Below are positions 1 through 64,000 of a stretch of 64,000 nt of DNA, piece after piece (the stretch's first letter is position 1; each line of letters starts with the position of its first letter). The position numbers were made by a program, and so were the translations under genes. The DNA is from Brucella haematophila. GTDB lineage: Bacteria; Pseudomonadota; Alphaproteobacteria; Rhizobiales; Rhizobiaceae. Location of the stretch: positions 434,001 through 498,000 of the forward strand of contig NZ_VCPE01000002.1 in NCBI RefSeq assembly GCF_005938105.1, in the 5' to 3' direction. Below the pieces are notes generated by a model, which saw nothing but the letters and a program-made list of their open reading frames with translations, did no database searches and was not told where the DNA came from.

Positions 1-1080
1 TGGATCTATAAGGGCCTTGCGATCTTGTTGATTGGCTGCCCTTGTGCACTGGTCATTTCCACACCGGCGGCAATCGCTGCGGCCTTGTCGTCGGGCGCCC
101 GGCGCGGCCTTCTCATGAAGGGCGGCGCGGTGCTTGAAACCATCGGCAAGATCACCGCCGCTTGTTTCGACAAGACCGGTACGCTGACCGAAGGCAAGCC
201 GAAGGTTACGGATGTTCTTGCTGGCGCTTTGCCGGAAGACGAGGTGTTGCGCCTTGCGGCATCACTTGATGCGGGGTCAAGCCATCCGCTTGCTCTGGCC
301 ATCGTGTCGGCCGCGGAAGAGCGTGGGTTGAAACTGTCTGCCGTCGTGCAGGGTAAAGCGCATGGCGGTAAGGGTGTTTCCGGCGTTGCGGATGGGACCG
401 AACTGTTTCTCGGGTCGCGAAAGGCTGCAAACGATGTGTCGGCCGTTTCTGATGAACTGGCCGCACGCATCGCTGCCTGCAACGATGAAGGCAAGACGGT
501 TTCCGTGCTCGTCGCTGGCGGCAAGATTGCCGGTGCCATCGCCATGCGCGACGAACCGCGCGCCGACGCTATTGCGGGTCTCAAGGCGCTGAAAGATGCC
601 GGTATTCGCACGGTTATGCTGACGGGCGATAATCGCCGCACAGCGGAAGCCATCGGGCGCGATCTGGGCATCGACGTTCGTGCTGAATTGTTGCCCGAAG
701 ACAAGCAGCGCATTGTTGGCGAATTGCGGGGTGAGGGGCAGATCGTGGCCAAGGTTGGCGACGGTATCAACGATGCGCCCGCTCTTGCCGCCGCCGATGT
801 TGGTATCGCAATGGGTGGCGGCACCGATGTGGCGCTGGAAACAGCGGATGCAGCTGTGCTTCATGGCCGGGTCGGCGATGTGGTGGCGATGGTCGATCTG
901 TCGAAGCGCACCATGCGTAATATTCATCAGAATATCACCATTGCGCTCGGCTTGAAGGCTGTCTTCCTGGTTACCACCGTGCTGGGCATAACCGGGCTGT
1001 GGCCCGCCATTCTGGCTGATACCGGCGCAACCGTGCTGGTGACGGTCAATGCGCTGCGGTTGTTGAAACAGAAAGCCTGA
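1..1080 (+). CDS. Heavy-metal translocating P1B-type ATPase (C-terminal part)
   Basis: The reading frame is open from the first base, so the gene begins upstream of the window; 359 residues are visible. Residues 12-15 give the GCPC metal-binding motif of the sixth membrane helix, typical of Zn/Cd/Pb or Cu exporters. The phosphorylated aspartate lies in DKTGTLT (D57), the SSHPLA nucleotide-binding HP motif follows, and GDGINDAPAL (from residue 253) is the hinge. A final pair of membrane helices ends the protein. The CPC motif followed by SxPxA-like sequence fits the Zn/Cd class (ZntA/CadA), but the N-terminal metal-binding domain that would help decide is outside the window. Function is ATP-driven export of a soft metal ion across the inner membrane. 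A long palindrome follows the stop. Confidence 0.93.
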   Translation, partial: WIYKGLAILLIGCPCALVISTPAAIAAALSSGARRGLLMKGGAVLETIGKITAACFDKTGTLTEGKPKVTDVLAGALPEDEVLRLAASLDAGSSHPLALAIVSAAEERGLKLSAVVQGKAHGGKGVSGVADGTELFLGSRKAANDVSAVSDELAARIAACNDEGKTVSVLVAGGKIAGAIAMRDEPRADAIAGLKALKDAGIRTVMLTGDNRRTAEAIGRDLGIDVRAELLPEDKQRIVGELRGEGQIVAKVGDGINDAPALAAADVGIAMGGGTDVALETADAAVLHGRVGDVVAMVDLSKRTMRNIHQNITIALGLKAVFLVTTVLGITGLWPAILADTGATVLVTVNALRLLKQKA

Positions 1081-1088
1081 CTGGCTCC

Positions 1089-1137
1089 AGCCCCTCATCC
1101 TGAGGAGGTGCGAAAGCGCCGGTCAGGATGAGGGGGC
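1089..1137. repeat. Extragenic palindrome after the P-type ATPase
   Basis: Arms CCCCTCATCCTGA (1091-1103) and its exact complement (1123-1135) enclose an inner stem with a GAAA loop. It lies between convergent genes. There is no T-run, so it may be a repetitive extragenic element as much as a terminator. Confidence 0.6.
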
Positions 1138-1146
1138 CGGGGAGAA

Positions 1147-1638
1147 CTATTCGCCGATCAGATCGCGGATGCGGTCACCATATTGCTTGCCGAAGGCGAC
1201 GTGTTCGGGATTGATCCCCTTCACTTCATCGACAAGCTGATCTTCTTCTTCCGCATCGACGGCGGCCAGAGCACTCATCATGGCGAAATAGGCCAGAAGA
1301 TAATCGCGCGGCGCAATGTTCTGCGCCTTCATCAGTTCCACCACCTGCGGGCGCGATTCGATGCTTTTCACCATGGAATCCATCGAGGGCTGCGCATCCT
1401 GTCCCTCTTCCGAGGTGGGCGAAAGCTGCATCCGTTCAAGTTCGCTGTGGATCTTTTCCATGCGCGTCAACAGGTCTTCGGTCAGCTTGAAATTATTGAT
1501 TTCGGCTGGCGTTTCCGGCGGCGTGGCGATCGACAGAATGTCTTCCGCATGAGCCATTCCGGCGGAGGCAGGCAGGACAACAAGCGACAGGCCGAGCAGG
1601 GCGGCGCGGTTCAGGCTCTTGAAGCGGGAAAGGGTCAT
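1147..1638 (-). CDS. Secreted or periplasmic protein of unknown function
   Basis: I do not recognise this 163-residue protein. It starts with a clear Sec signal peptide: positive residues (RFKSLNR), a hydrophobic core (ALLGLSLVVLPASAG) and a likely cleavage site after AHA at residue 31. The mature part is acidic, helical in appearance and lacks further membrane segments; it has runs such as DAEEEDQLVDEVKG near the C-terminus. Its neighbours are a metal exporter on the opposite strand and gloB on the same strand, separated by a palindromic element (1656-1698), so it is probably its own transcription unit. No catalytic motif is visible. Periplasmic location is inferred only from the signal peptide. 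Confidence 0.8.
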   Translation of the reverse strand: MTLSRFKSLNRAALLGLSLVVLPASAGMAHAEDILSIATPPETPAEINNFKLTEDLLTRMEKIHSELERMQLSPTSEEGQDAQPSMDSMVKSIESRPQVVELMKAQNIAPRDYLLAYFAMMSALAAVDAEEEDQLVDEVKGINPEHVAFGKQYGDRIRDLIGE

Positions 1639-1655
1639 CGTCGTCTATCCTAAAG

Positions 1656-1698
1656 GCATAATCCCGAAAAGTTGCAGAGCTTTCGGACAAGATTATGC
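1656..1698. repeat. 43-bp extragenic palindromic element, copy 1
   Basis: Ends are GCATAATC and its complement. Read on the minus strand it matches the element at 43685-43727 at 41 of 43 positions, both lying between genes. A diverged relative is at 7123-7169. Confidence 0.75.
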
Positions 1699-1738
1699 GT
1701 GAAACAATTGTCTTGAGCGGTCACCACAGGCGACGGCG

Positions 1739-2521
1739 CTAAAACATGTCTTTGCGCTTGCGAATCTCTGCAAACACGGCTTCGTCGGGCACATCCTGCA
1801 TGCCAAGGCGGGCACGAATACGGCTGTCATGCCAGCGCAGGAAAGGATTGGTGGCCATTTCGAGGCTGATGCTCGACGGCAAGGTCATCTTGTCAGCGGC
1901 GCGCAGCCGTCCGATCTCCAGCGCCCGTTCTTTCAGCGCGGAATTATCCGGATCGATGGTCAGCGCAAAGCGCGCATTGCTTTCGGTATATTCATGACCG
2001 CAATAGATGGCGGTATCGCCGGGCAGGGCGACCAGCTTTTGCAGCGACTGAAACATCGTCGCGGGCGTTCCCTCGAAAAGCCGTCCGCAGCCGAGCGCAA
2101 ACAGCGTATCGCCGGTGAAAACCGCCTTGGCGTCCGGGATGTAATAGGAAATCTCGCCCGCTGTGTGGCCCGGTGTTGCGATGACCCTGACCTTGAAAAG
2201 CCCAAAGGTGAATTCGTCGCCGTCACGAACCGTGCGGTCGATGCCGGGGATTTTGCTTTCTTCGGCCGCCGGGCCGATGATGCTGAGGCCAAATTTCTTT
2301 TTCAGCGCGGCATTGCCCTCGACATGGTCGAGGTGATGATGGGTGGTGAAAACGAAATCCAGCGTCCAGCCGCGCCGCTCAAGAGCCGCTTCAATGGCAT
2401 GGGCATCCGGCGCATCGATTGCCGCCGTCAGCGCACTGACCGGATCGTGGATCAGGACGCCATAATTGTCACTGCGGCAGATGAATTGTTCGATATCCAG
2501 CTGTTGTGCGATGTCGACCAT
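1739..2521 (-). CDS. gloB: Hydroxyacylglutathione hydrolase (glyoxalase II)
   Basis: A 260-residue metallo-beta-lactamase-fold enzyme, the usual length for glyoxalase II. It hydrolyses S-D-lactoylglutathione to D-lactate and glutathione, the second step of methylglyoxal detoxification in the cytoplasm. The binuclear metal site is visible: THHHLDH (H61, H63, D65, H66), then GHTAGEISYY, the bridging aspartate in FTGDTLFALGCGRLFEGT, and the GHEYT motif typical of the glyoxalase II subgroup. The C-terminal region has the substrate-binding helices, with NPFLRWHD near the end. It lies downstream of ispZ on the same strand, with a hairpin in the 66-base gap, so co-transcription is uncertain. Confidence 0.95.
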   Translation of the reverse strand: MVDIAQQLDIEQFICRSDNYGVLIHDPVSALTAAIDAPDAHAIEAALERRGWTLDFVFTTHHHLDHVEGNAALKKKFGLSIIGPAAEESKIPGIDRTVRDGDEFTFGLFKVRVIATPGHTAGEISYYIPDAKAVFTGDTLFALGCGRLFEGTPATMFQSLQKLVALPGDTAIYCGHEYTESNARFALTIDPDNSALKERALEIGRLRAADKMTLPSSISLEMATNPFLRWHDSRIRARLGMQDVPDEAVFAEIRKRKDMF

Positions 2522-2560
2522 GCCGCGATTCCCTCAATGCCTGCCGCTCGTTCATTTTCC

Positions 2561-2587
2561 GTGCATGATCTTTTCGGGATCATGCAC
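2561..2587 (-). terminator. Hairpin directly after ispZ
   Basis: Ten-base arms GTGCATGATC and GATCATGCAC enclose a 7-base loop and abut the ispZ stop. There is no T-run, so it may attenuate or stabilise transcript ends rather than terminate fully. The loop region resembles the core of the 43-bp repeat family. Confidence 0.5.
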
Positions 2588-3250
2588 CTATGATGCGGGC
2601 TTATTGTCCTCTGTCAATGAATGCTTCTGGATAAGCGGCATTTGTAAAAGCGTGAAGACGACTGTGATGGGCATGATGCCCCAGACCTTGAACGAAACCC
2701 ACGCATCGGTGGAGAAATTGCGCCAGACAACTTCGTTGGCGACCGCCAGGAAAATGAAGAACAGGCCCCAGCGGAAGGTGAGCTTCTTCCAGCCCTCGGC
2801 ATCAAGCCGGAAGGCCGAATCAAACACATAGCCAAGAAGCGACTTTCCGAAGAACAGGCCGCCAAGGAGAATCGCCCCGAACAGCGTGTTGACGATGGTG
2901 GGCTTCATCTTGATGAAGGTGTCGTTGTGCAGCCAGAGTGTCAGCGCGCCGAACACAAGAACCACGATGCCGGAAATGAGCGGCATCATGGGCAGCGTGC
3001 GCGTCAATGCCCATGAAATGCCAAGCGCGATCACCGTCGCGACCATGAAAAGGGCGGTGGCCAGAAAGATCGGCTCGCCGATAGAGGCCAGTACCGGAAA
3101 ATGTTCGATCAGCGTTTCGCCGCGCGCATTGGCGAAGAAGAACACCAGAAGCGGCCCCAGTTCCAGCACCAGCTTGAGCAGCGGCTGCACTTCCTTGCGC
3201 TCGGCTTCGCTCTTCTGCGACGGATCGCGTTCGAAGACGGGGTGCTCCAT
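2588..3250 (-). CDS. ispZ: Inner membrane septation protein A family (YciB/IspZ)
   Basis: A 220-residue polytopic membrane protein of the YciB/IspZ family, slightly longer than the typical ~180 residues because of a charged N-terminal tail. The family signature is visible as [21 protein letters not shown]-type sequence at residues 25-46, followed by about five hydrophobic helices and a conserved polar stretch [17 protein letters not shown]. The family affects cell-envelope integrity and, in some bacteria, intracellular septation; the biochemical role is unsettled. Its start overlaps the ftsY stop by one base (TGATG), so it is translationally coupled to ftsY and part of the dapF-mtaB-ftsY cluster. 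Confidence 0.92.
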
Positions 3251-4779
3251 CAGGCAACTCCTGCAATGGCGCGGGCAAATTCATTGGCCGCAAATGGTTC
3301 GAGGTCATCGACGCCTTCGCCGACACCGATGAAATAGACCGGCAGCTTGTGCTTGGCCGAGATGGCAACAAGAATGCCGCCGCGCGCCGTTCCGTCAAGC
3401 TTGGTCATGACCAGCCCGTTTACGCCAGCGATGTTCTTGAAGATTTCGACCTGATTGAGCGCGTTCTGGCCCGTTGTGGCGTCCAGTGTTTGCAGCACGG
3501 TGTGCGGCGCTTCGGGGTCGTGCTTGCCGAGCACGCGCACGATCTTGGCAAGCTCATCCATCAGCTCGGCCTTGTTCTGCAAGCGCCCGGCTGTATCGAT
3601 GATCAGCACGTCACTGCCCGCGTCCCGGGCTTTTTCCCATGCGTCATAGGCAAGACCTGCCGCATCCGCGCCAAGCTTGGACGAGACAACCGGTGCGCCT
3701 GTGCGCTCACCCCAGATATGAAGCTGTTCGATCGCCGCCGCACGGAAGGTATCGCCTGCCGCCAGCATGACCTTTAGGCCGCCCGCTGTCAGCTTTGCTG
3801 CGAGCTTGCCGATGGTCGTGGTCTTGCCAGTGCCGTTGACGCCGACAACCAGAATGACATGCGGCTTGTGGGAAAGGTCGAGTTCCAGCGGCTTGGCGAC
3901 AGGGCCGAGCACTTTTTCGATTTCCGTGCTCATGATCGAGCGCACTTCATCGCTCGAAACATCCTTGCCATAGCGCCCGGAGGCCAGCGCATCGGTAACG
4001 CGCATCGCGGTTTCAAGGCCGAGATCGGCCTGAATCAGCACATCTTCCAGATCCTGAAGCGTGTCTTCGTCCAGCTTGCGCTTGGTGAAAATGCCGCCGA
4101 TGGATTCGCTGAGCGAAGAGGACGACCGCGACAGACCGCGCCGCAAACGCTCGAACCACGACAGTTTCGGCTCGGCCACAGGGGCGGCAGGTGCTTCTTC
4201 GGCCTGTTCCTCGACGGCCTTGGAAACCTTGACCTTCTTCGGCTTCGCGGGCGCAGGTGTTTCGACAGGCTTCGGTTCTTCAGGCTTTTCCGGTTCTGGT
4301 TCAGGCGCAGGAGTCGGTTCTGGCTCTGGCTCCGCTTCGGGTTCCGGCGTGGCCTCGGGCTCGGGTTCGGGCTCAATAAATGGCGGCTCGATCACCGTCG
4401 GTTCCATGACCGGCGGCTGCTCGATTGGAATTTCGATTTCCGCGACAGGATGTTCCGGTTCGGGCTGCTCTTCGACAACGTCCTCGACCGCAGGCTCCGG
4501 CACCTTTTCGGCAGGCGTTTCGACGGGTTCAACAACCGGTTCCGGCGCGGCGCGGGCCACCGGTTCTTCGATAACCGGAGCTTCCGGCTCTGATGGTGCC
4601 TCTACGGCTGCTTCTTCCGGCACTTCAGCCGGTTTCGGCGCTTCCAGTGCTGCGGGCGCTTCCGGTTCTGGCGTTGGCGTGGCTTCGGTGACCGCGTCGG
4701 GCGCCGGTTGATCCACCGGTCTTTCCTCGACCTCCTTCTTGCCGAAGGAGAACATTCTCTTGATGAAACCGATTGCCAT
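3250..4779 (-). CDS. ftsY: Signal recognition particle receptor FtsY
   Basis: A 509-residue SRP receptor GTPase that docks ribosome-nascent chain-SRP complexes to the inner membrane. The last ~300 residues form the NG domain: P-loop [29 protein letters not shown] and [10 protein letters not shown] are all present. The first ~200 residues are a long acidic A-domain made almost only of Pro, Glu, Ala and Val, with repeats such as [18 protein letters not shown]. Low-complexity acidic A-domains are known in FtsY, but this one is long. It lies 32 bases downstream of mtaB and overlaps ispZ by one base, consistent with an operon. Confidence 0.96.
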
Positions 4780-4811
4780 GGATTCCGATGCCTTGTTTAT
4801 GCAGCTGATGG

Positions 4812-6092
4812 TCAGGCGGCGCGGGTGAGAAGTTTCTCACCGTCGTGGCCCGTTACCACACGTTCGATAATCTGACCCGGAGCGGCAGCTTCCGCGCCGC
4901 CTTCGACGGCTGCGAGCGTAAAGCCTTCGGTGCGGGCAATGCCTTCCTTCTCGATCAGCAGACGCTGGGTCGTGCCGGTGAGCGAGGCAAGATGTTTCTC
5001 ATAGGCTCTGTCGCCTTCAGCGCGCAGCCGGGCGGCGCGCTCCTTGACGATTTCGCGCCGCACCTGCGGCATGCGCGCGGCAGGCGTGCCTTCGCGCGCG
5101 CTATATGGGAAGACGTGCAAATGGGTCAGGCCGCATTCCTCGACGATCTTCATCGAGTTCTGGAACATGTCCTCGGTTTCGGTCGGAAAGCCGGTGATGA
5201 TATCCGCGCCGAACACGATATCGGGGCGCAGCGAACGCACGGTTTCGCAAAAGCGAATGGAATCGTCGCGCAGATGGCGGCGTTTCATGCGTTTCAGGAT
5301 CATGTCGTCGCCCGCCTGCAAGGACAGGTGCAGATGCGGCATCAGCCGCTTTTCATTGGCAATGGCGTCCATCAGGTCGTCATCCGCCTCGATGGAATCG
5401 ATGGACGAAAGACGCAGGCGCTGAAGGTCCGGCACCTGATTGAGAACCGTCTTGACCAGTTTGCCGAGGCGCAGGCTTCCCGGAAGGTCGGGGCCGTAGG
5501 AGGTCATGTCCACGCCGGTCAGCACCACTTCGGCATAACCATTGCCGACAAGGCGCTTCACCTGTTCCACCACCGCGCCCATCGGCACTGAGCGGGAATT
5601 GCCGCGACCATACGGGATGATGCAGAACGTGCAGCGATGGTCGCAACCATTCTGGACCTGCACGAAGGCGCGTGCGCGGCCTTCGATGGCGTCGACCATG
5701 TGGCTCGCGGTTTCGCGCACTTCCATAATGTCGTTGACGCGCACCTTCTCAAACTGGTTCACGCCGAAATCGGGCAACATGCGATAGGAGTTGGATTTCA
5801 GCTTTTCCTCATTGCCAAGCACGAGGTCCACTTCATCCATGGATGCGAAATTGTCTGCTTCGGTCTGTGCCGCGCAGCCGGTTACGATGATGCGGGCTTC
5901 CGGATTTTCGCGGCGCGCCTTGCGGATGGCCTGACGGGCCTGCCGCACGGCTTCCGACGTCACGGCGCAGGTGTTGAAGATGATCGCGCCATCCTTCAAC
6001 TGTCCAAGACCGGCAGCGTCGGCTTCGCGCTTCATCACCTCGGATTCATAGGTGTTGAGGCGGCATCCGAATGTTACGACTTCCACGCTCAT
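4812..6092 (-). CDS. mtaB: tRNA t6A37 methylthiotransferase MtaB
   Basis: A 426-residue radical-SAM methylthiotransferase, which converts t6A to ms2t6A at position 37 of ANN-decoding tRNAs. The N-terminal UPF0004 domain supplies three cluster cysteines (C10, C42 and C73). The radical SAM motif is GCDHRCTFCIIPYGRG (C150, C154, C157), with YGRGNSRS typical of MtaB rather than MiaB. A C-terminal TRAM-like domain (TGTTQRLLIEKEG onward) would bind tRNA. The start overlaps the dapF stop by one base, so the two are translationally coupled. The dapF-mtaB-ftsY arrangement is common in rhizobial relatives. Confidence 0.94.
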   Translation of the reverse strand: MSVEVVTFGCRLNTYESEVMKREADAAGLGQLKDGAIIFNTCAVTSEAVRQARQAIRKARRENPEARIIVTGCAAQTEADNFASMDEVDLVLGNEEKLKSNSYRMLPDFGVNQFEKVRVNDIMEVRETASHMVDAIEGRARAFVQVQNGCDHRCTFCIIPYGRGNSRSVPMGAVVEQVKRLVGNGYAEVVLTGVDMTSYGPDLPGSLRLGKLVKTVLNQVPDLQRLRLSSIDSIEADDDLMDAIANEKRLMPHLHLSLQAGDDMILKRMKRRHLRDDSIRFCETVRSLRPDIVFGADIITGFPTETEDMFQNSMKIVEECGLTHLHVFPYSAREGTPAARMPQVRREIVKERAARLRAEGDRAYEKHLASLTGTTQRLLIEKEGIARTEGFTLAAVEGGAEAAAPGQIIERVVTGHDGEKLLTRAA

Positions 6093-7006
6093 CAGGCAGC
6101 ACCCTTGTCCGCAGACGTGTCCGCCGTTAGGCGGCTCTCAAGGTCGCGGCTCCAGTCGCCGCTTGCCGGGTCGAATGTGCCGGAAAATTCCCACTCAGCC
6201 GGGCCAGTCATCATGACATGATCGTCGTCACGCCATTCAATCAGCAGAGGGCCGCCTGGAACATTGACCGTGACATTCCGGCCGGTGCGGCGCGTGCGTG
6301 CGCCGGAGACGGCGGCAGCACAGGCGGCAGAACCACAGGCGCGGGTCAGCCCGGCGCCGCGTTCCCAGGTGCGCAGATCCATCGTTTCCGGTGATGTGAC
6401 GCGGGCAATCGAGATATTGGCGCGTTCCGGGAAAATCGGATGGTTTTCCAGAAGCGGGCCGAACTTCTCCAATTCATAGGACCACACATCGCGGTCCACC
6501 CAGAAGATCGCATGCGGATTGCCCATCGAGGCGACCGAAGGCGAATGCAGCACCGGCGCATCGATAGGGCCAACCTGAAGCTCGATCATACGCGTGTCTT
6601 GAAATTCTTCGGCAAGCGGAATTTCCTGCCAGCCGAAACGCGGCTTGCCCATATCGACGGAAATCAGCCCGTCATCATGTTCTTTGGCGGTCAGAATTCC
6701 CGCACGGGTCTCGAAGGTGAAGGCGCGCTTGCCGGTCTCGGCGGCCAGCGCCTGCACCACGCAGCGCGTGCCGTTGCCGCAGGCCTGCGCTTCCGTGCCA
6801 TCGCAATTGATGATCGATATATAATTGTCCGTGCCCGGCGTGCGCGGATCATGAATGGCCATGATCTGGTCGAAGGCCGTTTCGCTCGCACCGGCAAGAT
6901 GAATGGCGGCTTCAGGCGTGATGCGGTCTGCGCGACCGCGCATATCGGCAACGATGATCTGATTGCCGAGCCCGTTCATCTTGGCGAAGGCTGCCCTGGT
7001 GGCCAT
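6092..7006 (-). CDS. dapF: Diaminopimelate epimerase
   Basis: A 304-residue epimerase that converts LL- to meso-diaminopimelate, the last steps toward lysine and the peptidoglycan cross-linking residue. The two catalytic cysteines are visible in their standard settings: C76 in QACGNGTRC and C224 in TRACGSAAC. The N-terminal [13 protein letters not shown] motif is also typical. The length is slightly above the ~275 usual for the family, with a short C-terminal extension. It is the first gene of the minus-strand dapF-mtaB-ftsY-ispZ cluster, with its promoter probably in the 474-base gap to the right. It acts in the cytoplasm. Confidence 0.96.
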
Positions 7007-7080
7007 AGCTGTCGTGGTTCCGTTCTGCCTGCGGTTGCATTGATGCAGCCGAAAGGTTTGTTCAATGGGTTATCTGGCGT

Positions 7081-7110
7081 ATAGAGCGGTTTCATTTGAA
7101 ATCGCTCTAT
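7081..7110. repeat. Inverted repeat with TAGAGCG ends
   Basis: A near-palindrome with outer arms ATAGAGCG and CGCTCTAT and inner TTTCA/TGAAA arms. TAGAGCGG-type ends also occur at 21124-21164, suggesting a dispersed extragenic family. Confidence 0.6.
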
Positions 7111-7122
7111 CTCATTGTTTTT

Positions 7123-7169
7123 GAGTACATCTTGTCCGAAAACCGTTTCACACTCTTCGGGATGTGCTC
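7123..7169. repeat. Diverged copy of the 43-bp extragenic element
   Basis: Contains CATCTTGTCCGAAAA and TTCGGGATG in the same arrangement as the copies at 1656-1698 and 43685-43727, with different outer ends (GAGTACATC / GATGTGCTC). Confidence 0.6.
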
Positions 7170-7480
7170 TATATGGCGGAAAACCCCGCAAATTGCCAGT
7201 GCCAGCAATATATCTAACGTTGCTATCAGCTCATATGGTCGGTTCCGCGGTTCCGTTTCGAGCCATGTACCCATAAAACTGTGGCCTTCCTGTCCCAGTC
7301 CCAAAATTTATGAGCAATTTCAAACCCGGATTGATCACTCCTGCGCAAATTGCCGGGAGATGGTGTTGATTTTTTAACCATATAGCCATTTTATCGCGCC
7401 AATATTGGTGTGATAGCTGGGTTTCGCGTGAGCGTGGTTTGCGCCGCTATCCCAAGACCTCGACCGAAATGGAGAACCTG

Positions 7481-8026
7481 ATGGGAATTTCGAAAGCAAG
7501 TTTGCTGAGCCTGGCAGCGGCTGGCATCGTATTGGCCGGCTGTCAGAGCTCCCGGATGGGCAACGACCTCGGGCCTGTTTCCCCGCCGCCTCCGCCAGCA
7601 CCCTTGCAGGCCGCACCGCAAGGTTCTGTGCAGAAGGGCAATCTCAATTCGCCGGATGGATCGCAGTTCCCGACCGCTCCAACCACCAATCCCGGCATGC
7701 AGCCGGGCAATACGCAGGTTGCAAGCCTGCCGCCCGCATCGGCGCCTGATCTGACGCCGGGTAGCGTCGCAGGCGTCTGGAACGCCTCGCTTGGCGGCCA
7801 GAGCTGTAAGGTTGCCACGCCGCAGACCAAATATGGTCAGGGTTTCCGCGCAGGTCCGCTGCGTTGCCCGGGCGAACTGGCAAACCTCGCTTCCTGGGCC
7901 GTCAACGGCAAGCAGCTTGTGCTTTACGATGGATCGGGCGGCACGGTCGCTTCGCTTTATTCGTCCGGTCAGGGCCGTTTCGACGGTCAGACCACCGGCG
8001 GTCAGGCCCTGTCACTTTCGCGTTAA
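7481..8026 (+). CDS. omp19: Outer membrane lipoprotein Omp19
   Basis: A 181-residue lipoprotein matching what I know of Brucella Omp19: start MGISKASLLSLAAAG, lipobox LAGC (lipidated Cys at residue 21), a proline-rich linker SPPPPPAP, and a C-terminal domain with GVWNASLGGQSCKVATPQTKYGQG-type sequence. Brucella Omp19 is a surface-exposed lipoprotein with a protease-inhibitor fold (Inh-like beta barrel) reported to inhibit host proteases. I chose the ATG at 7481 because GGAGAA sits just upstream and it gives a normal lipoprotein signal peptide; an in-frame ATG at 7439 would add 14 unlikely residues. A single gene with zapE 121 bases downstream. Confidence 0.93.
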   Translation: MGISKASLLSLAAAGIVLAGCQSSRMGNDLGPVSPPPPPAPLQAAPQGSVQKGNLNSPDGSQFPTAPTTNPGMQPGNTQVASLPPASAPDLTPGSVAGVWNASLGGQSCKVATPQTKYGQGFRAGPLRCPGELANLASWAVNGKQLVLYDGSGGTVASLYSSGQGRFDGQTTGGQALSLSR

Positions 8027-8035
8027 TCTGAGATC

Positions 8036-8065
8036 GGCGCGCTGATTTAAACGTGGCGCGCTGAT
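8036..8065. repeat. 11-bp direct repeat after omp19
   Basis: GGCGCGCTGAT occurs at 8036-8046 and 8055-8065, just after the omp19 stop. A small local duplication of unknown meaning. Confidence 0.5.
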
Positions 8066-8147
8066 ATAAAGCCGAAACAATCGATCGCGGCGGGGCGTCT
8101 CCGGACTGCTCCGCCGAATTTTAAGTAGAGGTTTCACGGAACCTGTC

Positions 8148-9311
8148 ATGTCCTTTGATGGTAATCTGAAAGCGTTTCCCTCCGTCCGCGAGCATTACGA
8201 TGCATTGGTCGCATCTGGCGAAGTGGAGGCTGATCCCGCGCAGCTCGAACTCACCAGCCGTTATGACCGGCTGATCGAGGAGATTTGCACCAAGCGGCTT
8301 TCGCGCAAGTCCAGCGCGCTTGGCTGGCTTTTCGGCAAGCGCAAGCAAGCACAGGAAATCGTCAAGGGGCTTTATGTTCATGGCGAGGTCGGCCGCGGCA
8401 AGACCATGCTGATGGACATGTTCTTTTCGCTTCTGCCCATCGAGCGCAAACGCCGTGCGCATTTCAACGATTTCATGGCTGACGTGCATGATCGCATCAA
8501 TGCGCATCGGCAGGCCTTGAAGCGCGGCGAGACCAAGCAGGACGATCCGATCCCGCCGGTTGCCGACGCGCTGAGCGCGCAGGCATGGGTTCTATGCTTC
8601 GACGAGTTCACGGTGACGGATATTGCCGATGCAATGATCCTGTCGCGCCTCTTCAGCGCGCTGTTCGCGCGCGGCGTCGTGCTGATTGCCACGTCGAATG
8701 TCGCACCGGACAATCTCTATCGTGACGGCCTGAACCGCCAGCTGTTCCTGCCCTTTGTCGATATTCTCAAGAAGCATGTCGACGTGATCAATCTCGATTC
8801 GCGCACCGACTATCGTCTGGAAAAGCTGGACCGCCAGCCGGTCTATCTCTCCCCGCTGGGTGGCGAGACGGCGAAGCGGATGGATGCCGCCTGGGCTGCG
8901 CAGAAGGACGGCGTGGAAGAAAAGCCGGACGTCATTCGCATCAAGGGGCGTGATGTCGAGGTACCGCATTCTGTTCCGGGCGCTGCGCGTTTCAGTTTCG
9001 AGGAACTGTGCAGCCGCCCGCTTGGCGCTGCGGACTATCTGGCCATTGTCGGTCGCTATTCGACCTTGTTCATCGACAATGTACCGATGCTCGATCTTTC
9101 GCGGCGCAATGAAGCCAAGCGTTTTATCTTGCTGGTGGACGTTCTTTACGACCATCATGCCCGTGTGTTCATCACGGCGGAAGCGCAGCCGGAAAAGCTT
9201 TATGTTGCGAAAAGCGGCACCGAGGCATTCGAATTCGACCGCACCGCATCGCGTCTCTTCGAGATGCAGAGCGCCGAATATCTGTCGCAGATACCGGAGA
9301 AGGCCGTCTGA
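8148..9311 (+). CDS. zapE: Cell division ATPase ZapE (AFG1-like)
   Basis: A 387-residue AFG1/ZapE P-loop ATPase. The Walker A motif is GEVGRGKT (residues 79-86) followed by MLMDMFF; the Walker B-like VLCFDEFTVTDIADAMIL and sensor LIATSNVAPDNLY segments are family signatures. The C-terminal half ends with LYDHHARVFITAEAQPEKLY, also typical. ZapE acts at the constriction site in late division and can destabilise FtsZ polymers under stress; mitochondrial AFG1 relatives work in protein quality control. The gene sits upstream of the mdh-suc operon, an arrangement I associate with Brucella and relatives. A 558-base gap separates it from mdh. Confidence 0.93.
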   Translation: MSFDGNLKAFPSVREHYDALVASGEVEADPAQLELTSRYDRLIEEICTKRLSRKSSALGWLFGKRKQAQEIVKGLYVHGEVGRGKTMLMDMFFSLLPIERKRRAHFNDFMADVHDRINAHRQALKRGETKQDDPIPPVADALSAQAWVLCFDEFTVTDIADAMILSRLFSALFARGVVLIATSNVAPDNLYRDGLNRQLFLPFVDILKKHVDVINLDSRTDYRLEKLDRQPVYLSPLGGETAKRMDAAWAAQKDGVEEKPDVIRIKGRDVEVPHSVPGAARFSFEELCSRPLGAADYLAIVGRYSTLFIDNVPMLDLSRRNEAKRFILLVDVLYDHHARVFITAEAQPEKLYVAKSGTEAFEFDRTASRLFEMQSAEYLSQIPEKAV

Positions 9312-10832
<1,521 letters not shown>

Positions 10833-10841
10833 TATCCAGAC

Positions 10842-10882
10842 AAGGCCGGATGCTCTGTTTTTGACGGGGCTCCGGCCTTTTC
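10842..10882 (+). terminator. Terminator-like hairpin between mdh and sucC
   Basis: AAGGCCGGA (10842-10850) pairs with TCCGGCCTT (10871-10879), followed by T-rich sequence. The 20-base loop makes it a weak or partial terminator, which would lower but not block readthrough into sucCD. Confidence 0.5.
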
Positions 10883-10940
10883 CGGCTGTCAATCCGTACC
10901 GGCTCGCCAAACGAACCGGGAATCCGTAGAGGACAACCAG

Positions 10941-12137
10941 ATGAATATTCACGAATATCAGGCCAAGCGCCTGCTTCACACCTACGGCGCGCCGATCGCC
11001 AACGGTGTGGCTGTCTATTCCGTCGAGCAGGCGGAAGAGTGGGCAAAGACGCTTCCCGGACCGCTTTATGTCGTCAAGAGCCAGATCCATGCTGGCGGAC
11101 GCGGCAAGGGCAAGTTCAAGGAACTCGGCCCGGACGCCAAGGGCGGCGTGCGCCTCGCCAAGTCGGTTGAGGAAGTGGTTGCCAATGCGAAGGAAATGCT
11201 CGGCAACACGCTCGTCACCAAGCAGACCGGCCCTGCCGGCAAGCAGGTCAACCGTCTTTACATTGAAGATGGCGCCGACATTGATCGCGAACTCTATCTC
11301 TCGATCCTGATCGACCGCACCGTCGGCCGTCCGGCTTTCGTCGTTTCGACCGAAGGCGGCATGGACATCGAAGCCGTTGCCGAAGAAACCCCTGAAAAGA
11401 TCGTGACTGTCGCCATCGATCCGGCCAAGGGCGTAACGGACGAAGACGCCAACAAGCTCGCCGACGCGCTGAAGCTTGAAGGTCAGGCTCGCGAAGACGG
11501 CGTGAAGCTGTTCCCGATCCTCTACAAGGCCTTCACCGAAAAGGACATGAGCCTTCTCGAGATCAACCCGCTGATCGTCATGACCGATGGCCGCGTGCGC
11601 GTTCTCGATGCCAAGGTATCGTTCGACGGCAATGCGCTGTTCCGTCATCCTGACATTCAGGAACTGCGCGATCTGTCGGAAGAAGACGAAAAAGAGATCG
11701 AAGCTTCCAAGTACGACCTCGCTTATGTCGCTCTCGACGGCAATATCGGCTGCATGGTCAACGGCGCTGGCCTTGCCATGGCAACGATGGACATCATCAA
11801 GCTCTACGGTGCAGAACCTGCCAACTTCCTCGACGTTGGTGGCGGCGCTTCCAAGGAGAAGGTGACGGCTGCATTCAAGATCATCACCGCTGATCCGGCT
11901 GTACAGGGCATTCTGGTCAACATCTTCGGTGGCATCATGAAGTGCGACGTGATCGCCGAAGGCGTGATCGCTGCGGTCAAGGAAGTCGGCCTGAAGGTTC
12001 CGCTGGTTGTCCGTCTTGAAGGCACCAATGTGGAACTCGGCAAGAAGATCATCAACGAGAGCGGCCTGAACGTTATTTCGGCTGACGATCTCGACGATGC
12101 GGCGCAGAAGATCGTCGCTGCTGTGAAGGGGAATTAA
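10941..12137 (+). CDS. sucC: Succinyl-CoA synthetase beta subunit (ADP-forming)
   Basis: A 398-residue beta subunit, the usual length. It opens [12 protein letters not shown], followed by an ATP-grasp domain with the glycine-rich loop [10 protein letters not shown], and ends with the C-terminal ligase domain containing [15 protein letters not shown] and [11 protein letters not shown]. With SucD it converts succinyl-CoA, ADP or GDP and phosphate to succinate and nucleoside triphosphate in the TCA cycle. The stop is followed three bases later by sucD, so the pair is co-translated. The 108-base gap after mdh holds a weak terminator. Confidence 0.97.
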
Positions 12138-12140
12138 GGC

Positions 12141-13043
12141 ATGTCCATTCTCGTTAACAAGGACACCAAGGTTCTCGTACAGGGCCTGACCGGCAAGACC
12201 GGTACTTTCCATACCGAACAGGCGCTTGCTTACTACGGCACGCAGATGGTCGGCGGTATCCATCCGAAGAAGGGTGGCGAAACCTGGGAAGGCTCGAAGG
12301 GCGAAAAGCTCCCGATCTTCGCAACCGTTGCCGAAGCCAAGGAACGCACGGGCGCCGATGCATCCGTGATCTACGTTCCGCCAGCAGGCGCAGCCGACGC
12401 GATCATCGAAGCCATCGAAGCTGAAGTTCCGTTCATCGTCTGCATCACCGAAGGCATTCCGGTCCTGGACATGGTTCGCGTCAAGGAGCGTCTGGAACGC
12501 TCGAAGTCGCGCCTGCTCGGACCGAACTGCCCGGGCATCCTGACCCCTGAAGAATGCAAGATCGGCATCATGCCGGGCAATATCTTCAAGAAGGGTTCGG
12601 TGGGTGTTGTATCGCGCTCCGGCACGCTTACCTATGAAGCTGTGTTCCAGACCTCGAACGAGGGCCTCGGCCAGACCACTGCTGTCGGTATCGGCGGCGA
12701 CCCGGTCAAGGGCACCGAGTTCATCGACGTGCTGGAAATGTTCCTGGCCGACGACGAAACCAAGTCGATCGTCATGATCGGTGAAATCGGCGGTTCGGCT
12801 GAAGAAGATGCGGCTCAGTTCCTCAAGGACGAAGCCAAGCGCGGTCGCAAGAAGCCAATGGTCGGCTTCATCGCTGGCCGTACGGCTCCTGCCGGACGCA
12901 CCATGGGCCATGCCGGCGCCGTGATCTCCGGTGGCAAGGGCGGAGCGGAAGACAAGATTGCAGCCATGGAATCGGCTGGCATCCGCGTCTCCCCGTCGCC
13001 TGCGCAGCTCGGCAAGACGCTGGTCGAAGTCCTCAAGGGCTAA
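12141..13043 (+). CDS. sucD: Succinyl-CoA synthetase alpha subunit
   Basis: A 300-residue alpha subunit. The CoA-binding Rossmann part starts with [16 protein letters not shown], and the ligase domain carries the phosphorylated histidine in [30 protein letters not shown] and [12 protein letters not shown] are further family signatures. It forms the heterotetramer with SucC, whose gene ends four bases upstream. A stable hairpin (13064-13092) follows the stop, separating sucCD from sucAB transcriptionally or by partial attenuation. Confidence 0.97.
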
Positions 13044-13063
13044 GATCGGTTCGAGTTTGAATA

Positions 13064-13092
13064 TCCCGGCGGCGGCGAAAGCCGCTGCCGGG
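13064..13092 (+). terminator. Hairpin after sucD
   Basis: A 12-base stem with one G-T pair (CCCGGCGGCGGC / GCCGCTGCCGGG) and a GAAA loop, followed by only three T. A strong hairpin but a weak terminator. Confidence 0.55.
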
Positions 13093-13125
13093 TTTGGCAT
13101 AACAAAGACATACTGAAGCCGGATA

Positions 13126-13153
13126 CCGGGCTTTAAGGGCCGGGCTTTAAGGG
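13126..13153. repeat. Perfect 14-bp tandem repeat upstream of sucA
   Basis: CCGGGCTTTAAGGG occurs twice head to tail with no spacer. It lies in the putative sucA promoter or leader. Confidence 0.7.
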
Positions 13154-13386
13154 AATGGCAGGCATTCGCGGTCATTCTCCGGTGTCGAACAAATAGACCG
13201 GGCGGTTCTGACAATTGCGTCGGAACAGATCGCTCGGGTCGCGTAGAAACGAGTTTTGCCGGGGTCTGTTGTGGTTCCTCCCCGGCGGCGTGAGGGATGA
13301 AGGTTTCGGCAACGAACTTCCGGAAACTTCCGGCCCGCGCAGATGAGCTACTGACAAGGAGACGGAGCAAAGCTCCGGATTAGGTT

Positions 13387-16300
13387 ATGGCAAGGCAAGA
13401 ACAGGCCAACGACGTTTTCGCCCTTACCTCGTTCCTCTATGGCGGCAACGCCGACTATATCGAGGAGCTGTACGCCAAGTATGAGGATGATCCGAATTCG
13501 GTTGATCCGCAGTGGCGCGATTTTTTCGCGAAGCTGGGCGATAGTGCCGAAGATGTGAAGAAGAATGCTCAAGGGCCAAGCTGGACCAGAAAGAACTGGC
13601 CGATTGCCGCCAATGGCGAACTCGTCTCCGCTCTCGACGGCAATTGGGCTGAAGTCGAAAAGCATGTGACCGACAAGCTGAAGGGCAAGGCTGCCCAGAA
13701 CGGCAAGGGCGACGGTAAAGCCGCTGCCGCACTGTCCGCTGAAGAGATTGCACAGGCTGCACGCGATAGCGTTCGCGCCATCATGATGATCCGCGCTTAT
13801 CGCATGCGCGGCCATCTGCATGCCAATCTTGATCCGCTCGGTCTGGCCGAAAAGCCGAACGACTATAATGAGCTGGAGCCGGAAGCTTACGGCTTCACGC
13901 CTGCCGATTACAATCGCAAGATTTTCATCGACAATGTGCTCGGTCTCGAATACGCGACCGTGCCGGAAATGCTCGACATTCTGAAGCGCACCTATTGCGG
14001 CACGATCGGCGTCGAGTTCATGCATATTTCCGATCCGGCTGAAAAGGCCTGGATTCAGGAACGCATCGAAGGTCCGGATAAAAAGGTTGCTTTCACGCCG
14101 GAAGGCAAGAAGGCCATTCTGTCGAAGCTCATCGAAGCGGAAGGCTTCGAGCAGTTCATCGACGTCAAGTACAAGGGCACCAAGCGTTTCGGCCTCGATG
14201 GCGGTGAATCGCTGATCCCGGCACTGGAACAGATCGTCAAGCGCGGCGGTCAGATGGGTCTCAAGGAAGTCGTGTTTGGTATGGCGCACCGTGGCCGTCT
14301 GAACGTGCTCAGCCAGGTTATGGCCAAGCCACACCGCGCTATTTTCCACGAGTTCAAGGGCGGCTCCTATGCGCCGGACGATGTGGAAGGCTCGGGCGAC
14401 GTGAAGTACCATCTTGGCGCTTCGTCGGACCGCGAGTTCGATGGCAACAAGGTTCACCTGTCGCTGACCGCCAACCCGTCGCACCTTGAAATCGTCAACC
14501 CGGTTGTCATGGGCAAGGCCCGCGCCAAGCAGGATCTGCTTGTCGGTCGCACCCGTGACGACATGGTTCCGCTGACCGAACGCGCCAAGGTTCTGCCGCT
14601 GCTGCTGCACGGCGATGCCGCTTTCGCAGGTCAGGGTGTGGTTGCCGAGTGCCTGGGTCTTTCGGGCCTCAAGGGTCACCGCGTCGGTGGAACGCTGCAT
14701 TTCATCATCAACAACCAGATCGGTTTCACCACCAATCCGGCTTTCTCGCGTTCTTCGCCTTATCCGTCCGATGTGGCGAAGATGGTCGAAGCGCCGGTCT
14801 TCCACGTCAATGGCGACGATCCGGAAGCTGTGGTGTTCGCAGCCAAGGTTGCGATGGAATTCCGCATGACCTTCCACAAGCCGGTGGTCGTGGACATGTT
14901 CTGCTACCGTCGCTTCGGCCACAATGAAGGCGACGAACCGTCCTTCACCCAGCCGTTGATGTATAAGGAAATCCGCGCGCACAAGACGACCGTTCAGCTC
15001 TACAGCGAAAAGCTGATTGCCGAAGGTCTGCTCACCCAGGCCGACGTCGACAAGATGAAGGCCGACTGGCGCGAAAAGCTCGAAATCGAGTTCGAAGCCG
15101 GACAGAGCTACAAGCCGAACAAGGCCGACTGGCTTGATGGTGCCTGGGCTGGTCTGCGCACGGCTGACAATGCCGACGAGCAGCGCCGCGGCAAGACCGG
15201 TGTTCCGATCAAGACGCTCAAGGAAATCGGCAAGAAGCTGGTTGAAGTGCCGCAGGACTTCCACGTCCATCGCACCATCCAGCGCTTCCTCGATAACCGC
15301 GCCAAGATGATGGAAACCGGTGAAGGCATCGATTGGGCAACTGCTGAATCGCTGGCATTCGCCACGCTCGTTGCGGAAGGCCATCCGATCCGTCTGTCCG
15401 GTCAGGATGTGGAACGCGGCACCTTCTCGCAGCGTCACACGGTTCTCTACGATCAGGAAAACCAGAACCGCTACACACCCCTGAACAATATTCAGAAGGG
15501 TCAGGCGATCTACGAAGCCATCAACTCGATGCTTTCGGAAGAAGCGGTACTCGGCTACGAATATGGTTATTCGCTGTCCGATCCACGCGCGCTGGTTCTG
15601 TGGGAAGCCCAGTTCGGCGATTTCGCCAACGGTGCGCAGGTCGTGTTCGACCAGTTCATCTCGTCGGGTGAACGCAAGTGGCTGCGTATGTCCGGTCTCG
15701 TCTGCCTTCTGCCGCATGGCTATGAAGGTCAGGGTCCTGAACATTCGTCGGCTCGTCTGGAACGTTATCTCCAGCTCTGCGCTGAAGACAACATGCAGGT
15801 TGCCAACGTTACGACGCCGGCTAACTACTACCATATTCTGCGCCGCCAGATGAAGCGTGACTTCCGCAAGCCGCTCATCATGATGACGCCGAAGTCCCTG
15901 CTGCGTCACAAGCGTGCTGTATCGAGCCTCAGCGAACTGTCGGGCGATTCCTCGTTCCACCGTCTGCTTTGGGACGATGCGCAGTACAACAAGGGCGAAG
16001 AAGGCATCAAGCTTCAAAAGGACGCCAAGATCCGTCGCGTCGTGCTCTGCTCGGGCAAGGTCTATTACGATCTGTACGAAGAGCGTGAAAAGCGCGGCAT
16101 CGACGATGTCTACCTGCTGCGTGTTGAACAGCTCTACCCGTTCCCGGCCAAGGCGCTCATCAACGAGCTGTCGCGTTTCCGCCATGCGGAAATCGTCTGG
16201 TGTCAGGAAGAGCCGAAGAACATGGGTGCGTGGTCGTTCATCGATCCGTATCTGGAATGGGTGCTGGCGCATATCGATGCCAAGCATCAGCGCGTCCGCT

Positions 16301-16398
16301 ACACGGGCCGCCCGGCTGCCGCTTCTCCGGCAACCGGCCTGATGTCGAAGCATCTTGCGCAGCTTGAGGCTTTCCTTGAGGATGCGCTCGGTAACTGA
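13387..16398 (+). CDS. sucA: 2-oxoglutarate dehydrogenase E1 component
   Basis: A 1003-residue thiamine-diphosphate enzyme, the normal size for SucA. It decarboxylates 2-oxoglutarate and passes the succinyl group to the lipoyl arm of SucB. The N-terminal E2-binding segment (NADYIEELYAKYEDDPNSV) is present, as are MAHRGRLNVL, the ThDP-binding HGDAAFAGQGVV and NNQIGFTTNP motifs, and the C-terminal EGQGPEHSSARLERYLQL. AAGGAGA upstream supports the ATG at 13387. It is followed by sucB after 92 bases containing a UUCG hairpin, which could tune the E1:E2 ratio. Confidence 0.97.
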   Translation: MARQEQANDVFALTSFLYGGNADYIEELYAKYEDDPNSVDPQWRDFFAKLGDSAEDVKKNAQGPSWTRKNWPIAANGELVSALDGNWAEVEKHVTDKLKGKAAQNGKGDGKAAAALSAEEIAQAARDSVRAIMMIRAYRMRGHLHANLDPLGLAEKPNDYNELEPEAYGFTPADYNRKIFIDNVLGLEYATVPEMLDILKRTYCGTIGVEFMHISDPAEKAWIQERIEGPDKKVAFTPEGKKAILSKLIEAEGFEQFIDVKYKGTKRFGLDGGESLIPALEQIVKRGGQMGLKEVVFGMAHRGRLNVLSQVMAKPHRAIFHEFKGGSYAPDDVEGSGDVKYHLGASSDREFDGNKVHLSLTANPSHLEIVNPVVMGKARAKQDLLVGRTRDDMVPLTERAKVLPLLLHGDAAFAGQGVVAECLGLSGLKGHRVGGTLHFIINNQIGFTTNPAFSRSSPYPSDVAKMVEAPVFHVNGDDPEAVVFAAKVAMEFRMTFHKPVVVDMFCYRRFGHNEGDEPSFTQPLMYKEIRAHKTTVQLYSEKLIAEGLLTQADVDKMKADWREKLEIEFEAGQSYKPNKADWLDGAWAGLRTADNADEQRRGKTGVPIKTLKEIGKKLVEVPQDFHVHRTIQRFLDNRAKMMETGEGIDWATAESLAFATLVAEGHPIRLSGQDVERGTFSQRHTVLYDQENQNRYTPLNNIQKGQAIYEAINSMLSEEAVLGYEYGYSLSDPRALVLWEAQFGDFANGAQVVFDQFISSGERKWLRMSGLVCLLPHGYEGQGPEHSSARLERYLQLCAEDNMQVANVTTPANYYHILRRQMKRDFRKPLIMMTPKSLLRHKRAVSSLSELSGDSSFHRLLWDDAQYNKGEEGIKLQKDAKIRRVVLCSGKVYYDLYEEREKRGIDDVYLLRVEQLYPFPAKALINELSRFRHAEIVWCQEEPKNMGAWSFIDPYLEWVLAHIDAKHQRVRYTGRPAAASPATGLMSKHLAQLEAFLEDALGN

Positions 16399-16413
16399 TC
16401 CGGGTTAAGCTTT

Positions 16414-16437
16414 GGAGCAGTTTTTCGAAACTGCTCC
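16414..16437 (+). promoter_or_regulatory. UUCG tetraloop hairpin between sucA and sucB
   Basis: GGAGCAGTTT-TTCG-AAACTGCTCC forms a perfect ten-base-pair stem with a UUCG loop, without a following T-run. Probably an RNA-processing or stability element rather than a terminator. Confidence 0.55.
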
Positions 16438-16490
16438 AGCCTGAATTGAACATTAAATCTAAAGTTTGAAGATCAACGGAAGAAGAAACC

Positions 16491-17717
16491 ATGGCCACCG
16501 AAATTCGCGTTCCCACGCTTGGGGAGTCCGTTACTGAGGCAACCATCGGAAAATGGTTCAAGAAGGTTGGCGATGCTATCGCCATCGACGAACCGCTGGT
16601 GGAACTGGAAACCGACAAGGTGACAGTGGAAGTTCCGGCTGCTGCTGCTGGCGTGCTGGCTGAAATCGTGGCCAAGGAAGGCGACACGGTTGAGGTCAAT
16701 GCTCTGCTCGGCCAGATTTCCGGTGAAGGTGCTGCCGCGCCTGCTCCGAAGAAGGAAGAAGCCAAGCCAGCCGCTGCCGCTCCGGCTGCTGCTGCACCGG
16801 TTGCTTCCGCATCGTCGGGCCCGGCTATGCAGCCTGCACCTGCTGCTTCGAAACTTCTTGCTGAAAGCGGTCTGTCCGCCGATCAGGTTGAAGGCTCGGG
16901 CAAGCGCGGTCAGGTTCTCAAGGGCGACGTTCTCGACGCCATCGCCAAGGGCGTTTCGGCTGCTCCGGCTCCGGTTGCTGCCGCTGCTGCCCGTCCGGCT
17001 TCCTCGGCTGACGACGCATCGCGCGAAGAACGCGTGAAGATGACCCGTCTGCGCCAGACCATCGCCAAGCGTCTGAAGGATGCGCAGAACACTGCCGCCA
17101 TGCTGACGACCTATAACGAAGTCGACATGTCCGCAGTCATGGAACTGCGCACCAAGTACAAAGACGTCTTCGAAAAGAAGCATGGCGTGAAGCTCGGCTT
17201 CATGGGCTTCTTCACGAAGGCTGTTACCCATGCGCTGAAGGAAATCCCGGCTGTTAACGCCGAGATCGACGGCACCGACATCATCTACAAGAACTTTGCG
17301 CATGTCGGCATGGCTGTCGGCACCGACAAGGGCCTTGTCGTTCCGGTTATCCGCGACGCCGATCAGCTTTCGATCGCTGGCGTGGAAAAGGAACTGGGTC
17401 GTCTGGCCAAGGCAGCGCGCGATGGCACGCTTTCGATGGCTGACATGCAGGGGGGCACATTCACCATCACCAATGGTGGCGTTTACGGCTCGCTGATGTC
17501 TTCGCCGATCCTCAATTCGCCACAGTCGGGTATCCTCGGCATGCACAAGATCCAGGACCGTCCGGTTGTTGTCGGCGGCCAGATCGTGATCCGTCCGATG
17601 ATGTACCTGGCCCTGTCCTACGATCACCGCATCGTGGACGGCAAGGAAGCCGTGACCTTCCTGGTCCGTGTCAAGGAAAGCCTGGAAGATCCGGAACGTC
17701 TGGTTCTCGATCTCTAA
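16491..17717 (+). CDS. sucB: Dihydrolipoyl succinyltransferase (2-oxoglutarate dehydrogenase E2)
   Basis: A 408-residue E2 core protein. One lipoyl domain comes first, with the lipoylated lysine K43 in [10 protein letters not shown] long Ala/Pro-rich hinge follows, then the E3-binding peripheral domain ([22 protein letters not shown], about residues 120-150), a second Ala/Pro hinge and the catalytic acyltransferase domain with [14 protein letters not shown] near the C-terminus. It transfers the succinyl group to CoA. The AlaPro hinges are long, as in other alphaproteobacteria. A clear terminator (17731-17762) follows, so the downstream small genes and lpdA probably have their own promoters. 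Confidence 0.97.
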
Positions 17718-17730
17718 GCTGGAATTCAGG

Positions 17731-17762
17731 AAAGCCGCCCGAACATGATCGGGCGGCTTTTC
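17731..17762 (+). terminator. Rho-independent terminator after sucB
   Basis: AAAGCCGCCCGA pairs with TCGGGCGGCTTT across a six-base loop, followed by TTTTC. A good terminator for the suc operon. Confidence 0.8.
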
Positions 17763-17793
17763 GGTCGGGTTTGCGAGCAACGGGATTTGCACG

Positions 17794-18219
17794 ATGGAGC
17801 CGGGTCTTTTCTCCTCTTCGCCTTATCTGTCGCCCTATCTGCATCTTGTCGGCTGGAGCGTGGTCCTGCTGGTGGCCCATATTCTCCTGCAAGCCATGAC
17901 GGCGACGCGAGAACTCGGCACCGACTGGAATGCCGGTCCCCGCGATGAAGGGTTGAAACCTTCCGGCGCCATTGCCGGGCGTGCCGAGCGGGCATCGACG
18001 AATTTCCGCGAAACCTATCCGGCTTTTATTGCACTGGCGCTGGCTCTGATCCTGAAAAGCGATGCAAGCGTCTGGGGCATTTACGGAGCCTGGCTCTGGT
18101 TTGCATGCCGTATTGTTTACATTCCGCTCTATCTGGCGGGTATTCCCTATATCCGGTCGCTGATCTGGGTCGGCTCGATGGTCGGACTGGGTGTCATGTT
18201 TCTGGCTTTGATTTTTTGA
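17794..18219 (+). CDS. MAPEG family membrane protein
   Basis: A 141-residue protein with four predicted membrane helices. The sequence GRAERASTNFRETYPAFIAL is the MAPEG family signature (membrane-associated proteins in eicosanoid and glutathione metabolism), with the conserved R, N, E and P. Bacterial members are mostly uncharacterised; some have glutathione-transferase or peroxidase activity. The C-terminal helix ends LGVMFLALIF. It lies just after the suc terminator, upstream of a LysE-type exporter with a 47-base gap, so the two may form a short unit. Substrate unknown. Confidence 0.85.
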   Translation: MEPGLFSSSPYLSPYLHLVGWSVVLLVAHILLQAMTATRELGTDWNAGPRDEGLKPSGAIAGRAERASTNFRETYPAFIALALALILKSDASVWGIYGAWLWFACRIVYIPLYLAGIPYIRSLIWVGSMVGLGVMFLALIF

Positions 18220-18266
18220 TGGCTGCCTGCGCGGGAATTCGCGCATAACGCAGTAAAGGAAAAGCG

Positions 18267-18905
18267 ATGCATCCCTATCTCTTCGAACTGGCTTCCCTGA
18301 TGGCCATCTTCTTCTTTGCGATTGTTTCGCCGGGAGCGGATCTGGCCATGGTCATGCGGCAGTCGTTGATGCATGGCCGTCGTGAGGCGATCATCACCAG
18401 CTTCGGGATCGGGGCGGCGCTGATGATGCATGTCACCTATACGGTGCTGGGCCTCGGTCTCATCATTTCCAAGTCGATCTATCTGTTCAACATCGTCAAA
18501 TGGTGCGGTGTGGCCTATCTGGTCTATATCGGCATCAAGGCGTTGCGCGCTGGCACAACGAAGATCGAAGTCGATACGGATTCCAAAGAACCGCGCAAGC
18601 AGCAGAGCTTTGCCAAAGCCTTCGGCCTCGGCTTTGCGGCGAATGCGCTCAATCCGAAAGCTGTGTTCTTCTTCCTGTCGATTTTCTCGACGGTCGTTCA
18701 CGCGCATACGCCGACCGAAGTGAAGCTTGGCTACGGTGTTGTGATGGCCACTGCGCTGATCAGCTGGTTTATCGGCGTCAGCATTTTCATGACCACGCCG
18801 AAGATGCGCGCGGCTTTCTCGCGGGCTTCGAAATGGATCGATCGCACAAGCGGTGTTGTCTTCATCGCTCTGGGGCTTAAACTTGCCACCGAAAAGGCTA
18901 TGTAA
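18267..18905 (+). CDS. LysE/RhtB family amino-acid exporter
   Basis: A 212-residue membrane protein with six predicted helices, the standard size for LysE/RhtB exporters. The N-terminal signature FFFAIVSPGADLAMVMRQSL, with the conserved SPGAD, and GFAANALNPKAVFFFLSIF (with NPK) are both typical. Such proteins export amino acids such as homoserine, threonine, lysine or leucine, or related metabolites; the substrate cannot be read from the sequence. It lies in the same direction as the MAPEG gene upstream and the periplasmic protein downstream. Confidence 0.9.
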   Translation: MHPYLFELASLMAIFFFAIVSPGADLAMVMRQSLMHGRREAIITSFGIGAALMMHVTYTVLGLGLIISKSIYLFNIVKWCGVAYLVYIGIKALRAGTTKIEVDTDSKEPRKQQSFAKAFGLGFAANALNPKAVFFFLSIFSTVVHAHTPTEVKLGYGVVMATALISWFIGVSIFMTTPKMRAAFSRASKWIDRTSGVVFIALGLKLATEKAM

Positions 18906-18950
18906 GAAGCAATTGATTTGCTGCCGGAAAAACTCAGGGAGAACCGACAG

Positions 18951-19493
18951 ATGCATGTTGCAAGGAAGCTTCTCAAAATAACGGCCGCTTCGGTCGTCGC
19001 CGCATCGGTGTTCTCGACCGCGGTGCAGGCAGCCTGCACCCAGAATCGCGGCATCTATCAGGATCGTGACGGCGCCTACACGCTGACGTTCCGGCCGTTG
19101 CAGACGAACGATCTCAAGATGACGCCAGCGCCGACCAATGAATTCACGATCACCGCGAATGACAAGCCGGAATTCAAGCTGAACGGCATGGTGATCTGGC
19201 CGGAAGAGGGTGTGGCGCGGCCTTATGCGCTCATCACCTATAACTGCAAGGGCGATGGCTCCAATCCGGAAGACCTCGATGATTGCAGCATCTGGCAGAG
19301 CGTCATTTATGCGTTGAAGGAAGGTGCGGAAGCCGAAGTTCTGCCCAAGGCGGACGAGCCTGCCGCACAGGCGGTGCTGTTCCCCGATCTGGTGACGGCG
19401 CTCGACGGTTATGATTTTGGAGCGGCCAAACCCGAAAAGCCGCTTCAGTGGGAAGTGTTCCGCTTTCAGGGATGCACCCCGGATGAAAACTGA
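18951..19493 (+). CDS. Periplasmic protein of unknown function
   Basis: Not recognised. The ATG at 18951 was chosen because GGGAGA lies upstream at a good distance; the frame is open from 18918. The 180-residue protein has a signal peptide (MHVARKLLKITAASVVAASVFSTAVQA) with likely cleavage after AVQA. The mature part begins ACTQNRGIYQD and carries four cysteines, including CKGDGSNPEDLDDC, which could form disulfides in the periplasm. No membrane anchor or catalytic motif is visible. It sits between a LysE exporter and lpdA, with 117 bases before lpdA. Confidence 0.8.
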   Translation: MHVARKLLKITAASVVAASVFSTAVQAACTQNRGIYQDRDGAYTLTFRPLQTNDLKMTPAPTNEFTITANDKPEFKLNGMVIWPEEGVARPYALITYNCKGDGSNPEDLDDCSIWQSVIYALKEGAEAEVLPKADEPAAQAVLFPDLVTALDGYDFGAAKPEKPLQWEVFRFQGCTPDEN

Positions 19494-19610
19494 TCGGCAG
19501 CTCTGACGCAGGCCGGTTATTTCAAGCATTTTGCAGCCGAAACATTTGGCGTCGCATAAATGTGGTACTCTAACGAAAAACGTTCAGGAAAGACTGAAAA
19601 GGGTAATTCA

Positions 19611-21014
19611 ATGTCTTATGATGTGGTTGTCATCGGTACGGGCCCCGGCGGTTATGTCGCCGCAATCAAGGCTGCGCAGCTGGGTCTCTCGGTTGCTGTG
19701 GTGGAAAAGCGCAAGACCTTCGGCGGCACCTGCCTCAATGTCGGCTGCATTCCGTCCAAGGCGCTTCTGCATGCATCGGAAGTCTTTGCCGAAGCTGGTC
19801 ATTCCTTCGATACGCTTGGTGTGGAAGTGTCGCCCAAGCTTAATCTGGGAAAGATGCTGGCTCACAAGGACGCGACCGTGAAGGCCAATGTGACCGGCGT
19901 GGAATTCCTGTTCAAGAAGAACAAGATCACGCCTTACATCGGCACCGGCAAGGTCGTCGCCAAGGGCAAGGTTTCCGTGACCGCCGAGGACGGCAAGGTC
20001 GAGGAAATCGAAGCCAAGAACATCATCATCGCCACGGGCTCTGACGTCGCCGGTATTCCGGGCGTCAAGGTCGACATCGATGAGAAGACCATCGTTTCCT
20101 CGACCGGCGCACTGTCCTTCGACAAGGTTCCGGGTCATCTCGTCGTCGTTGGCGGCGGTGTGATCGGTCTGGAACTCGGTTCGGTCTGGGCGCGTCTCGG
20201 TGCAAAGGTCACAGTTGTCGAATATCTCGACAAGGTGCTGGGTGCAATGGACGGCGAAGTCTCCAAGCAGTTCCAGCGTCTGCTCGAAAAGCAGGGCATT
20301 GCCTTCAAGCTCAGCGCGAAAGTGACGGGCGTCGAAAAGTCTGGTAAGGGCGCGAAGGTCACTTTCGAGCCTGTAAAGGGCGGCGATGCCGAAACACTCG
20401 AAGCCGATGCCGTTCTGATCTCCACGGGCCGTCGTCCTTACACGGATGGTCTTGGCCTTCAGGAAGCAGGCGTCAATGTCGATGATCGCGGCCGCGTTGC
20501 GATTGACGATCACTGGCGCACCAATGTCGAAGGTATTTACGCCATCGGTGACGTGGTGCAGGGCCCGATGCTGGCGCACAAGGCTGAAGACGAAGGCATT
20601 GCTGTTGCCGAAATCATCGCTGGTCAGGCCGGTCATGTGAATTTCGACGTTATTCCAAGCGTTGTCTACACCCAGCCGGAAGTGGCTTCTGTTGGCAAGA
20701 CCGAAGAAGAACTGAAGGCTGCCGGTATCGAATACAAGGTCGGCAAGTTCCCGTTCACGGCCAATGGTCGCGCACGCGCCATGCTGCACACGGACGGTTT
20801 TGTGAAAATCCTCGCCGACAAGGCGACGGATCGCGTTCTGGGCGCGCATATCCTCGGCTATAATGCTGGCGAAATGATCCACGAACTGGCCGTTCTGATG
20901 GAATTCGGCGGCTCGTCGGAAGATCTGGCCCGCACGTGCCATGCGCATCCGACCATGTCGGAAGCCGTGCGCGAATCTGCTCTGGCGACCTTCGCCAAGC
21001 CGATCCATATGTAA
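19611..21014 (+). CDS. lpdA: Dihydrolipoyl dehydrogenase (E3)
   Basis: A 467-residue flavoprotein that reoxidises the dihydrolipoyl arm of 2-oxoacid dehydrogenases with NAD. The FAD loop is IGTGPGGYVAA (from residue 8), the redox disulfide is GGTCLNVGCIPSK (C41 and C46), the NAD loop is VVGGGVIGLELGSVW, and the proton-relay His-Glu is in CHAHPTMSEA. The start at 19611 follows AAAAGGGTAA and gives the canonical MSYDVVVIG. It is probably the E3 of the upstream SucAB complex, although three unrelated small genes and a terminator lie between. Confidence 0.97.
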   Translation: MSYDVVVIGTGPGGYVAAIKAAQLGLSVAVVEKRKTFGGTCLNVGCIPSKALLHASEVFAEAGHSFDTLGVEVSPKLNLGKMLAHKDATVKANVTGVEFLFKKNKITPYIGTGKVVAKGKVSVTAEDGKVEEIEAKNIIIATGSDVAGIPGVKVDIDEKTIVSSTGALSFDKVPGHLVVVGGGVIGLELGSVWARLGAKVTVVEYLDKVLGAMDGEVSKQFQRLLEKQGIAFKLSAKVTGVEKSGKGAKVTFEPVKGGDAETLEADAVLISTGRRPYTDGLGLQEAGVNVDDRGRVAIDDHWRTNVEGIYAIGDVVQGPMLAHKAEDEGIAVAEIIAGQAGHVNFDVIPSVVYTQPEVASVGKTEEELKAAGIEYKVGKFPFTANGRARAMLHTDGFVKILADKATDRVLGAHILGYNAGEMIHELAVLMEFGGSSEDLARTCHAHPTMSEAVRESALATFAKPIHM

Positions 21015-21021
21015 TCTCTTC

Positions 21022-21118
21022 GAGCATTTCCAGCAAAAGTGCGAAGCGCCTACGCAGGGAAATCAGTCCACTGGACTGATTTCTGATCCTGCTTCGATGC
21101 GTAGGATAATGCGTAAAA
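21022..21118. repeat. Extragenic repeat element, long copy
   Basis: Begins AGCATTTCCAGCAAAAGTGCGAAGCG and ends ATGCGTAAA, as does the reversed short copy at 40851-40900. An extra stretch includes a perfect 23-base palindrome AAATCAGTCCA-C-TGGACTGATTT at 21060-21082. Confidence 0.7.
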
Positions 21119-21123
21119 ATAGA

Positions 21124-21164
21124 TAGAGCGGTTCCACGATTCCGTTTTAACCGGAACCACTCTA
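21124..21164. repeat. Inverted repeat with TAGAGCGGTTCC ends
   Basis: TAGAGCGGTTCC at 21124-21135 pairs with GGAACCACTCTA at 21153-21164 with one mismatch. It directly follows the longer extragenic element. Confidence 0.6.
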
Positions 21165-21176
21165 GAGAGAATGCAG

Positions 21177-21210
21177 AAAGGCTCGCGTAAGCGGGCCTTT
21201 CCTGTTTTTA
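21177..21210. terminator. Bidirectional terminator between lpdA and the small membrane protein gene
   Basis: AAAGGCTCGC / GCGGGCCTTT form a ten-base stem with a GTAA loop; CCTGTTTTT follows on the plus strand. It lies between convergent genes. Confidence 0.7.
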
Positions 21211-21216
21211 TGAGAA

Positions 21217-21495
21217 TTAATTCTGGGCTGGCGGATTGGCAGGCGTTGCCGGAGCCGGTGTTGCGGGCTCGCTCTGCGTTGCTGGTGCGGGTGGCGGTGC
21301 TGCCGTGTCGGTTCTCGTGCCATTCTTGTAGAAGAAATAGCCGAGAATGATGATTGCCACGAGCAGAACGGCACCCAGAAGATAGCCGCTTCCGCCGCGT
21401 TGCGGCGGTGGCATGCCGGAAGGATCGGAAAGTCCCGGATCAGTATTGACCGGGTTCGTTCTGGGGTCGTTTCGCGGATCGAGGGGATCAACCAT
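21217..21495 (-). CDS. Small single-pass membrane protein with proline/alanine-rich tail
   Basis: A 92-residue protein not recognised beyond its architecture. A polar N-terminus rich in Asp, Pro, Asn and Arg (MVDPLDPRNDPRTNP) is followed by one hydrophobic helix (GYLLGAVLLVAIIILGYFFY) and a C-terminal tail of Ala, Pro and Thr repeats. The start at 21495 is supported by GGAGGAG seven bases upstream; the frame extends further but without a better start. Similar small proteins with a single helix and a PA-rich tail are frequent in Rhizobiales. The tail is likely periplasmic. A terminator lies between it and lpdA. Confidence 0.75.
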   Translation of the reverse strand: MVDPLDPRNDPRTNPVNTDPGLSDPSGMPPPQRGGSGYLLGAVLLVAIIILGYFFYKNGTRTDTAAPPPAPATQSEPATPAPATPANPPAQN

Positions 21496-21608
21496 TGCGC
21501 GCTCCTCCAGTTGTCGCATCGGGTTTGCGCGGCCTCCCAGCCGTCACAAACCTGCTTCAGCAGAGTGAACGCAGTCAAAAGCCGATTGTTCCGCGTGCGG
21601 GCAGGGGG

Positions 21609-22616
21609 CTAAAGCGCCGTCAGGCGATAACCCTTGGCGCGTAGCAATTCCACCACGCCTTCTTCGCCCGGCAGGTGCAGGGCGCCGACAGCGATGAAGA
21701 CGTTGCCTTTTTCCAGCAGTGGAACGGCACGATCCGCCATGGTGTGGTTGCGGTCGGTGATCAGATATTTCAGGAACAGATCATAATCCTGATCGGACAG
21801 TGCGTCCGGCACAATTCTTCTCAGCGCCGGCATGATCATGCCAAGCTCGCCCTTCAGATAAAGCGCGGTCGTCGTTTCCATGGCGTCTTCGGTTCTGTCA
21901 CCATAGTCGACCGTGGCGATGAGATTGCGAATGTGAAAATCGAGCGGAAGCTTGTCGGTGGCTTCGAACTGTTCCGCAGCCGTTTCCAGCCCTTCAACAT
22001 TGCGCCCTTCAGACTGGGCATTGATTGCCAGATACTCGTCGAGCGACTTCACGCCTTCGCTTTTGCGCTCGCGCTCGCATTTGGGGAGGGCCAGCAGCGT
22101 GGTCAGAATCCACGGCTTCATCTTGGCGACCGCATCGAGAATAATGCCGCGCTCCGCAAGCTTCTTTTCGATATCCTCCCGCCTGTCGGCAGGCAGGTGC
22201 GACTTGAGCGTGCTGCCATCGGTGAAAAGCAGCAGTTCGGGACGCTCCAGCTTCAAACGCAGAAAGTTCTTCTGATCGAGAACATCGGTGGTTTCGATCA
22301 CAACGGTGCCGGTGGATTGATAGGCGTCTTGCACGACCTTCGGCAGTTCCAGCACACGTGGATCGCTGAGATGGATGGTGCCAAACAGATAGGACGGGGC
22401 TACTCCGTCCTTTTCGATCTTCCAGATGCGGCCCTGATGGTTGGGGATCGATTCTGCTTCCGCACGCAGTTTTTCCCAGAGCGCGGGATCGTTTTTCTCC
22501 ACGCCATCGACGAGATTTTCGCCCCGAATGGAGCAGGCGGGAGCTTTTTCGTCAGCTCGCGCGGTGACGGAACCGGCGAAGACGGCGCATAGAAGAACGA
22601 GAAGCAGCTTTTTCAT
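21609..22616 (-). CDS. TraB/GumN family protein
   Basis: A 335-residue exported protein of the TraB/PrgY/GumN superfamily. The signature SYLFGTIHLSDPRVLELP (about residues 84-101) and the C-terminal FIAVGALHLPGEEGVVELLRAKGY match the family, whose members are thought to be metalloprotease-like (Tiki-related) with conserved GxxH motifs. The chosen start gives a signal peptide MKKLLLVLLCAVFAGSVTARA; an upstream ATG would add six residues. The protein is probably periplasmic. It is downstream of xerC on the same strand with a 45-base gap. The molecular function of bacterial members is unknown. Confidence 0.88.
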   Translation of the reverse strand: MKKLLLVLLCAVFAGSVTARADEKAPACSIRGENLVDGVEKNDPALWEKLRAEAESIPNHQGRIWKIEKDGVAPSYLFGTIHLSDPRVLELPKVVQDAYQSTGTVVIETTDVLDQKNFLRLKLERPELLLFTDGSTLKSHLPADRREDIEKKLAERGIILDAVAKMKPWILTTLLALPKCERERKSEGVKSLDEYLAINAQSEGRNVEGLETAAEQFEATDKLPLDFHIRNLIATVDYGDRTEDAMETTTALYLKGELGMIMPALRRIVPDALSDQDYDLFLKYLITDRNHTMADRAVPLLEKGNVFIAVGALHLPGEEGVVELLRAKGYRLTAL

Positions 22617-22661
22617 ACAGGGGAATATAAGCAATCTTCCGCGATGTAAAAGGTGGCCAAT

Positions 22662-23609
22662 TCAGGCTCTCGGATGCGCCTTGTCATAAACTTCCAGCAA
22701 CCGCTCCGTATCCACGCCGGTATAGATCTGCGTGGTGGACAGGCTGGCATGGCCAAGCAGTTCCTGAATCGTGCGCAGGTCACCGCCGCGACCCAACAGA
22801 TGCGTGGCGAAGGAATGGCGCAGCGCGTGCGGCGTGGCGCTGTCGGGCAGACCAAGCCCGGCGCGCAGCTTTTGCATTTCGCGCTGGATGATGGCGGCAT
22901 GAAGCTCGCCGCCTTTCGCACCGCGAAACAGCGGCTTGTCGGCAGACAGATCATAGGGGCACAGCGCGCGATATTGCGCGATGGCGCGATGGATAATCGG
23001 CAGCAGGGGCACAAGCCGGGACTTGTTGCCCTTGCCGGTTATGGTGATCGAAAGCGCGGAACTGTCGGACAGTGCATCGCCTTTGAGGCCAAGAGCCTCG
23101 GAAATGCGCAGGCCGCAGCCATAGAGCAAGGTGAGCACTGCGGCGTTGCGCGCCGCGATCCACGGTTCCTCGGCCATCTGGCCGTCGGCTGCAACCACAC
23201 GGCGGGCGTCGTCAGCGGTTAGCGGTTTCGGCAGGGATTTTGGCTGGCGCGGTGCGCGCATGGCGCTCGCGCCTGCGGCATTGGCCAGACCGCGTTTTTC
23301 CAGATGGCGCAGCAGGGAGCGTATACCGGCCAGACCACGCCCAAGGGTGCGCGCGCCCGCGCCATCATTGCGGCGGCTTGCGAGGAACGAGCGCAGATCG
23401 GCAACGCGCAGGCTGCTGACATCTTTCAGCGAGGGCGGTTCGCCCAGATGTCCGGTGAGGAAATTGAGAAATTGCCGCGAGTCGCGCTCATAGGCTTCGA
23501 CGGTATTTTCGGAAAGACGGCGCGTATCCTTCAATGTTTTCAGCCATTCCTCACGCGCAGCCGCAAGGTCTGCACGGGCAGGAATCAGGAATTCGCCATT
23601 CATCGCCAT
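22662..23609 (-). CDS. xerC: Tyrosine recombinase XerC
   Basis: A 315-residue tyrosine recombinase, the normal size for XerC, which with XerD resolves chromosome dimers at dif. The N-terminal SAM-like DNA-binding domain (LKDTRRLSENTVEAYERDSRQFL) is followed by the catalytic domain with the first arginine in LLYGCGLRISEAL, then HALRHSFATHLL, LLGHASLSTTQIYTGVD with the nucleophilic tyrosine. Two ATGs are close (23609 and 23603); I used the longer. Assigning XerC rather than XerD rests on length and general resemblance. It may work with the FtsK encoded at 41017, which activates Xer recombination. Confidence 0.9.
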   Translation of the reverse strand: MAMNGEFLIPARADLAAAREEWLKTLKDTRRLSENTVEAYERDSRQFLNFLTGHLGEPPSLKDVSSLRVADLRSFLASRRNDGAGARTLGRGLAGIRSLLRHLEKRGLANAAGASAMRAPRQPKSLPKPLTADDARRVVAADGQMAEEPWIAARNAAVLTLLYGCGLRISEALGLKGDALSDSSALSITITGKGNKSRLVPLLPIIHRAIAQYRALCPYDLSADKPLFRGAKGGELHAAIIQREMQKLRAGLGLPDSATPHALRHSFATHLLGRGGDLRTIQELLGHASLSTTQIYTGVDTERLLEVYDKAHPRA

Positions 23610-23818
23610 CTTGAAATCTACCGGTTGAAGTTTAGGCTGACAGTTTGTCAGGGAGAGGTTACCGGCTGGTTGCCATAGTGTGTTTGGCAGCCAGATTGAC
23701 GGAACCAAGCATTTTTCTTGGCGTTTCTGTCTGAATTCGCTAAGCGATAAAGCTAATCAGCAGCGCATATCGGTCTCACTGTCGGGGCGATGTGCCCGAA
23801 TCCAGATCAGGGGCAACC

Positions 23819-24397
23819 ATGCCACGTCCAGAAAATCCGATTCAGCTTGCCGTCGTCGGTGCCGCCCATGGCATCCGTGGCGAAGTCAGAATCAAGACAT
23901 TTACCGAAGATCCGCTTTCAATTGGCGATTATGGCCTGCTTTACGATGAGCAGGGCAAGGGCTACGAGGTTCTTGAAGCACGGGCCGCCAAGACGGTCGT
24001 GATCGTGCGCTTCAAGGGCGTCAACGACCGCAATGCCGCCGAGGCGCTGAATGGCACTGCGCTTTACATCGACCGTTCGCAATTATCGGATGACGATCTC
24101 GAAGACGACGAGTTCTTCCAGACCGACCTGATCGGTCTTGCGGCAATCGATGCCGAGGGCAAGAGCTATGGCGTTGTGAGCGCGGTGTTCGATTTCGGTG
24201 GTGGCGACCTCATCGAGCTGAGCGAGAAGGGCAAGCGCCCGATGCTCATTCCCTTCACCGAAGCGGCTGTGCCGGAGATCGACTTTGAAAAAGGCACCCT
24301 GCTGGTGGAGCCATTCGCGGCGGGCCTGATCCCCGATGAAAATGACAATCCGCTGAAGGGTGGCAATCAGCAGAAGAAGCGACCGAAGAAGTCATGA
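23819..24397 (+). CDS. rimM: Ribosome maturation factor RimM
   Basis: A 192-residue RimM, which helps assemble the head of the 30S subunit by binding S19 and 16S rRNA. The N-terminal beta-barrel domain has [18 protein letters not shown] and [16 protein letters not shown]; the C-terminal PRC-barrel domain has [11 protein letters not shown] and [16 protein letters not shown]. The start was set at [12 protein letters not shown] to match relatives; an ATG 27 bases upstream is in frame. The tail is Lys- and Asn-rich. It overlaps trmD by four bases (ATGA), showing translational coupling, as is usual. Confidence 0.95.
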
Positions 24398-25134
24398 CGG
24401 GTGAATCTTCGCACCTTCTGCCGGAAGTCAAAGAAGCAGGCTTTTTCCATGCTTCTGTGCTGACGCTCTATCCGGAAATGTTTCCGGGGCCGCTTGGCGT
24501 TTCACTGGCCGGCAAGGCGCTTGCCGAGGCGAAATGGCAGCTCGATACGGTGCAGATTCGCGATTTTGCCGAAGGCAGGCATCGCATGGTCGATGACACG
24601 CCGTCGGGCGGTGGCGCGGGCATGGTGATGAAGCCCGATGTGATTGCGCGGGCGCTCGATTCCGTTGCCGATGATCGTCCGATGCTGCTGATGACCCCGC
24701 GCGGTGCGCCGCTGACGCAAAAACGCGTGCGCGAGCTTGCAGCCGGGCCGGGCGCGATCATTCTGTGCGGACGCTTCGAAGGCGTGGATGAACGCGTGAT
24801 TGAAGCGCGCCAACTCGAGGAAGTCTCGATCGGCGATTATATTCTTTCGGGCGGCGAGACGGCGGCCATCGTGTTGCTGGATGCTGTGGTGCGGCTGTTG
24901 CCGGGCGTGATGGGCAATCAGCAATCGGGCGAAACGGAAAGTTTTGAGACCGGGCTGCTTGAGCATCCGCATTATACGCGTCCGCAGGTCTGGGAAGACA
25001 GGTCTATCCCCGATGTTCTGACATCCGGCAATCATGGCGCCATCGACAAATGGCGACATGCGCAGGCGGAGCGGATCACCCGTGAACGCCGACCTGATCT
25101 CTGGGATGCCTATCAGGAGACAAAACGCAAATGA
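24394..25134 (+). CDS. trmD: tRNA (guanine-37-N1)-methyltransferase TrmD
   Basis: A 246-residue SPOUT methyltransferase that makes m1G37 in tRNAs reading CNN codons and prevents frameshifts. Features are the [18 protein letters not shown] start, [16 protein letters not shown], the AdoMet-binding [11 protein letters not shown] and [11 protein letters not shown] knot loop, and the C-terminal helical domain. It overlaps rimM upstream and the DUF4260 gene downstream by four bases each, so the three are one transcription and translation unit. In many relatives rplS follows directly; here it is 2.2 kb away. Confidence 0.96.
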
Positions 25135-25481
25135 ATCTGATCCAGCGCCTTGAAAGCCTGTCCCTCGCGCTTTTGGCGCTCGGAGCCTACTGGGTGAGTG
25201 GAGCAAGCTGGTGGCTTTTTGCCATTCTGGTTCTGGCGCCTGATCTGTCGTTCTTTGCCTATATGAAGGGACCGCGCACCGGTGCGGTTGTCTATAATAT
25301 TGCCCATAGCTGGATCGGCGTGGTTCTGCTGGCCGTGTTTGGCTGGGCAATGAACTGGCAGATTTGTATCGCCATGGCGCTGATCTGGGCAGTGCATATC
25401 GGCATCGACCGGGCGCTTGGCTTCGGCCTCAAATATGGATCAGGCTTTCAGGATACGCATCTGGGCCGGATCGGCAAATAG
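25131..25481 (+). CDS. DUF4260 membrane protein
   Basis: A 116-residue integral membrane protein with about four short hydrophobic segments. The sequence [26 protein letters not shown] and the closing [19 protein letters not shown] are characteristic of the DUF4260 family; the function is unknown. The start overlaps the trmD stop by four bases (ATGA), so it is coupled to the rimM-trmD operon. A strong bidirectional terminator follows (25485-25513). Confidence 0.85.
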
Positions 25482-25484
25482 ATG

Positions 25485-25513
25485 AAAATGCCCGGTTTTC
25501 ACCGGGCATTTTG
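25485..25513. terminator. Bidirectional terminator between DUF4260 and NCS1 genes
   Basis: AAAATGCCCGG / CCGGGCATTTT form an eleven-base stem with A-run on one side and T-run on the other, between convergent genes. Confidence 0.85.
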
Positions 25514-25515
25514 TT

Positions 25516-26976
25516 TCATGCATGCTGCTTTGCGGATGCGTGCGCCTGCACTTCCGGCCTGCGGAGTATGAAATAGACGCCGCCGCCAATGCCAACGCCG
25601 AAGAACCAGCCATAGGTTCCCCACCAGTCCGGCAGAAGATTAGTGGCCATCGGCAGGACAGACGAGAACAGAGCGCCAATTGCAAAGGCTATGAATGCCT
25701 TGACGTGCCAGCCGTTCTGGAAGCGGAACTCGCCATTCTCCTGATAAAGATCGGCGACATTCAACTGTCCGCGACGCAGCAGATAATAGTCGACCATCAT
25801 GATCCCGAAGATCGGCCCCATGGTGGAACCCAGGAAATTGACGAAATGTGCAGCGCCGGTTTCCCATGGCGCGAACGGATAGAGGATCAGCGCGATCAGC
25901 GCCGCAATGACACCGCCCCGCTTGAAGGAAACCTTTTGCGGAAATGTGTTTGAGAAATCGAAGGCGGCGGAAACGAAGTTTGCAACCACATTGATGCCGA
26001 GCGTTGCGACAGTGAATGTCAGCGCGGCCAGAAGCGCCAGGAACCAGCTGTCGAACTTTGCTGAAATCTGGTCAGGATGCAGCAGCACTTCGCCATAGAC
26101 GGTGAAAGCGGCGGTGGTTGTGACACCGGCAACGAGGCAGAAGGCCAGAAGATTGACCGGCAGGCCCCATAGATTGCCGCGCCGCAGCGCCGCTTCATCC
26201 TTGGCATAGCGCGAGAAGTCGCAGAAATTGAGATAAAGCGCTGCGAAATAGGTGATCCAGGTGGCGGCGACCGCTGCCAGCGCGGCGATGGAACCCGGCT
26301 CGCCGGACACGCCAGCGTCCCTTGTCTTCTCCAGCAGAATATCGCGCGGGATTTCGCTGCCGAAAGAGAATGTACCCGCCTTGATGACCAGATAGACGGC
26401 CAGAATGAGCATCATGATCCAGACAGCCGGACCGGCCCAATCCTGAAAGCGGCGCACCGTTTCCATGCCACGCTGGATGATCAGCAACTGAGCCGCCCAG
26501 ACCAGCACGTAGCAGATGACTTCGAGGGTGGAGTGGCCGAGCAAGTGGCTGTTCTGGTGGAAGGCCAGCATGCTGTCATTACGGATCAGCAGCGCAACGA
26601 GCGCGCCAGAGGCCGCAGCCGTCTGCGCGCCATACCAGAAACAGGCGACGACGCCGCGCACGAGCGCCGGAAAATTCGCGCCAAATGTGCCGAAAGACGC
26701 GCGCGCCAGCACCGGAAACGGCACGCCTGTCCGCACGCCTGCATTGCCGACGAGGCTCATCAGGAAGAAGATCACCAGAGAGCCAAGGCCGATGGCAATG
26801 ACGAAGTTCAGAAAGCTGCCGCAAAGCAGAAAAAGACTTGCAGCAAGATAATAGCCCCAAAGACTATGAACGTCCGATGTCCAGACGTTGAAAATACTGA
26901 AAGCGCCCCATTTGCGTTCGACAGCAGGCGCCAGATCCTCATTATACAATGAGGGTGACGGTTGTTTGATAGTCAT
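25516..26976 (-). CDS. NCS1 family nucleobase:cation symporter
   Basis: A 486-residue transporter with about twelve hydrophobic helices, matching the NCS1 (cytosine/purine/allantoin/hydantoin/thiamine) family in length and layout. The N-terminal LYNEDLAPAVERKW is the family signature seen in PucI/Mhp1-type members, followed by the first helix with SDVHSLWGYYLAASL. The substrate cannot be fixed; cytosine, purine, allantoin or hydantoin are possible. The gene is inserted on the opposite strand between trmD-DUF4260 and rplS and is transcribed from the 329-base gap upstream of rplS. Confidence 0.88.
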   Translation of the reverse strand: MTIKQPSPSLYNEDLAPAVERKWGAFSIFNVWTSDVHSLWGYYLAASLFLLCGSFLNFVIAIGLGSLVIFFLMSLVGNAGVRTGVPFPVLARASFGTFGANFPALVRGVVACFWYGAQTAAASGALVALLIRNDSMLAFHQNSHLLGHSTLEVICYVLVWAAQLLIIQRGMETVRRFQDWAGPAVWIMMLILAVYLVIKAGTFSFGSEIPRDILLEKTRDAGVSGEPGSIAALAAVAATWITYFAALYLNFCDFSRYAKDEAALRRGNLWGLPVNLLAFCLVAGVTTTAAFTVYGEVLLHPDQISAKFDSWFLALLAALTFTVATLGINVVANFVSAAFDFSNTFPQKVSFKRGGVIAALIALILYPFAPWETGAAHFVNFLGSTMGPIFGIMMVDYYLLRRGQLNVADLYQENGEFRFQNGWHVKAFIAFAIGALFSSVLPMATNLLPDWWGTYGWFFGVGIGGGVYFILRRPEVQAHASAKQHA

Positions 26977-27305
26977 ATTGTCCCCATTTTAGCTTTATGC
27001 TTTTTTAGATTGCTTGCGTGCGAAGCATTTATTTTTGCAATATTTCTGACATAGTCACTTGCGGCTGGCTATTAAAAATTCTGACAGGGCGTGACAAATC
27101 CCTCGCAATGCTGTATTGGCGCGTCTGTTCGGGGAAACCCGACATTGCAATACCTCGTTCGGGCCAAGCCCGAGACGTCCGTAAACCAATAAATGGTGTA
27201 CCGCTCCTGCCTGATATTGAAGGCATAGCCGCAAGGCCAAGGATTGCTTGGCGGCAAGTGCAGAGCGCTCTGACTGTTTGAAAAGAACATAGAAGGAGTC
27301 AGACG
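26977..27305. other. Divergent promoter region between NCS1 gene and rplS
   Basis: 329 bases without a gene. The left part is A/T-rich, probably the NCS1 promoter; the right part is the long rplS leader, ending with AGAAGGAG before the rplS ATG. No known riboswitch was recognised. Confidence 0.55.
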
Positions 27306-27743
27306 ATGACCGACATCATTCGTCAGCTTGAAGCCGAACAGGCAGCAAAGATCGAAGAAAAGCGCAAGCTTCCAGATTTCCAGCCGGGCGACACGGTTCG
27401 CGTTCAGGTTCGCGTTACCGAAGGTACGCGCACCCGCGTGCAGGCCTATGAAGGCGTCTGCATTGCTCGTTCGGGCGCTGGCCTCAACGAAAACTTCACC
27501 GTTCGCAAGATTTCGTACGGCGAAGGCGTAGAGCGCGTATTCCCGGTTTACTCGCCAATCGTTGAAGGCGTTGAGCTGGTTCGCCGCGGTAAGGTCCGTC
27601 GCGCCAAGCTTTACTACCTGCGTGGCCTCACCGGTAAGGCTGCCCGTATTTCTGAAAAGAAAGACAACCGCACCAAGGCTGAGCGCGAAGCTGACAAGGC
27701 TGCCGCTGCCAAGGCCGAAGCTGCCAAGACCGCTGCTGAATAA
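27306..27743 (+). CDS. rplS: 50S ribosomal protein L19
   Basis: A 145-residue L19, slightly longer than the ~115-residue core because of a Lys/Ala-rich C-terminal tail. It opens [12 protein letters not shown] and contains [42 protein letters not shown] and [30 protein letters not shown]19 sits at the 30S-50S interface. A strong AGAAGGAG precedes the ATG. Its codon use (GTT, CGC, AAG, GAA) is that of a highly expressed gene. It is followed by a strong terminator. The family's usual neighbour trmD lies upstream but is separated by two genes. Confidence 0.97.
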
Positions 27744-27763
27744 GTTTCAGTCAGAGATCTTTG

Positions 27764-27795
27764 AAAAAGGCGGCCATTGGCCGCCTTTTTTATTT
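27764..27795 (+). terminator. Rho-independent terminator after rplS
   Basis: AAAAAGGCGGCCA / TGGCCGCCTTTTTT form a long GC-rich stem with a T-run, 20 bases after the stop. Confidence 0.9.
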
Positions 27796-27953
27796 GCCAA
27801 ATGCACCGCGACACATAATATCAGGCATAATTCTGCCCGCTTTGCGCAAGATTGTTACTGCGACACCCTGTTGCGGTTACAGTTTCTTGACGAAACGCGA
27901 CGGCAGGTGCATATGACAGGCCAAATTAAGAACCGTTCAAAGGAACTCTCGCA

Positions 27954-29363
27954 ATGAGCGCGCCGCGTACACTTTATGACAAGATCTGGGACGACCATGT
28001 AGTGGATCAGCAGGAAGATGGTACCTGCCTCCTTTATATTGATCGCCATCTTGTGCACGAAGTGACGAGCCCGCAGGCTTTCGAAGGCCTGCGCATGGCT
28101 GGCCGTCAGGTGCGCCATCCCGAGAAGACGCTGGCCGTGGTCGATCACAACGTGCCGACTTCGAAAGATCGCGTCAACGGCATCAAGAACGAAGAAAGCC
28201 GCATTCAGGTTGAGGCTCTCGCCAAGAATGCTGCCGATTTCAACGTCGAATATTATTCCGAACGCGATCGTCGTCAGGGCGTCGTGCACATCGTTGGACC
28301 GGAACAGGGCTTCACCCTGCCGGGCATGACGATTGTCTGCGGCGACAGCCACACCTCGACCCATGGCGCATTCGGTTCGCTGGCGCATGGTATCGGTACG
28401 TCGGAAGTCGAGCATGTGCTCGCAACCCAGACGCTGATCCAGAAGAAAGCCAAGAACATGCTGGTGTGTGTTGAGGGTGAACTGGCTCCCGGCGTCACCG
28501 CCAAGGACATCACACTCGCCATCATCGGTGAAATCGGTACCGCAGGCGGCACCGGCTATGTGATCGAATATGCAGGCAGCGCCATTCGCTCGCTGTCGAT
28601 GGAAGGTCGCATGACTGTCTGCAACATGTCGATTGAAGGCGGCGCACGCGCTGGTCTGATCGCTCCGGACGAAACGACCTTTGCCTATGTGCAGGACAAG
28701 CCGCGCGCGCCGAAGGGCGAAGCGCTGGAGCAGGCTATCGGCTACTGGAAGACGCTGCATTCGGATGAAGGCGCGCATTTCGACAAGATCGTCGAACTGG
28801 ATGCCGCCAAGATTTCGCCCGTCGTCTCTTGGGGTTCTTCGCCGGAAGACGTTGTTTTCGTCACCGACATCGTTCCGAATCCGGACGAAATCAAGGACGA
28901 GACCAAGCGTGCATCGAAGTGGCGTGCACTCGACTATATGGGTCTGAAGCCGGGCACCAAGATGACCGACATCAAGATCGACCGCGTCTTCATCGGTTCC
29001 TGCACCAATGGCCGTATCGAAGATCTGCGCGACGCAGCGCGTATGGCCGCTGGCAAGAAGGTTGCCGATGGCGTCAACGCGATGATCGTGCCGGGCTCGG
29101 GTCTCGTGAAGGAACAGGCGGAAGCTGAAGGCCTCGACAAGATCTTCATCGAAGCCGGTTTCGACTGGCGCGAGCCGGGCTGCTCCATGTGCCTTGCGAT
29201 GAATGACGACCGTCTGAAGCCGGGTGAACGTTGCGCTTCGACCTCGAACCGTAACTTCGAAGGCCGTCAAGGCTTCAAGGGCCGCACCCATCTCGTATCG
29301 CCGGCTATGGCTGCCGCTGCTGCGATTGCCGGTCACTTCGTCGACATTCGCGACTGGAACTGA
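27954..29363 (+). CDS. leuC: 3-isopropylmalate dehydratase large subunit
   Basis: A 469-residue aconitase-family protein that with LeuD isomerises 2- to 3-isopropylmalate in leucine synthesis. The start is [17 protein letters not shown]. The 4Fe-4S ligands are in [18 protein letters not shown] and GCSMCLAMN, and [16 protein letters not shown] is the substrate-binding signature. The C-terminal [10 protein letters not shown] is also standard. No leuD is adjacent in the window. GGAACTCTCGCA precedes the ATG. A strong terminator follows, so leuC is monocistronic here. Confidence 0.97.
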
Positions 29364-29384
29364 GTTCCGTAAGACACCGATTTG

Positions 29385-29420
29385 AAAAAGCCGCCGGAGC
29401 GATCCGGCGGCTTTTTCTTT
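29385..29420 (+). terminator. Rho-independent terminator after leuC
   Basis: AAAAAGCCGCCGGA / TCCGGCGGCTTTTT stem of 14 base pairs with GCGA loop and T-run. Confidence 0.9.
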
Positions 29421-29575
29421 ATGCTTTGTTCTAAATAGAAATATCGAAAACAAATGCCTTAAACAGCAATGCTCTTATGAGCTTCTTCATGGTTTCCTCG
29501 CATATTCCATGTATATGCAAGTGCTGTTAGATTAGTGTTTTCTTATTTGACGCGCTTCGAACGGAAAAGGCATTC

Positions 29576-30796
29576 ATGGGCGGGGCCGATTTCATTCTCA
29601 TCATCAACATGACCGTATCCGGTCTGTTTGCCTTCGCGTTTTTCGGCATTGCCGTTTACGCGCAAGGCAATGCGGCTGCGCGCGTCTTCGCGATGGGCTT
29701 CGTTTTTGCGATGCTTTATTTCCTGACCGAGCTGGCCATGCCGTCCATGCCAGGCCCATATCTCGGTTATATGCTCGCCTTCGCGACCTATCTGATGACG
29801 CTGGTTTGCCTCGTCATCGGTCTGGCGCGGATGTATGCCGCTCCGGTGCCGTGGAAGATGCTCGGCCTGCTCGTGTTTCTTTCGCTGGTGATGATCTACG
29901 CCATTTACGGCATTGCACGCAGCAGCTGGGCGGGCTTGTTTCTGTACCAGACGCCTTATTTTCTGGCATTGGCGCTTGCCGTCTGGGTTATCCTGCGTTT
30001 CAGCAGGCGTGGTGCCGTCGATATGATGATGGCAGCGCTCTTTGCCTTGAGTGCGTTACATTTTCTCTTGAAACCCGTGCTTGCCAATGTGTCTGGCGGC
30101 GCCGGTACCGATCCGAACGATTACGTGAACACGGCCTATGCGCTTTTTGCCCAGTCGATTGGCGCAGGTCTGTCGGTCGCGGCGGGGCTGCTGTTGCTGT
30201 TAAGCCTGATGCGTGAACTGCTTTCGGACATGACCATTCGGTCCGAAACGGATGAGCTGTCGGCCCTGCTCAATCGCCGTGGCTTTGCGTTGCGGGCGGA
30301 AGCGGCCATCGATAAATCGAAGCGGTCACGGCAGGCCTTGTCGCTCGTGGTTTGCGACATCGACTATTTCAAACTGATAAACGACAATTACGGCCATGCG
30401 CTGGGCGACCGGGTGATTGCAGCCTTTGCCGCTGAACTGCGCAAGACGGCAGTTGCCCGAGGCGGCTTTGCCGCGCGCATGGGCGGCGAGGAATTTGCAG
30501 TCCTGCTGCCGGGCAACACCATTCAGTCGGCGTCACGCTGTGCCGATGGCATGCGTCTGGCATGTGGCACGATTAAAATTCCGAGCAACAGCGGCGATAT
30601 CGATTTCACCGCCAGCTTCGGCGTTGCCGAGATGGAATTCGACGACATGTTTTCCGATCTCTACAAACGGGCTGACGGTGCGCTGTACGAGGCGAAGAAG
30701 GGCGGTCGCAATTGCGTGCGCGCGGCATCGCCGATCATCTCCGATGAGAATGTCGTGGAGTTTCGCCCGTCGGGCTCAGCACGCACACGCGGATAA
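29576..30796 (+). CDS. Membrane-bound diguanylate cyclase (GGDEF)
   Basis: A 406-residue protein with an N-terminal half of about six hydrophobic helices (residues 5-215) and a C-terminal GGDEF domain. The active site reads GGEEF (residues 303-307), which is catalytically competent; the metal-binding DIDYFKLINDNYGHALGD is intact. The allosteric I-site (RxxD, five residues before the GG) is not present; the expected place reads RGGF. It should make c-di-GMP from GTP under control of the membrane sensor half, with little product inhibition. AACGGAAAAGG precedes the ATG. Monocistronic, after a terminator. Confidence 0.9.
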   Translation: MGGADFILIINMTVSGLFAFAFFGIAVYAQGNAAARVFAMGFVFAMLYFLTELAMPSMPGPYLGYMLAFATYLMTLVCLVIGLARMYAAPVPWKMLGLLVFLSLVMIYAIYGIARSSWAGLFLYQTPYFLALALAVWVILRFSRRGAVDMMMAALFALSALHFLLKPVLANVSGGAGTDPNDYVNTAYALFAQSIGAGLSVAAGLLLLLSLMRELLSDMTIRSETDELSALLNRRGFALRAEAAIDKSKRSRQALSLVVCDIDYFKLINDNYGHALGDRVIAAFAAELRKTAVARGGFAARMGGEEFAVLLPGNTIQSASRCADGMRLACGTIKIPSNSGDIDFTASFGVAEMEFDDMFSDLYKRADGALYEAKKGGRNCVRAASPIISDENVVEFRPSGSARTRG

Positions 30797-30802
30797 TCCG
30801 GC

Positions 30803-31168
30803 TCAACAGCCCGGATGATCCAGAACCGGCGTTTCGCCGCTATCCAGCCCATACATGAATGAGCGCCCGCGCAGAAGAACAGCGCTTTCGCAGCTGCTGT
30901 TCGGCGGCCCGACAATATACGCCACAGCTTTGTCTTGCGGCGCGGTGATGGTTGTCGTGCCCTGCGCCCGGCGCGTCATCTGCAATGTCGGGTCCCTATG
31001 CGCCGCACCGACACGGATGATCTTGGCGCCGCCGGCCGCCTTTTGCATGATCAGGTTTCCCGATGCGTCGGCATAGCGCAATGTGGTGTCGGCGGATGCT
31101 GCCGCGACCCAGCCGACAAGCGCAAGTGCACAGGAAGCTATCAAGGCTGTTCTGTTTCGGTTTGCCAT
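30803..31168 (-). CDS. Small periplasmic protein of unknown function
   Basis: A 121-residue protein, not recognised. It starts with a signal peptide (MANRNRTALIASCALALVGWVAAASA, cleavage likely after ASA). The mature part (DTTLRYADASGNLIMQKAAGGAKIIRVG onward) is short, with two cysteines near the end (SSCESAV and HPGC) that could pair. It lies convergent to the GGDEF gene, with the ends only seven bases apart, and divergent from the GNAT gene. Nothing indicates a link with c-di-GMP beyond adjacency. Confidence 0.75.
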   Translation of the reverse strand: MANRNRTALIASCALALVGWVAAASADTTLRYADASGNLIMQKAAGGAKIIRVGAAHRDPTLQMTRRAQGTTTITAPQDKAVAYIVGPPNSSCESAVLLRGRSFMYGLDSGETPVLDHPGC

Positions 31169-31341
31169 GGTGCGGTTTCACCTTCGCCGTCTGACGCAAA
31201 AAGAGTTTCCTGATCATCTTAACTCTTTCTTTACCTTTGTCATCCGTGCTGGCTACAATCGGATAAGTCTTTGGACGCAACTGCTTCGCCGCGTTGTGAC
31301 CAAAGGCGACTTGAACCGCCCCAAAGGCCAAGGAATGTTCA

Positions 31342-31800
31342 ATGACCAAAGATCATGCCGTCGATATTGCGCATCTTCATCTTCGTGATGCCCACGAATT
31401 TGCGCCGCTGCTTGCCAGCTATGCGCAGGCGCTGAAGCGTGGAGCGCCGCGCCGTCCCGACGATTATTACGCCGAGCATCTTTTGCAGGACCGCGCCACC
31501 GAAATTCTCGGCGCACGTGTGGACGGCAATCTCGTCGGCTTCGTGATTTTCTACGATCTGCCCGAGCCGGTATCGGGCCTGCGCGCAGGGCAGGTGGATC
31601 ATATCTATGTCCATCACGATCATCGCGGCAAAGGCATCGCCAAGGCGCTGATCGACCTGCTGGCCGACAAGGCGGAAGAGCGCAGCTGGTCCAAGCTTGT
31701 GCTCAATGCGCCGCGTGTGCCGGAAGACGGTCGCAAGCTCTATGAGCAGATCGCGACGGCGGCAGATTGGTCAAGCTATGTGATTCGATTCGGCGCCTGA
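31342..31800 (+). CDS. GNAT family N-acetyltransferase
   Basis: A 152-residue GNAT acyltransferase. The central part VDHIYVHHDHRGKGIAKALIDLLADKAEERSWSKLVLNA has the family's strand-loop-helix with the acetyl-CoA pyrophosphate loop (HRGKGIA, R/QxxGxG/A). The N-terminal part has a substrate-binding arm. The substrate is unknown; candidates include amino acids, amines or antibiotics. It lies alone between a small periplasmic gene and the sdh operon. A strong hairpin follows at 31844-31875. Confidence 0.85.
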   Translation: MTKDHAVDIAHLHLRDAHEFAPLLASYAQALKRGAPRRPDDYYAEHLLQDRATEILGARVDGNLVGFVIFYDLPEPVSGLRAGQVDHIYVHHDHRGKGIAKALIDLLADKAEERSWSKLVLNAPRVPEDGRKLYEQIATAADWSSYVIRFGA

Positions 31801-32168
31801 TGCGTCTTTGATAAAGTTGATGAAATTACACATGTTTTTTCAAATTGCGGCCTTCAAACGATTGAAGGCCGCAATCACGTGAATGTGTCGCAAAGGTGCG
31901 ACCAATTGTTAGTCTTTTCGTGAAAAAGCTTCTTTGACGTGATGGTAAAAGAGCAGTAGAAAGCGGCACATAAGGCCGTATTCCACGGTCTCGCCATATT
32001 TCTTGGGTCGTGCCGACGCAGGATCGGAAGTTCCGGTACCTTGCGTGAAGGGCGACTTCAAAACTGGGTTTTCAGAAACCCGCCATCCGGTACGCCTGGC
32101 CGATCATCGTCGGTGGGTATTGCCGGGGAGAAACGTCAGGGAAGCCCCACGAGAGGCCAACGAGAACC
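31801..32168. other. Non-coding leader upstream of sdhC
   Basis: 368 bases without a gene. It contains the 14-bp-arm hairpin at 31844-31875 near the GNAT stop and, further on, the sdh promoter and a long 5' leader. The region 32010-32160 is GC-rich and could fold, but I assign no known RNA family. Confidence 0.55.
31844..31875 (+). terminator. Long perfect hairpin after the GNAT gene
   Basis: ATTGCGGCCTTCAA and its exact complement are separated by ACGA. The stem is 14 base pairs, but no T-run follows on the plus strand, so termination is uncertain. Confidence 0.55.
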
Positions 32169-32567
32169 ATGACACAACCGACCGTAACGCGTCAGCGTCC
32201 TTTGTCGCCGCACCTGTCCGTCTATAAGCCGGTCATCACGATGACGATGTCCATCGTGCATCGTATCACGGGCGGCGCTCTCTATTTCGGCACATTGCTG
32301 CTGGCAGCCTGGCTCATTTCCGCAGCCGTTGGCGAAGAGTGCTTCAATGCCGTCAACGCCGTTTTCGGCTCCTGGATCGGCCAGCTCGTTCTGTTCGGCT
32401 ACACCTGGGCGCTGCTGCACCATCTGGCTGGCGGCGTTCGTCACTTCATCTGGGATACCGGCGCCGGTCTTGAAAAGCACACCGCTTCCAAGATTGCCTG
32501 GGCAACGGTTGTCTTCTCGGTCATCGCCACGATCCTCGTCTGGGTCGTCGCTTACTCGGTGCGCTAG
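32169..32567 (+). CDS. sdhC: Succinate dehydrogenase cytochrome b556 subunit
   Basis: A 132-residue membrane anchor of complex II, with three helices. It opens with RPLSPHLSVYKPVITMTMSIVHRITG, and HHLAGGVRHFIWDTG contains the heme-ligand histidine and the conserved arginine of the quinone site. It anchors SdhAB to the inner membrane and passes electrons to ubiquinone. The first gene of the sdhCDAB operon; sdhD follows after 12 bases. Upstream is a 368-base leader. Confidence 0.96.
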   Translation: MTQPTVTRQRPLSPHLSVYKPVITMTMSIVHRITGGALYFGTLLLAAWLISAAVGEECFNAVNAVFGSWIGQLVLFGYTWALLHHLAGGVRHFIWDTGAGLEKHTASKIAWATVVFSVIATILVWVVAYSVR

Positions 32568-32579
32568 GAGGCTGATCCC

Positions 32580-32975
32580 ATGAGCGGTTCGAATAACGAT
32601 ATGCGTACGCCTCTTGGCAAGGTTCGCGGTCTTGGCTCCGCCAAGGAAGGCACCAGCCATTTCTGGTATCAGCGCATGACGGCGGTGGCTCTGGTGCCGC
32701 TGGTTCTCTTTTTCATCGGCCTGGTGATTTCGCTTAATGGCGCAAGCTTTGCGGAAGTCCGGGCTGCTCTCTCGCATCCCCTTACTGCAATTGTCATGGC
32801 GCTGTTCGTTCTGACCGGCGTCTATCACATGCGTTTGGGCATGCAGGTCATTATCGAAGATTATGTGCATGGCGAAGGCATGAAGATCGTGCTGGTGATG
32901 CTGAACACCTTCTTTGCGGCGGTGGTTGGTTTTGCCTGCGTTTTCGCGATCCTCAAGCTCAGCTTCGGAGGTTGA
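32580..32975 (+). CDS. sdhD: Succinate dehydrogenase membrane anchor subunit
   Basis: A 131-residue anchor subunit with three helices. [23 protein letters not shown] at the start and [23 protein letters not shown] are typical of alphaproteobacterial SdhD; the His in YHMRLGMQ is the second heme ligand region. It follows sdhC by 12 bases with AGGAGG overlap and precedes sdhA by 7 bases, so all are co-translated. It lies in the inner membrane. Confidence 0.95.
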
Positions 32976-32982
32976 TAGCCCG

Positions 32983-34827
32983 ATGGCTAGTGCAGAAAAG
33001 AATGCAGCTCCTGCTGCGGGCGAAAAGTCCTACAAGTTTGTCGATCACAAGTTCGACGTTGTCGTGGTTGGCGCTGGCGGCGCTGGTCTGCGCGCCACGC
33101 TCGGCATGGCCGAACAGGGCCTGAAGACAGCCTGTATCACGAAGGTTTTCCCAACCCGTTCGCACACGGTTGCGGCGCAGGGCGGCATTGCCGCCTCGCT
33201 GAAGAATATGGGCCCGGATAGCTGGCAGTGGCACATGTACGATACCGTCAAGGGATCGGACTGGCTTGGCGATACCGATGCGATGGAATATCTGGCGCGT
33301 GAAGCGCCTGCCGCCGTTTACGAGCTGGAGCACTATGGTGTGCCGTTCTCGCGTACGGAAGAAGGCAAGATTTACCAGCGCCCGTTCGGCGGCCACATGC
33401 AGAACTTCGGCGACGGTCCTCCGGTTCAGCGCACCTGCGCTGCTGCTGACCGTACCGGCCACGCCATCCTGCACACGCTTTACGGCCAGAGCCTGAAGAA
33501 CAACGCACAGTTCTTCATCGAATATTTCGCGCTCGACCTGATCATGACCGACGGTGTCTGCACCGGCGTCGTGGCGTGGAACCTCGATGACGGCACGATT
33601 CATCGCTTCTCCGCCAAGATGGTGGTTCTGGCGACGGGCGGTTATGGTCGCTCCTATTTCTCGGCCACCTCGGCCCATACCTGCACCGGCGACGGCGGCG
33701 GCATGGCTGCGCGCGCTGGCCTGCCGCTTCAGGACATGGAATTCGTTCAGTTCCATCCGACCGGCATTTACGGCGCAGGCTGCCTCATCACCGAAGGCGC
33801 ACGCGGCGAAGGTGGCTATCTGGTCAATTCCGAAGGCGAGCGCTTCATGGAGCGCTATGCACCATCGGCCAAGGATCTTGCCTCGCGTGACGTGGTTTCG
33901 CGCTGCATGACCATGGAAATCCGCGCCGGTCGTGGCGTCGGCAAGGCCAAGGACCACATCTTCCTGCATCTCGACCATCTCGATCCCGCCGTTCTGCATG
34001 AACGCCTGCCGGGCATCTCCGAGTCGGCCAAGATTTTCGCAGGCGTGGACGTGACCAAGGAGCCGATCCCGGTTCTGCCAACCGTTCACTACAATATGGG
34101 CGGCATTCCGACCAATTACTGGGGCGAAGTGCTGAACCCGACGCCGGAAGATCCGGATCGCGTCCAGCCGGGCCTGATGGCTGTCGGCGAAGCGGGCTGC
34201 GCTTCGGTGCACGGTGCAAACCGTCTCGGCTCCAACTCGCTGATCGACCTTGTGGTGTTCGGTCGTGCGGCTGCGATCCGCGCTGGCGAAGTCATCGACC
34301 GCGCCGCGAAGATCCCGGACATCAACGAAGCTGCCGTTGAAAAGATCATGGATCGTTTCCATCGCCTGCGTTACGCCAACGGCTCGACGCCGACGGCAGA
34401 GCTGCGCGAAAAGATGCAGCGCACCATGCAGGAAGATGCCGCCGTGTTCCGCACGTCGGAATCGCTCAAGCAGGGCTGTGAGCGCATGGAAAAGCTCTGG
34501 CATGAACTGCCGGATATCAAGGTTTCCGACCGCTCGATGATCTGGAACTCCGATCTTGTCGAAACGCTCGAACTTGAAAACCTCATGGCCAACGCGTTGA
34601 CGACCGTTGTTTCGGCGGAAGCGCGTCATGAAAGCCGCGGCGCTCACGCGCATGAGGATTTCCCGGACCGTAACGATGCCGAGTGGCGCAAGCACACCCT
34701 GTCCTGGCTCTCGCCGGACGGCAAGGTGACGCTCGGTTATCGCGCCGTTCACCTCGATCCGCTTACGACGGAAGAAGAAGGTGGCATCAGCCTCGCCAAG
34801 ATTGCGCCGAAGAAGCGCGTTTACTGA
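32983..34827 (+). CDS. sdhA: Succinate dehydrogenase flavoprotein subunit
   Basis: A 614-residue flavoprotein that oxidises succinate to fumarate. The FAD-binding loop GAGGAG lies at residues 30-35 and the covalent FAD histidine is H61 in [11 protein letters not shown]. Substrate-site motifs [21 protein letters not shown] and [18 protein letters not shown] are intact. The start at 32983 is favoured because GGAGG lies 13 bases upstream and the longer frame would overlap sdhD. It is the third gene of sdhCDAB. Confidence 0.97.
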
Positions 34828-34842
34828 TTAAGGGAAAGAGCA

Positions 34843-35622
34843 ATGGTTGAACTCGCACTTCCCAAGAATTCCCGCATGCAGGAGGGCAAGACCTGGCCCC
34901 GTCCTGATGGCGCCAAGCGCGTCACGGAATTCCGTATTTATCGCTGGTCGCCGGACGACGACGCCAATCCGAGCATCGACACCTATTATGTCGATCGCGA
35001 CGATTGCGGCCCGATGGTTCTGGACGGTCTGCTCTATATCAAGAACAAGATCGATCCGACGTTGACGCTGCGCCGTTCGTGCCGTGAAGGCATTTGCGGC
35101 TCCTGCGCGATGAACATCGACGGTGCCAATACGCTGGCCTGCACCAAGGGCATGGACGATATCAAGGGGACCATCAAGGTTTACCCGCTGCCGCACATGC
35201 CAGTGGTCAAGGATCTCGTTCCGGACCTCAACAACTTCTACGCCCAGCACCGTTCCATTGAGCCTTGGCTCAAGACGGTTTCGCCGGAGCCGCAGAAGGA
35301 ATGGCTGCAGAGCCATGATGACCGCCAGAAGCTGGACGGTCTTTATGAGTGCATTCTGTGCGCCTGCTGCTCGACCTCGTGCCCGAGCTACTGGTGGAAC
35401 GGCGACCGTTACCTCGGCCCGGCTGTGCTGCTTCAGGCCTATCGCTGGCTGATCGACAGCCGCGACGAAGCCAAGGGCGAACGCCTCGACAATCTTGAGG
35501 ATCCGTTCCGTCTCTATCGCTGCCACACGATCATGAACTGCGCGCAGACCTGCCCGAAGGGATTGAACCCGGCCAAGGCGATTGCCGAAATCAAGAAGAT
35601 GATGGTCGAGCGCCGCGTGTAA
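34843..35622 (+). CDS. sdhB: Succinate dehydrogenase iron-sulfur subunit
   Basis: A 259-residue subunit with three Fe-S centres. The 2Fe-2S ligands are C80, C85, C88 and C100 ([16 protein letters not shown] and LAC). The 4Fe-4S and 3Fe-4S ligands are in [17 protein letters not shown] and [17 protein letters not shown]. It transfers electrons from SdhA to ubiquinone. It is the last gene of sdhCDAB; sdhA ends 15 bases upstream, and a terminator follows at 35647. Confidence 0.97.
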
Positions 35623-35646
35623 TCGCGCGATCGATCTGAAAATTAG

Positions 35647-35682
35647 AAAAAGGGGAAGGCTGTTGCCTTCCCCTTTTTCTTT
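35647..35682 (+). terminator. Rho-independent terminator after sdhB
   Basis: AAAAAGGGGAAGGC / GCCTTCCCCTTTTT stem of 14 base pairs with TGTT loop and T-run. Confidence 0.9.
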
Positions 35683-35789
35683 GTCAGGATTCCCGTGAGG
35701 ACTATGCACTCATTGATTGCATGGTCTTGACCTTTACGTTGCTGCCGATATGTCTTGAGATAACAAGGCAGCACGGAGAATGGGCAATC

Positions 35790-36161
35790 ATGCTCGACCA
35801 TATTGGCTTCAACATTTCCAGCATGCCCAAGTCGCGCAAATTCTATGATGAGGCGCTTGCCCCACTGGGCATTACCCGCGCCATGGAATTCGGTGACTGG
35901 GTTGGATATGGGCGCAATGGCAAGCCGGAATTCTGGATTGGCAAGCAGAAGGGTGCCAAACTGGTGGGCGTTCTGCATGTCGCCTTTTCGGCTGGCACGC
36001 GCTCGGAAGTAGATCGCTTCTATGAGGCGGCCATTGCCGCTGGCGGCAGCGACAATGGCAAGCCGGGCCTTCGCGCCGATTACCACCCTGATTATTACGC
36101 GGCCTTCGTGACGGATCCGGACGGGCACAATATCGAGGCCGTCTGCCATCTGCCGGAATAA
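35790..36161 (+). CDS. VOC (glyoxalase/dioxygenase) superfamily protein
   Basis: A 123-residue vicinal-oxygen-chelate fold protein. It opens MLDHIGFNISSMPKSRKFYDEAL, with the first metal histidine, and ends YAAFVTDPDGHNIEAVCH, with the second metal-site residues (DPDGHNIE). Members include glyoxalase-I-like enzymes, dioxygenases and fosfomycin resistance proteins; the substrate is unknown. The ATG at 35790 with GGAGAA upstream gives a standard start; the frame is open further upstream. It is convergent with the OsmC gene across a bidirectional terminator. Confidence 0.88.
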   Translation: MLDHIGFNISSMPKSRKFYDEALAPLGITRAMEFGDWVGYGRNGKPEFWIGKQKGAKLVGVLHVAFSAGTRSEVDRFYEAAIAAGGSDNGKPGLRADYHPDYYAAFVTDPDGHNIEAVCHLPE

Positions 36162-36188
36162 AAGGCGGGTTTTTTAGAACCCGCCTTT
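36161..36188. terminator. Bidirectional terminator between VOC and OsmC genes
   Basis: AAAGGCGGGTT / AACCCGCCTTT form a perfect 11-bp stem with a TTTTAG loop between the convergent gene ends. Confidence 0.85.
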
Positions 36189-36195
36189 GGTGGTC

Positions 36196-36633
36196 TCAGA
36201 CCAGCTTCGCGTCCAGCGTCACTTCGATTGCGCCGAGCGCCTTCGAAAGCGGGCAGGATTCCTTTGCCTTCTTCGCAAGGCTGTCGAAATCATCAGAGGA
36301 AATGCCCGGAATCTTTGCGTTGAGCGTCAGTGCGCTGCGGGTAATCTCAAAACCGCCACCCGAGGCAGGGCCGATGCTGACCACTGCCGTTGCTTCCAGC
36401 TTTTCCGCCGGGGTGCCGTTCTGCGTCAGCAAGGCGGAAAGCTGCATCGCAAAGCAGCCCGCATGTGCTGCGCCAAGAAGTTCTTCCGGGTTGGTTCCCG
36501 CACGCCCGCTTTCATCTTCGAAACGGGCCTTGAAGTCATAGGGAAGGTCTTTCAGCGCACCGCTCTGGGTGTTGAGTGTGCCTTTGCCTTCCTTGAGCGT
36601 GCCTTGCCAGACTGCCGTTGCTTTTCTATCCAT
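36196..36633 (-). CDS. OsmC family peroxiredoxin
   Basis: A 145-residue OsmC-type peroxidase. The two redox cysteines are in their normal settings: C60 in GAAHAGCFAMQL and C127 in KESCPLSKAL. The N-terminal RKATAVWQGTLKEGKGTL is typical. OsmC reduces organic hydroperoxides, usually with lipoylated proteins or dihydrolipoamide as donor. The gene is alone, convergent with the VOC gene, and separated by 93 bases from the UbiH-type gene on the same strand. Confidence 0.93.
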   Translation of the reverse strand: MDRKATAVWQGTLKEGKGTLNTQSGALKDLPYDFKARFEDESGRAGTNPEELLGAAHAGCFAMQLSALLTQNGTPAEKLEATAVVSIGPASGGGFEITRSALTLNAKIPGISSDDFDSLAKKAKESCPLSKALGAIEVTLDAKLV

Positions 36634-36726
36634 GGGGAAGCTCCTCTCGGTGATTGTCCGTCACGGATATAGGGCGCTTGGCCGAGGCTTCCAGCGATTA
36701 ACAGGCAGCAATCTGAGAGCAGACGA

Positions 36727-37971
36727 TCAGATCGACTGCCCTTTCAACAGGCGCGGTGTTTCGCCGGACAGCCCGGCGGCCTGCCTGATGAAGAAGGATT
36801 TCAGGCTGGGGACGCGATCCACGAGGCCGAGACCAATATCGCGGATGGAGCGGATAGCCGGGTTGTCGTTGGAAAACAGCTTGGTAAGTACATCGGTCGT
36901 CACGCCCATCTGCACCGTGTCGAACCGACGCCAGGACTGGTAGCGTTCGAGCGCTGCGAATGATCCGATATCGAGGCCGAGACGATCCGTTTCGACGATG
37001 ACTTCGGCAATGGCCGCAGCATCGCGGAAACCGAGATTGAGGCCTTGCCCAGCAATCGGGTGGATGCGATGCGCTGCATCGCCGACGAGGGCAAAGCGCG
37101 GCTTTACGAATTCGCGCGCCAGTGTCAGGCCAAGCGGGAAGGCGCGGCGCGGACCTTCGACATGCAGCGCGCCGAGACGGTGGCCGAAACGCTGTTCCAG
37201 TTCGGCTTCGAAGACGAAATCGTCTTCGCGGATCAGCCGGTCGGCATCGGCTGTGCGTTCGGTCCACACCAGCGAGCTGCGATTGCCCTTGAGCGGCAGA
37301 ATTGCAAAGGGGCCGGCTGGCAGAAAATGCTCGTCGGCGCGTCCGCCATGCGGCTTTTCATGCGACACGTTGCAGACGATGCCGGACTGGCCGTAGTCCC
37401 AGTTGACGGTCTTGATGCCCGCCTGATCGCGCAGGCGCGAGCGCGCGCCGTCGGCAGCAATCAGAAGCCGGGTTTCGATTGTGTTGCCATCGGAAAGCGC
37501 AACTGCCACGGTTTCCGGCCTGGTTTCAAAGCCGTTCACGCTGGTTGCTTCGAGGAAGGTGATGCCCAGCGCATCGGCTTTGTTGTGCAGGGCGGTGTTG
37601 AGAACGCGGTTCTCGACCATATGCGCAAAGGGCTCGCCAGGGTCCACATCGCCTGAAAAAGTCAGGAAAACTGGGCGCACCGGGTCGGACACACGCGAAT
37701 CGGTGATGACCATTTCGGTGATCGGTTGCGCATCAGGCACGATTTCCTGCCAGCAGCCGAGCTTGTCGAGCATGCGCGATGCGGCAGCCGCAATGGAAGA
37801 GGCGCGCGGGTCGGTCTTCCATGCGCCAGCAGGCGCACCGTCGACAACCGTAACGGAAAGATGCGGCGCCGCAGACTTGACCGCGACCGCTGTGACGAGG
37901 CCGACATAACCGCCGCCGGCGATCAGCAGGTCGGTGTTGCTGGTGCTTGTCTGTTTGGATTTCGCAGCCAT
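36727..37971 (-). CDS. UbiH/UbiF/COQ6-type FAD-dependent hydroxylase
   Basis: A 414-residue flavoprotein monooxygenase of the ubiquinone-biosynthesis hydroxylase family. The FAD loop GGGYVG lies at residues 19-24, the DGARSRLRDQAGI motif is in the middle, and the second FAD motif is GDAAHRIHPIAGQGLNLGFRDAAA. The start at 37971 (MAAKSKQ) was chosen to match the family start; the frame is open upstream by 55 codons. It probably hydroxylates the ubiquinone ring (UbiH, UbiF, UbiI or UbiL type; not decidable here). Confidence 0.9.
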   Translation of the reverse strand: MAAKSKQTSTSNTDLLIAGGGYVGLVTAVAVKSAAPHLSVTVVDGAPAGAWKTDPRASSIAAAASRMLDKLGCWQEIVPDAQPITEMVITDSRVSDPVRPVFLTFSGDVDPGEPFAHMVENRVLNTALHNKADALGITFLEATSVNGFETRPETVAVALSDGNTIETRLLIAADGARSRLRDQAGIKTVNWDYGQSGIVCNVSHEKPHGGRADEHFLPAGPFAILPLKGNRSSLVWTERTADADRLIREDDFVFEAELEQRFGHRLGALHVEGPRRAFPLGLTLAREFVKPRFALVGDAAHRIHPIAGQGLNLGFRDAAAIAEVIVETDRLGLDIGSFAALERYQSWRRFDTVQMGVTTDVLTKLFSNDNPAIRSIRDIGLGLVDRVPSLKSFFIRQAAGLSGETPRLLKGQSI

Positions 37972-38190
37972 CAGTTCGTCCTTTCCGGAAAGCCTATACC
38001 ATGCTTGTGCGCTTCTGGCACAAATACGGCAAGAGTGAAGCCGATATTTTGCCGCGGCACTGTGTGGCATGTTCGCAAGGAGGAGCATCGCTAAAAGCAG
38101 CCACGCCACTTGACAGATTTCTGCCGTCGGGAACAAACATGAGCCACACGTTTATTAGGCTCATATAGGGTCGCAGGAGATAGGCTGTCC

Positions 38191-39156
38191 ATGTCCGATC
38201 GCGAAAAGTCCGAATATCAGCAGTCCGATGTCAAGCCTGTCTCAGGGCCTGTCTCAGGGCCTGGCTCAGGCGAGAGCGCGGGTCAGACCGCTTCCATGCG
38301 CGAGCTGCTTTCGATACTCGATCTGGAAACGCTGGAGATGGATCTGTTTCGCGGCAACAGCCCGCAAGTGGGCTGGCAGCGCGTGTTTGGCGGACAGGTG
38401 ATCGGTCAGGCGCTGATTGCGGCCCAAAGGACGGTGGAACCAGAGCGGCACGTGCATTCGCTGCATGGTTATTTCGTGCGCCCCGGTGATCCTGCAATCC
38501 CGATCATCTATGAAGTGGATCGCATTCGCGACGGGTCGAGCTTCAATACGCGGCGCGTGCTGGCCAAACAGCACGGCAAGGCCATCTTCACGCTTTCGGC
38601 TTCGTTTCAGGTGGATGAGGGTGGGCTCGATCATCAGATCGCCATGCCGGAAGGGCTGCCTTTGCCGGAACAATTGCTCGGCGATCGCGACATCAAGGAG
38701 CAATATCTGCATCTTGCTCCGGCCAATGTCCGCAAATATTGGGAGCGGGAGCGGCCTATCGAGATCAAGCCAGTGCAGCTCACGCATTATTTCTCGCGGG
38801 AGAAGCTGGAACCCGTGCAGCATGTCTGGGTGCGCGCAAACGGTATTGTCCCTGATGATCGGGCGCTTCAGGCGGCAATTCTCGCCTATCTGTCGGATAT
38901 GACGCTTCTCGACACCTCGCTGCATCCGCATGGGCGCTCGATCTTCGATCGCGATCTTCAGGCGGCAAGCCTTGATCATGCCATGTGGTTTCATCGTCCG
39001 TTCAAGCTGGACGACTGGCTGCTTTATACGCAGGACACGCCGAGCGCTTCGGGTGCACGCGGTTTCAATCGCGGCGCGCTTTATACGCGGGATGGTATTC
39101 TTGTGGCTTCCGTTGCACAGGAAGGGCTAATTCGTGTGCATGAAAAAGTGAAATGA
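38191..39156 (+). CDS. tesB: Acyl-CoA thioesterase II
   Basis: A 321-residue double hot-dog thioesterase that hydrolyses medium- and long-chain acyl-CoA. It has WQRVFGGQVIGQALIAAQRTV, HSLHGYFVRPGDP, the catalytic aspartate in LDHAMWFHRPFKLDDWLLY, and the closing RGFNRGALYTRDGILVASVAQEGLIR. The N-terminus has an unusual extension with Gly/Pro/Ser repeats (SGPVSGPGSG) encoded by a 12-bp tandem repeat, before the normal start near MRELLSILDLE. It precedes amtB, as often in Rhizobiales. Confidence 0.93.
   Translation: MSDREKSEYQQSDVKPVSGPVSGPGSGESAGQTASMRELLSILDLETLEMDLFRGNSPQVGWQRVFGGQVIGQALIAAQRTVEPERHVHSLHGYFVRPGDPAIPIIYEVDRIRDGSSFNTRRVLAKQHGKAIFTLSASFQVDEGGLDHQIAMPEGLPLPEQLLGDRDIKEQYLHLAPANVRKYWERERPIEIKPVQLTHYFSREKLEPVQHVWVRANGIVPDDRALQAAILAYLSDMTLLDTSLHPHGRSIFDRDLQAASLDHAMWFHRPFKLDDWLLYTQDTPSASGARGFNRGALYTRDGILVASVAQEGLIRVHEKVK
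38236..38270 (+). repeat. 12-bp in-frame tandem repeat in tesB
   Basis: CCTGTCTCAGGG is repeated almost three times (38236-38247, 38248-38259, and an imperfect 38260-38270). It encodes the SGPVSGPGSG segment; length changes would stay in frame. Confidence 0.7.
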
Positions 39157-39467
39157 CTAAATATTAATCGCGTCGAATATCGCTGTATAAATATTGTGCA
39201 ATTCGATGGTGAGCCGTAAAGTTCAGCGCTCCGACAGGGCGCTGAAAAACTGAATCAGCAGAATCACTTAGCCTGAATTTGCCTAAACCTCCGGCAGAAA
39301 AAGCCCGGCTTTTCGGGGTCTGCCGGAACCCGTAATACTCGGCTTCACAAAAAAATCACATTTTGTGCCGCTCGTTTCTGCAACTGGCACGATTTTTGTT
39401 TCTCTCTGATTGAACCGGTCTTTCCAGCGCATACGCGTTTGAAACCGCCATTCGACGGAGATATTCG
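39157..39467. other. Non-coding region between tesB and amtB
   Basis: 311 bases. No glnK gene is present. Contains a hairpin near 39225-39250 (CAGCGCTCCGACAGGGCGCTG) and the sigma-54 promoter at 39385-39400. Confidence 0.6.
39385..39400 (+). promoter_or_regulatory. Sigma-54 (RpoN) promoter of amtB
   Basis: TGGCACGATTTTTGTT matches the consensus TGGCAC-N5-TTGC(A/T), with GG and the -12 element spaced by ten bases and GT in place of GC at the -12 element. It lies 68 bases before the amtB ATG. NtrC control under nitrogen limitation is the natural inference. Confidence 0.75.
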
Positions 39468-40781
39468 ATGCTCATAACAGGAAGAATCAAGCCAGCAGCT
39501 CTTTTGGCCACTTTGCCTGCGCTTGTCGCCATGGCCGGAATGGCGTTGGCTCAGGACGCCGCAGCCCCTGCGGCTCCCACGCCCACTCTCGATACGGGCG
39601 ATACGGCCTGGATGCTGACGTCAACCGCGCTTGTGTTGATGATGACCATTCCGGGCCTTGCGCTGTTCTATGGCGGCATGGTGCGCAAGAAGAACGTGCT
39701 GTCCACAGTGATGCAGAGCTTTGCCATCACCTGCCTCATGTCCGTGCTGTGGATGGTCGCTGGCTATTCGCTCGCCTTCACCGATGGCGGTTCGATGAAT
39801 TCGTACATCGGTGGTCTGTCGAAGGCCTTCTTCTCCGGCGTAACGATGGAATCGCTGACCGGCACCATCCCGGAATATGTCTTCATCACCTTCCAGATGA
39901 CCTTCGCGATCATCACGCCTGCGCTGATTGCCGGTTCGTTTGCTGAACGCATGAAGTTCTCGTCCATGCTGGTCTTCCTGACCCTGTGGCTCTTCATCGT
40001 CTATATCCCGGTCGCGCATTGGGTATGGGGCGGCGGTTTCATGGCTTCCGATGGCGTTCTCGACTTTGCCGGCGGCACGGTCGTTCACATCAATGCCGGT
40101 GTTGCCGGTCTGGTGGCCGCACTCATCCTCGGCAAGCGTGACGGCTACGGCCACACCAACATGGCCCCGCACAACCTCGTTCTCTCGGTCATCGGCGCTG
40201 CCCTTCTGTGGGTGGGCTGGTTCGGCTTCAACGCCGGTTCTGCCGCTGGCGCGAATGCACTGGCTGGTGTTGCCATGCTCAACACGCAGGTTGCGACCGC
40301 TGGTGCGGCTCTCGCCTGGATGTTCGTGGAATGGGCTGTTGCCGGTAAGCCAAGCGTACTCGGCATCATTTCGGGCGCCGTTGCCGGTCTCGTTGCGATC
40401 ACGCCTGCTGCCGGTTTTGTCAACCCGACGGGCGCGCTCATCATCGGCATCGTCGCTGGCGCGATCTGCTACATCGCAGCCGTCAAGATCAAGCACGCGC
40501 TCGGCTATGACGACTCGCTCGATGCGTTCGGCGTCCACGGTGTTGGCGGTTTCGTTGGTGCGGTTCTGACCGGTTTCTTCGCAGACGCCACCATCAATGC
40601 AGCTGGCGAAGGTGCCACGATGGGCAAGCAGTTCTTCGGTGCTGCCGTAACTGTCGTTTACACTGCAATCGCTACGGCCATCATTCTCTACGTGGTCAAG
40701 GCTGTCATGGGATTGCGTCCAAGCAAGCAGGCCGAAATCGAAGGCCTCGATATCTCTTTGCACGGCGAATCTGTTCAATAA
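39468..40781 (+). CDS. amtB: Ammonium transporter
   Basis: A 437-residue ammonium channel. A cleavable signal peptide (ending MALAQDA) and eleven helices are apparent. Family features are LFYGGMVRKKNVLS, the twin-His pore (VVHINAGVAGLVAAL and DAFGVHGVGGFVGA), and the phenylalanine-gate region. It takes up ammonium at low concentrations and is normally inhibited by GlnK. A sigma-54 promoter lies upstream. No glnK is adjacent, in contrast to the usual glnK-amtB pairing. A good terminator follows. Confidence 0.96.
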   Translation: MLITGRIKPAALLATLPALVAMAGMALAQDAAAPAAPTPTLDTGDTAWMLTSTALVLMMTIPGLALFYGGMVRKKNVLSTVMQSFAITCLMSVLWMVAGYSLAFTDGGSMNSYIGGLSKAFFSGVTMESLTGTIPEYVFITFQMTFAIITPALIAGSFAERMKFSSMLVFLTLWLFIVYIPVAHWVWGGGFMASDGVLDFAGGTVVHINAGVAGLVAALILGKRDGYGHTNMAPHNLVLSVIGAALLWVGWFGFNAGSAAGANALAGVAMLNTQVATAGAALAWMFVEWAVAGKPSVLGIISGAVAGLVAITPAAGFVNPTGALIIGIVAGAICYIAAVKIKHALGYDDSLDAFGVHGVGGFVGAVLTGFFADATINAAGEGATMGKQFFGAAVTVVYTAIATAIILYVVKAVMGLRPSKQAEIEGLDISLHGESVQ

Positions 40782-40803
40782 GAACAATTCTCCCAAGACG
40801 AAG

Positions 40804-40830
40804 AAAGGCGCGGGAAACTGCGCCTTTTTT
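40804..40830 (+). terminator. Rho-independent terminator after amtB
   Basis: AAAGGCGC / GCGCCTTT stem with following T-run, 22 bases after the amtB stop. Confidence 0.85.
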
Positions 40831-40850
40831 CATATGTGGACTCTAATCCC

Positions 40851-40900
40851 TTTACGCATTTCCCTACGCAAAACCGCTTCGCACTTTTGCTGGAAATGCT
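40851..40900. repeat. Extragenic repeat element, short copy
   Basis: On the minus strand it begins AGCATTTCCAGCAAAAGTGC and ends GGGAAATGCGTAAA, matching the flanks of the longer copy at 21022-21118. Confidence 0.7.
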
Positions 40901-40911
40901 TTGACCCATGG

Positions 40912-40926
40912 TTAATGCGGAATTAA
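40912..40926 (+). promoter_or_regulatory. CtrA-type binding site upstream of ftsK
   Basis: TTAA-N7-TTAA (TTAATGCGGAATTAA) matches the CtrA full-site consensus exactly and is embedded in a perfect inverted repeat GGTTAA-N7-TTAACC. It lies 105 bases upstream of the ftsK ATG. Confidence 0.6.
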
Positions 40927-41016
40927 CCATCGCCGGATTAGGATCGGACCGATTCATTCTGCCCGTAGCTATTCTGTTATGGGCGACAGCAGAAATTTCG
41001 GTTCGGGACTGGCTAT

Positions 41017-43608
41017 ATGCGGCAAGGATATTCGCCCTCATACCCGCTGCGTGACGAGCGGATAACGGAAGACAGGCTTCGCCTGACCAATATCTTCCGC
41101 AGGCAGTTCTATATACTGTTCGGTCTGGCGCTTTTGTCGCTGACGGCGATGGCCGTTGGCGCGCTGGCTACATGGAATGTGGCTGATCCAAGCTTCAGCC
41201 ATGCAACCGACAATCCGGTGACCAATGCGCTTGGCTATCCGGGCGCTGTCTTCTCCGATCTGGCCATGCAGTTTTTCGGTCTGGCGAGCGTTCCCGCATT
41301 GCTGCCGCTGGTCGTGTGGTCGCTTCTCATGATGACGCGCGGCGGTATCGGCCGTGTCGCCAAGCGCAGCTTTGCCTGGATCGGTGCAGCCATTCTTTTT
41401 GCGGGCATTGCGAGCTGCTTTGCCGTGCCGGAAAGCTGGCCGATGCCAATCGGGCTTGGCGGTGTGTTTGGCGACATGCTGCTGCGACTGCCCGGCCTGT
41501 TCCTTGGCCAGTTCCCGCAGGGCGCAATCGCTTCGGCTATCGCGCTGGTTCTCGCTTTTCCCGCTCTGTGGCTCTGCCTTTTTGCGAGCGGCATCATTGG
41601 CCGTGGCATCATCAATCCGGTTCAGCCTGCACAACGTGGACGGACTGAGGATGATTTCATCGATGAGGATGACGAGGAAACCGCTGGCGGTGGCTTCCAG
41701 TTCATCGGTGCGCTCACCCATCTCGTGCTGACGACGACAGCCAATTTCAAGCGTCTTACCGGACTTGGCCGCCGCCAGTCCCGCGACGAGGATTTCGGCG
41801 ATATGCGCGCCGTGCGGCGCAGCGCTGAAACGCGCAACGGCGCCGAAGCGGGCAGGCGTCGCGAACCGGGCTTCGGTGGACCATCGGCGGACGAAGCTCC
41901 GTTCGATATGGACGACCCGATGCATGATCCGATGGATGATGGCGCGGACGACGCACCGCTGGCCGGTCAGGAATGGCACGATGCGCCGCCTGCACGCAGC
42001 CGGAAGGCGCGTGTCGAACAGGCCGCACCTTCGCCCAAGCCGGGCGCTCGCGCCCAGCGTGAAGCGCAGCCATCATTCCTCAAGGATAATGGCGTGTTTG
42101 AAATGCCGTCGCTGCATTTCCTCGCGGAACCCAAGCTGGTACAGCGCGATCCCGCTCTGTCGAAGGATGCGCTTGAGCAGAATGCGCGCCTGTTGGAAGG
42201 CGTGCTGGAAGATTTCGGCGTGCGCGGTGAAATCATCAATGTGAAGCCCGGCCCGGTGGTCACGCTTTATGAGCTTGAGCCAGCGCCTGGCATCAAATCA
42301 TCCCGCGTTATCGGCCTTGCCGACGATATCGCCCGTTCGATGAGCGCGATTGCTGCCCGTGTTGCTGTCATTCCGGGCCGCAACGCCATCGGCATCGAAC
42401 TGCCCAATCCGAAGCGCGAAATGGTTTACCTGCGCGAAATGCTGGCCAGCCGCGACTTCGAACAGTCCAAGGCGAAACTGGCGCTGGCGCTCGGCAAGAC
42501 CATCAATGGCGAGCCGGTGATTGCCGATATCGCGAAGATGCCGCATGTGCTCGTTGCCGGTACGACCGGCTCGGGCAAGTCGGTTGCGATCAACACGATG
42601 ATCCTGTCGCTGCTTTATCGCATGACACCGCAGGAATGCCGCCTGATCATGATCGACCCGAAGATGCTGGAACTCTCCGTCTATGACGGCATTCCGCACC
42701 TGCTCACGCCGGTTGTGACCGACCCGAAAAAGGCCGTGGTCGCGCTCAAATGGACCGTGCGCGAAATGGAAGACCGCTATCGCAAGATGTCGAAGGTCGG
42801 CGTTCGCAATATTGACGGTTTCAATCAGCGTGTCGGTCTGGCGCAGAAGAAGGGCGAACCGATTGCACGCACTGTGCAGACCGGCTTTGACCGCAATACC
42901 GGCGAGGCGATCTACGAGACCGAAGAGCTGGATCTGGCGCCAATGCCCTATATCGTCGTGATCATCGACGAAATGGCCGACCTGATGATGGTCGCGGGCA
43001 AGGATATCGAAGGCGCGGTGCAGCGTCTGGCGCAGATGGCGCGTGCCGCCGGTATCCACGTGATCATGGCCACGCAGCGTCCATCGGTGGATGTCATCAC
43101 TGGCACGATCAAGGCCAACTTCCCGACCCGTATTTCCTTCCAGGTGACATCGAAGATCGATAGCCGCACCATTCTGGGCGAGCAGGGCGCCGAGCAACTG
43201 CTTGGTCAGGGCGATATGCTCTTCATGGCTGGCGGCGGTCGCATCCAGCGCGTGCACGGGCCTTTCGTCGGCGACGACGAGGTGGAGCGCATCGTACAGC
43301 ATCTGAAGCTTCAGGGCGTGCCGGAATATCTGGATGCCATCACTGAGGACGAAGAGGACGATGAGGGCGGTAGCGGCCCGTCTGGAACCTCCAATCTGGA
43401 AGATTCCGATGATCCGTATGATCAGGCCGTCGCTGTGGTGCTTCGTGACAAGAAGGCTTCCACGTCCTATATCCAGCGTCGTCTCGGCATTGGCTATAAC
43501 CGGGCTGCGTCGATTATCGAGCGGATGGAAGACGAAGGGATTGTTGGTCCCGCCAACCATGCCGGAAAGCGCGAGATTCTCGTACCGACCGGTGACGATG
43601 ACTTTTAA
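41017..43608 (+). CDS. ftsK: DNA translocase FtsK
   Basis: An 863-residue division-linked DNA pump. The N-terminal ~200 residues hold four membrane helices; then an acidic, proline-rich linker (about residues 205-380); then the RecA-type motor with Walker A GTTGSGKS (residues 515-522) and Walker [15 protein letters not shown]; and finally the gamma winged-helix domain with [31 protein letters not shown], which reads KOPS sequences and activates XerCD. The linker is much shorter than in E. coli. It has a CtrA-type site upstream. LolA follows downstream. Confidence 0.96.
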
Positions 43609-43684
43609 GCCAGGGATATTTCGGCTCTGGAACCTGCAAATGGCGTTGTTCTGCGCTTCCGGTGCTCATGTGTCATTTTTCGAC

Positions 43685-43727
43685 GCATAATCTTGTCCGA
43701 AAAGTCTGCAACTTTTCGGGATTATGC
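43685..43727. repeat. 43-bp extragenic palindromic element, copy 2
   Basis: GCATAATCTTGTCCGAAAA... ends with GATTATGC. Matches the reverse complement of 1656-1698 at 41 of 43 positions. Confidence 0.75.
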
Positions 43728-43876
43728 TCGGAAGTACACTCCGCTCCGGTTCTCGAACCCCACCATTTTCGGCACGCCATAGCCAAAATCTCATCGACCC
43801 TATGAAAACGGCACGCCACACTCGCGCCAAACTGGCGCGATAACCTGACGATATGATGAAAAGAGAAAGTATACCG

Positions 43877-44545
43877 ATGATATTCTCCCGTTTTTCAGCC
43901 TTTGCGAAAGCTGGTCGTCTTGCAGCCGTGCTGGGAATGGGTGCGGTTGGTCTTGGCGTCACGTCGCTGGTTCTGACGCCAGTTGCGGCGATGGCGCAGG
44001 GGGCTGGTGCTGCTGGTGCGGCGCAGCAGATCGCCGATCATTTTTCATCGGTTCGCACCATGACGGGCGAGTTCGTACAGTTCGGCCCGAAGGGCGACCA
44101 GACCGGTGGTACTTTCTATATCGAGCGTCCGGGCAAAATTCGCTTCAACTATAATAACTCGCCGATCCGCGTGATTTCCGATGGCGAGTCTGTGGTCATC
44201 AACAATCGTAAGCTGGATACGTGGGATCTCTATCCGCTGTCCAAGACGCCGCTCAAGCTGTTGCTGGCAGACCGTATCGACCTTGGCGGCGGCCGTCTTC
44301 AGAATGTGAAGCAGGAACCGGACATGACCACGCTGGTGCTGGGCGACAAGTCGATCTTCGGCGATTCGAAAATCACCATGATGTTCGATCCGAAGTCCTA
44401 TGAGCTGAAGCAGTGGACCATCACCGATGCCCAGAAGCTTGATACGACGGTCATGATCTTCAACGTGCGCAGCGGTGTCCGTTTCACCGATGACATGTTC
44501 AAGATCGACTATCAGCGCATCGCCATGAAGCGCAAAGGCCAGTAA
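43877..44545 (+). CDS. lolA: Outer membrane lipoprotein carrier protein LolA
   Basis: A 222-residue periplasmic LolA-like protein that carries lipoproteins from the inner to the outer membrane. It starts with a signal peptide ending VAAMAQ; the mature part has SVRTMTGEFVQFGPKGDQTGGTFYIERPGKIRFNY, the typical LolA N-terminal strand, and IFGDSKITMMFDPKSYELKQWTITDAQ. I chose the ATG at 43877, which has AAAGAGAAAG upstream; ATGs at 43853 and 43856 are alternatives. It lies downstream of ftsK, as in many alphaproteobacteria. The client set may include Omp19, encoded at 7481. Confidence 0.9.
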   Translation: MIFSRFSAFAKAGRLAAVLGMGAVGLGVTSLVLTPVAAMAQGAGAAGAAQQIADHFSSVRTMTGEFVQFGPKGDQTGGTFYIERPGKIRFNYNNSPIRVISDGESVVINNRKLDTWDLYPLSKTPLKLLLADRIDLGGGRLQNVKQEPDMTTLVLGDKSIFGDSKITMMFDPKSYELKQWTITDAQKLDTTVMIFNVRSGVRFTDDMFKIDYQRIAMKRKGQ

Positions 44546-44658
44546 CGGCCTTCACAAAAAGGTCAGCAATTGTCACCTTACTGCGGCAAGCTGTTTGCAT
44601 TTGCAGGATAAATGGTTAGGTTCGCGGCATCTTTTTCGTTGCTGCGAGTCCCACCCCC

Positions 44659-45465
44659 ATGGCTTTTTCCGTTGCTACCTGGAACATCAACTCTGTGCGC
44701 CTGCGCATGCCGCTGGTCGAGCAGTTTCTGCGCGACTATCAGCCCGATGTTCTGTGTCTTCAGGAAACCAAGTGCCCGGACGATCAGTTTCCGTCCAAGG
44801 GTTTTCGCGCGCTCGGTTACGAGCATATCGCGATCAGCGGCCAGAAGGGCTATCACGGCGTTGCAACCATCTCGCGCCGTCCACTGTCCGGCGTTGAGAA
44901 AATCGGCTTTTGCGATATGGGTGATTGCCGCCATTTGAGCGCGGTGGTCGAGGCGGGGAACAAGAAGCTCCGCATTCATAACTTTTACGTGCCTGCGGGC
45001 GGTGATGAGCCGGACCCGGCAATCAATCCGAAATTTGCCCACAAGCTCGGATTCCTTGAGGAAATGCGGGCCATTGTGGCAGATCGTCAGGATGGACTGT
45101 CGTCGATCCTGGTGGGCGATCTTAACATCGCACCGTTGGAAAACGACGTCTGGTCGCACAAACAGCTTTTGAAGATCGTCAGCCACACGCCGATCGAGAC
45201 CGAGACGCTGGAAGATTTGCGCGTCAAGGGTGGCTGGAGCGACCTCATGCGCCAGATCATTCCGTCTGACCAGAAAATCTACACCTGGTGGAGCTATCGC
45301 GCCAAGGATTGGGATGAATCAGATCGTGGCCGCAGGCTCGACCATGTCTGGGGTTCTGCCGATCTGGAGGCCCATATGAAGGGTCTGCAAATTCTGCGCG
45401 ATGCGCGTGGCTGGGAACGTCCGTCGGACCATGTTCCGGTTATTGCGACGTTCGATCTGGATTGA
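44659..45465 (+). CDS. xthA: Exodeoxyribonuclease III
   Basis: A 268-residue exonuclease III-family AP endonuclease. It opens MAFSVATWNINSVRLRMPLVEQFL and contains VLCLQETKCPD (metal-binding glutamate), the GDLNIAP motif, DHVWGS and WERPSDHVPV (catalytic Asp-His). It repairs abasic sites and 3' blocking groups in DNA. No signal peptide; cytoplasmic. It lies downstream of lolA with a 113-base gap. It could also be annotated xth. Confidence 0.95.
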   Translation: MAFSVATWNINSVRLRMPLVEQFLRDYQPDVLCLQETKCPDDQFPSKGFRALGYEHIAISGQKGYHGVATISRRPLSGVEKIGFCDMGDCRHLSAVVEAGNKKLRIHNFYVPAGGDEPDPAINPKFAHKLGFLEEMRAIVADRQDGLSSILVGDLNIAPLENDVWSHKQLLKIVSHTPIETETLEDLRVKGGWSDLMRQIIPSDQKIYTWWSYRAKDWDESDRGRRLDHVWGSADLEAHMKGLQILRDARGWERPSDHVPVIATFDLD

Positions 45466-45574
45466 TCCGGTAACAGTCGCTATATAGACGGCAGTCTAAG
45501 TAAGGAGAAAAGAACGATGGATCAGACAGCACTGTATCGACCGACCAGTGTTTTCAATGTTTCCATGGTTCGCA

Positions 45575-47161
45575 ATGACTGCTCTTCTGACACTGCAGGA
45601 TGTTTCCTGCATCACGGCTGATGGCCGTACACTTTTCGAATCCGTTAATTTCAGCGTAGCCGAAGGCCGTATCGGGTTTGTCGGACGCAACGGCGTGGGT
45701 AAATCCACGATTCTCAACATCATGAGCGGTGCCTTGGCGCCAACATCAGGCACTGTTGCGCGCAGTGGCAGGCTCGGTGTTTTGCAACAGAACGTTCCCA
45801 ATAACGGTGGGCAGACCCTGGCTGATCTGTTTGATCTGTCAGTTGCATTCGCCATGCTTTCGCGTATTGAAGCCGGGCAGGGTTCGGATAGCGACTTCGA
45901 ACAAGCCGACTGGCTTCTGCCGCAGCGCTTTATCGACGCCTTGCAGCGTTTTGGACTGGCGTTTGAACCGCAGAGACGCCTTGCGTCGCTCAGCGGTGGG
46001 CAGAGGACTCGTGCGGCATTGGCCGCCCTGATATTCCATCAGCCCGATCTCATTCTGCTGGATGAACCGACCAACAATCTCGATCGTGATGGCCGAGAGG
46101 CGGTGATGGACATGCTGGCGGATTGGCGCGGGGCGGCAATTGTCGTCAGTCATGATCGCGCTTTGTTGCGCCAGATGGACAGCATTGCCGAGCTTTCGCG
46201 AGGCGGCCTTCATCTTTATGGCGGCAACTGGGACTTCTATCACGACAGAAAGCAGGAAGAGCGGGACAATGCGGCCCGTAATCTGCAGCTTGCCCAGCGC
46301 GAAATGAAACAGGTTCAACGTAAGGCGCAGGAAGCAGTGGAACGTCAGACGCGCAGAGATGCGCGTGGGGCCAAATCACGAGCCGATGCCGGTATGAGCA
46401 AACTGCTGCTCGATGCGCGCGAGGATCGAGCGCAGAAGACCGGCGGCAAGGGACAAGTGCTTGCGGATCGCAATGCGGAGAAGGCGCAGGCCCAACTGAA
46501 AGAGGCCGAGGCACTGGTCGAAACGATCAAGCCTATGCATTTCAGCGTCGAGGGCGCGGCTCTGCCATCTGGTCGTGTTCTTCTTGAAATGGAAGGCGTA
46601 TCGGGTGGGCCGCTATCAGACCAGCCGGTCATCCGGGATTTTTCGATGAAGATTGTCGGACCAGAGCGCATCGCGATATGTGGTGCCAATGGTGCGGGTA
46701 AGACATCGCTGCTGCGGCTTGTTACGGGAGAATTGCTGCCGATTGCCGGGCGTGTGCAATGTTTCGTGCCCATCGCCATGTTCGACCAGCAGATGAATCT
46801 GATGGATCGCGAAGCCACACTTTATGAGAACTTCCGCCGTCTCAACCCGGATGCGAATGACAATGATGCGCGCGCGGCGCTGGCGCGTTTCTCATTTCGT
46901 GGTGAAGGCGCGAGCCGGTTAGCAGGAGAGCTGAGCGGTGGCGAATTGCTGCGCGCGGCGCTTGCTTGCGTTTTGGGGGGTACACAGAAGCCGGAATTGC
47001 TGATTCTGGATGAGCCAACCAATCACCTCGATCTCGATTCCATTGAGGCGCTGGAAGCTGCGTTGAACGACTATGAAGGCGGCTTACTTGTTGTCAGCCA
47101 CGATCAGGCGTTTCTCGACGCCGTCGGAATGGAACGGGTGATTGATCTATCTGTCCAGTGA
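45575..47161 (+). CDS. ABC-F family ATPase
   Basis: A 528-residue soluble tandem ABC protein without membrane domains. The first Walker A is GRNGVGKST (residues 37-45), with LSGGQRTRAALAALI and LILLDEPTNNLD; the second has GANGAGKTS, LSGGELLRAALACVL and LLILDEPTNHLD. Between them is a long charged helical linker (about residues 230-320), as in ABC-F translation factors. Members act on ribosomes (EttA, Uup) or give antibiotic protection. Which class this belongs to cannot be decided. The start at 45575 gives MTALLTLQ. It is the last backbone gene before the accessory island. Confidence 0.9.
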   Translation: MTALLTLQDVSCITADGRTLFESVNFSVAEGRIGFVGRNGVGKSTILNIMSGALAPTSGTVARSGRLGVLQQNVPNNGGQTLADLFDLSVAFAMLSRIEAGQGSDSDFEQADWLLPQRFIDALQRFGLAFEPQRRLASLSGGQRTRAALAALIFHQPDLILLDEPTNNLDRDGREAVMDMLADWRGAAIVVSHDRALLRQMDSIAELSRGGLHLYGGNWDFYHDRKQEERDNAARNLQLAQREMKQVQRKAQEAVERQTRRDARGAKSRADAGMSKLLLDAREDRAQKTGGKGQVLADRNAEKAQAQLKEAEALVETIKPMHFSVEGAALPSGRVLLEMEGVSGGPLSDQPVIRDFSMKIVGPERIAICGANGAGKTSLLRLVTGELLPIAGRVQCFVPIAMFDQQMNLMDREATLYENFRRLNPDANDNDARAALARFSFRGEGASRLAGELSGGELLRAALACVLGGTQKPELLILDEPTNHLDLDSIEALEAALNDYEGGLLVVSHDQAFLDAVGMERVIDLSVQ

Positions 47162-47299
47162 ACTTTCAAATCGGCGTGCATGATTTGCAGGCTGGTGGCC
47201 CTGTTCAATTCGACAGCAGATATTCTTGCAAAATTTGGGGGGAATTTTGAAGTTGTCCTTCGGGCCAAACCGCCGAAAGACCAAGGGGATAGAATAAGA

Positions 47300-48007
47300 T
47301 TAGAGAAGACCGAAAGTGCGGGCCTTAGCGACGGCCTGAACTTTATTTACGGCAACAAGCTTGGTTAGCACGTTGCTGATATGGAAGTTGACTGTGCGGG
47401 TTGAAATATTGAGTATCGCGCCGATGATTTCTGAGGTCTTGCCCTCACTCGCCCAGTGCAGGATTTCCCTTTCACGCGCGGTGAGATTGACTTCCGAAAC
47501 GCAGTTCATGGTCGGGACATCAAGATGTTCATACATCGACAGATGGAGCAGATTGGCCGAAATCTGCATCTGGCGGCGTAAGGTGGCTATTTCGCCCGAA
47601 GATAGGGGCGGCTCACTTCTAATAAAAGACAGCATGCCGAATACGCCTTGTGCGGCCCAGCAAGGTTGCGAGATGCCAACCTTGAAGCCGAATTTCTGCG
47701 CGTCCTCCCAGATTTGCGGAGCATCCGCGAACAACTTTGCCGACCAAACCAGCGGCTCTATGCTATTCAATGCTTTACGAACAAGCGGATCTTCTTCCGC
47801 GTATTTCTTGGACGCATAGTGATCTGTCCATTCTTGCGGTAATGAACCGAAGCTGAGCCACTTTACCACGCCATTGAGCAGTGGAACGCGCATGATATAG
47901 GACACATGTGCGAACCCGCGCTGTTTGGCATAGCTATCTATGTGCTCCAGGAGCTGCCCAGCATCATCGGCGGATTGCATGGATTCATAAATTTGTTCCC
48001 ATTTCAT
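47300..48007 (-). CDS. LuxR-family quorum-sensing-type regulator (solo)
   Basis: A 235-residue LuxR-type protein with an N-terminal autoinducer-binding domain (about residues 15-155) and a C-terminal HTH (LTAREREILHWASEGKTSEII ... RTVNFHISNVL, about 168-233). Residues aligned with the TraR acyl-homoserine-lactone contacts are present and with the right spacing: W60, Y64, D73, P74 and W88, plus a glycine at 111. No luxI synthase is found in the window, so it is a solo. It lies at the edge of the low-GC island, convergent with the ABC-F gene, and a palindrome lies 62 bases upstream of its start. It may control the neighbouring surface-protein genes, which is inference. Confidence 0.9.
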   Translation of the reverse strand: MKWEQIYESMQSADDAGQLLEHIDSYAKQRGFAHVSYIMRVPLLNGVVKWLSFGSLPQEWTDHYASKKYAEEDPLVRKALNSIEPLVWSAKLFADAPQIWEDAQKFGFKVGISQPCWAAQGVFGMLSFIRSEPPLSSGEIATLRRQMQISANLLHLSMYEHLDVPTMNCVSEVNLTAREREILHWASEGKTSEIIGAILNISTRTVNFHISNVLTKLVAVNKVQAVAKARTFGLL

Positions 48008-48068
48008 TGCAGGTACCCAATAAGAATGTTTTGTTTATGCTCGCATGTGACATTTAGTAGGATATTGT

Positions 48069-48085
48069 GTTCAGTTTTACTGAAC
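48069..48085. promoter_or_regulatory. Palindrome upstream of the luxR-type gene
   Basis: GTTCAGT-TTT-ACTGAAC is a perfect 7-base inverted repeat around a TTT spacer, 62 bases upstream of the luxR start. It has the size and symmetry of a regulator-binding site and may serve autoregulation. Confidence 0.5.
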
Positions 48086-48493
48086 CAATTCCATCATATT
48101 ACTCTTATTTTTACAAGAATTTAATAGGTCTTATAACAATTTTAATTTATTTTTATATATATGAATTGAAAATAAAGCTAAATTAGAATAATATTTATTT
48201 GTATTGTCTAATAAATATATTATAATATTATTTAAATAATATTTCATTGACGAATGTTATTTGAAATATTCTGTTATATTATAGGTGTTTATATAAAATT
48301 ATCTTTGGATAGCGTATAAGTTTTATATATTGCGATAAAAATTAATTAATTACGCGTTGTTGCATGCTGGAGGTATATTTTATACTATAATATATATTAG
48401 AAGGATAATTCTGAGTCTCATTCTCTTTTCTCTGAAATATAGAAAATTTCACCATAAGATTGCTTCTTCTGGTGAAAATAGAAATATTAATCC

Positions 48494-48518
48494 GTGCCGC
48501 CACAAGCAATGGCGGCAC
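48494..48518 (-). terminator. Hairpin after the 924-residue Ig-like gene
   Basis: GTGCCGCCA / TGGCGGCAC form a perfect 9-bp stem with a 7-base loop 26 bases after the stop, on the minus strand. Only a weak T-rich tail follows. Confidence 0.6.
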
Positions 48519-48543
48519 AAAGGCTGTCGAATGATCGTTGGAT

Positions 48544-51318
48544 TTAAGCAGTAGTATCAAGTTCGATGTGATCGAGTATATTCGACCAAGTGTCACCGAT
48601 ATAATATTCGGCCTCCAAAGTCCCATGATCGTAACCCATGAATTGCTCATGGGTGAAGTGAATGGGGATATCGTTCTTTGAGTCGTAATCGACCTTCGCG
48701 ATTACCCCTTGACCAACATACGTGCCACCGAAACTGCCATCGTGATTGTTCATATACAGTATCAGATTGATGGTTTTACCAATGGCTCCACTCCACCAAT
48801 CCGCATAGGGGATAAGGACGTTGATTCCGTGGCCAATGCCATTGACGGTAATAATAGTGGCGTTGCCGTCAAACTTGGGCGCGGGTAGTACTCGACCGGG
48901 TTTGTTGTAGTCAGGATGGTTTTGTAATGTCGGACCAGACACGTCAGGGGAAAGTGTTCTACACATGTTAGTAACGCTGGATTGCGCATATACAGTCATA
49001 TAGGCCAGCTTGTTGCGATTCGCGGAACCGTCTGACGGATCTGGAGTCAGGTAGGTATAAGGGATAATTACACCATCACTAGCTTCTGACAGTAGTGCGA
49101 TTCTTATATGTTCCTGTGGTGCTTTGTTTGGTGGATAGCTTGCAACCCAGAACACGATCCTATCCTCTGGCGGCAAGAAGTTCGCTTCCGGAACTGATAG
49201 GCTGAAACCCGGATTGTCGATCGAGTAGTGGTCTGGGATAGTGATGGGGTTTGGGTCAGAACGGATAGGCTTAATGTTCTCGCTAATATCTCCGGTGTCG
49301 AATGTTGCTATGACAAACTGTGCTTCATGAGCCCCGATAAAGGGGTCATCCTCGGGTCCGACCGAGGCTATGCCCATAAATCGGAATTTGCTTCCAATCT
49401 TGAGAACACTGCGCCCATCGGGACCGGTTGTCGTAAAAACTTGTCCCTGCTTATTGACTGAGAGAGATTGGTACTGATCGTTGAAGTGGCCTAGACCGTA
49501 CACATTTGGCGTGACGTTCCAGATTATTGTTTTGTCAGCTTGGGGTTTTCCATTACGAATGTAGAGATAGGTTAGGGTCACAATCTGACTATCATCCCGC
49601 GGATCGATCTCATTGTCTGACGGGGGGTTATGGGCATAGTTCTTATCGAACAACAAAGAGACGTTTGGCGTATTCTGTTCGGCGATGAATGTCAGCGGGA
49701 CGATCGTGGGAACGCAATTGCTCGCTTCCGAGATGGATAGAGACGTGACGAGTGGCGAGAATGAACTAACCCAAATCGTTGCGATACCGTATCTATCGGT
49801 TACAGGATAAAAATCACTCACGGTAATCAGGTTATTCGGGGCGACAATGAGCTTGCGACCGACTAGAGGATTCCCATTGTAGTCCTTGAGGGACATTTTT
49901 AGGGCAGTCGTTGCTCTGGTCGGTAATGGGTCGTTTACGGTAGGCGAAACCTGGGTTACGACGTTCGCGGTTACCTTATAGACGGCGTTATAGGGTGCTC
50001 CGATTGATGGAGTGATGGTAACACTAAAGTTTTGCACGGTCCCTTGCGGAATGTCGACAAAGTTAACTGCACTTATCGCTAAGCCATTTTCATTCAGATT
50101 AGTTAGTGTTGGCAGAAAATATGCCGTACCGTCTCCTTTAATCGAGCCTTCCCAGGCAACAGAGAAGCCTTTTGGTGCATTACCGTTCTCATCATGTATG
50201 ATCACGTTGAACTGGCAGCTTTTCGCGGCTTCATAGATCGTGTCATCTGGCTGCGGACTGATAGAAGCAAAACGAGGCCCCCCCAGTTTAAAGACCGGGT
50301 AGTCTTGTTTGTACATTGGGTCGTCTTCCTCTCCGACGCTGCCCCCAGTCACATCCAGCCTAACTTCGTCACCCTGCCCATATGCAACGTATTTACAAAT
50401 GATTGTCGTCGTTGCTATGCCATCGTCATTGGTCAAACTGCTGGCCGGGGAAAGCTGTGCAATGTTATCCGCGAATGCAGCATTCGAAGCGGCCCAAGAG
50501 ATTTTCCAATCGCGGTACACGTCACCGTGTCCCCTAACGGTGAAAAATGCCTTTAATGGGTAGGCAAACCCGGGCTGCAGCACCGAACCATTAGGCGGCC
50601 AGAAATTTGCAACATAGGTTGCACCGTAACTTCCGGGTTTCAGGAAGCATGTTGATTGAAATTCTGCGAACCCGTTGGAGTAATTATGAATGTCAAGTTC
50701 ACAGTCATCGCGGTGGGTTGGTAATGTTACCAACGTTAAAAGACTATCTGTGGTTTGCACATTTATTTGATTGTCATTAGTCGGCGGTTTAGAAGTGAAA
50801 GTATTCACCACAGTCTTTCCAGAAAGAGGGTTTCCTGTTCCGTCGACACATAGAACGCGCAAATTTAAATCCCCTCCATAAAGCTCGGTGTAAATCGGCC
50901 AAAGCCCATTTGGGTCGTTCTGGGGGTAAATTGTCTGTAAAATGTTGTCTTTACTGATCGGCGGCGCAGCCTTTGGTGCACCGAACAGGCAGGTGAACTC
51001 GAGTCTTGAATCAGCTTCATCTTCTGGCCAGACAGCCAGACGAACCGACGCATTTGCGTTGGGATCTTCAAGATTTACCTGGATGCAATTAACGCCGTCA
51101 CCTTTGCTATCAACGGACGTCGTCTCATGGCGCAGCGTGGCTTCGCCTTCGACAAGCTGCCAAATGAGCTTTTTCCCGACCATTGGCTGGTGAAAGCTAT
51201 CCTTGTATGCAATGGCAAGATCGACGAATTCATTCACCGGAAATGCAAAACCGGAAGTCGGTGTGCTGGCCATGTAGTGCAGATTATTATTGTTTTGAGT
51301 GAGAATGAACTGTCTCAT
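48544..51318 (-). CDS. Large beta-rich, Ig-like repeat protein without signal peptide
   Basis: A 924-residue protein of unknown function. The start at 51318 is set by AGGAGAG seven bases upstream; there is no signal peptide or membrane helix. The sequence looks like about seven or eight Ig-like beta-sandwich domains of ~95-130 residues, recognisable by recurring D-x-x-G-N-P-x-x-G-K-x-x-x-W patterns: HQPMVGKKLIWQL, GNPLSGKTVV, GNAPKGFSVAWEG, GNPLVGRKLIV and GKPQADKTIIWNV. This resembles bacterial Ig (Big_1-type) domains of adhesins. The last ~90 residues (VLIPYADWWSGAIGKTINLIL onward) resemble modules in the 398-aa neighbour. Codon use and GC are lower than in the backbone. A role outside the cell is plausible, but the export route is unclear. 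Confidence 0.82.
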   Translation of the reverse strand: MRQFILTQNNNNLHYMASTPTSGFAFPVNEFVDLAIAYKDSFHQPMVGKKLIWQLVEGEATLRHETTSVDSKGDGVNCIQVNLEDPNANASVRLAVWPEDEADSRLEFTCLFGAPKAAPPISKDNILQTIYPQNDPNGLWPIYTELYGGDLNLRVLCVDGTGNPLSGKTVVNTFTSKPPTNDNQINVQTTDSLLTLVTLPTHRDDCELDIHNYSNGFAEFQSTCFLKPGSYGATYVANFWPPNGSVLQPGFAYPLKAFFTVRGHGDVYRDWKISWAASNAAFADNIAQLSPASSLTNDDGIATTTIICKYVAYGQGDEVRLDVTGGSVGEEDDPMYKQDYPVFKLGGPRFASISPQPDDTIYEAAKSCQFNVIIHDENGNAPKGFSVAWEGSIKGDGTAYFLPTLTNLNENGLAISAVNFVDIPQGTVQNFSVTITPSIGAPYNAVYKVTANVVTQVSPTVNDPLPTRATTALKMSLKDYNGNPLVGRKLIVAPNNLITVSDFYPVTDRYGIATIWVSSFSPLVTSLSISEASNCVPTIVPLTFIAEQNTPNVSLLFDKNYAHNPPSDNEIDPRDDSQIVTLTYLYIRNGKPQADKTIIWNVTPNVYGLGHFNDQYQSLSVNKQGQVFTTTGPDGRSVLKIGSKFRFMGIASVGPEDDPFIGAHEAQFVIATFDTGDISENIKPIRSDPNPITIPDHYSIDNPGFSLSVPEANFLPPEDRIVFWVASYPPNKAPQEHIRIALLSEASDGVIIPYTYLTPDPSDGSANRNKLAYMTVYAQSSVTNMCRTLSPDVSGPTLQNHPDYNKPGRVLPAPKFDGNATIITVNGIGHGINVLIPYADWWSGAIGKTINLILYMNNHDGSFGGTYVGQGVIAKVDYDSKNDIPIHFTHEQFMGYDHGTLEAEYYIGDTWSNILDHIELDTTA

Positions 51319-51712
51319 CCTGCTCTCCTGATTTTTAAACAAACGGGAAAACTTGCCAGCTCCACCCGAACTGGCAATTCAATTGGTTGTCGAGCGTTCT
51401 ATGGCTTTTGCCGAAGGTGCCTTTGTTTTCATTCATGGCAACGAATGGCACACTGATCTTTGTCGACCGGAGCTAAGATCAAGAGCAGGTAGGCGATCCA
51501 ATTCAACCCGATTGGATTTTGCTTTCCAGCACACGAAGTGAGTTTGAGATGCGCCCCTTTTTGGACGCAATGCTCATCAGATGTGTCTGTAGGATTATGA
51601 TAGCTCGCTCGTTGTGGGGGCAGAAAATCCGCCTGATCGGAGAACCTCTTTACGTATGCATGTTCCTATCCGTGCAGGCAGCTTCGGGCAGGATAAATGA
51701 TCGCTCTGAAGG
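51319..51712. other. Non-coding gap between the two Ig-like genes
   Basis: 394 bases without a supported gene. It contains an inverted repeat (51353-51377) close to the start of the 924-residue gene, and the end of the 398-residue gene's transcript. A separate promoter for the 924-residue gene is likely. Confidence 0.55.
51353..51377. promoter_or_regulatory. Inverted repeat upstream of the 924-residue gene
   Basis: TTGCCAG-N11-CTGGCAA is a perfect 7-base inverted repeat 35 bases before the start codon. It could be an operator or a 5'-leader hairpin. Confidence 0.4.
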
Positions 51713-52909
51713 TTATTCGCTATCGTCTGGGGCTGGGCCGACAGTGTTGAGAGATCCGTGATCCCAGTTTTGAGGCTTGGCAACGAAATTACCAGCGGCG
51801 TCCAACAAATTATAGTCGATGTAGAAAACACCGGCCTCGTAGCCCTGGTCTTCACCGCTGATACCATAATCTGCGAGATCTTTCGCTTGTATGGTCATCT
51901 TATACTTCTGTGCAACGGTGTTCGCTGGAATTTTTGGACTAACTATGCTTAAACGGTTTTGATGTTTCGCGTCGGTGCCCTGGTAGTAACCGTCCAGGGT
52001 AACGAGCAATTGGATCGCGCAGTTTGCCTCAAATGGGCCACTCGGTATGATCGGCAGATCGATATACACATCCGTATCTCTGGCTGGCGCATTGATATAA
52101 TGCACATTATTAAACAGAGAAGGATCAGAGCCGATAATGGTGCGATGCGGTGACTGCCCCGGCTTGTCGGTACTGGAGTTGACTACACCCAAGGTGAGCG
52201 GAAGTGCCGTTTCGCCGTTAATTGCGTTAAAGAGCATATAGGTGAAGGTGTTTTCTACGGCGTGATCATCATCCTGGCCCGCCTTCAGATATGTGGTAGG
52301 AACCTGAAAGCCTTCATCCAAGACGTTGTGGACTGTGTCAATCACACAACGTGAGGGGACGCCGGTTCTGCTGATCACCAGGGCAGCTGTTGCACCCGGT
52401 ACCGGATCATAGCTTTCATTAACCGACAGAGGCAGGTGGAAGGTAATAGTGTCTCGGTCCAGGGACACCGGAATGTTGTTCTTATCATCCAGGAAGGTCG
52501 TAAGCGGACCATAGATATCGTCCGCTTTGGCAGGGTCTACCCAGGCAACGAATTTGGGTAGGTTGGCTGGTTGGGTGCTCTGGTCAGTACCAATGTAGAT
52601 ACTGGGAGTTACGATGGCTTGTGCGTCCGACCAGATGTAGAATGTCAGCGTGCCCTGGGGGTTCGTTTTCACTTTATAGCCGAGTTTCTGGCTGCCCGGC
52701 ACAGCAGCTCCCTGAGCGTCCAGAACTTGAACCAGATCCGTATCAACGCGCACCGTGATGTCAACTGACGGAACTACTGCGCCGGTTGCGCTGCCGTCGC
52801 GGGTCTGTAGGTTGAATTTGATGACCCCCGATGTGTTATCCATGGGCTTGGTCGAGTCTGCCGGCGTCGCTAAAATATTCACGGCGTCGAGTTTGATTAT
52901 AGTAGCCAT
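51713..52909 (-). CDS. Ig-like/beta-rich protein without signal peptide, 398 aa
   Basis: A 398-residue protein of unknown function. The start MATIIKLDAVNIL at 52909 is preceded by AAGG. There is no signal peptide. The N-terminal ~125 residues look like a beta-sandwich domain (SVDITVRVD ... PGSQKLGYKVKTNPQGTLTFYIW). Two further modules (about residues 156-232 and 278-372) share the layout LP-x-G-x-x-x-x-L-V-I ... V/F-x-I-P ... Y with each other and with the C-terminus of the 924-residue protein. Both genes point the same way, 394 bases apart. The function is unknown; a structural or extracellular protein is the best guess. Confidence 0.82.
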   Translation of the reverse strand: MATIIKLDAVNILATPADSTKPMDNTSGVIKFNLQTRDGSATGAVVPSVDITVRVDTDLVQVLDAQGAAVPGSQKLGYKVKTNPQGTLTFYIWSDAQAIVTPSIYIGTDQSTQPANLPKFVAWVDPAKADDIYGPLTTFLDDKNNIPVSLDRDTITFHLPLSVNESYDPVPGATAALVISRTGVPSRCVIDTVHNVLDEGFQVPTTYLKAGQDDDHAVENTFTYMLFNAINGETALPLTLGVVNSSTDKPGQSPHRTIIGSDPSLFNNVHYINAPARDTDVYIDLPIIPSGPFEANCAIQLLVTLDGYYQGTDAKHQNRLSIVSPKIPANTVAQKYKMTIQAKDLADYGISGEDQGYEAGVFYIDYNLLDAAGNFVAKPQNWDHGSLNTVGPAPDDSE

Positions 52910-53347
52910 TGAATTTACCTTATGTTTGACAATGCGCAACAACAATGGATTTTTATGCGCCCCTCAACAACTGTCGGGACGGGCATGAAACTTGTTGATA
53001 CTGCCAGTTGCGCGTGTATTAGGCCCATCCATGGATGTTGCTGATGGTGCGTTTGCGTAGCAGTTTTTGATTTCCAGAACGCGTACCGTTCGGCATCACA
53101 CGATGCTTCAATCATCTTTTGGCAGCCTGTTGGTCAATCGCCAAAAGGGTATTTTAAAATATACTCTAATTATTTCTGAATATATAAACAAATAAATGCT
53201 AATTTAAATATCATAAATATGTAAATTATTCGCTGACCGAAATCAATACGTGTAATTCTACCAAATAAAGAATGGTGTTTTCTTATTACTTTAATTGATA
53301 TAAAGGAAGAGGGGATTATCCATCAATTTATAATTAGAGATTGCTAA
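52910..53347. other. Divergent AT-rich promoter region of the island
   Basis: 438 bases between the 398-residue gene and the autotransporter. The right half (53140-53340) is very AT-rich and includes the palindrome TATTTTAAAATA (53150-53161). AAGGAAGAGGGG at about 53303 is a possible distant ribosome-binding site. No gene is supported. Confidence 0.55.
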
Positions 53348-56300
53348 ATGATACTACTTCTGCGCACTCGGCGTTCAACGGGCGTGACTTTCAGTGCTAT
53401 ATTTCACCGAAAGAAACGGAACCTTCGTGCTGGCGTCGCACTGCCTGTCTCTCTTTTTTGGGGAGCATTGTTTGCGCTGCCGACCGTGCCTGCCTTTGCG
53501 CAAACAGTGGGGGGTGATGGCGGCACTCTCTATAACTATCCGGATACGATTGGCCAAGGCGGTGGACCAGGAGAGGATGGGGTGCCGGGGCACGTTCCCG
53601 CAGTTCAGAGTTTCCCGGGGCTTGGCGGTGGTGGTGGTGGTGCCGGAGGTGGAAAAGGGGCGGTTGGTGTCGTTGGAGATCCCCAAGGCGTTACTAGCGC
53701 GATCGGCGGTAACGGCGGAGATGGTGGCGATCATGGTTATGTTGTCAGTACGGTGATCCCGGGCGGTTATACCAATACTCAGTCGTGGAGTGGAACGTCT
53801 GGCACACGAGGACAGGACGGGACGGATTCGCAGGTTGTCGGGAAGTCGGCTGGCGGTGGTGGTGGTGGTGGCGCTGGCGGTTATGGCCTGGTAATCAGTA
53901 AGGGGCAGCCCGTCACCAATCAGGCAGCGCTTAACGGCGGTGATGGCGGTGATGGCGGTGATGGCGGGGTGGATACAAACCCAACCGCCACATCATACGT
54001 CTTTTCAGGAGCTGCCGGCAGTGGCGGCGGCGGCGGCATCGGGCTTTGGATGGATGACGATAATGTGTCCGTAATCAATGCGAGCACGATTACTGGCGGA
54101 GCTGGGGGAAAGGGCGGAGACACCAAGGCTCATAGTTATGCCGTTGGCACAACCGGCAATGGCGGCGCCGGGGGGGCTGGCATCTATGGCGCCGAGGATG
54201 ATGGGTCGGGCAATGATGTCGCGCGGCCTGGCTCAACGGTTGTGAATCAGGCGGCCGGCGTCATCACTGGCGGAAAAGGTGGTGCTGGCGGGAATACGGA
54301 TACAGCACAGCTTGTGTCAGGACTTTGGCTCGCCGATATTATAGGAGCCAACGGGGGTGCGGGTGGTGCTGGGATTTATGGTGTCTTCAGTGTGGATAAT
54401 CAGGGCGGTGTCATCACGGGTGGTGACGGCGCTAACGGCGGTGTGGGCAGCCAAGACACAGGTGTCCAAAATGGTCAAACACGTGAGGCAGCAGGTGGAG
54501 ATGGCGGCGCAGGTGTTTTCCTGGTTCTCCATGATGACGGGTCTGTGGCGACGGTCGACAACGCCGGCGCGATCACTGGCGGCAATGGAGGAAATGGAGG
54601 TGATGCCAAAACGACCGGAGCAATTGCCAAAGATCAGAGTGTTGGAGGGCATGGCGGCGCTGGCATTCAGGGGGATACAGGCGGTACTATTACCAATACT
54701 GGTAGTATCCACGGCGGCAACGGTGGCAATGGTGGCCATACGGCCGCGACAGGCGAGAATGACGGCGATGGCGGTGCTGCCGGTGATGGTATTTCGGGCA
54801 CCAATCTGACGGTCATCAATAGCGGCATGATTGCGCCGGGCATCGCGGGCAGCGCTGGCAGCGGTCAGAAAGGGGTCGGTGGTTATGCGATCCGTATGGA
54901 AGGCGGTCAGAGCACTCTGGAGCTTCATGCAGGTTCGGACATTCAGGGGAATGTTTTCGCCGACGAATTGGTAGATGCAGATACCGGAACCAGCACAGAC
55001 AGCAATATTTTCATTCTCGGTGGAGCGACGTCCAGTAAATTCGACAAAACGCTTTCCATGGGCAGAGACGGCACTGCTCAATATGAAGGCTTCTCAACCT
55101 TCATAAAAAATGGCGCGAGTACGTGGACGCTTGAAAACACCTATAATTTAAACTGGCAGATTCGCGGCGGTGTGCTGGAAATCGATGACCAGGGTGCTTT
55201 GGGCAGCGGCGTCACCATTGATACCGGTGATGGCGCCAGTAAAGGGTTCTTATCCTATAACCAGAACGGGACTACGCCGACAACATTCGGTGGCACGATT
55301 ATCGGTGACGGCGGTCTTCGCAAGGAAGGCACTGGCGAACTTGTGCTGACGGGCAACAATTCCTACAGCGGCGGCACCGAATTGAACGGGGGTGTGATTT
55401 CGGTGGATGACGACACTCGCCTCGGGAATCAGACCGGTGTTTTGAACTTCAACGGCGGAACACTGAAGATAATGGGCACGTCGATGACATCGACGGATCA
55501 CGCCATTACCTGGGGCAATAACGGTGGTGGTTTCGACATTGATAGTGTCGACAACACTTTTACCATTACAACTGATCTCGCCGGAAGTGGCTCACTGATC
55601 AAAGACGGCGCTGGAACGCTCGCTATGACGGGCCTGGATAGCTACGCCGGTATCGTGGCGATCAAGGGTGGCGTGTTGCAGATCGGCGATGGCCAGACGA
55701 GCGGAACATTGGGCACGGGGGCTTCTGTTGCGATTACCAGCGGTACATTGGCCTTCAATAGAAGTGACGATGTCCTTGTAATTAGCCAGGTGATTAGCGG
55801 CAATGGCGGTCTTGTGCAGGCGGGCGCCGGAACGACGACCCTAGTGGGCGACAACTCTTACCTCGGTGACACTGACATCCAGGCAGGGACTCTTCAGCTG
55901 GGTCAAAACGGAACGACGGGCGCACTGGATCCCAGAAGCACCATCCATATCTCAGCCAACGCAAAATTGGTCATCAGTCGCAGTGACATCGCCAGCCCCT
56001 TTAGTTTCGACAACTTGATCAACGGTGATGGCCAGGTCGTGATTAACGGGGATGGTCGAGTTACACTCACCAACACGGGTAGCAGCTACACTGGCGGCAC
56101 AAAGCTCGATGATGGTACACTTATCATCGGTTCCGACATGGTTCTCGGTTCTGGTGATCTGACATTGAACGGCGGCACGTTGCGGGTGGAATCTCCATTT
56201 ACAATGAACCGTGCCATCAATGTTCTGGCCCCGAACGGCAGGGTCAACATGCTCGATACAGCTCAGAACTTGACGTTCTCCGGAACCTTGACGGGGAGTA

Positions 56301-59300
56301 ATGCCTCAAGCTTTACCAAAATAGGCGCTGGTGATCTATGGTTCGATCAAGCGGCAACTGCGACGGGCTTTACAGGTACTGCCAACGTCGATGAAGGCGC
56401 TATGCGGGTTAGCAGCACGTTCGGCGGCAAGGTCAATGTCAACAGCGGCGGCGTGCTTGGCGGTACTGGTACGGTTGGCGACACGCATATTTCCGCTGGT
56501 GGAACGTTGGCCGGACTTTACGGCACGACGCTAAAGATCGAGGGGGGGCTGACGGTCGACAGAGATAGCGCCGTTCAAGTCAATATCGGCACATTGCCGT
56601 TCTCTACGGGTATGTTCAACGTTACCGGAAATCTTACACTCAAGGGAAAACTTGACGTTACCACTAGTGGAGTCGCAGCTCCTGGAATATATCGCATTTT
56701 TGACTATGATTCCAGTAAAACGAACGACTATGCCGATTTCACATTGGGTACGGTAGATGACGTTGCCGTTAGTTCCGATGACTGGAATATTGAGAAGACG
56801 AATCCTGGCCAGATCAACCTCGTCAATATGCAGGGAATGACGTTTGTTATTTGGGATGGCCAAAATATGGTTGATAGCAATCAAGTCCATGGCGGCGACG
56901 GAACCTGGAATGCTGCGGACACAAATTGGAAAGATTATGGGAGTCAATCGATCAATGGCAAATGGACGGATGGTTCCGTTGCTGTTTTCACGACAACCCC
57001 GGGAACCGTAAACATTGATAATCATGCGGCCGGTGTAAATGCATCGGGCTTGGTGTTTGAGACAAATGGCTACAAGATCACCGGTGATCCCATCACACTC
57101 GTTCAGGGCGAGAATGCAACAGCACCGTTTATACAGGTCGGGGTGAACAATAGGGCGGATGATATACCGACGGCCACAATAGGCACGGTTTTGCACGGAG
57201 CAAACGGTCTAACGAAGACCGGTAACGGCACTTTGATTTTGACAAAAAATGCCGATTATTCCGGTTCTACGATTGTATCAGCGGGCACGCTCCAATTGGG
57301 AGATGGCGGTACTTTGGGGGCGGTTAGTACGAATATAGAGCTGAAGGATGATGTCTTCGGTCATGGTACTTTGGTGTTCGACCGCTCGGACAACAGCAAT
57401 GTCTTCAATCATCAGATTACTGGCGGCGGTGATGTTATCCAGCGCGGTACGGGGATAACTATTCTCTCTGGAAACAATAGTTTTACTGGCGGTCTGACCA
57501 TCGAGCACGGTATCGTCCAGGCTGGCATTGCAGATACCGCATTCAGCGCGGGTCGCGTGAGGATTGAGAAAGATGGCACGCTTGATCTTCAGACATTCAA
57601 TGAAACCATCGGCGGTTTGGTTGGGAGCGACGATGGCAATGGCAAAATCGCACTTGGCGGCGGAACTCTGACGCTCAATCAGGACTTCAGCGACAGATTT
57701 TCCGGTGACATTTCGGGAACCGGCGGTCTTTGGAAAAATGGGACGGGTACTCTGACGCTTTCGGGCCAGAACGAGTATTCGGGTCTTACAACTGTCAATG
57801 TTGGCTCTCTCGTACAAGGCGCTCAGGGGGCTTTCAGTGATGCATCCGCTTACACTGTTGTTAACGGCGCGACGCTCGATCTGGGCGGCTTTGAAACCAA
57901 GATGCAGTCATTGAAGAATGGCGGCACAGTCAATTTCGGCGGCGCTGGCGGTATCCATCTGAATATCGCTGGAGACTATGCCGGTAACGGCGGCACGCTC
58001 GTGATGAACACCGAGTTGGGCGACGATAACTCCAATACGGACAGGATGAGCGTCGCTGGCAATACATCAGGGAACACGACCGTAGTGGTTAAAAACCGTG
58101 GCGGTCTCGGTGCTCAGACGGTGAATGGTATCGAACTGATCGATGTTAGCGGTAGCTCTGATGGTACATTCAATCTTCAAGGGGATTACACCACCAAGGA
58201 TGGTCAGCAAGCCATTCTGACATCGTCGGCCTATGCCTATACCCTACAAAAGGGGAGTGCGAGCGGTTCGAATGACGGTGATTGGTATTTGGTTAGCCAA
58301 AATACGCGAAGCACTCCTGATGGTCCGTCGCCGGATTGTGACGATCCGAATGGTTGCTCTAACAATCCAGACACGCCTTCACGGTTCAGCCCGGCAGCTC
58401 CGGTTTACACGTCCTATGCTGCTAGCATGCAGGCACTGAACCAGTTGCCGACATTGCAGCAGCGCCGCGGCGACCGTTACTTCGCCAAGAAGACATCGGC
58501 TCTCCGCGGTTCTTCGTCCGACGCTGGCGAGACGGATGATCGCGCCATTTGGGCACGTATCGAAGGTGCGCATAATCGTTTGGAACCGAACACGACTGCC
58601 GGGCGTGTTCAGCAGGATGTCAACACTGTCATCATGCAGGCAGGTGTCGATGGACAGTTCTACGAGGATGAGAATGGTCGATTGATTGCAGGCATTACCG
58701 GCCAATACGGAAATGGCCGCGCCAAAACGTCCAGCGAATTCGATGACTCCCTTGGCGGCGGTCAGTTGAACACGCAGGGCTGGGGTCTGGGTGGAACGAT
58801 CACCTGGTATGGCAATGACGGCTTTTATGTCGATGGACAGGCTCAGGCCACCTGGTACAAGACCGATCTCAGCTTTGGTGGTGGCAACAAAGGGCTGTCG
58901 AATGACAATAACGGCTTCGGCTATGCGCTCAGCATGGAAAGCGGAAAGCGTTTCGATCTCGATGAGCATTGGTCGCTGACGCCGCAGGCACAACTGATGT
59001 TCTCGTCAGTCGATTTCGATACGTTCTCGGATAGCTATGGTGCCACTGTCAGCAACCGTGATGGCAACAGCCTCAACGGTCGTCTTGGTCTTGCCGCCAA
59101 CTATGCCGATAGCTGGCAAGGAGCGGATGGTCGCGCAGTGAACGCCAATGTCTATGGCATCGCCAACCTCTATCAGGAGTTCCTCGGCGGTACGAGCATC
59201 AACTATGGCGGAACTCGGATGAAGGCTGATCAGGATCGCACTTGGGCGGGCGTCGGTTTCGGTGGCACCTATGCGTGGTCGGACGATAAGTATTCGATCT

Positions 59301-59389
59301 ACGGTGAGGGCACGCTCAACACTTCGCTCACGCACTTTGCAGATAGCTATGCCGTCAAAGGCAATGTGGGCTTCCGGGTGAACTGGTAA
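53348..59389 (+). CDS. Giant autotransporter with glycine-rich and beta-strand-repeat passenger
   Basis: A 2013-residue type V secretion protein. An extended signal peptide (cleavage likely after AFA, residue 51) is followed by a glycine-rich region (about residues 52-510) with recurring ITGGxGGxGG motifs, then a beta-helix passenger with at least seven autotransporter-associated beta-strand repeats (GG-L-x-K-x-G-x-G-x-L-x-L-x-G-x-N-x-Y-x-G type, near residues 654, 746, 820, 895, 1285, 1361 and 1458). A proline-rich linker precedes the C-terminal barrel (from RAIWARIEG at residue 1732), ending in FRVNW with a terminal aromatic residue. It should be a surface adhesin or biofilm protein. No protease site or sortase motif is seen. 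Its left neighbour is divergent. Confidence 0.93.
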   Translation: MILLLRTRRSTGVTFSAIFHRKKRNLRAGVALPVSLFWGALFALPTVPAFAQTVGGDGGTLYNYPDTIGQGGGPGEDGVPGHVPAVQSFPGLGGGGGGAGGGKGAVGVVGDPQGVTSAIGGNGGDGGDHGYVVSTVIPGGYTNTQSWSGTSGTRGQDGTDSQVVGKSAGGGGGGGAGGYGLVISKGQPVTNQAALNGGDGGDGGDGGVDTNPTATSYVFSGAAGSGGGGGIGLWMDDDNVSVINASTITGGAGGKGGDTKAHSYAVGTTGNGGAGGAGIYGAEDDGSGNDVARPGSTVVNQAAGVITGGKGGAGGNTDTAQLVSGLWLADIIGANGGAGGAGIYGVFSVDNQGGVITGGDGANGGVGSQDTGVQNGQTREAAGGDGGAGVFLVLHDDGSVATVDNAGAITGGNGGNGGDAKTTGAIAKDQSVGGHGGAGIQGDTGGTITNTGSIHGGNGGNGGHTAATGENDGDGGAAGDGISGTNLTVINSGMIAPGIAGSAGSGQKGVGGYAIRMEGGQSTLELHAGSDIQGNVFADELVDADTGTSTDSNIFILGGATSSKFDKTLSMGRDGTAQYEGFSTFIKNGASTWTLENTYNLNWQIRGGVLEIDDQGALGSGVTIDTGDGASKGFLSYNQNGTTPTTFGGTIIGDGGLRKEGTGELVLTGNNSYSGGTELNGGVISVDDDTRLGNQTGVLNFNGGTLKIMGTSMTSTDHAITWGNNGGGFDIDSVDNTFTITTDLAGSGSLIKDGAGTLAMTGLDSYAGIVAIKGGVLQIGDGQTSGTLGTGASVAITSGTLAFNRSDDVLVISQVISGNGGLVQAGAGTTTLVGDNSYLGDTDIQAGTLQLGQNGTTGALDPRSTIHISANAKLVISRSDIASPFSFDNLINGDGQVVINGDGRVTLTNTGSSYTGGTKLDDGTLIIGSDMVLGSGDLTLNGGTLRVESPFTMNRAINVLAPNGRVNMLDTAQNLTFSGTLTGSNASSFTKIGAGDLWFDQAATATGFTGTANVDEGAMRVSSTFGGKVNVNSGGVLGGTGTVGDTHISAGGTLAGLYGTTLKIEGGLTVDRDSAVQVNIGTLPFSTGMFNVTGNLTLKGKLDVTTSGVAAPGIYRIFDYDSSKTNDYADFTLGTVDDVAVSSDDWNIEKTNPGQINLVNMQGMTFVIWDGQNMVDSNQVHGGDGTWNAADTNWKDYGSQSINGKWTDGSVAVFTTTPGTVNIDNHAAGVNASGLVFETNGYKITGDPITLVQGENATAPFIQVGVNNRADDIPTATIGTVLHGANGLTKTGNGTLILTKNADYSGSTIVSAGTLQLGDGGTLGAVSTNIELKDDVFGHGTLVFDRSDNSNVFNHQITGGGDVIQRGTGITILSGNNSFTGGLTIEHGIVQAGIADTAFSAGRVRIEKDGTLDLQTFNETIGGLVGSDDGNGKIALGGGTLTLNQDFSDRFSGDISGTGGLWKNGTGTLTLSGQNEYSGLTTVNVGSLVQGAQGAFSDASAYTVVNGATLDLGGFETKMQSLKNGGTVNFGGAGGIHLNIAGDYAGNGGTLVMNTELGDDNSNTDRMSVAGNTSGNTTVVVKNRGGLGAQTVNGIELIDVSGSSDGTFNLQGDYTTKDGQQAILTSSAYAYTLQKGSASGSNDGDWYLVSQNTRSTPDGPSPDCDDPNGCSNNPDTPSRFSPAAPVYTSYAASMQALNQLPTLQQRRGDRYFAKKTSALRGSSSDAGETDDRAIWARIEGAHNRLEPNTTAGRVQQDVNTVIMQAGVDGQFYEDENGRLIAGITGQYGNGRAKTSSEFDDSLGGGQLNTQGWGLGGTITWYGNDGFYVDGQAQATWYKTDLSFGGGNKGLSNDNNGFGYALSMESGKRFDLDEHWSLTPQAQLMFSSVDFDTFSDSYGATVSNRDGNSLNGRLGLAANYADSWQGADGRAVNANVYGIANLYQEFLGGTSINYGGTRMKADQDRTWAGVGFGGTYAWSDDKYSIYGEGTLNTSLTHFADSYAVKGNVGFRVNW

Positions 59390-59727
59390 AATCGCTGCGG
59401 ATCTGGGAAGGGCCCGTTATCGGGTTCTTCCCACCGCAGTAGTTTGATACTGATATGAGTAGTGATCTCTGTTTTTGGGCATCATGTGAGTGCCAACTGG
59501 ATGGGCACGGCGGATGCTGTCAAATATCAGCGGTCTGTAGAGCTTGAGACAAACTTTACTCAAGAGCATTCCCGGCAAAAATCGGGAGTGCCTCGGCAGA
59601 GAAAATAGCCGATGGTCTGATGTAGTCCGTCGACGATCGAGCGAACGGACTGGAAGCGAACAAAAATCGCCGATCTGATCCCATCAGGTCGGCGATTTCC
59701 TTTCTTGGGTAAAATTTCCGGTAGAAA
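59390..59727. other. Non-coding right border of the island
   Basis: 338 bases without a gene. It has a weak hairpin just after the autotransporter (about 59404-59432), a repeat-like GAGCATTCCCGGCAAAAATCGGGAGTGC (59566-59593), and the terminator of the opposite operon at 59663-59698. No tRNA or integrase marks the border. Confidence 0.55.
59663..59698 (-). terminator. Terminator of the CNB-cenR operon
   Basis: On the minus strand AAATCGCCGA...TCGGCGATTT form a long stem with one mismatch and a GGG loop, followed by TTTTG. Lies 30 bases after the stop of the cyclic-nucleotide-binding gene. Confidence 0.8.
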
Positions 59728-60189
59728 TCAGTCGCCATTGCCGAGACGAGGCGCGACCTTCTCAATCTCACCGATCAGGTCCAGCAAGTTACGGCTGATA
59801 TGTCCATGCAGGGAGGCTGCCACTTCGGGATATTCTTCCAGAATGCGCCGGAAGATCGAGCGGCTGATGCGGATCACTTCGGTTTCCGCTTCGGCGACTG
59901 CGCCGGTAAGGCGTGATGTCTGGGCGATGAGAGCCATCTCACCAAGCATCGCACCGGGGCCGACAGGGCGGATCGATATCCGCCCCTCATCAGCATCGTG
60001 AAACAGGGTAATGTTGCCGGAAACGACGATATAGGCGCAGTCAGCGCTCTGGCCTTCACGGAAAAGCTCGCGGCCCGCGCGTAGCACAAGCCGCTCGGCG
60101 CCGAAGGCAAGAAGGCGCAACTGTTCGGGTGTGAATGACTCGAACAGGCCCACCGTGCCGAGAATGCGAATATCGTCGTCTAGCGCCAT
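59728..60189 (-). CDS. Cyclic nucleotide-binding domain protein
   Basis: A 153-residue protein consisting of a single cNMP-binding domain without a DNA-binding HTH. The phosphate-binding cassette is GAMLGEMALIAQTSRLTGAV, with the conserved GE and R that contact the cyclic phosphate and ribose. A helical C-terminal tail (RNLLDLIGEIEKVAPRLG) follows. It resembles the protein annotated in Brucella as a cAMP-dependent kinase regulatory subunit-like protein, encoded with the OtpR response regulator; here the genes are 34 bases apart in the same order. It likely modulates the response regulator pathway; the mechanism is unknown. Confidence 0.88.
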   Translation of the reverse strand: MALDDDIRILGTVGLFESFTPEQLRLLAFGAERLVLRAGRELFREGQSADCAYIVVSGNITLFHDADEGRISIRPVGPGAMLGEMALIAQTSRLTGAVAEAETEVIRISRSIFRRILEEYPEVAASLHGHISRNLLDLIGEIEKVAPRLGNGD

Positions 60190-60223
60190 AGATTGTCAAT
60201 ACACCTGCATCGGGCGCTGTCCA

Positions 60224-60907
60224 TCACGGGACAAGCTTGTATCCCCCGCTTTCTGTGACGAGAAGCGTGGCATTGGACGGGTCTTTCTCGATTTTCTGGC
60301 GCAGGCGATAGACGTGGGTTTCGAGCGTATGGGTGGTCACGCCCGAATTATAGCCCCAGACCTCTTCCAGCAGCACATCGCGACCGATGACCTTGTCGCC
60401 AGCGCGATAAAGATACTTGATGATCGCCGCTTCCTTTTCGGTCAGGCGAATCTTTGCACCCTTCTCGTCGATGAGCAGTTTCTGCCCCGGCTTGAACGTG
60501 TAGGCGCCGACCGTGAAGGTCGCGTCTTCGCTTTGCTCATGCTGGCGTAACTGCGCGCGGATACGCGCAAGCAGAACGGCAAATTTGAACGGCTTGGTGA
60601 CATAGTCATTCGCGCCGGATTCAAGACCGAGAATCGTGTCCGATTCAGTGTCATGTCCGGTCAACATAATGATCGGGGACTTGAAGCCGCCTTTGCGCAG
60701 AAGCTTGACAGCCTCGCGGCCATCCATATCCGGCAGACCCACATCCATGATCAGAAGATCGACGATGCCGTTGCGCGCAGTCTGAATGCCCTTGGTGGCA
60801 TTGTCTTCTTGCAGGATCTGGAATTCTTCACACAGCTCAAGCTGCTCGACGAGGATGGAGCGGAGATCTTCGTCGTCATCCACAATCAGAATTGTACGGC
60901 CTGTCAT
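60224..60907 (-). CDS. cenR: OmpR-family response regulator (CenR/OtpR type)
   Basis: A 227-residue response regulator with an N-terminal receiver domain (phosphorylatable D55 in LLIMDVGLPDMDG; acidic pocket IVDDDED; YVTKPFKFAVL with the conserved lysine) and a C-terminal winged-helix DNA-binding domain (RLTEKEAAIIKYLYRAG ... THTLETHVYRLRQKIE). The sequence and the neighbouring cyclic-nucleotide-binding gene match the Brucella OtpR/CenR pair, linked with envelope and stress responses. Both gene names refer to the same group; cenR is used by homology. No sensor kinase is adjacent. It is divergent from the L,D-transpeptidase gene, a possible target. Confidence 0.88.
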   Translation of the reverse strand: MTGRTILIVDDDEDLRSILVEQLELCEEFQILQEDNATKGIQTARNGIVDLLIMDVGLPDMDGREAVKLLRKGGFKSPIIMLTGHDTESDTILGLESGANDYVTKPFKFAVLLARIRAQLRQHEQSEDATFTVGAYTFKPGQKLLIDEKGAKIRLTEKEAAIIKYLYRAGDKVIGRDVLLEEVWGYNSGVTTHTLETHVYRLRQKIEKDPSNATLLVTESGGYKLVP

Positions 60908-61067
60908 GCCTGTCCTCGTTACTCTTTGATTTAAATATGGCTCTTCGTGTTTTATGACACTTAATGGCCAGAAGTTGAAGCGGCGAAACGCGAATCATGT
61001 TTTCACCAGCTTCAGGGGGCGGATTGTAAACATGTTTTGCCCGAAAACTAAAAATGGAGACGGGGGC

Positions 61068-61613
61068 GTGACCAGATATCAAGGAAGCCGTGGGGTCGGC
61101 ATCATCAATGTGCGGGCCAAGCCGGGCCACAAGACTCGCGGACTGCTTACTGCTGGCAATCTGGTGCTGGAATGCGCGCTTGGCAAGGGGGGCATCAGCG
61201 CTTTCAAGCGCGAGGGCGACGGCGCAACGCCTTTGACCGCCATGCGTCTGCTGTACGGATATCGCCGTGGCGATAAGGGATCTCTACCGACAACGCAGCT
61301 GCCGTTGCGCAGAATCCGCCGTCTGGACGGCTGGTGTGACGCGCCGGGCGACCGCAATTATAACCGGCCGGTGCCGCTGCCTTACAAGGCCAGTCACGAA
61401 GATATGTGGCGCAAGGACGATCTCTACGATGTCTGTATCGTGATGGACTGGAATATCCTGCCGCGCCGCCGAGGCTGCGGCAGCGCCATTTTCTTTCACC
61501 TTGCATGGCCGGGCTATACGCCGACCGAGGGCTGCATCGCATTGAAGCGCGCCGACATGGCGCGTCTCTTGCCGCATCTATCAGACCGGACGGTTGTTCG
61601 CGTCCTGCGATAG
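61068..61613 (+). CDS. L,D-transpeptidase family (YkuD) protein
   Basis: A 181-residue YkuD-domain protein. The catalytic signature is H144 in FFHLAWPGY and C156 in TEGCIALKRADM. L,D-transpeptidases cross-link peptidoglycan 3-3 or attach proteins to it. I chose the GTG at 61068 because GGAGACGGGGG precedes it and the protein then begins VTRYQGSRGVGIINV; ATG at 61032 is an alternative. No signal peptide is visible from either, which is odd for a periplasmic enzyme. It is divergent from cenR, suggesting a shared regulatory region. Confidence 0.85.
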   Translation: MTRYQGSRGVGIINVRAKPGHKTRGLLTAGNLVLECALGKGGISAFKREGDGATPLTAMRLLYGYRRGDKGSLPTTQLPLRRIRRLDGWCDAPGDRNYNRPVPLPYKASHEDMWRKDDLYDVCIVMDWNILPRRRGCGSAIFFHLAWPGYTPTEGCIALKRADMARLLPHLSDRTVVRVLR

Positions 61614-61623
61614 TTTTGATTTG

Positions 61624-63111
61624 TCAGTGTGCGGCGGCGGGAACGACTTTCACTTCGTTGCCCTGCACATCATAGAGCTTTCCGCCGAGGAAATAGTCGC
61701 CATCGTGCAGTTCGGCGATGTGGTGATGGCGAATGATGCGCTCGGTTCCTTCCGAGAACACAGACATTTGATCGGTATTGCCGGTCTTGAATTCGTTGAA
61801 CATCAGGTTCAGCACAATGGCCATCAGTGCAGCCGAGCTGATGCCGGAATGGAAGATGGTTTCAAACCAGGCCGGAAACTGGTGATAGAATTGCGGCGCG
61901 GCAATCGGGATCATGCCGAAACCGATGGAGGTCGCCACGATGATCAGATTGACATTGTTCTGATAATCGACCTTCGACAGCGTGCGAATGCCGCTGGCCG
62001 CAACTGTGCCGAAAAGCACGATGCCCGCACCGCCCAGAACCGCTGGCGGAACGCAGGCAATCACGCGTCCCATCACCGGCAGCAGGCCAAGTGTCACGAG
62101 GATGAGACCGCCGGTCGCGACGACAAAGCGGCTTTTCACGCCTGTGACCGCCACAAGCCCGACATTCTGCGCAAAAGCGCTCTGTGTGAACGAGCCGACC
62201 ACAGGGGCAAGAATGCTCGATGCCATGTCGGCACGCAGGCCGTTGCCGAGCCGGCGGGAATCGACCTTGGTACCGATGATTTCACCGACAGCGAGAATGT
62301 CCGCCGAGGTTTCAACCAGAGTCACCAGAATGACGATAAACATGGAAATGGTCGCGGCGATGCTGAACACCGGCATGCCGAAATGAAAGATTTCCGGGAA
62401 AGCCATGATCGGGCCTTCGCTGACCCTCGAAAAATCCGTCATGCCAAGCGCCCAGGCGATCAGCGTGCCACACACCATCGCAAGCAGGATGGATAGGCGG
62501 GAAATTGTGGCGCTGCCGATTTTGCTCAAGACAAGTACGAGCGCCAGCGTCAATCCAGCGAGGCCGATATTGGACATGCTGCCGAAGTCGGGCGCATTGC
62601 TGTTACCGCCCATCGCCCAGCGGGCGGCAACAGGCATCAGCGTCAGGCCGATGGTTGTGATGACGATGCCCGTCACGAGCGGTGGAAAGAAGCGCGTGAT
62701 GCGTGAGAAAATCGGCGTTATCAGAAAGCCGATAAAAGCCGCTGCCATGACGGAGCCGAGGACGACTTGCAACCCCGCTTCACCGCTGCCACTGGATGTG
62801 ACGATGGCCACCATCGTGGCGACGCCCGCAAAGGACACGCCCTGCACGAGCGGCAACTGGCATCCGAAAAAGGGAATGCCGATGGTTTGCAGTACGGTGG
62901 CGACACCGCCTGCAAAGAGCGAAGCCGTGATGAGAAGCCCAACTTCACTGGGGCTCAGTCCTGCGGCCTGACCGATAATCAGTGGAACCGCGACAATGCC
63001 GCCATACATGGTCAGCACATGCTGAAAACCATAGGCAATGTTGGCAGCAACCGACAGTTTTTCATCTTCGGGGCGCGAAACTGCATCCGCCCCGGACAGG
63101 TGCGTATTCAA
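61624..63111 (-). CDS. NCS2 family purine permease (xanthine/uracil type)
   Basis: A 495-residue transporter with about fourteen hydrophobic helices of the nucleobase-ascorbate (NCS2) family. QHVLTMYGGIVAVPLIIG near the N-terminus, GCQLPLVQGVSFAGVATM, FTQSAFAQNVGLVAVTGVKSRFV (with the conserved QN and NVG) and GGAGIVLFGTVAASGIRTL are family signatures. The QNVGL motif fits the xanthine/uric acid branch, but the substrate is not certain. It lies between an L,D-transpeptidase gene and a PLP-dependent gene and is separated from both by short gaps. A second nucleobase permease is at 25516. Confidence 0.92.
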   Translation of the reverse strand: MNTHLSGADAVSRPEDEKLSVAANIAYGFQHVLTMYGGIVAVPLIIGQAAGLSPSEVGLLITASLFAGGVATVLQTIGIPFFGCQLPLVQGVSFAGVATMVAIVTSSGSGEAGLQVVLGSVMAAAFIGFLITPIFSRITRFFPPLVTGIVITTIGLTLMPVAARWAMGGNSNAPDFGSMSNIGLAGLTLALVLVLSKIGSATISRLSILLAMVCGTLIAWALGMTDFSRVSEGPIMAFPEIFHFGMPVFSIAATISMFIVILVTLVETSADILAVGEIIGTKVDSRRLGNGLRADMASSILAPVVGSFTQSAFAQNVGLVAVTGVKSRFVVATGGLILVTLGLLPVMGRVIACVPPAVLGGAGIVLFGTVAASGIRTLSKVDYQNNVNLIIVATSIGFGMIPIAAPQFYHQFPAWFETIFHSGISSAALMAIVLNLMFNEFKTGNTDQMSVFSEGTERIIRHHHIAELHDGDYFLGGKLYDVQGNEVKVVPAAAH

Positions 63112-63325
63112 TGCTACTCCCTCCCGGCAGACGGGTTTAGACCAGTCTGCCCTCTCCGTTCTCCCTGCGCAATCGCGTTGTGGCTGTCCGAGTTATGCCG
63201 CACACGAAAATACGCAATGTCTCCTCCAAGACAGTCGCAAGAGTATAACGACAGTCGTCCGCATGACTGTGCGTCTTTTGCTTGAAATTGTTTTCGACGC
63301 GGAGAGGCTAATGTTGTGGGTGGAT

Positions 63326-64000
63326 TTAGTGCCCGGTTGTTTTCATCGCTTCTTGCAGAACCGTGAAAACAGCGGGGTCAGTTGATTGCGCCACATTGAA
63401 GCGCAGATAGGAACTTGCGGTCCGTGACGGGCTGAACACATCACCCGGCGCCAGAACGACACCCTTGTCGAGAGCGTGTCTGGCAATGATGCCGGAGTCC
63501 ATTCCATCCGGCAGGCGCGCCCAGAGAAACATGCCGCCTTGTGGTTCGTTCCAGAGTTCAAGTCCTGCGGCCTTCAGGCGTTTGGCGGTCAGCGTCATGG
63601 CGTCGGCCAGCTTGGCGCGCATACCTTCGATGTGACGGCGATAGGTGCCGTCAGTCAGAAGCGCATGGACGACTTGTGCTGAAATCGAATTGCCGCCGAA
63701 GGTGGTGGCCAGCTTCAAATCAGTGAGGCCGTCGATCCAGTCGCTGCGCCCGGCAATGTAGCCGACGCGGGCCGCAGCCGAGAGGGTCTTGGAGAAGCTG
63801 CCAATGTGCAGCACACGCTCGAACCCGTCGAGTTCCGCCAGCAGCGGCGCTGGTGAGGGATGAAAATCGCCGAAGATATTATCCTCGACGAGAATGATGC
63901 CATGGGCTTCCGCGAGTTTCAAAAGGCGATGCGCGGTTGCGGGCGACATGACGCCGCCGGTCGGGTTTTGCAGCCCTGCATTGGAAATATAGAGTTTCGG
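63326..64000 (-). CDS. PLP-dependent aminotransferase-like protein, probably MocR-type regulator (C-terminal part)
   Basis: The frame is open to the right edge, so only the C-terminal 224 residues are seen. NPTGG (visible residues 12-16), VEDNIFGDF with the PLP-contacting aspartate (D40), and SFSKTLSAAARVGYIAG with the PLP lysine (K71) define a fold-type I aminotransferase. The PSPAPL and SFSKTL pattern and the ending are like the effector domain of GntR/MocR regulators, but the N-terminal HTH is outside the window, so a plain aminotransferase is possible. It is upstream of the NCS2 permease on the same strand, with 214 bases between. Confidence 0.85.
   Translation of the reverse strand, partial: PKLYISNAGLQNPTGGVMSPATAHRLLKLAEAHGIILVEDNIFGDFHPSPAPLLAELDGFERVLHIGSFSKTLSAAARVGYIAGRSDWIDGLTDLKLATTFGGNSISAQVVHALLTDGTYRRHIEGMRAKLADAMTLTAKRLKAAGLELWNEPQGGMFLWARLPDGMDSGIIARHALDKGVVLAPGDVFSPSRTASSYLRFNVAQSTDPAVFTVLQEAMKTTGH

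Follow-up and report, generated by a model that had tools for sequence, protein, structure and literature searches.

A recurring module of an autotransporter and variable proteins without evident signal peptides, found beside an extra LuxR solo in Brucella haematophila

An insert of four genes between ABC-F and CNB

The window analysed here is a stretch of 64,000 nucleotides from Brucella haematophila (RefSeq assembly GCF_005938105.1, contig NZ_VCPE01000002.1, positions 434,001 to 498,000). It carries an insert of 12.6 kb that is filled by the genes for a LuxR solo, an Ig-rod protein (BigIg), a smaller protein (Small) and a giant autotransporter (AT), and that lies between genes for which we keep the names ABC-F and CNB-cenR, assigned in an earlier note on this DNA from the sequence alone. 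By ORF coordinates and Pfam matches, all four genes sit where that note had put them, and the lower GC content and AT-rich spacers that it reported are confirmed: the GC content is 0.507 in the insert, compared with 0.579 (positions 36000-47161) and 0.577 (59728-64000) in the flanks, and the lowest-GC 500-bp windows fall into two troughs, at the gap upstream of luxR and approximately at the Small/AT gap (Table 1). Its remark that the interval is free of transposase genes is based on the ORF list. Similarity to genome G223, a near relative with an empty site, ends near 47148 and returns at 59728.

Table 1. Features of the insert, in positions of the window
Feature	Positions	Strand	Basis or property
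Whole insert	47162..59727	no strand	GC shift and break of similarity to G223, whose site is empty
LuxR solo	47300..48007	-	Autoind_bind 8.2e-36, GerE 1.2e-18 (Pfam)
AT-rich gap upstream of luxR, 536 bp	48008..48543		GC 0.259, TA-step frequency 0.142
Perfect palindrome TTCAG-N5-CTGAA, candidate LuxR self-operator	48070..48084		exact in 3/4 island genomes
Terminator-like stem after BigIg	48491..48521	-	consensus scan
BigIg, leaderless Ig-rod protein	48544..51318	-	Big_1 3e-12 (Pfam); family alignments
Small, leaderless, kin of the BigIg C-terminal third	51713..52909	-	no Pfam match
AT-rich divergent Small/AT gap, 438 bp	52910..53347		GC 0.361
Giant type Va autotransporter AT	53348..59389	+	PATR, AC_1, PF03797
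Terminator-like stem between AT and CNB	59664..59698		consensus scan only

Among the 31 island-free genomes of the genus, the CNB site was inspected in 15, and none of them contains this insert. ABC-F adjoins CNB at 11 of these sites, with a gap of at most ~140 bp (G200 is in pieces), and at three sites there is no ABC-F beside CNB within the stretch examined. The genome G207 has a different insert of 8.2 kb at the same site (one of the 15), which carries an RHS-like ORF of 1697 aa. Recent gain of the island by the window genome alone was considered and rejected, since the luxR genes of the other three island genomes differ from that of the window at 9.5-13% of nucleotides, more than the flanking genes that were compared (CNB and 43853-44545), which differ by 5-8%.

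The ORF of BigIg extends over 48544-51342, and a ribosome-binding site and ATG place its start at 51318, giving a protein of 924 aa. The Small ORF (51713-52945) has an ATG at 52909 and would thus encode 398 aa. The AT protein has 2013 aa, with a glycine-rich N-terminus, PATR repeats, an AC_1 domain and a barrel (PF03797, located at G000:C12:492547-493308 in the own genome, G000); the passenger and the C-terminal PF03797 barrel, together with PF12951 and PF18883, assign it to the type Va autotransporters by domain definition. Signal peptides were assessed from the N-termini by reading and a hydrophobicity scan only; the first 70 residues of the AT contain a hydrophobic stretch (1.88 on the 12-aa scale), and BigIg and Small show no evident leader. 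The surface or beta-protein content attributed to the island by the earlier note is supported. Its description of the two middle proteins as Ig-like holds for BigIg, which matches Big_1 in Pfam, and was not recovered for Small, which has no Pfam match. Small is nevertheless related to the C-terminal third of BigIg (hhalign probability 98, E 2.3e-13, and alignment). The stem scan of the region returned 16 terminator-like sites versus 13.0 expected.

Origin of the extra luxR

The island luxR lies at the ABC-F/CNB site and not at the usual luxR site, which we inspected in G000, G202, G206, G215 and G223 and at which the neighbouring genes are presumably cysD/cysN. The own genome has a second luxR copy there (L053, positions 8145-8861), 70% identical to the island copy, and a close LuxR is present in all 35 genomes of the genus. 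We infer that the usual site is that of babR. The island LuxR resembles the BabR/BlxR solo of Brucella in having Autoind_bind and GerE domains and shares 66% identity with the luxR that a 3.3-Mb genome of the group carries at this usual site; it differs in being an extra copy inside a surface-gene island. BabR of Brucella is reported to be self-regulated, and its AT-rich promoter to be bound by MucR (PMC7277663, PMC11925318, PMC12713405) and to contain T-A steps (PMC7277663, PMC11925318).

The LuxR tree comprises 29 rows and covers 25 of the 35 genomes (the ten left out include G207, with a split gene, and G229, with stops). In it, the copies from the four islands cluster together and are joined at 100/100 by the single copies that nine other genomes carry, and the resident copies of the island species group separately. 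Among these nine genomes, the site was examined in G215. The nucleotide identity to G215 is 79-80% for the island luxR and 80-81% for CNB (79% and 80.5% for the window), and this similarity of the two values suggests that the island copy follows vertical divergence and that it is the resident copy that looks odd. A plain duplication of the resident copy as the source of the island luxR is contradicted by both the tree and these identities.

The amino acid sequence of LuxR is 96-97% identical between the window and the other island genomes, with 87-90% nucleotide identity; these values indicate that purifying selection has maintained the extra LuxR next to the module in the island clade. Residues of the acyl-homoserine lactone (AHL) pocket are conserved in the island LuxR, as judged by eye in an alignment with RhlR variants. 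A LuxI domain (PF00765) was matched in three of the 35 genomes of the genus, and the own genome has no PF00765 match. The gene luxR appears to form its own transcription unit, and, on visual comparison, the ~130 bp directly before it are similar in all four genomes with the island. These contain the palindrome of Table 1, ~60 bp upstream of luxR in three of the four genomes; a search of 20 other luxR loci, including 500 bp on either side, gave no match within one mismatch.

Recurrence and divergence of the module

Four of the 35 genomes of the genus (G000, G189, G202 and G219) carry the genes for LuxR, BigIg, Small and AT at this site, in an unchanged order. The earlier note had proposed this comparison as a check of its four-gene grouping, and since the genes do co-occur, the grouping withstands it. 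The AT of G219 is spread over two contigs, and Small is damaged in two of the four genomes, by a stop in G219 and by a split into two ORFs in G202. Profiles of Small and BigIg matched nine and seven genomes of the genus, respectively, ten of the 35 when taken together. In wider samples, of 397 genomes of the order and 398 of the phylum, the Small profile matched the own genome only; BigIg as a single-sequence query matched two of 199 genomes of the family. A scan of genome contigs for the BigIg alignment via one short peptide pattern yielded 29 stretches, five of which encode relatives, all from Ochrobactrum. Relatives of BigIg were found neither in plasmids or phages (tblastn) nor in viral contigs (one scan), and relatives of Small were not found in plasmids. 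No report of the module was found among open-licence texts.

Small and BigIg genes occupy nine distinct places, some of which rest on weak profile matches (G221, G189 C43 and G205), and an AT lies nearby at eight of them. At seven places it is within 2 kb: the window site, L027 (CGA5), L028 (O. chromiisoli, with a split AT that runs off the contig), L024 (G212), L033 (G221), L034 (the second place in G189) and L035 (G205, a low-quality genome with the AT in pieces). Taking the own genome's AT density as the null, and with places that are partly dependent, the chance of at least seven of nine within 2 kb is p ~6.5e-10. At L032 (G208), a broken AT lies ~5-6 kb off, with a YadA-head gene and an AraC gene in between, and L025 in the own genome is an orphan BigIg paralogue with neither an AT nor Small nearby. 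Small is present at seven of the eight AT-bearing places, and the AT is divergent from the operon at six of the eight. Conversely, members of the Small or BigIg families are absent from all 20 stretches that surround the other 21 ATs of the own genome.

The partner proteins vary from place to place. The kin of BigIg have 750-2197 aa with variable numbers of Big_1-type repeats, and its only Pfam match at E up to 0.1 is Big_1, with no IAT_beta barrel. At L024 and L032, the AT stands beside YadA head-stalk proteins that have no anchor match in Pfam, and the leaderless operons of L033 (four genes) and L034 (five genes) encode Big_1 and RHS proteins; the RHS-like ORF in the insert of G207 is 27% similar to the L034 RHS protein. 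BigIg contains nine cysteines and its kin up to 18. This cysteine content would suit a cytoplasmic protein and in that respect speaks against export.

A tree of the C-terminal 420 aa separates six module ATs, as a 100/100 clade, from 17 other ATs of the own genome. The six come from three places, namely the window site in its four genomes, CGA5 and G221; the L034 AT is placed just outside the clade. The tree took 17 of the 21 other own ATs and left out those of L024 and L028, and the broken ends from L032 and L035 were included in a first tree and dropped from the second. The barrel is 89-96% identical to that of the window AT at the same site, 64-65% at the CGA5 and G221 places and 54% at L034; for the other ATs of the own genome the identity is at most 54%. 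Along the AT, identity between island genomes drops from 87-95% in the barrel to 25-66% in the passenger where both are present. Small is 24-32% identical to the window protein in the other island genomes, and BigIg 27-46% overall, with best segments of 35-50%. High identity of LuxR and the barrel, together with low identity of Small, BigIg and the passenger, points to a locus with conserved ends and a polymorphic middle. Several observations run counter to the reading proposed below, among them the L034 AT outside the clade, three split or broken ATs among the eight (L028, L032 and L035), Small broken in two of four island genomes, and the orphan L025.

Distant relatives of the L034 operon occur outside the genus. 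A search of 72,556 plasmid records with two L034 proteins gave nine and six records, of which three clusters were read. Both proteins have relatives on Yersinia enterocolitica plasmids, and one also on plasmids of Pantoea, Enterobacter and Salmonella bongori. In the Yersinia cluster, on an IS-rich conjugative plasmid, there are relatives of all five leaderless L034 genes, including the RHS gene, annotated as Ig-like or hypothetical; unlike the module, it has no AT annotated within ~10 kb. In the Enterobacter cluster (L101), a divergent inverse autotransporter (IAT_beta 1.6e-98) lies ~1.1 kb from the first leaderless gene, and in the Pantoea cluster (L102) another one (8.6e-95) lies ~6 kb downstream. 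These type Ve proteins, of the intimin/invasin kind, share Big_1 repeats with BigIg; unlike them, BigIg lacks the IAT_beta barrel, and the neighbouring anchor here is a type Va AT. Beyond the plasmids, the profile of a 446-aa family gave weak matches in seven of 398 genomes of the phylum (best E 1.6e-9); the L122 protein did not match the profile. Seven stretches, covering ten of 13 places, were inspected for this family. No AT was found among the ORFs scanned near six of the ten outside loci, which also speaks against the reading proposed below, and the other four (L101, L102, L120 and L124) have an AT of some class within ~6 kb; in L120 and L124, both from one genus, it is a gene with Pertactin and Autotransporter domains, 0.2-2.4 kb downstream.

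A possible surface system and its alternatives

The gene content of the module, its recurrence, the AT subclade, and the fast divergence of partners and passenger relative to the conserved barrel are observed directly; from these we infer the export, docking and function of its products. The explanation that we consider best, at slightly less than an even chance (about 0.48), is a recurring surface module in which a type Va AT, mostly of one subfamily, is encoded next to an operon whose proteins lack evident signal peptides. The AT passenger would most likely serve as an outer-membrane anchor or receptor, Small as the near-constant member of ~400 aa and an adaptor, and a BigIg rod here, or a YadA head-stalk or RHS protein elsewhere, as the variable, elongated and exposed partner. 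Small and BigIg would leave the cell by a Sec-independent route and dock on the AT, forming a polymorphic fibre, either surface-bound or extracellular, that would mediate attachment or contact between cells. The structure model of Small is poor (pLDDT 43, from a four-row alignment), so that docking finds no support from the fold. The AT-rich promoters of the module make silencing by the H-NS-like MucR possible, and LuxR would mainly control itself.

Autotransporters are generally regarded as self-sufficient, and we know of no type V scheme that includes leaderless Ig-type partner proteins. Most module ATs tested differ from other type Va autotransporters in forming a subclade beside such operons. 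Leaderless partner proteins that annotation leaves as hypothetical, encoded in a recurring and polymorphic operon next to classical autotransporters and with distant relatives near pertactin-type and inverse ones, suggest a multi-protein surface system, which may be of an undescribed kind. Both the exit of leaderless Ig rods and the role of autotransporters as their receptors are thereby made testable.

The earlier note had instead proposed that the AHL-responsive LuxR controls the other genes as one density-dependent surface island, and direct control of BigIg, Small and AT by LuxR remains doubtful. The linkage and order are constant in all four island genomes, LuxR is under strong purifying selection and carries an Autoind_bind domain in a genome without a LuxI match, and a copy of the palindrome with two mismatches lies at 51295, in the first codons of BigIg, with one mismatch at the same spot in G219. 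However, palindromes with one mismatch are no commoner in the window than expected by chance (two found, 2.08 expected), the Small/AT gap of the window has none within two mismatches, and a terminator-like stem separates BigIg from luxR. An intrinsic place of LuxR in the set is likewise not supported, since no ORF near the module matched LuxR at the eight other places (L024, L025, L027, L028 and L032-L035); its linkage in the four island genomes may reflect shared descent. Control of the module by LuxR is possible, and neither operators at the Small/AT promoter nor linkage elsewhere support it.

Alternatively, the ABC-F/CNB site and others may be recombination hot spots at which unrelated variable surface genes gather, the adjacency to ATs being a by-product. 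The RHS-like insert of G207 at the same site fits this view, as do partners that are 24-50% alike among island genomes whose flanking genes are ~90-95% alike in nucleotides. We nevertheless regard it as unlikely, because the module ATs of three places belong to one clade, the divergent AT-Small arrangement recurs at six of eight places, and relatives are also found near inverse and pertactin-type autotransporters. It is more improbable still that Small and BigIg have a cytoplasmic role, such as helping or silencing the giant AT: the lack of an evident leader and a moderate cysteine content would agree with such a role, but the Ig-rod architecture and rapid diversification look like those of exposed proteins, and YadA-head or RHS proteins fill the same position elsewhere.

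Another reading, to which we give little credence, is that leaderless Ig, YadA or RHS proteins are freed by lysis of a few cells of the group and caught by sister cells via a cognate AT of type Va or Ve, forming a shared strain-specific coat whose timing is assisted in this clade by a quorum receptor; if true, this would be a general two-part surface system that is undescribed. The Pantoea relative is flanked by genes for holin, amidase, lysozyme and Rz, and none were seen at the Ochrobactrum places. Finally, it is very improbable that BigIg belongs with LapA and SiiE among the giant adhesins secreted by type I systems and that its neighbours are incidental, as might be supposed from its lack of an evident signal peptide, variable Big_1-type repeats and the size range of its kin, given that RTX-like GGxGxD motifs are absent from five of six kin scanned (one in the sixth; none by eye in P0002, the BigIg-family protein of the window), that no ABC exporter was recognised in the list of neighbouring ORFs, and that BigIg contains cysteines and is tightly paired with Small and the AT.

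Partners of the surface-protein genes in other genomes

At the Small/BigIg places of G212 (L024) and G208 (L032), genes for YadA head-stalk proteins, for which an anchor domain match is absent, are both clustered with Small genes and an AT (autotransporter) gene. On a Pantoea ananatis plasmid (L102), an inverse autotransporter gene and genes for leaderless Ig-like proteins are surrounded by holin, amidase, lysozyme and Rz genes of phage type.

Features within and outside the island's surroundings
Feature	Location
YadA head-stalk gene, G212	L024 10285-11697
YadA head-stalk gene, G208	L032 11137-12858
Resident luxR, own genome	L053 8145-8861
LuxI-type synthases, G225	G225:C27:6574-7116; G225:C39:76171-76704
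ABC-F gene	window 45548-47161
RHS-like ORF, 1697 aa, in G207 insert	L042 1913-7006
Ig-like/inverse autotransporter cluster, Pantoea plasmid	L102 1958-20662
Orphan BigIg paralogue, 750 aa	L025 8729-10981
Two apparently leaderless genes beside another AT, own genome	L095 272-3637

Regulators and the ABC-F/CNB site

The second luxR of the B. haematophila genome, 70% identical to the island copy, occupies the usual cysDN-linked site, whose neighbours we take to be cysD and cysN. In the LuxR tree this resident gene falls off the apparent species order, as if it had been replaced. A LuxI-type synthase match was found in only three of the 35 genomes of the group, including G225, where two exceed the cut-off.

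The ABC-F gene that adjoins the island diverges more than neighbouring genes, with amino acid identity of 87–90% in close kin and mostly 69–75% in other genomes; in three genomes no ABC-F gene adjoins CNB within the stretch inspected, and in G200 it is fragmented. The ABC-F/CNB site of G207 holds an 8.2-kb insert (GC 0.490) unlike the island; its 1697-aa ORF resembles an RHS protein.

Related genes elsewhere in the genome

The orphan BigIg paralogue has six Big_1 stretches, and neither AT nor Small was seen near it. Beside another AT of this genome lie two genes, for proteins of 491 and 595 aa, that apparently lack a leader; the first partially matches an autotransporter profile.
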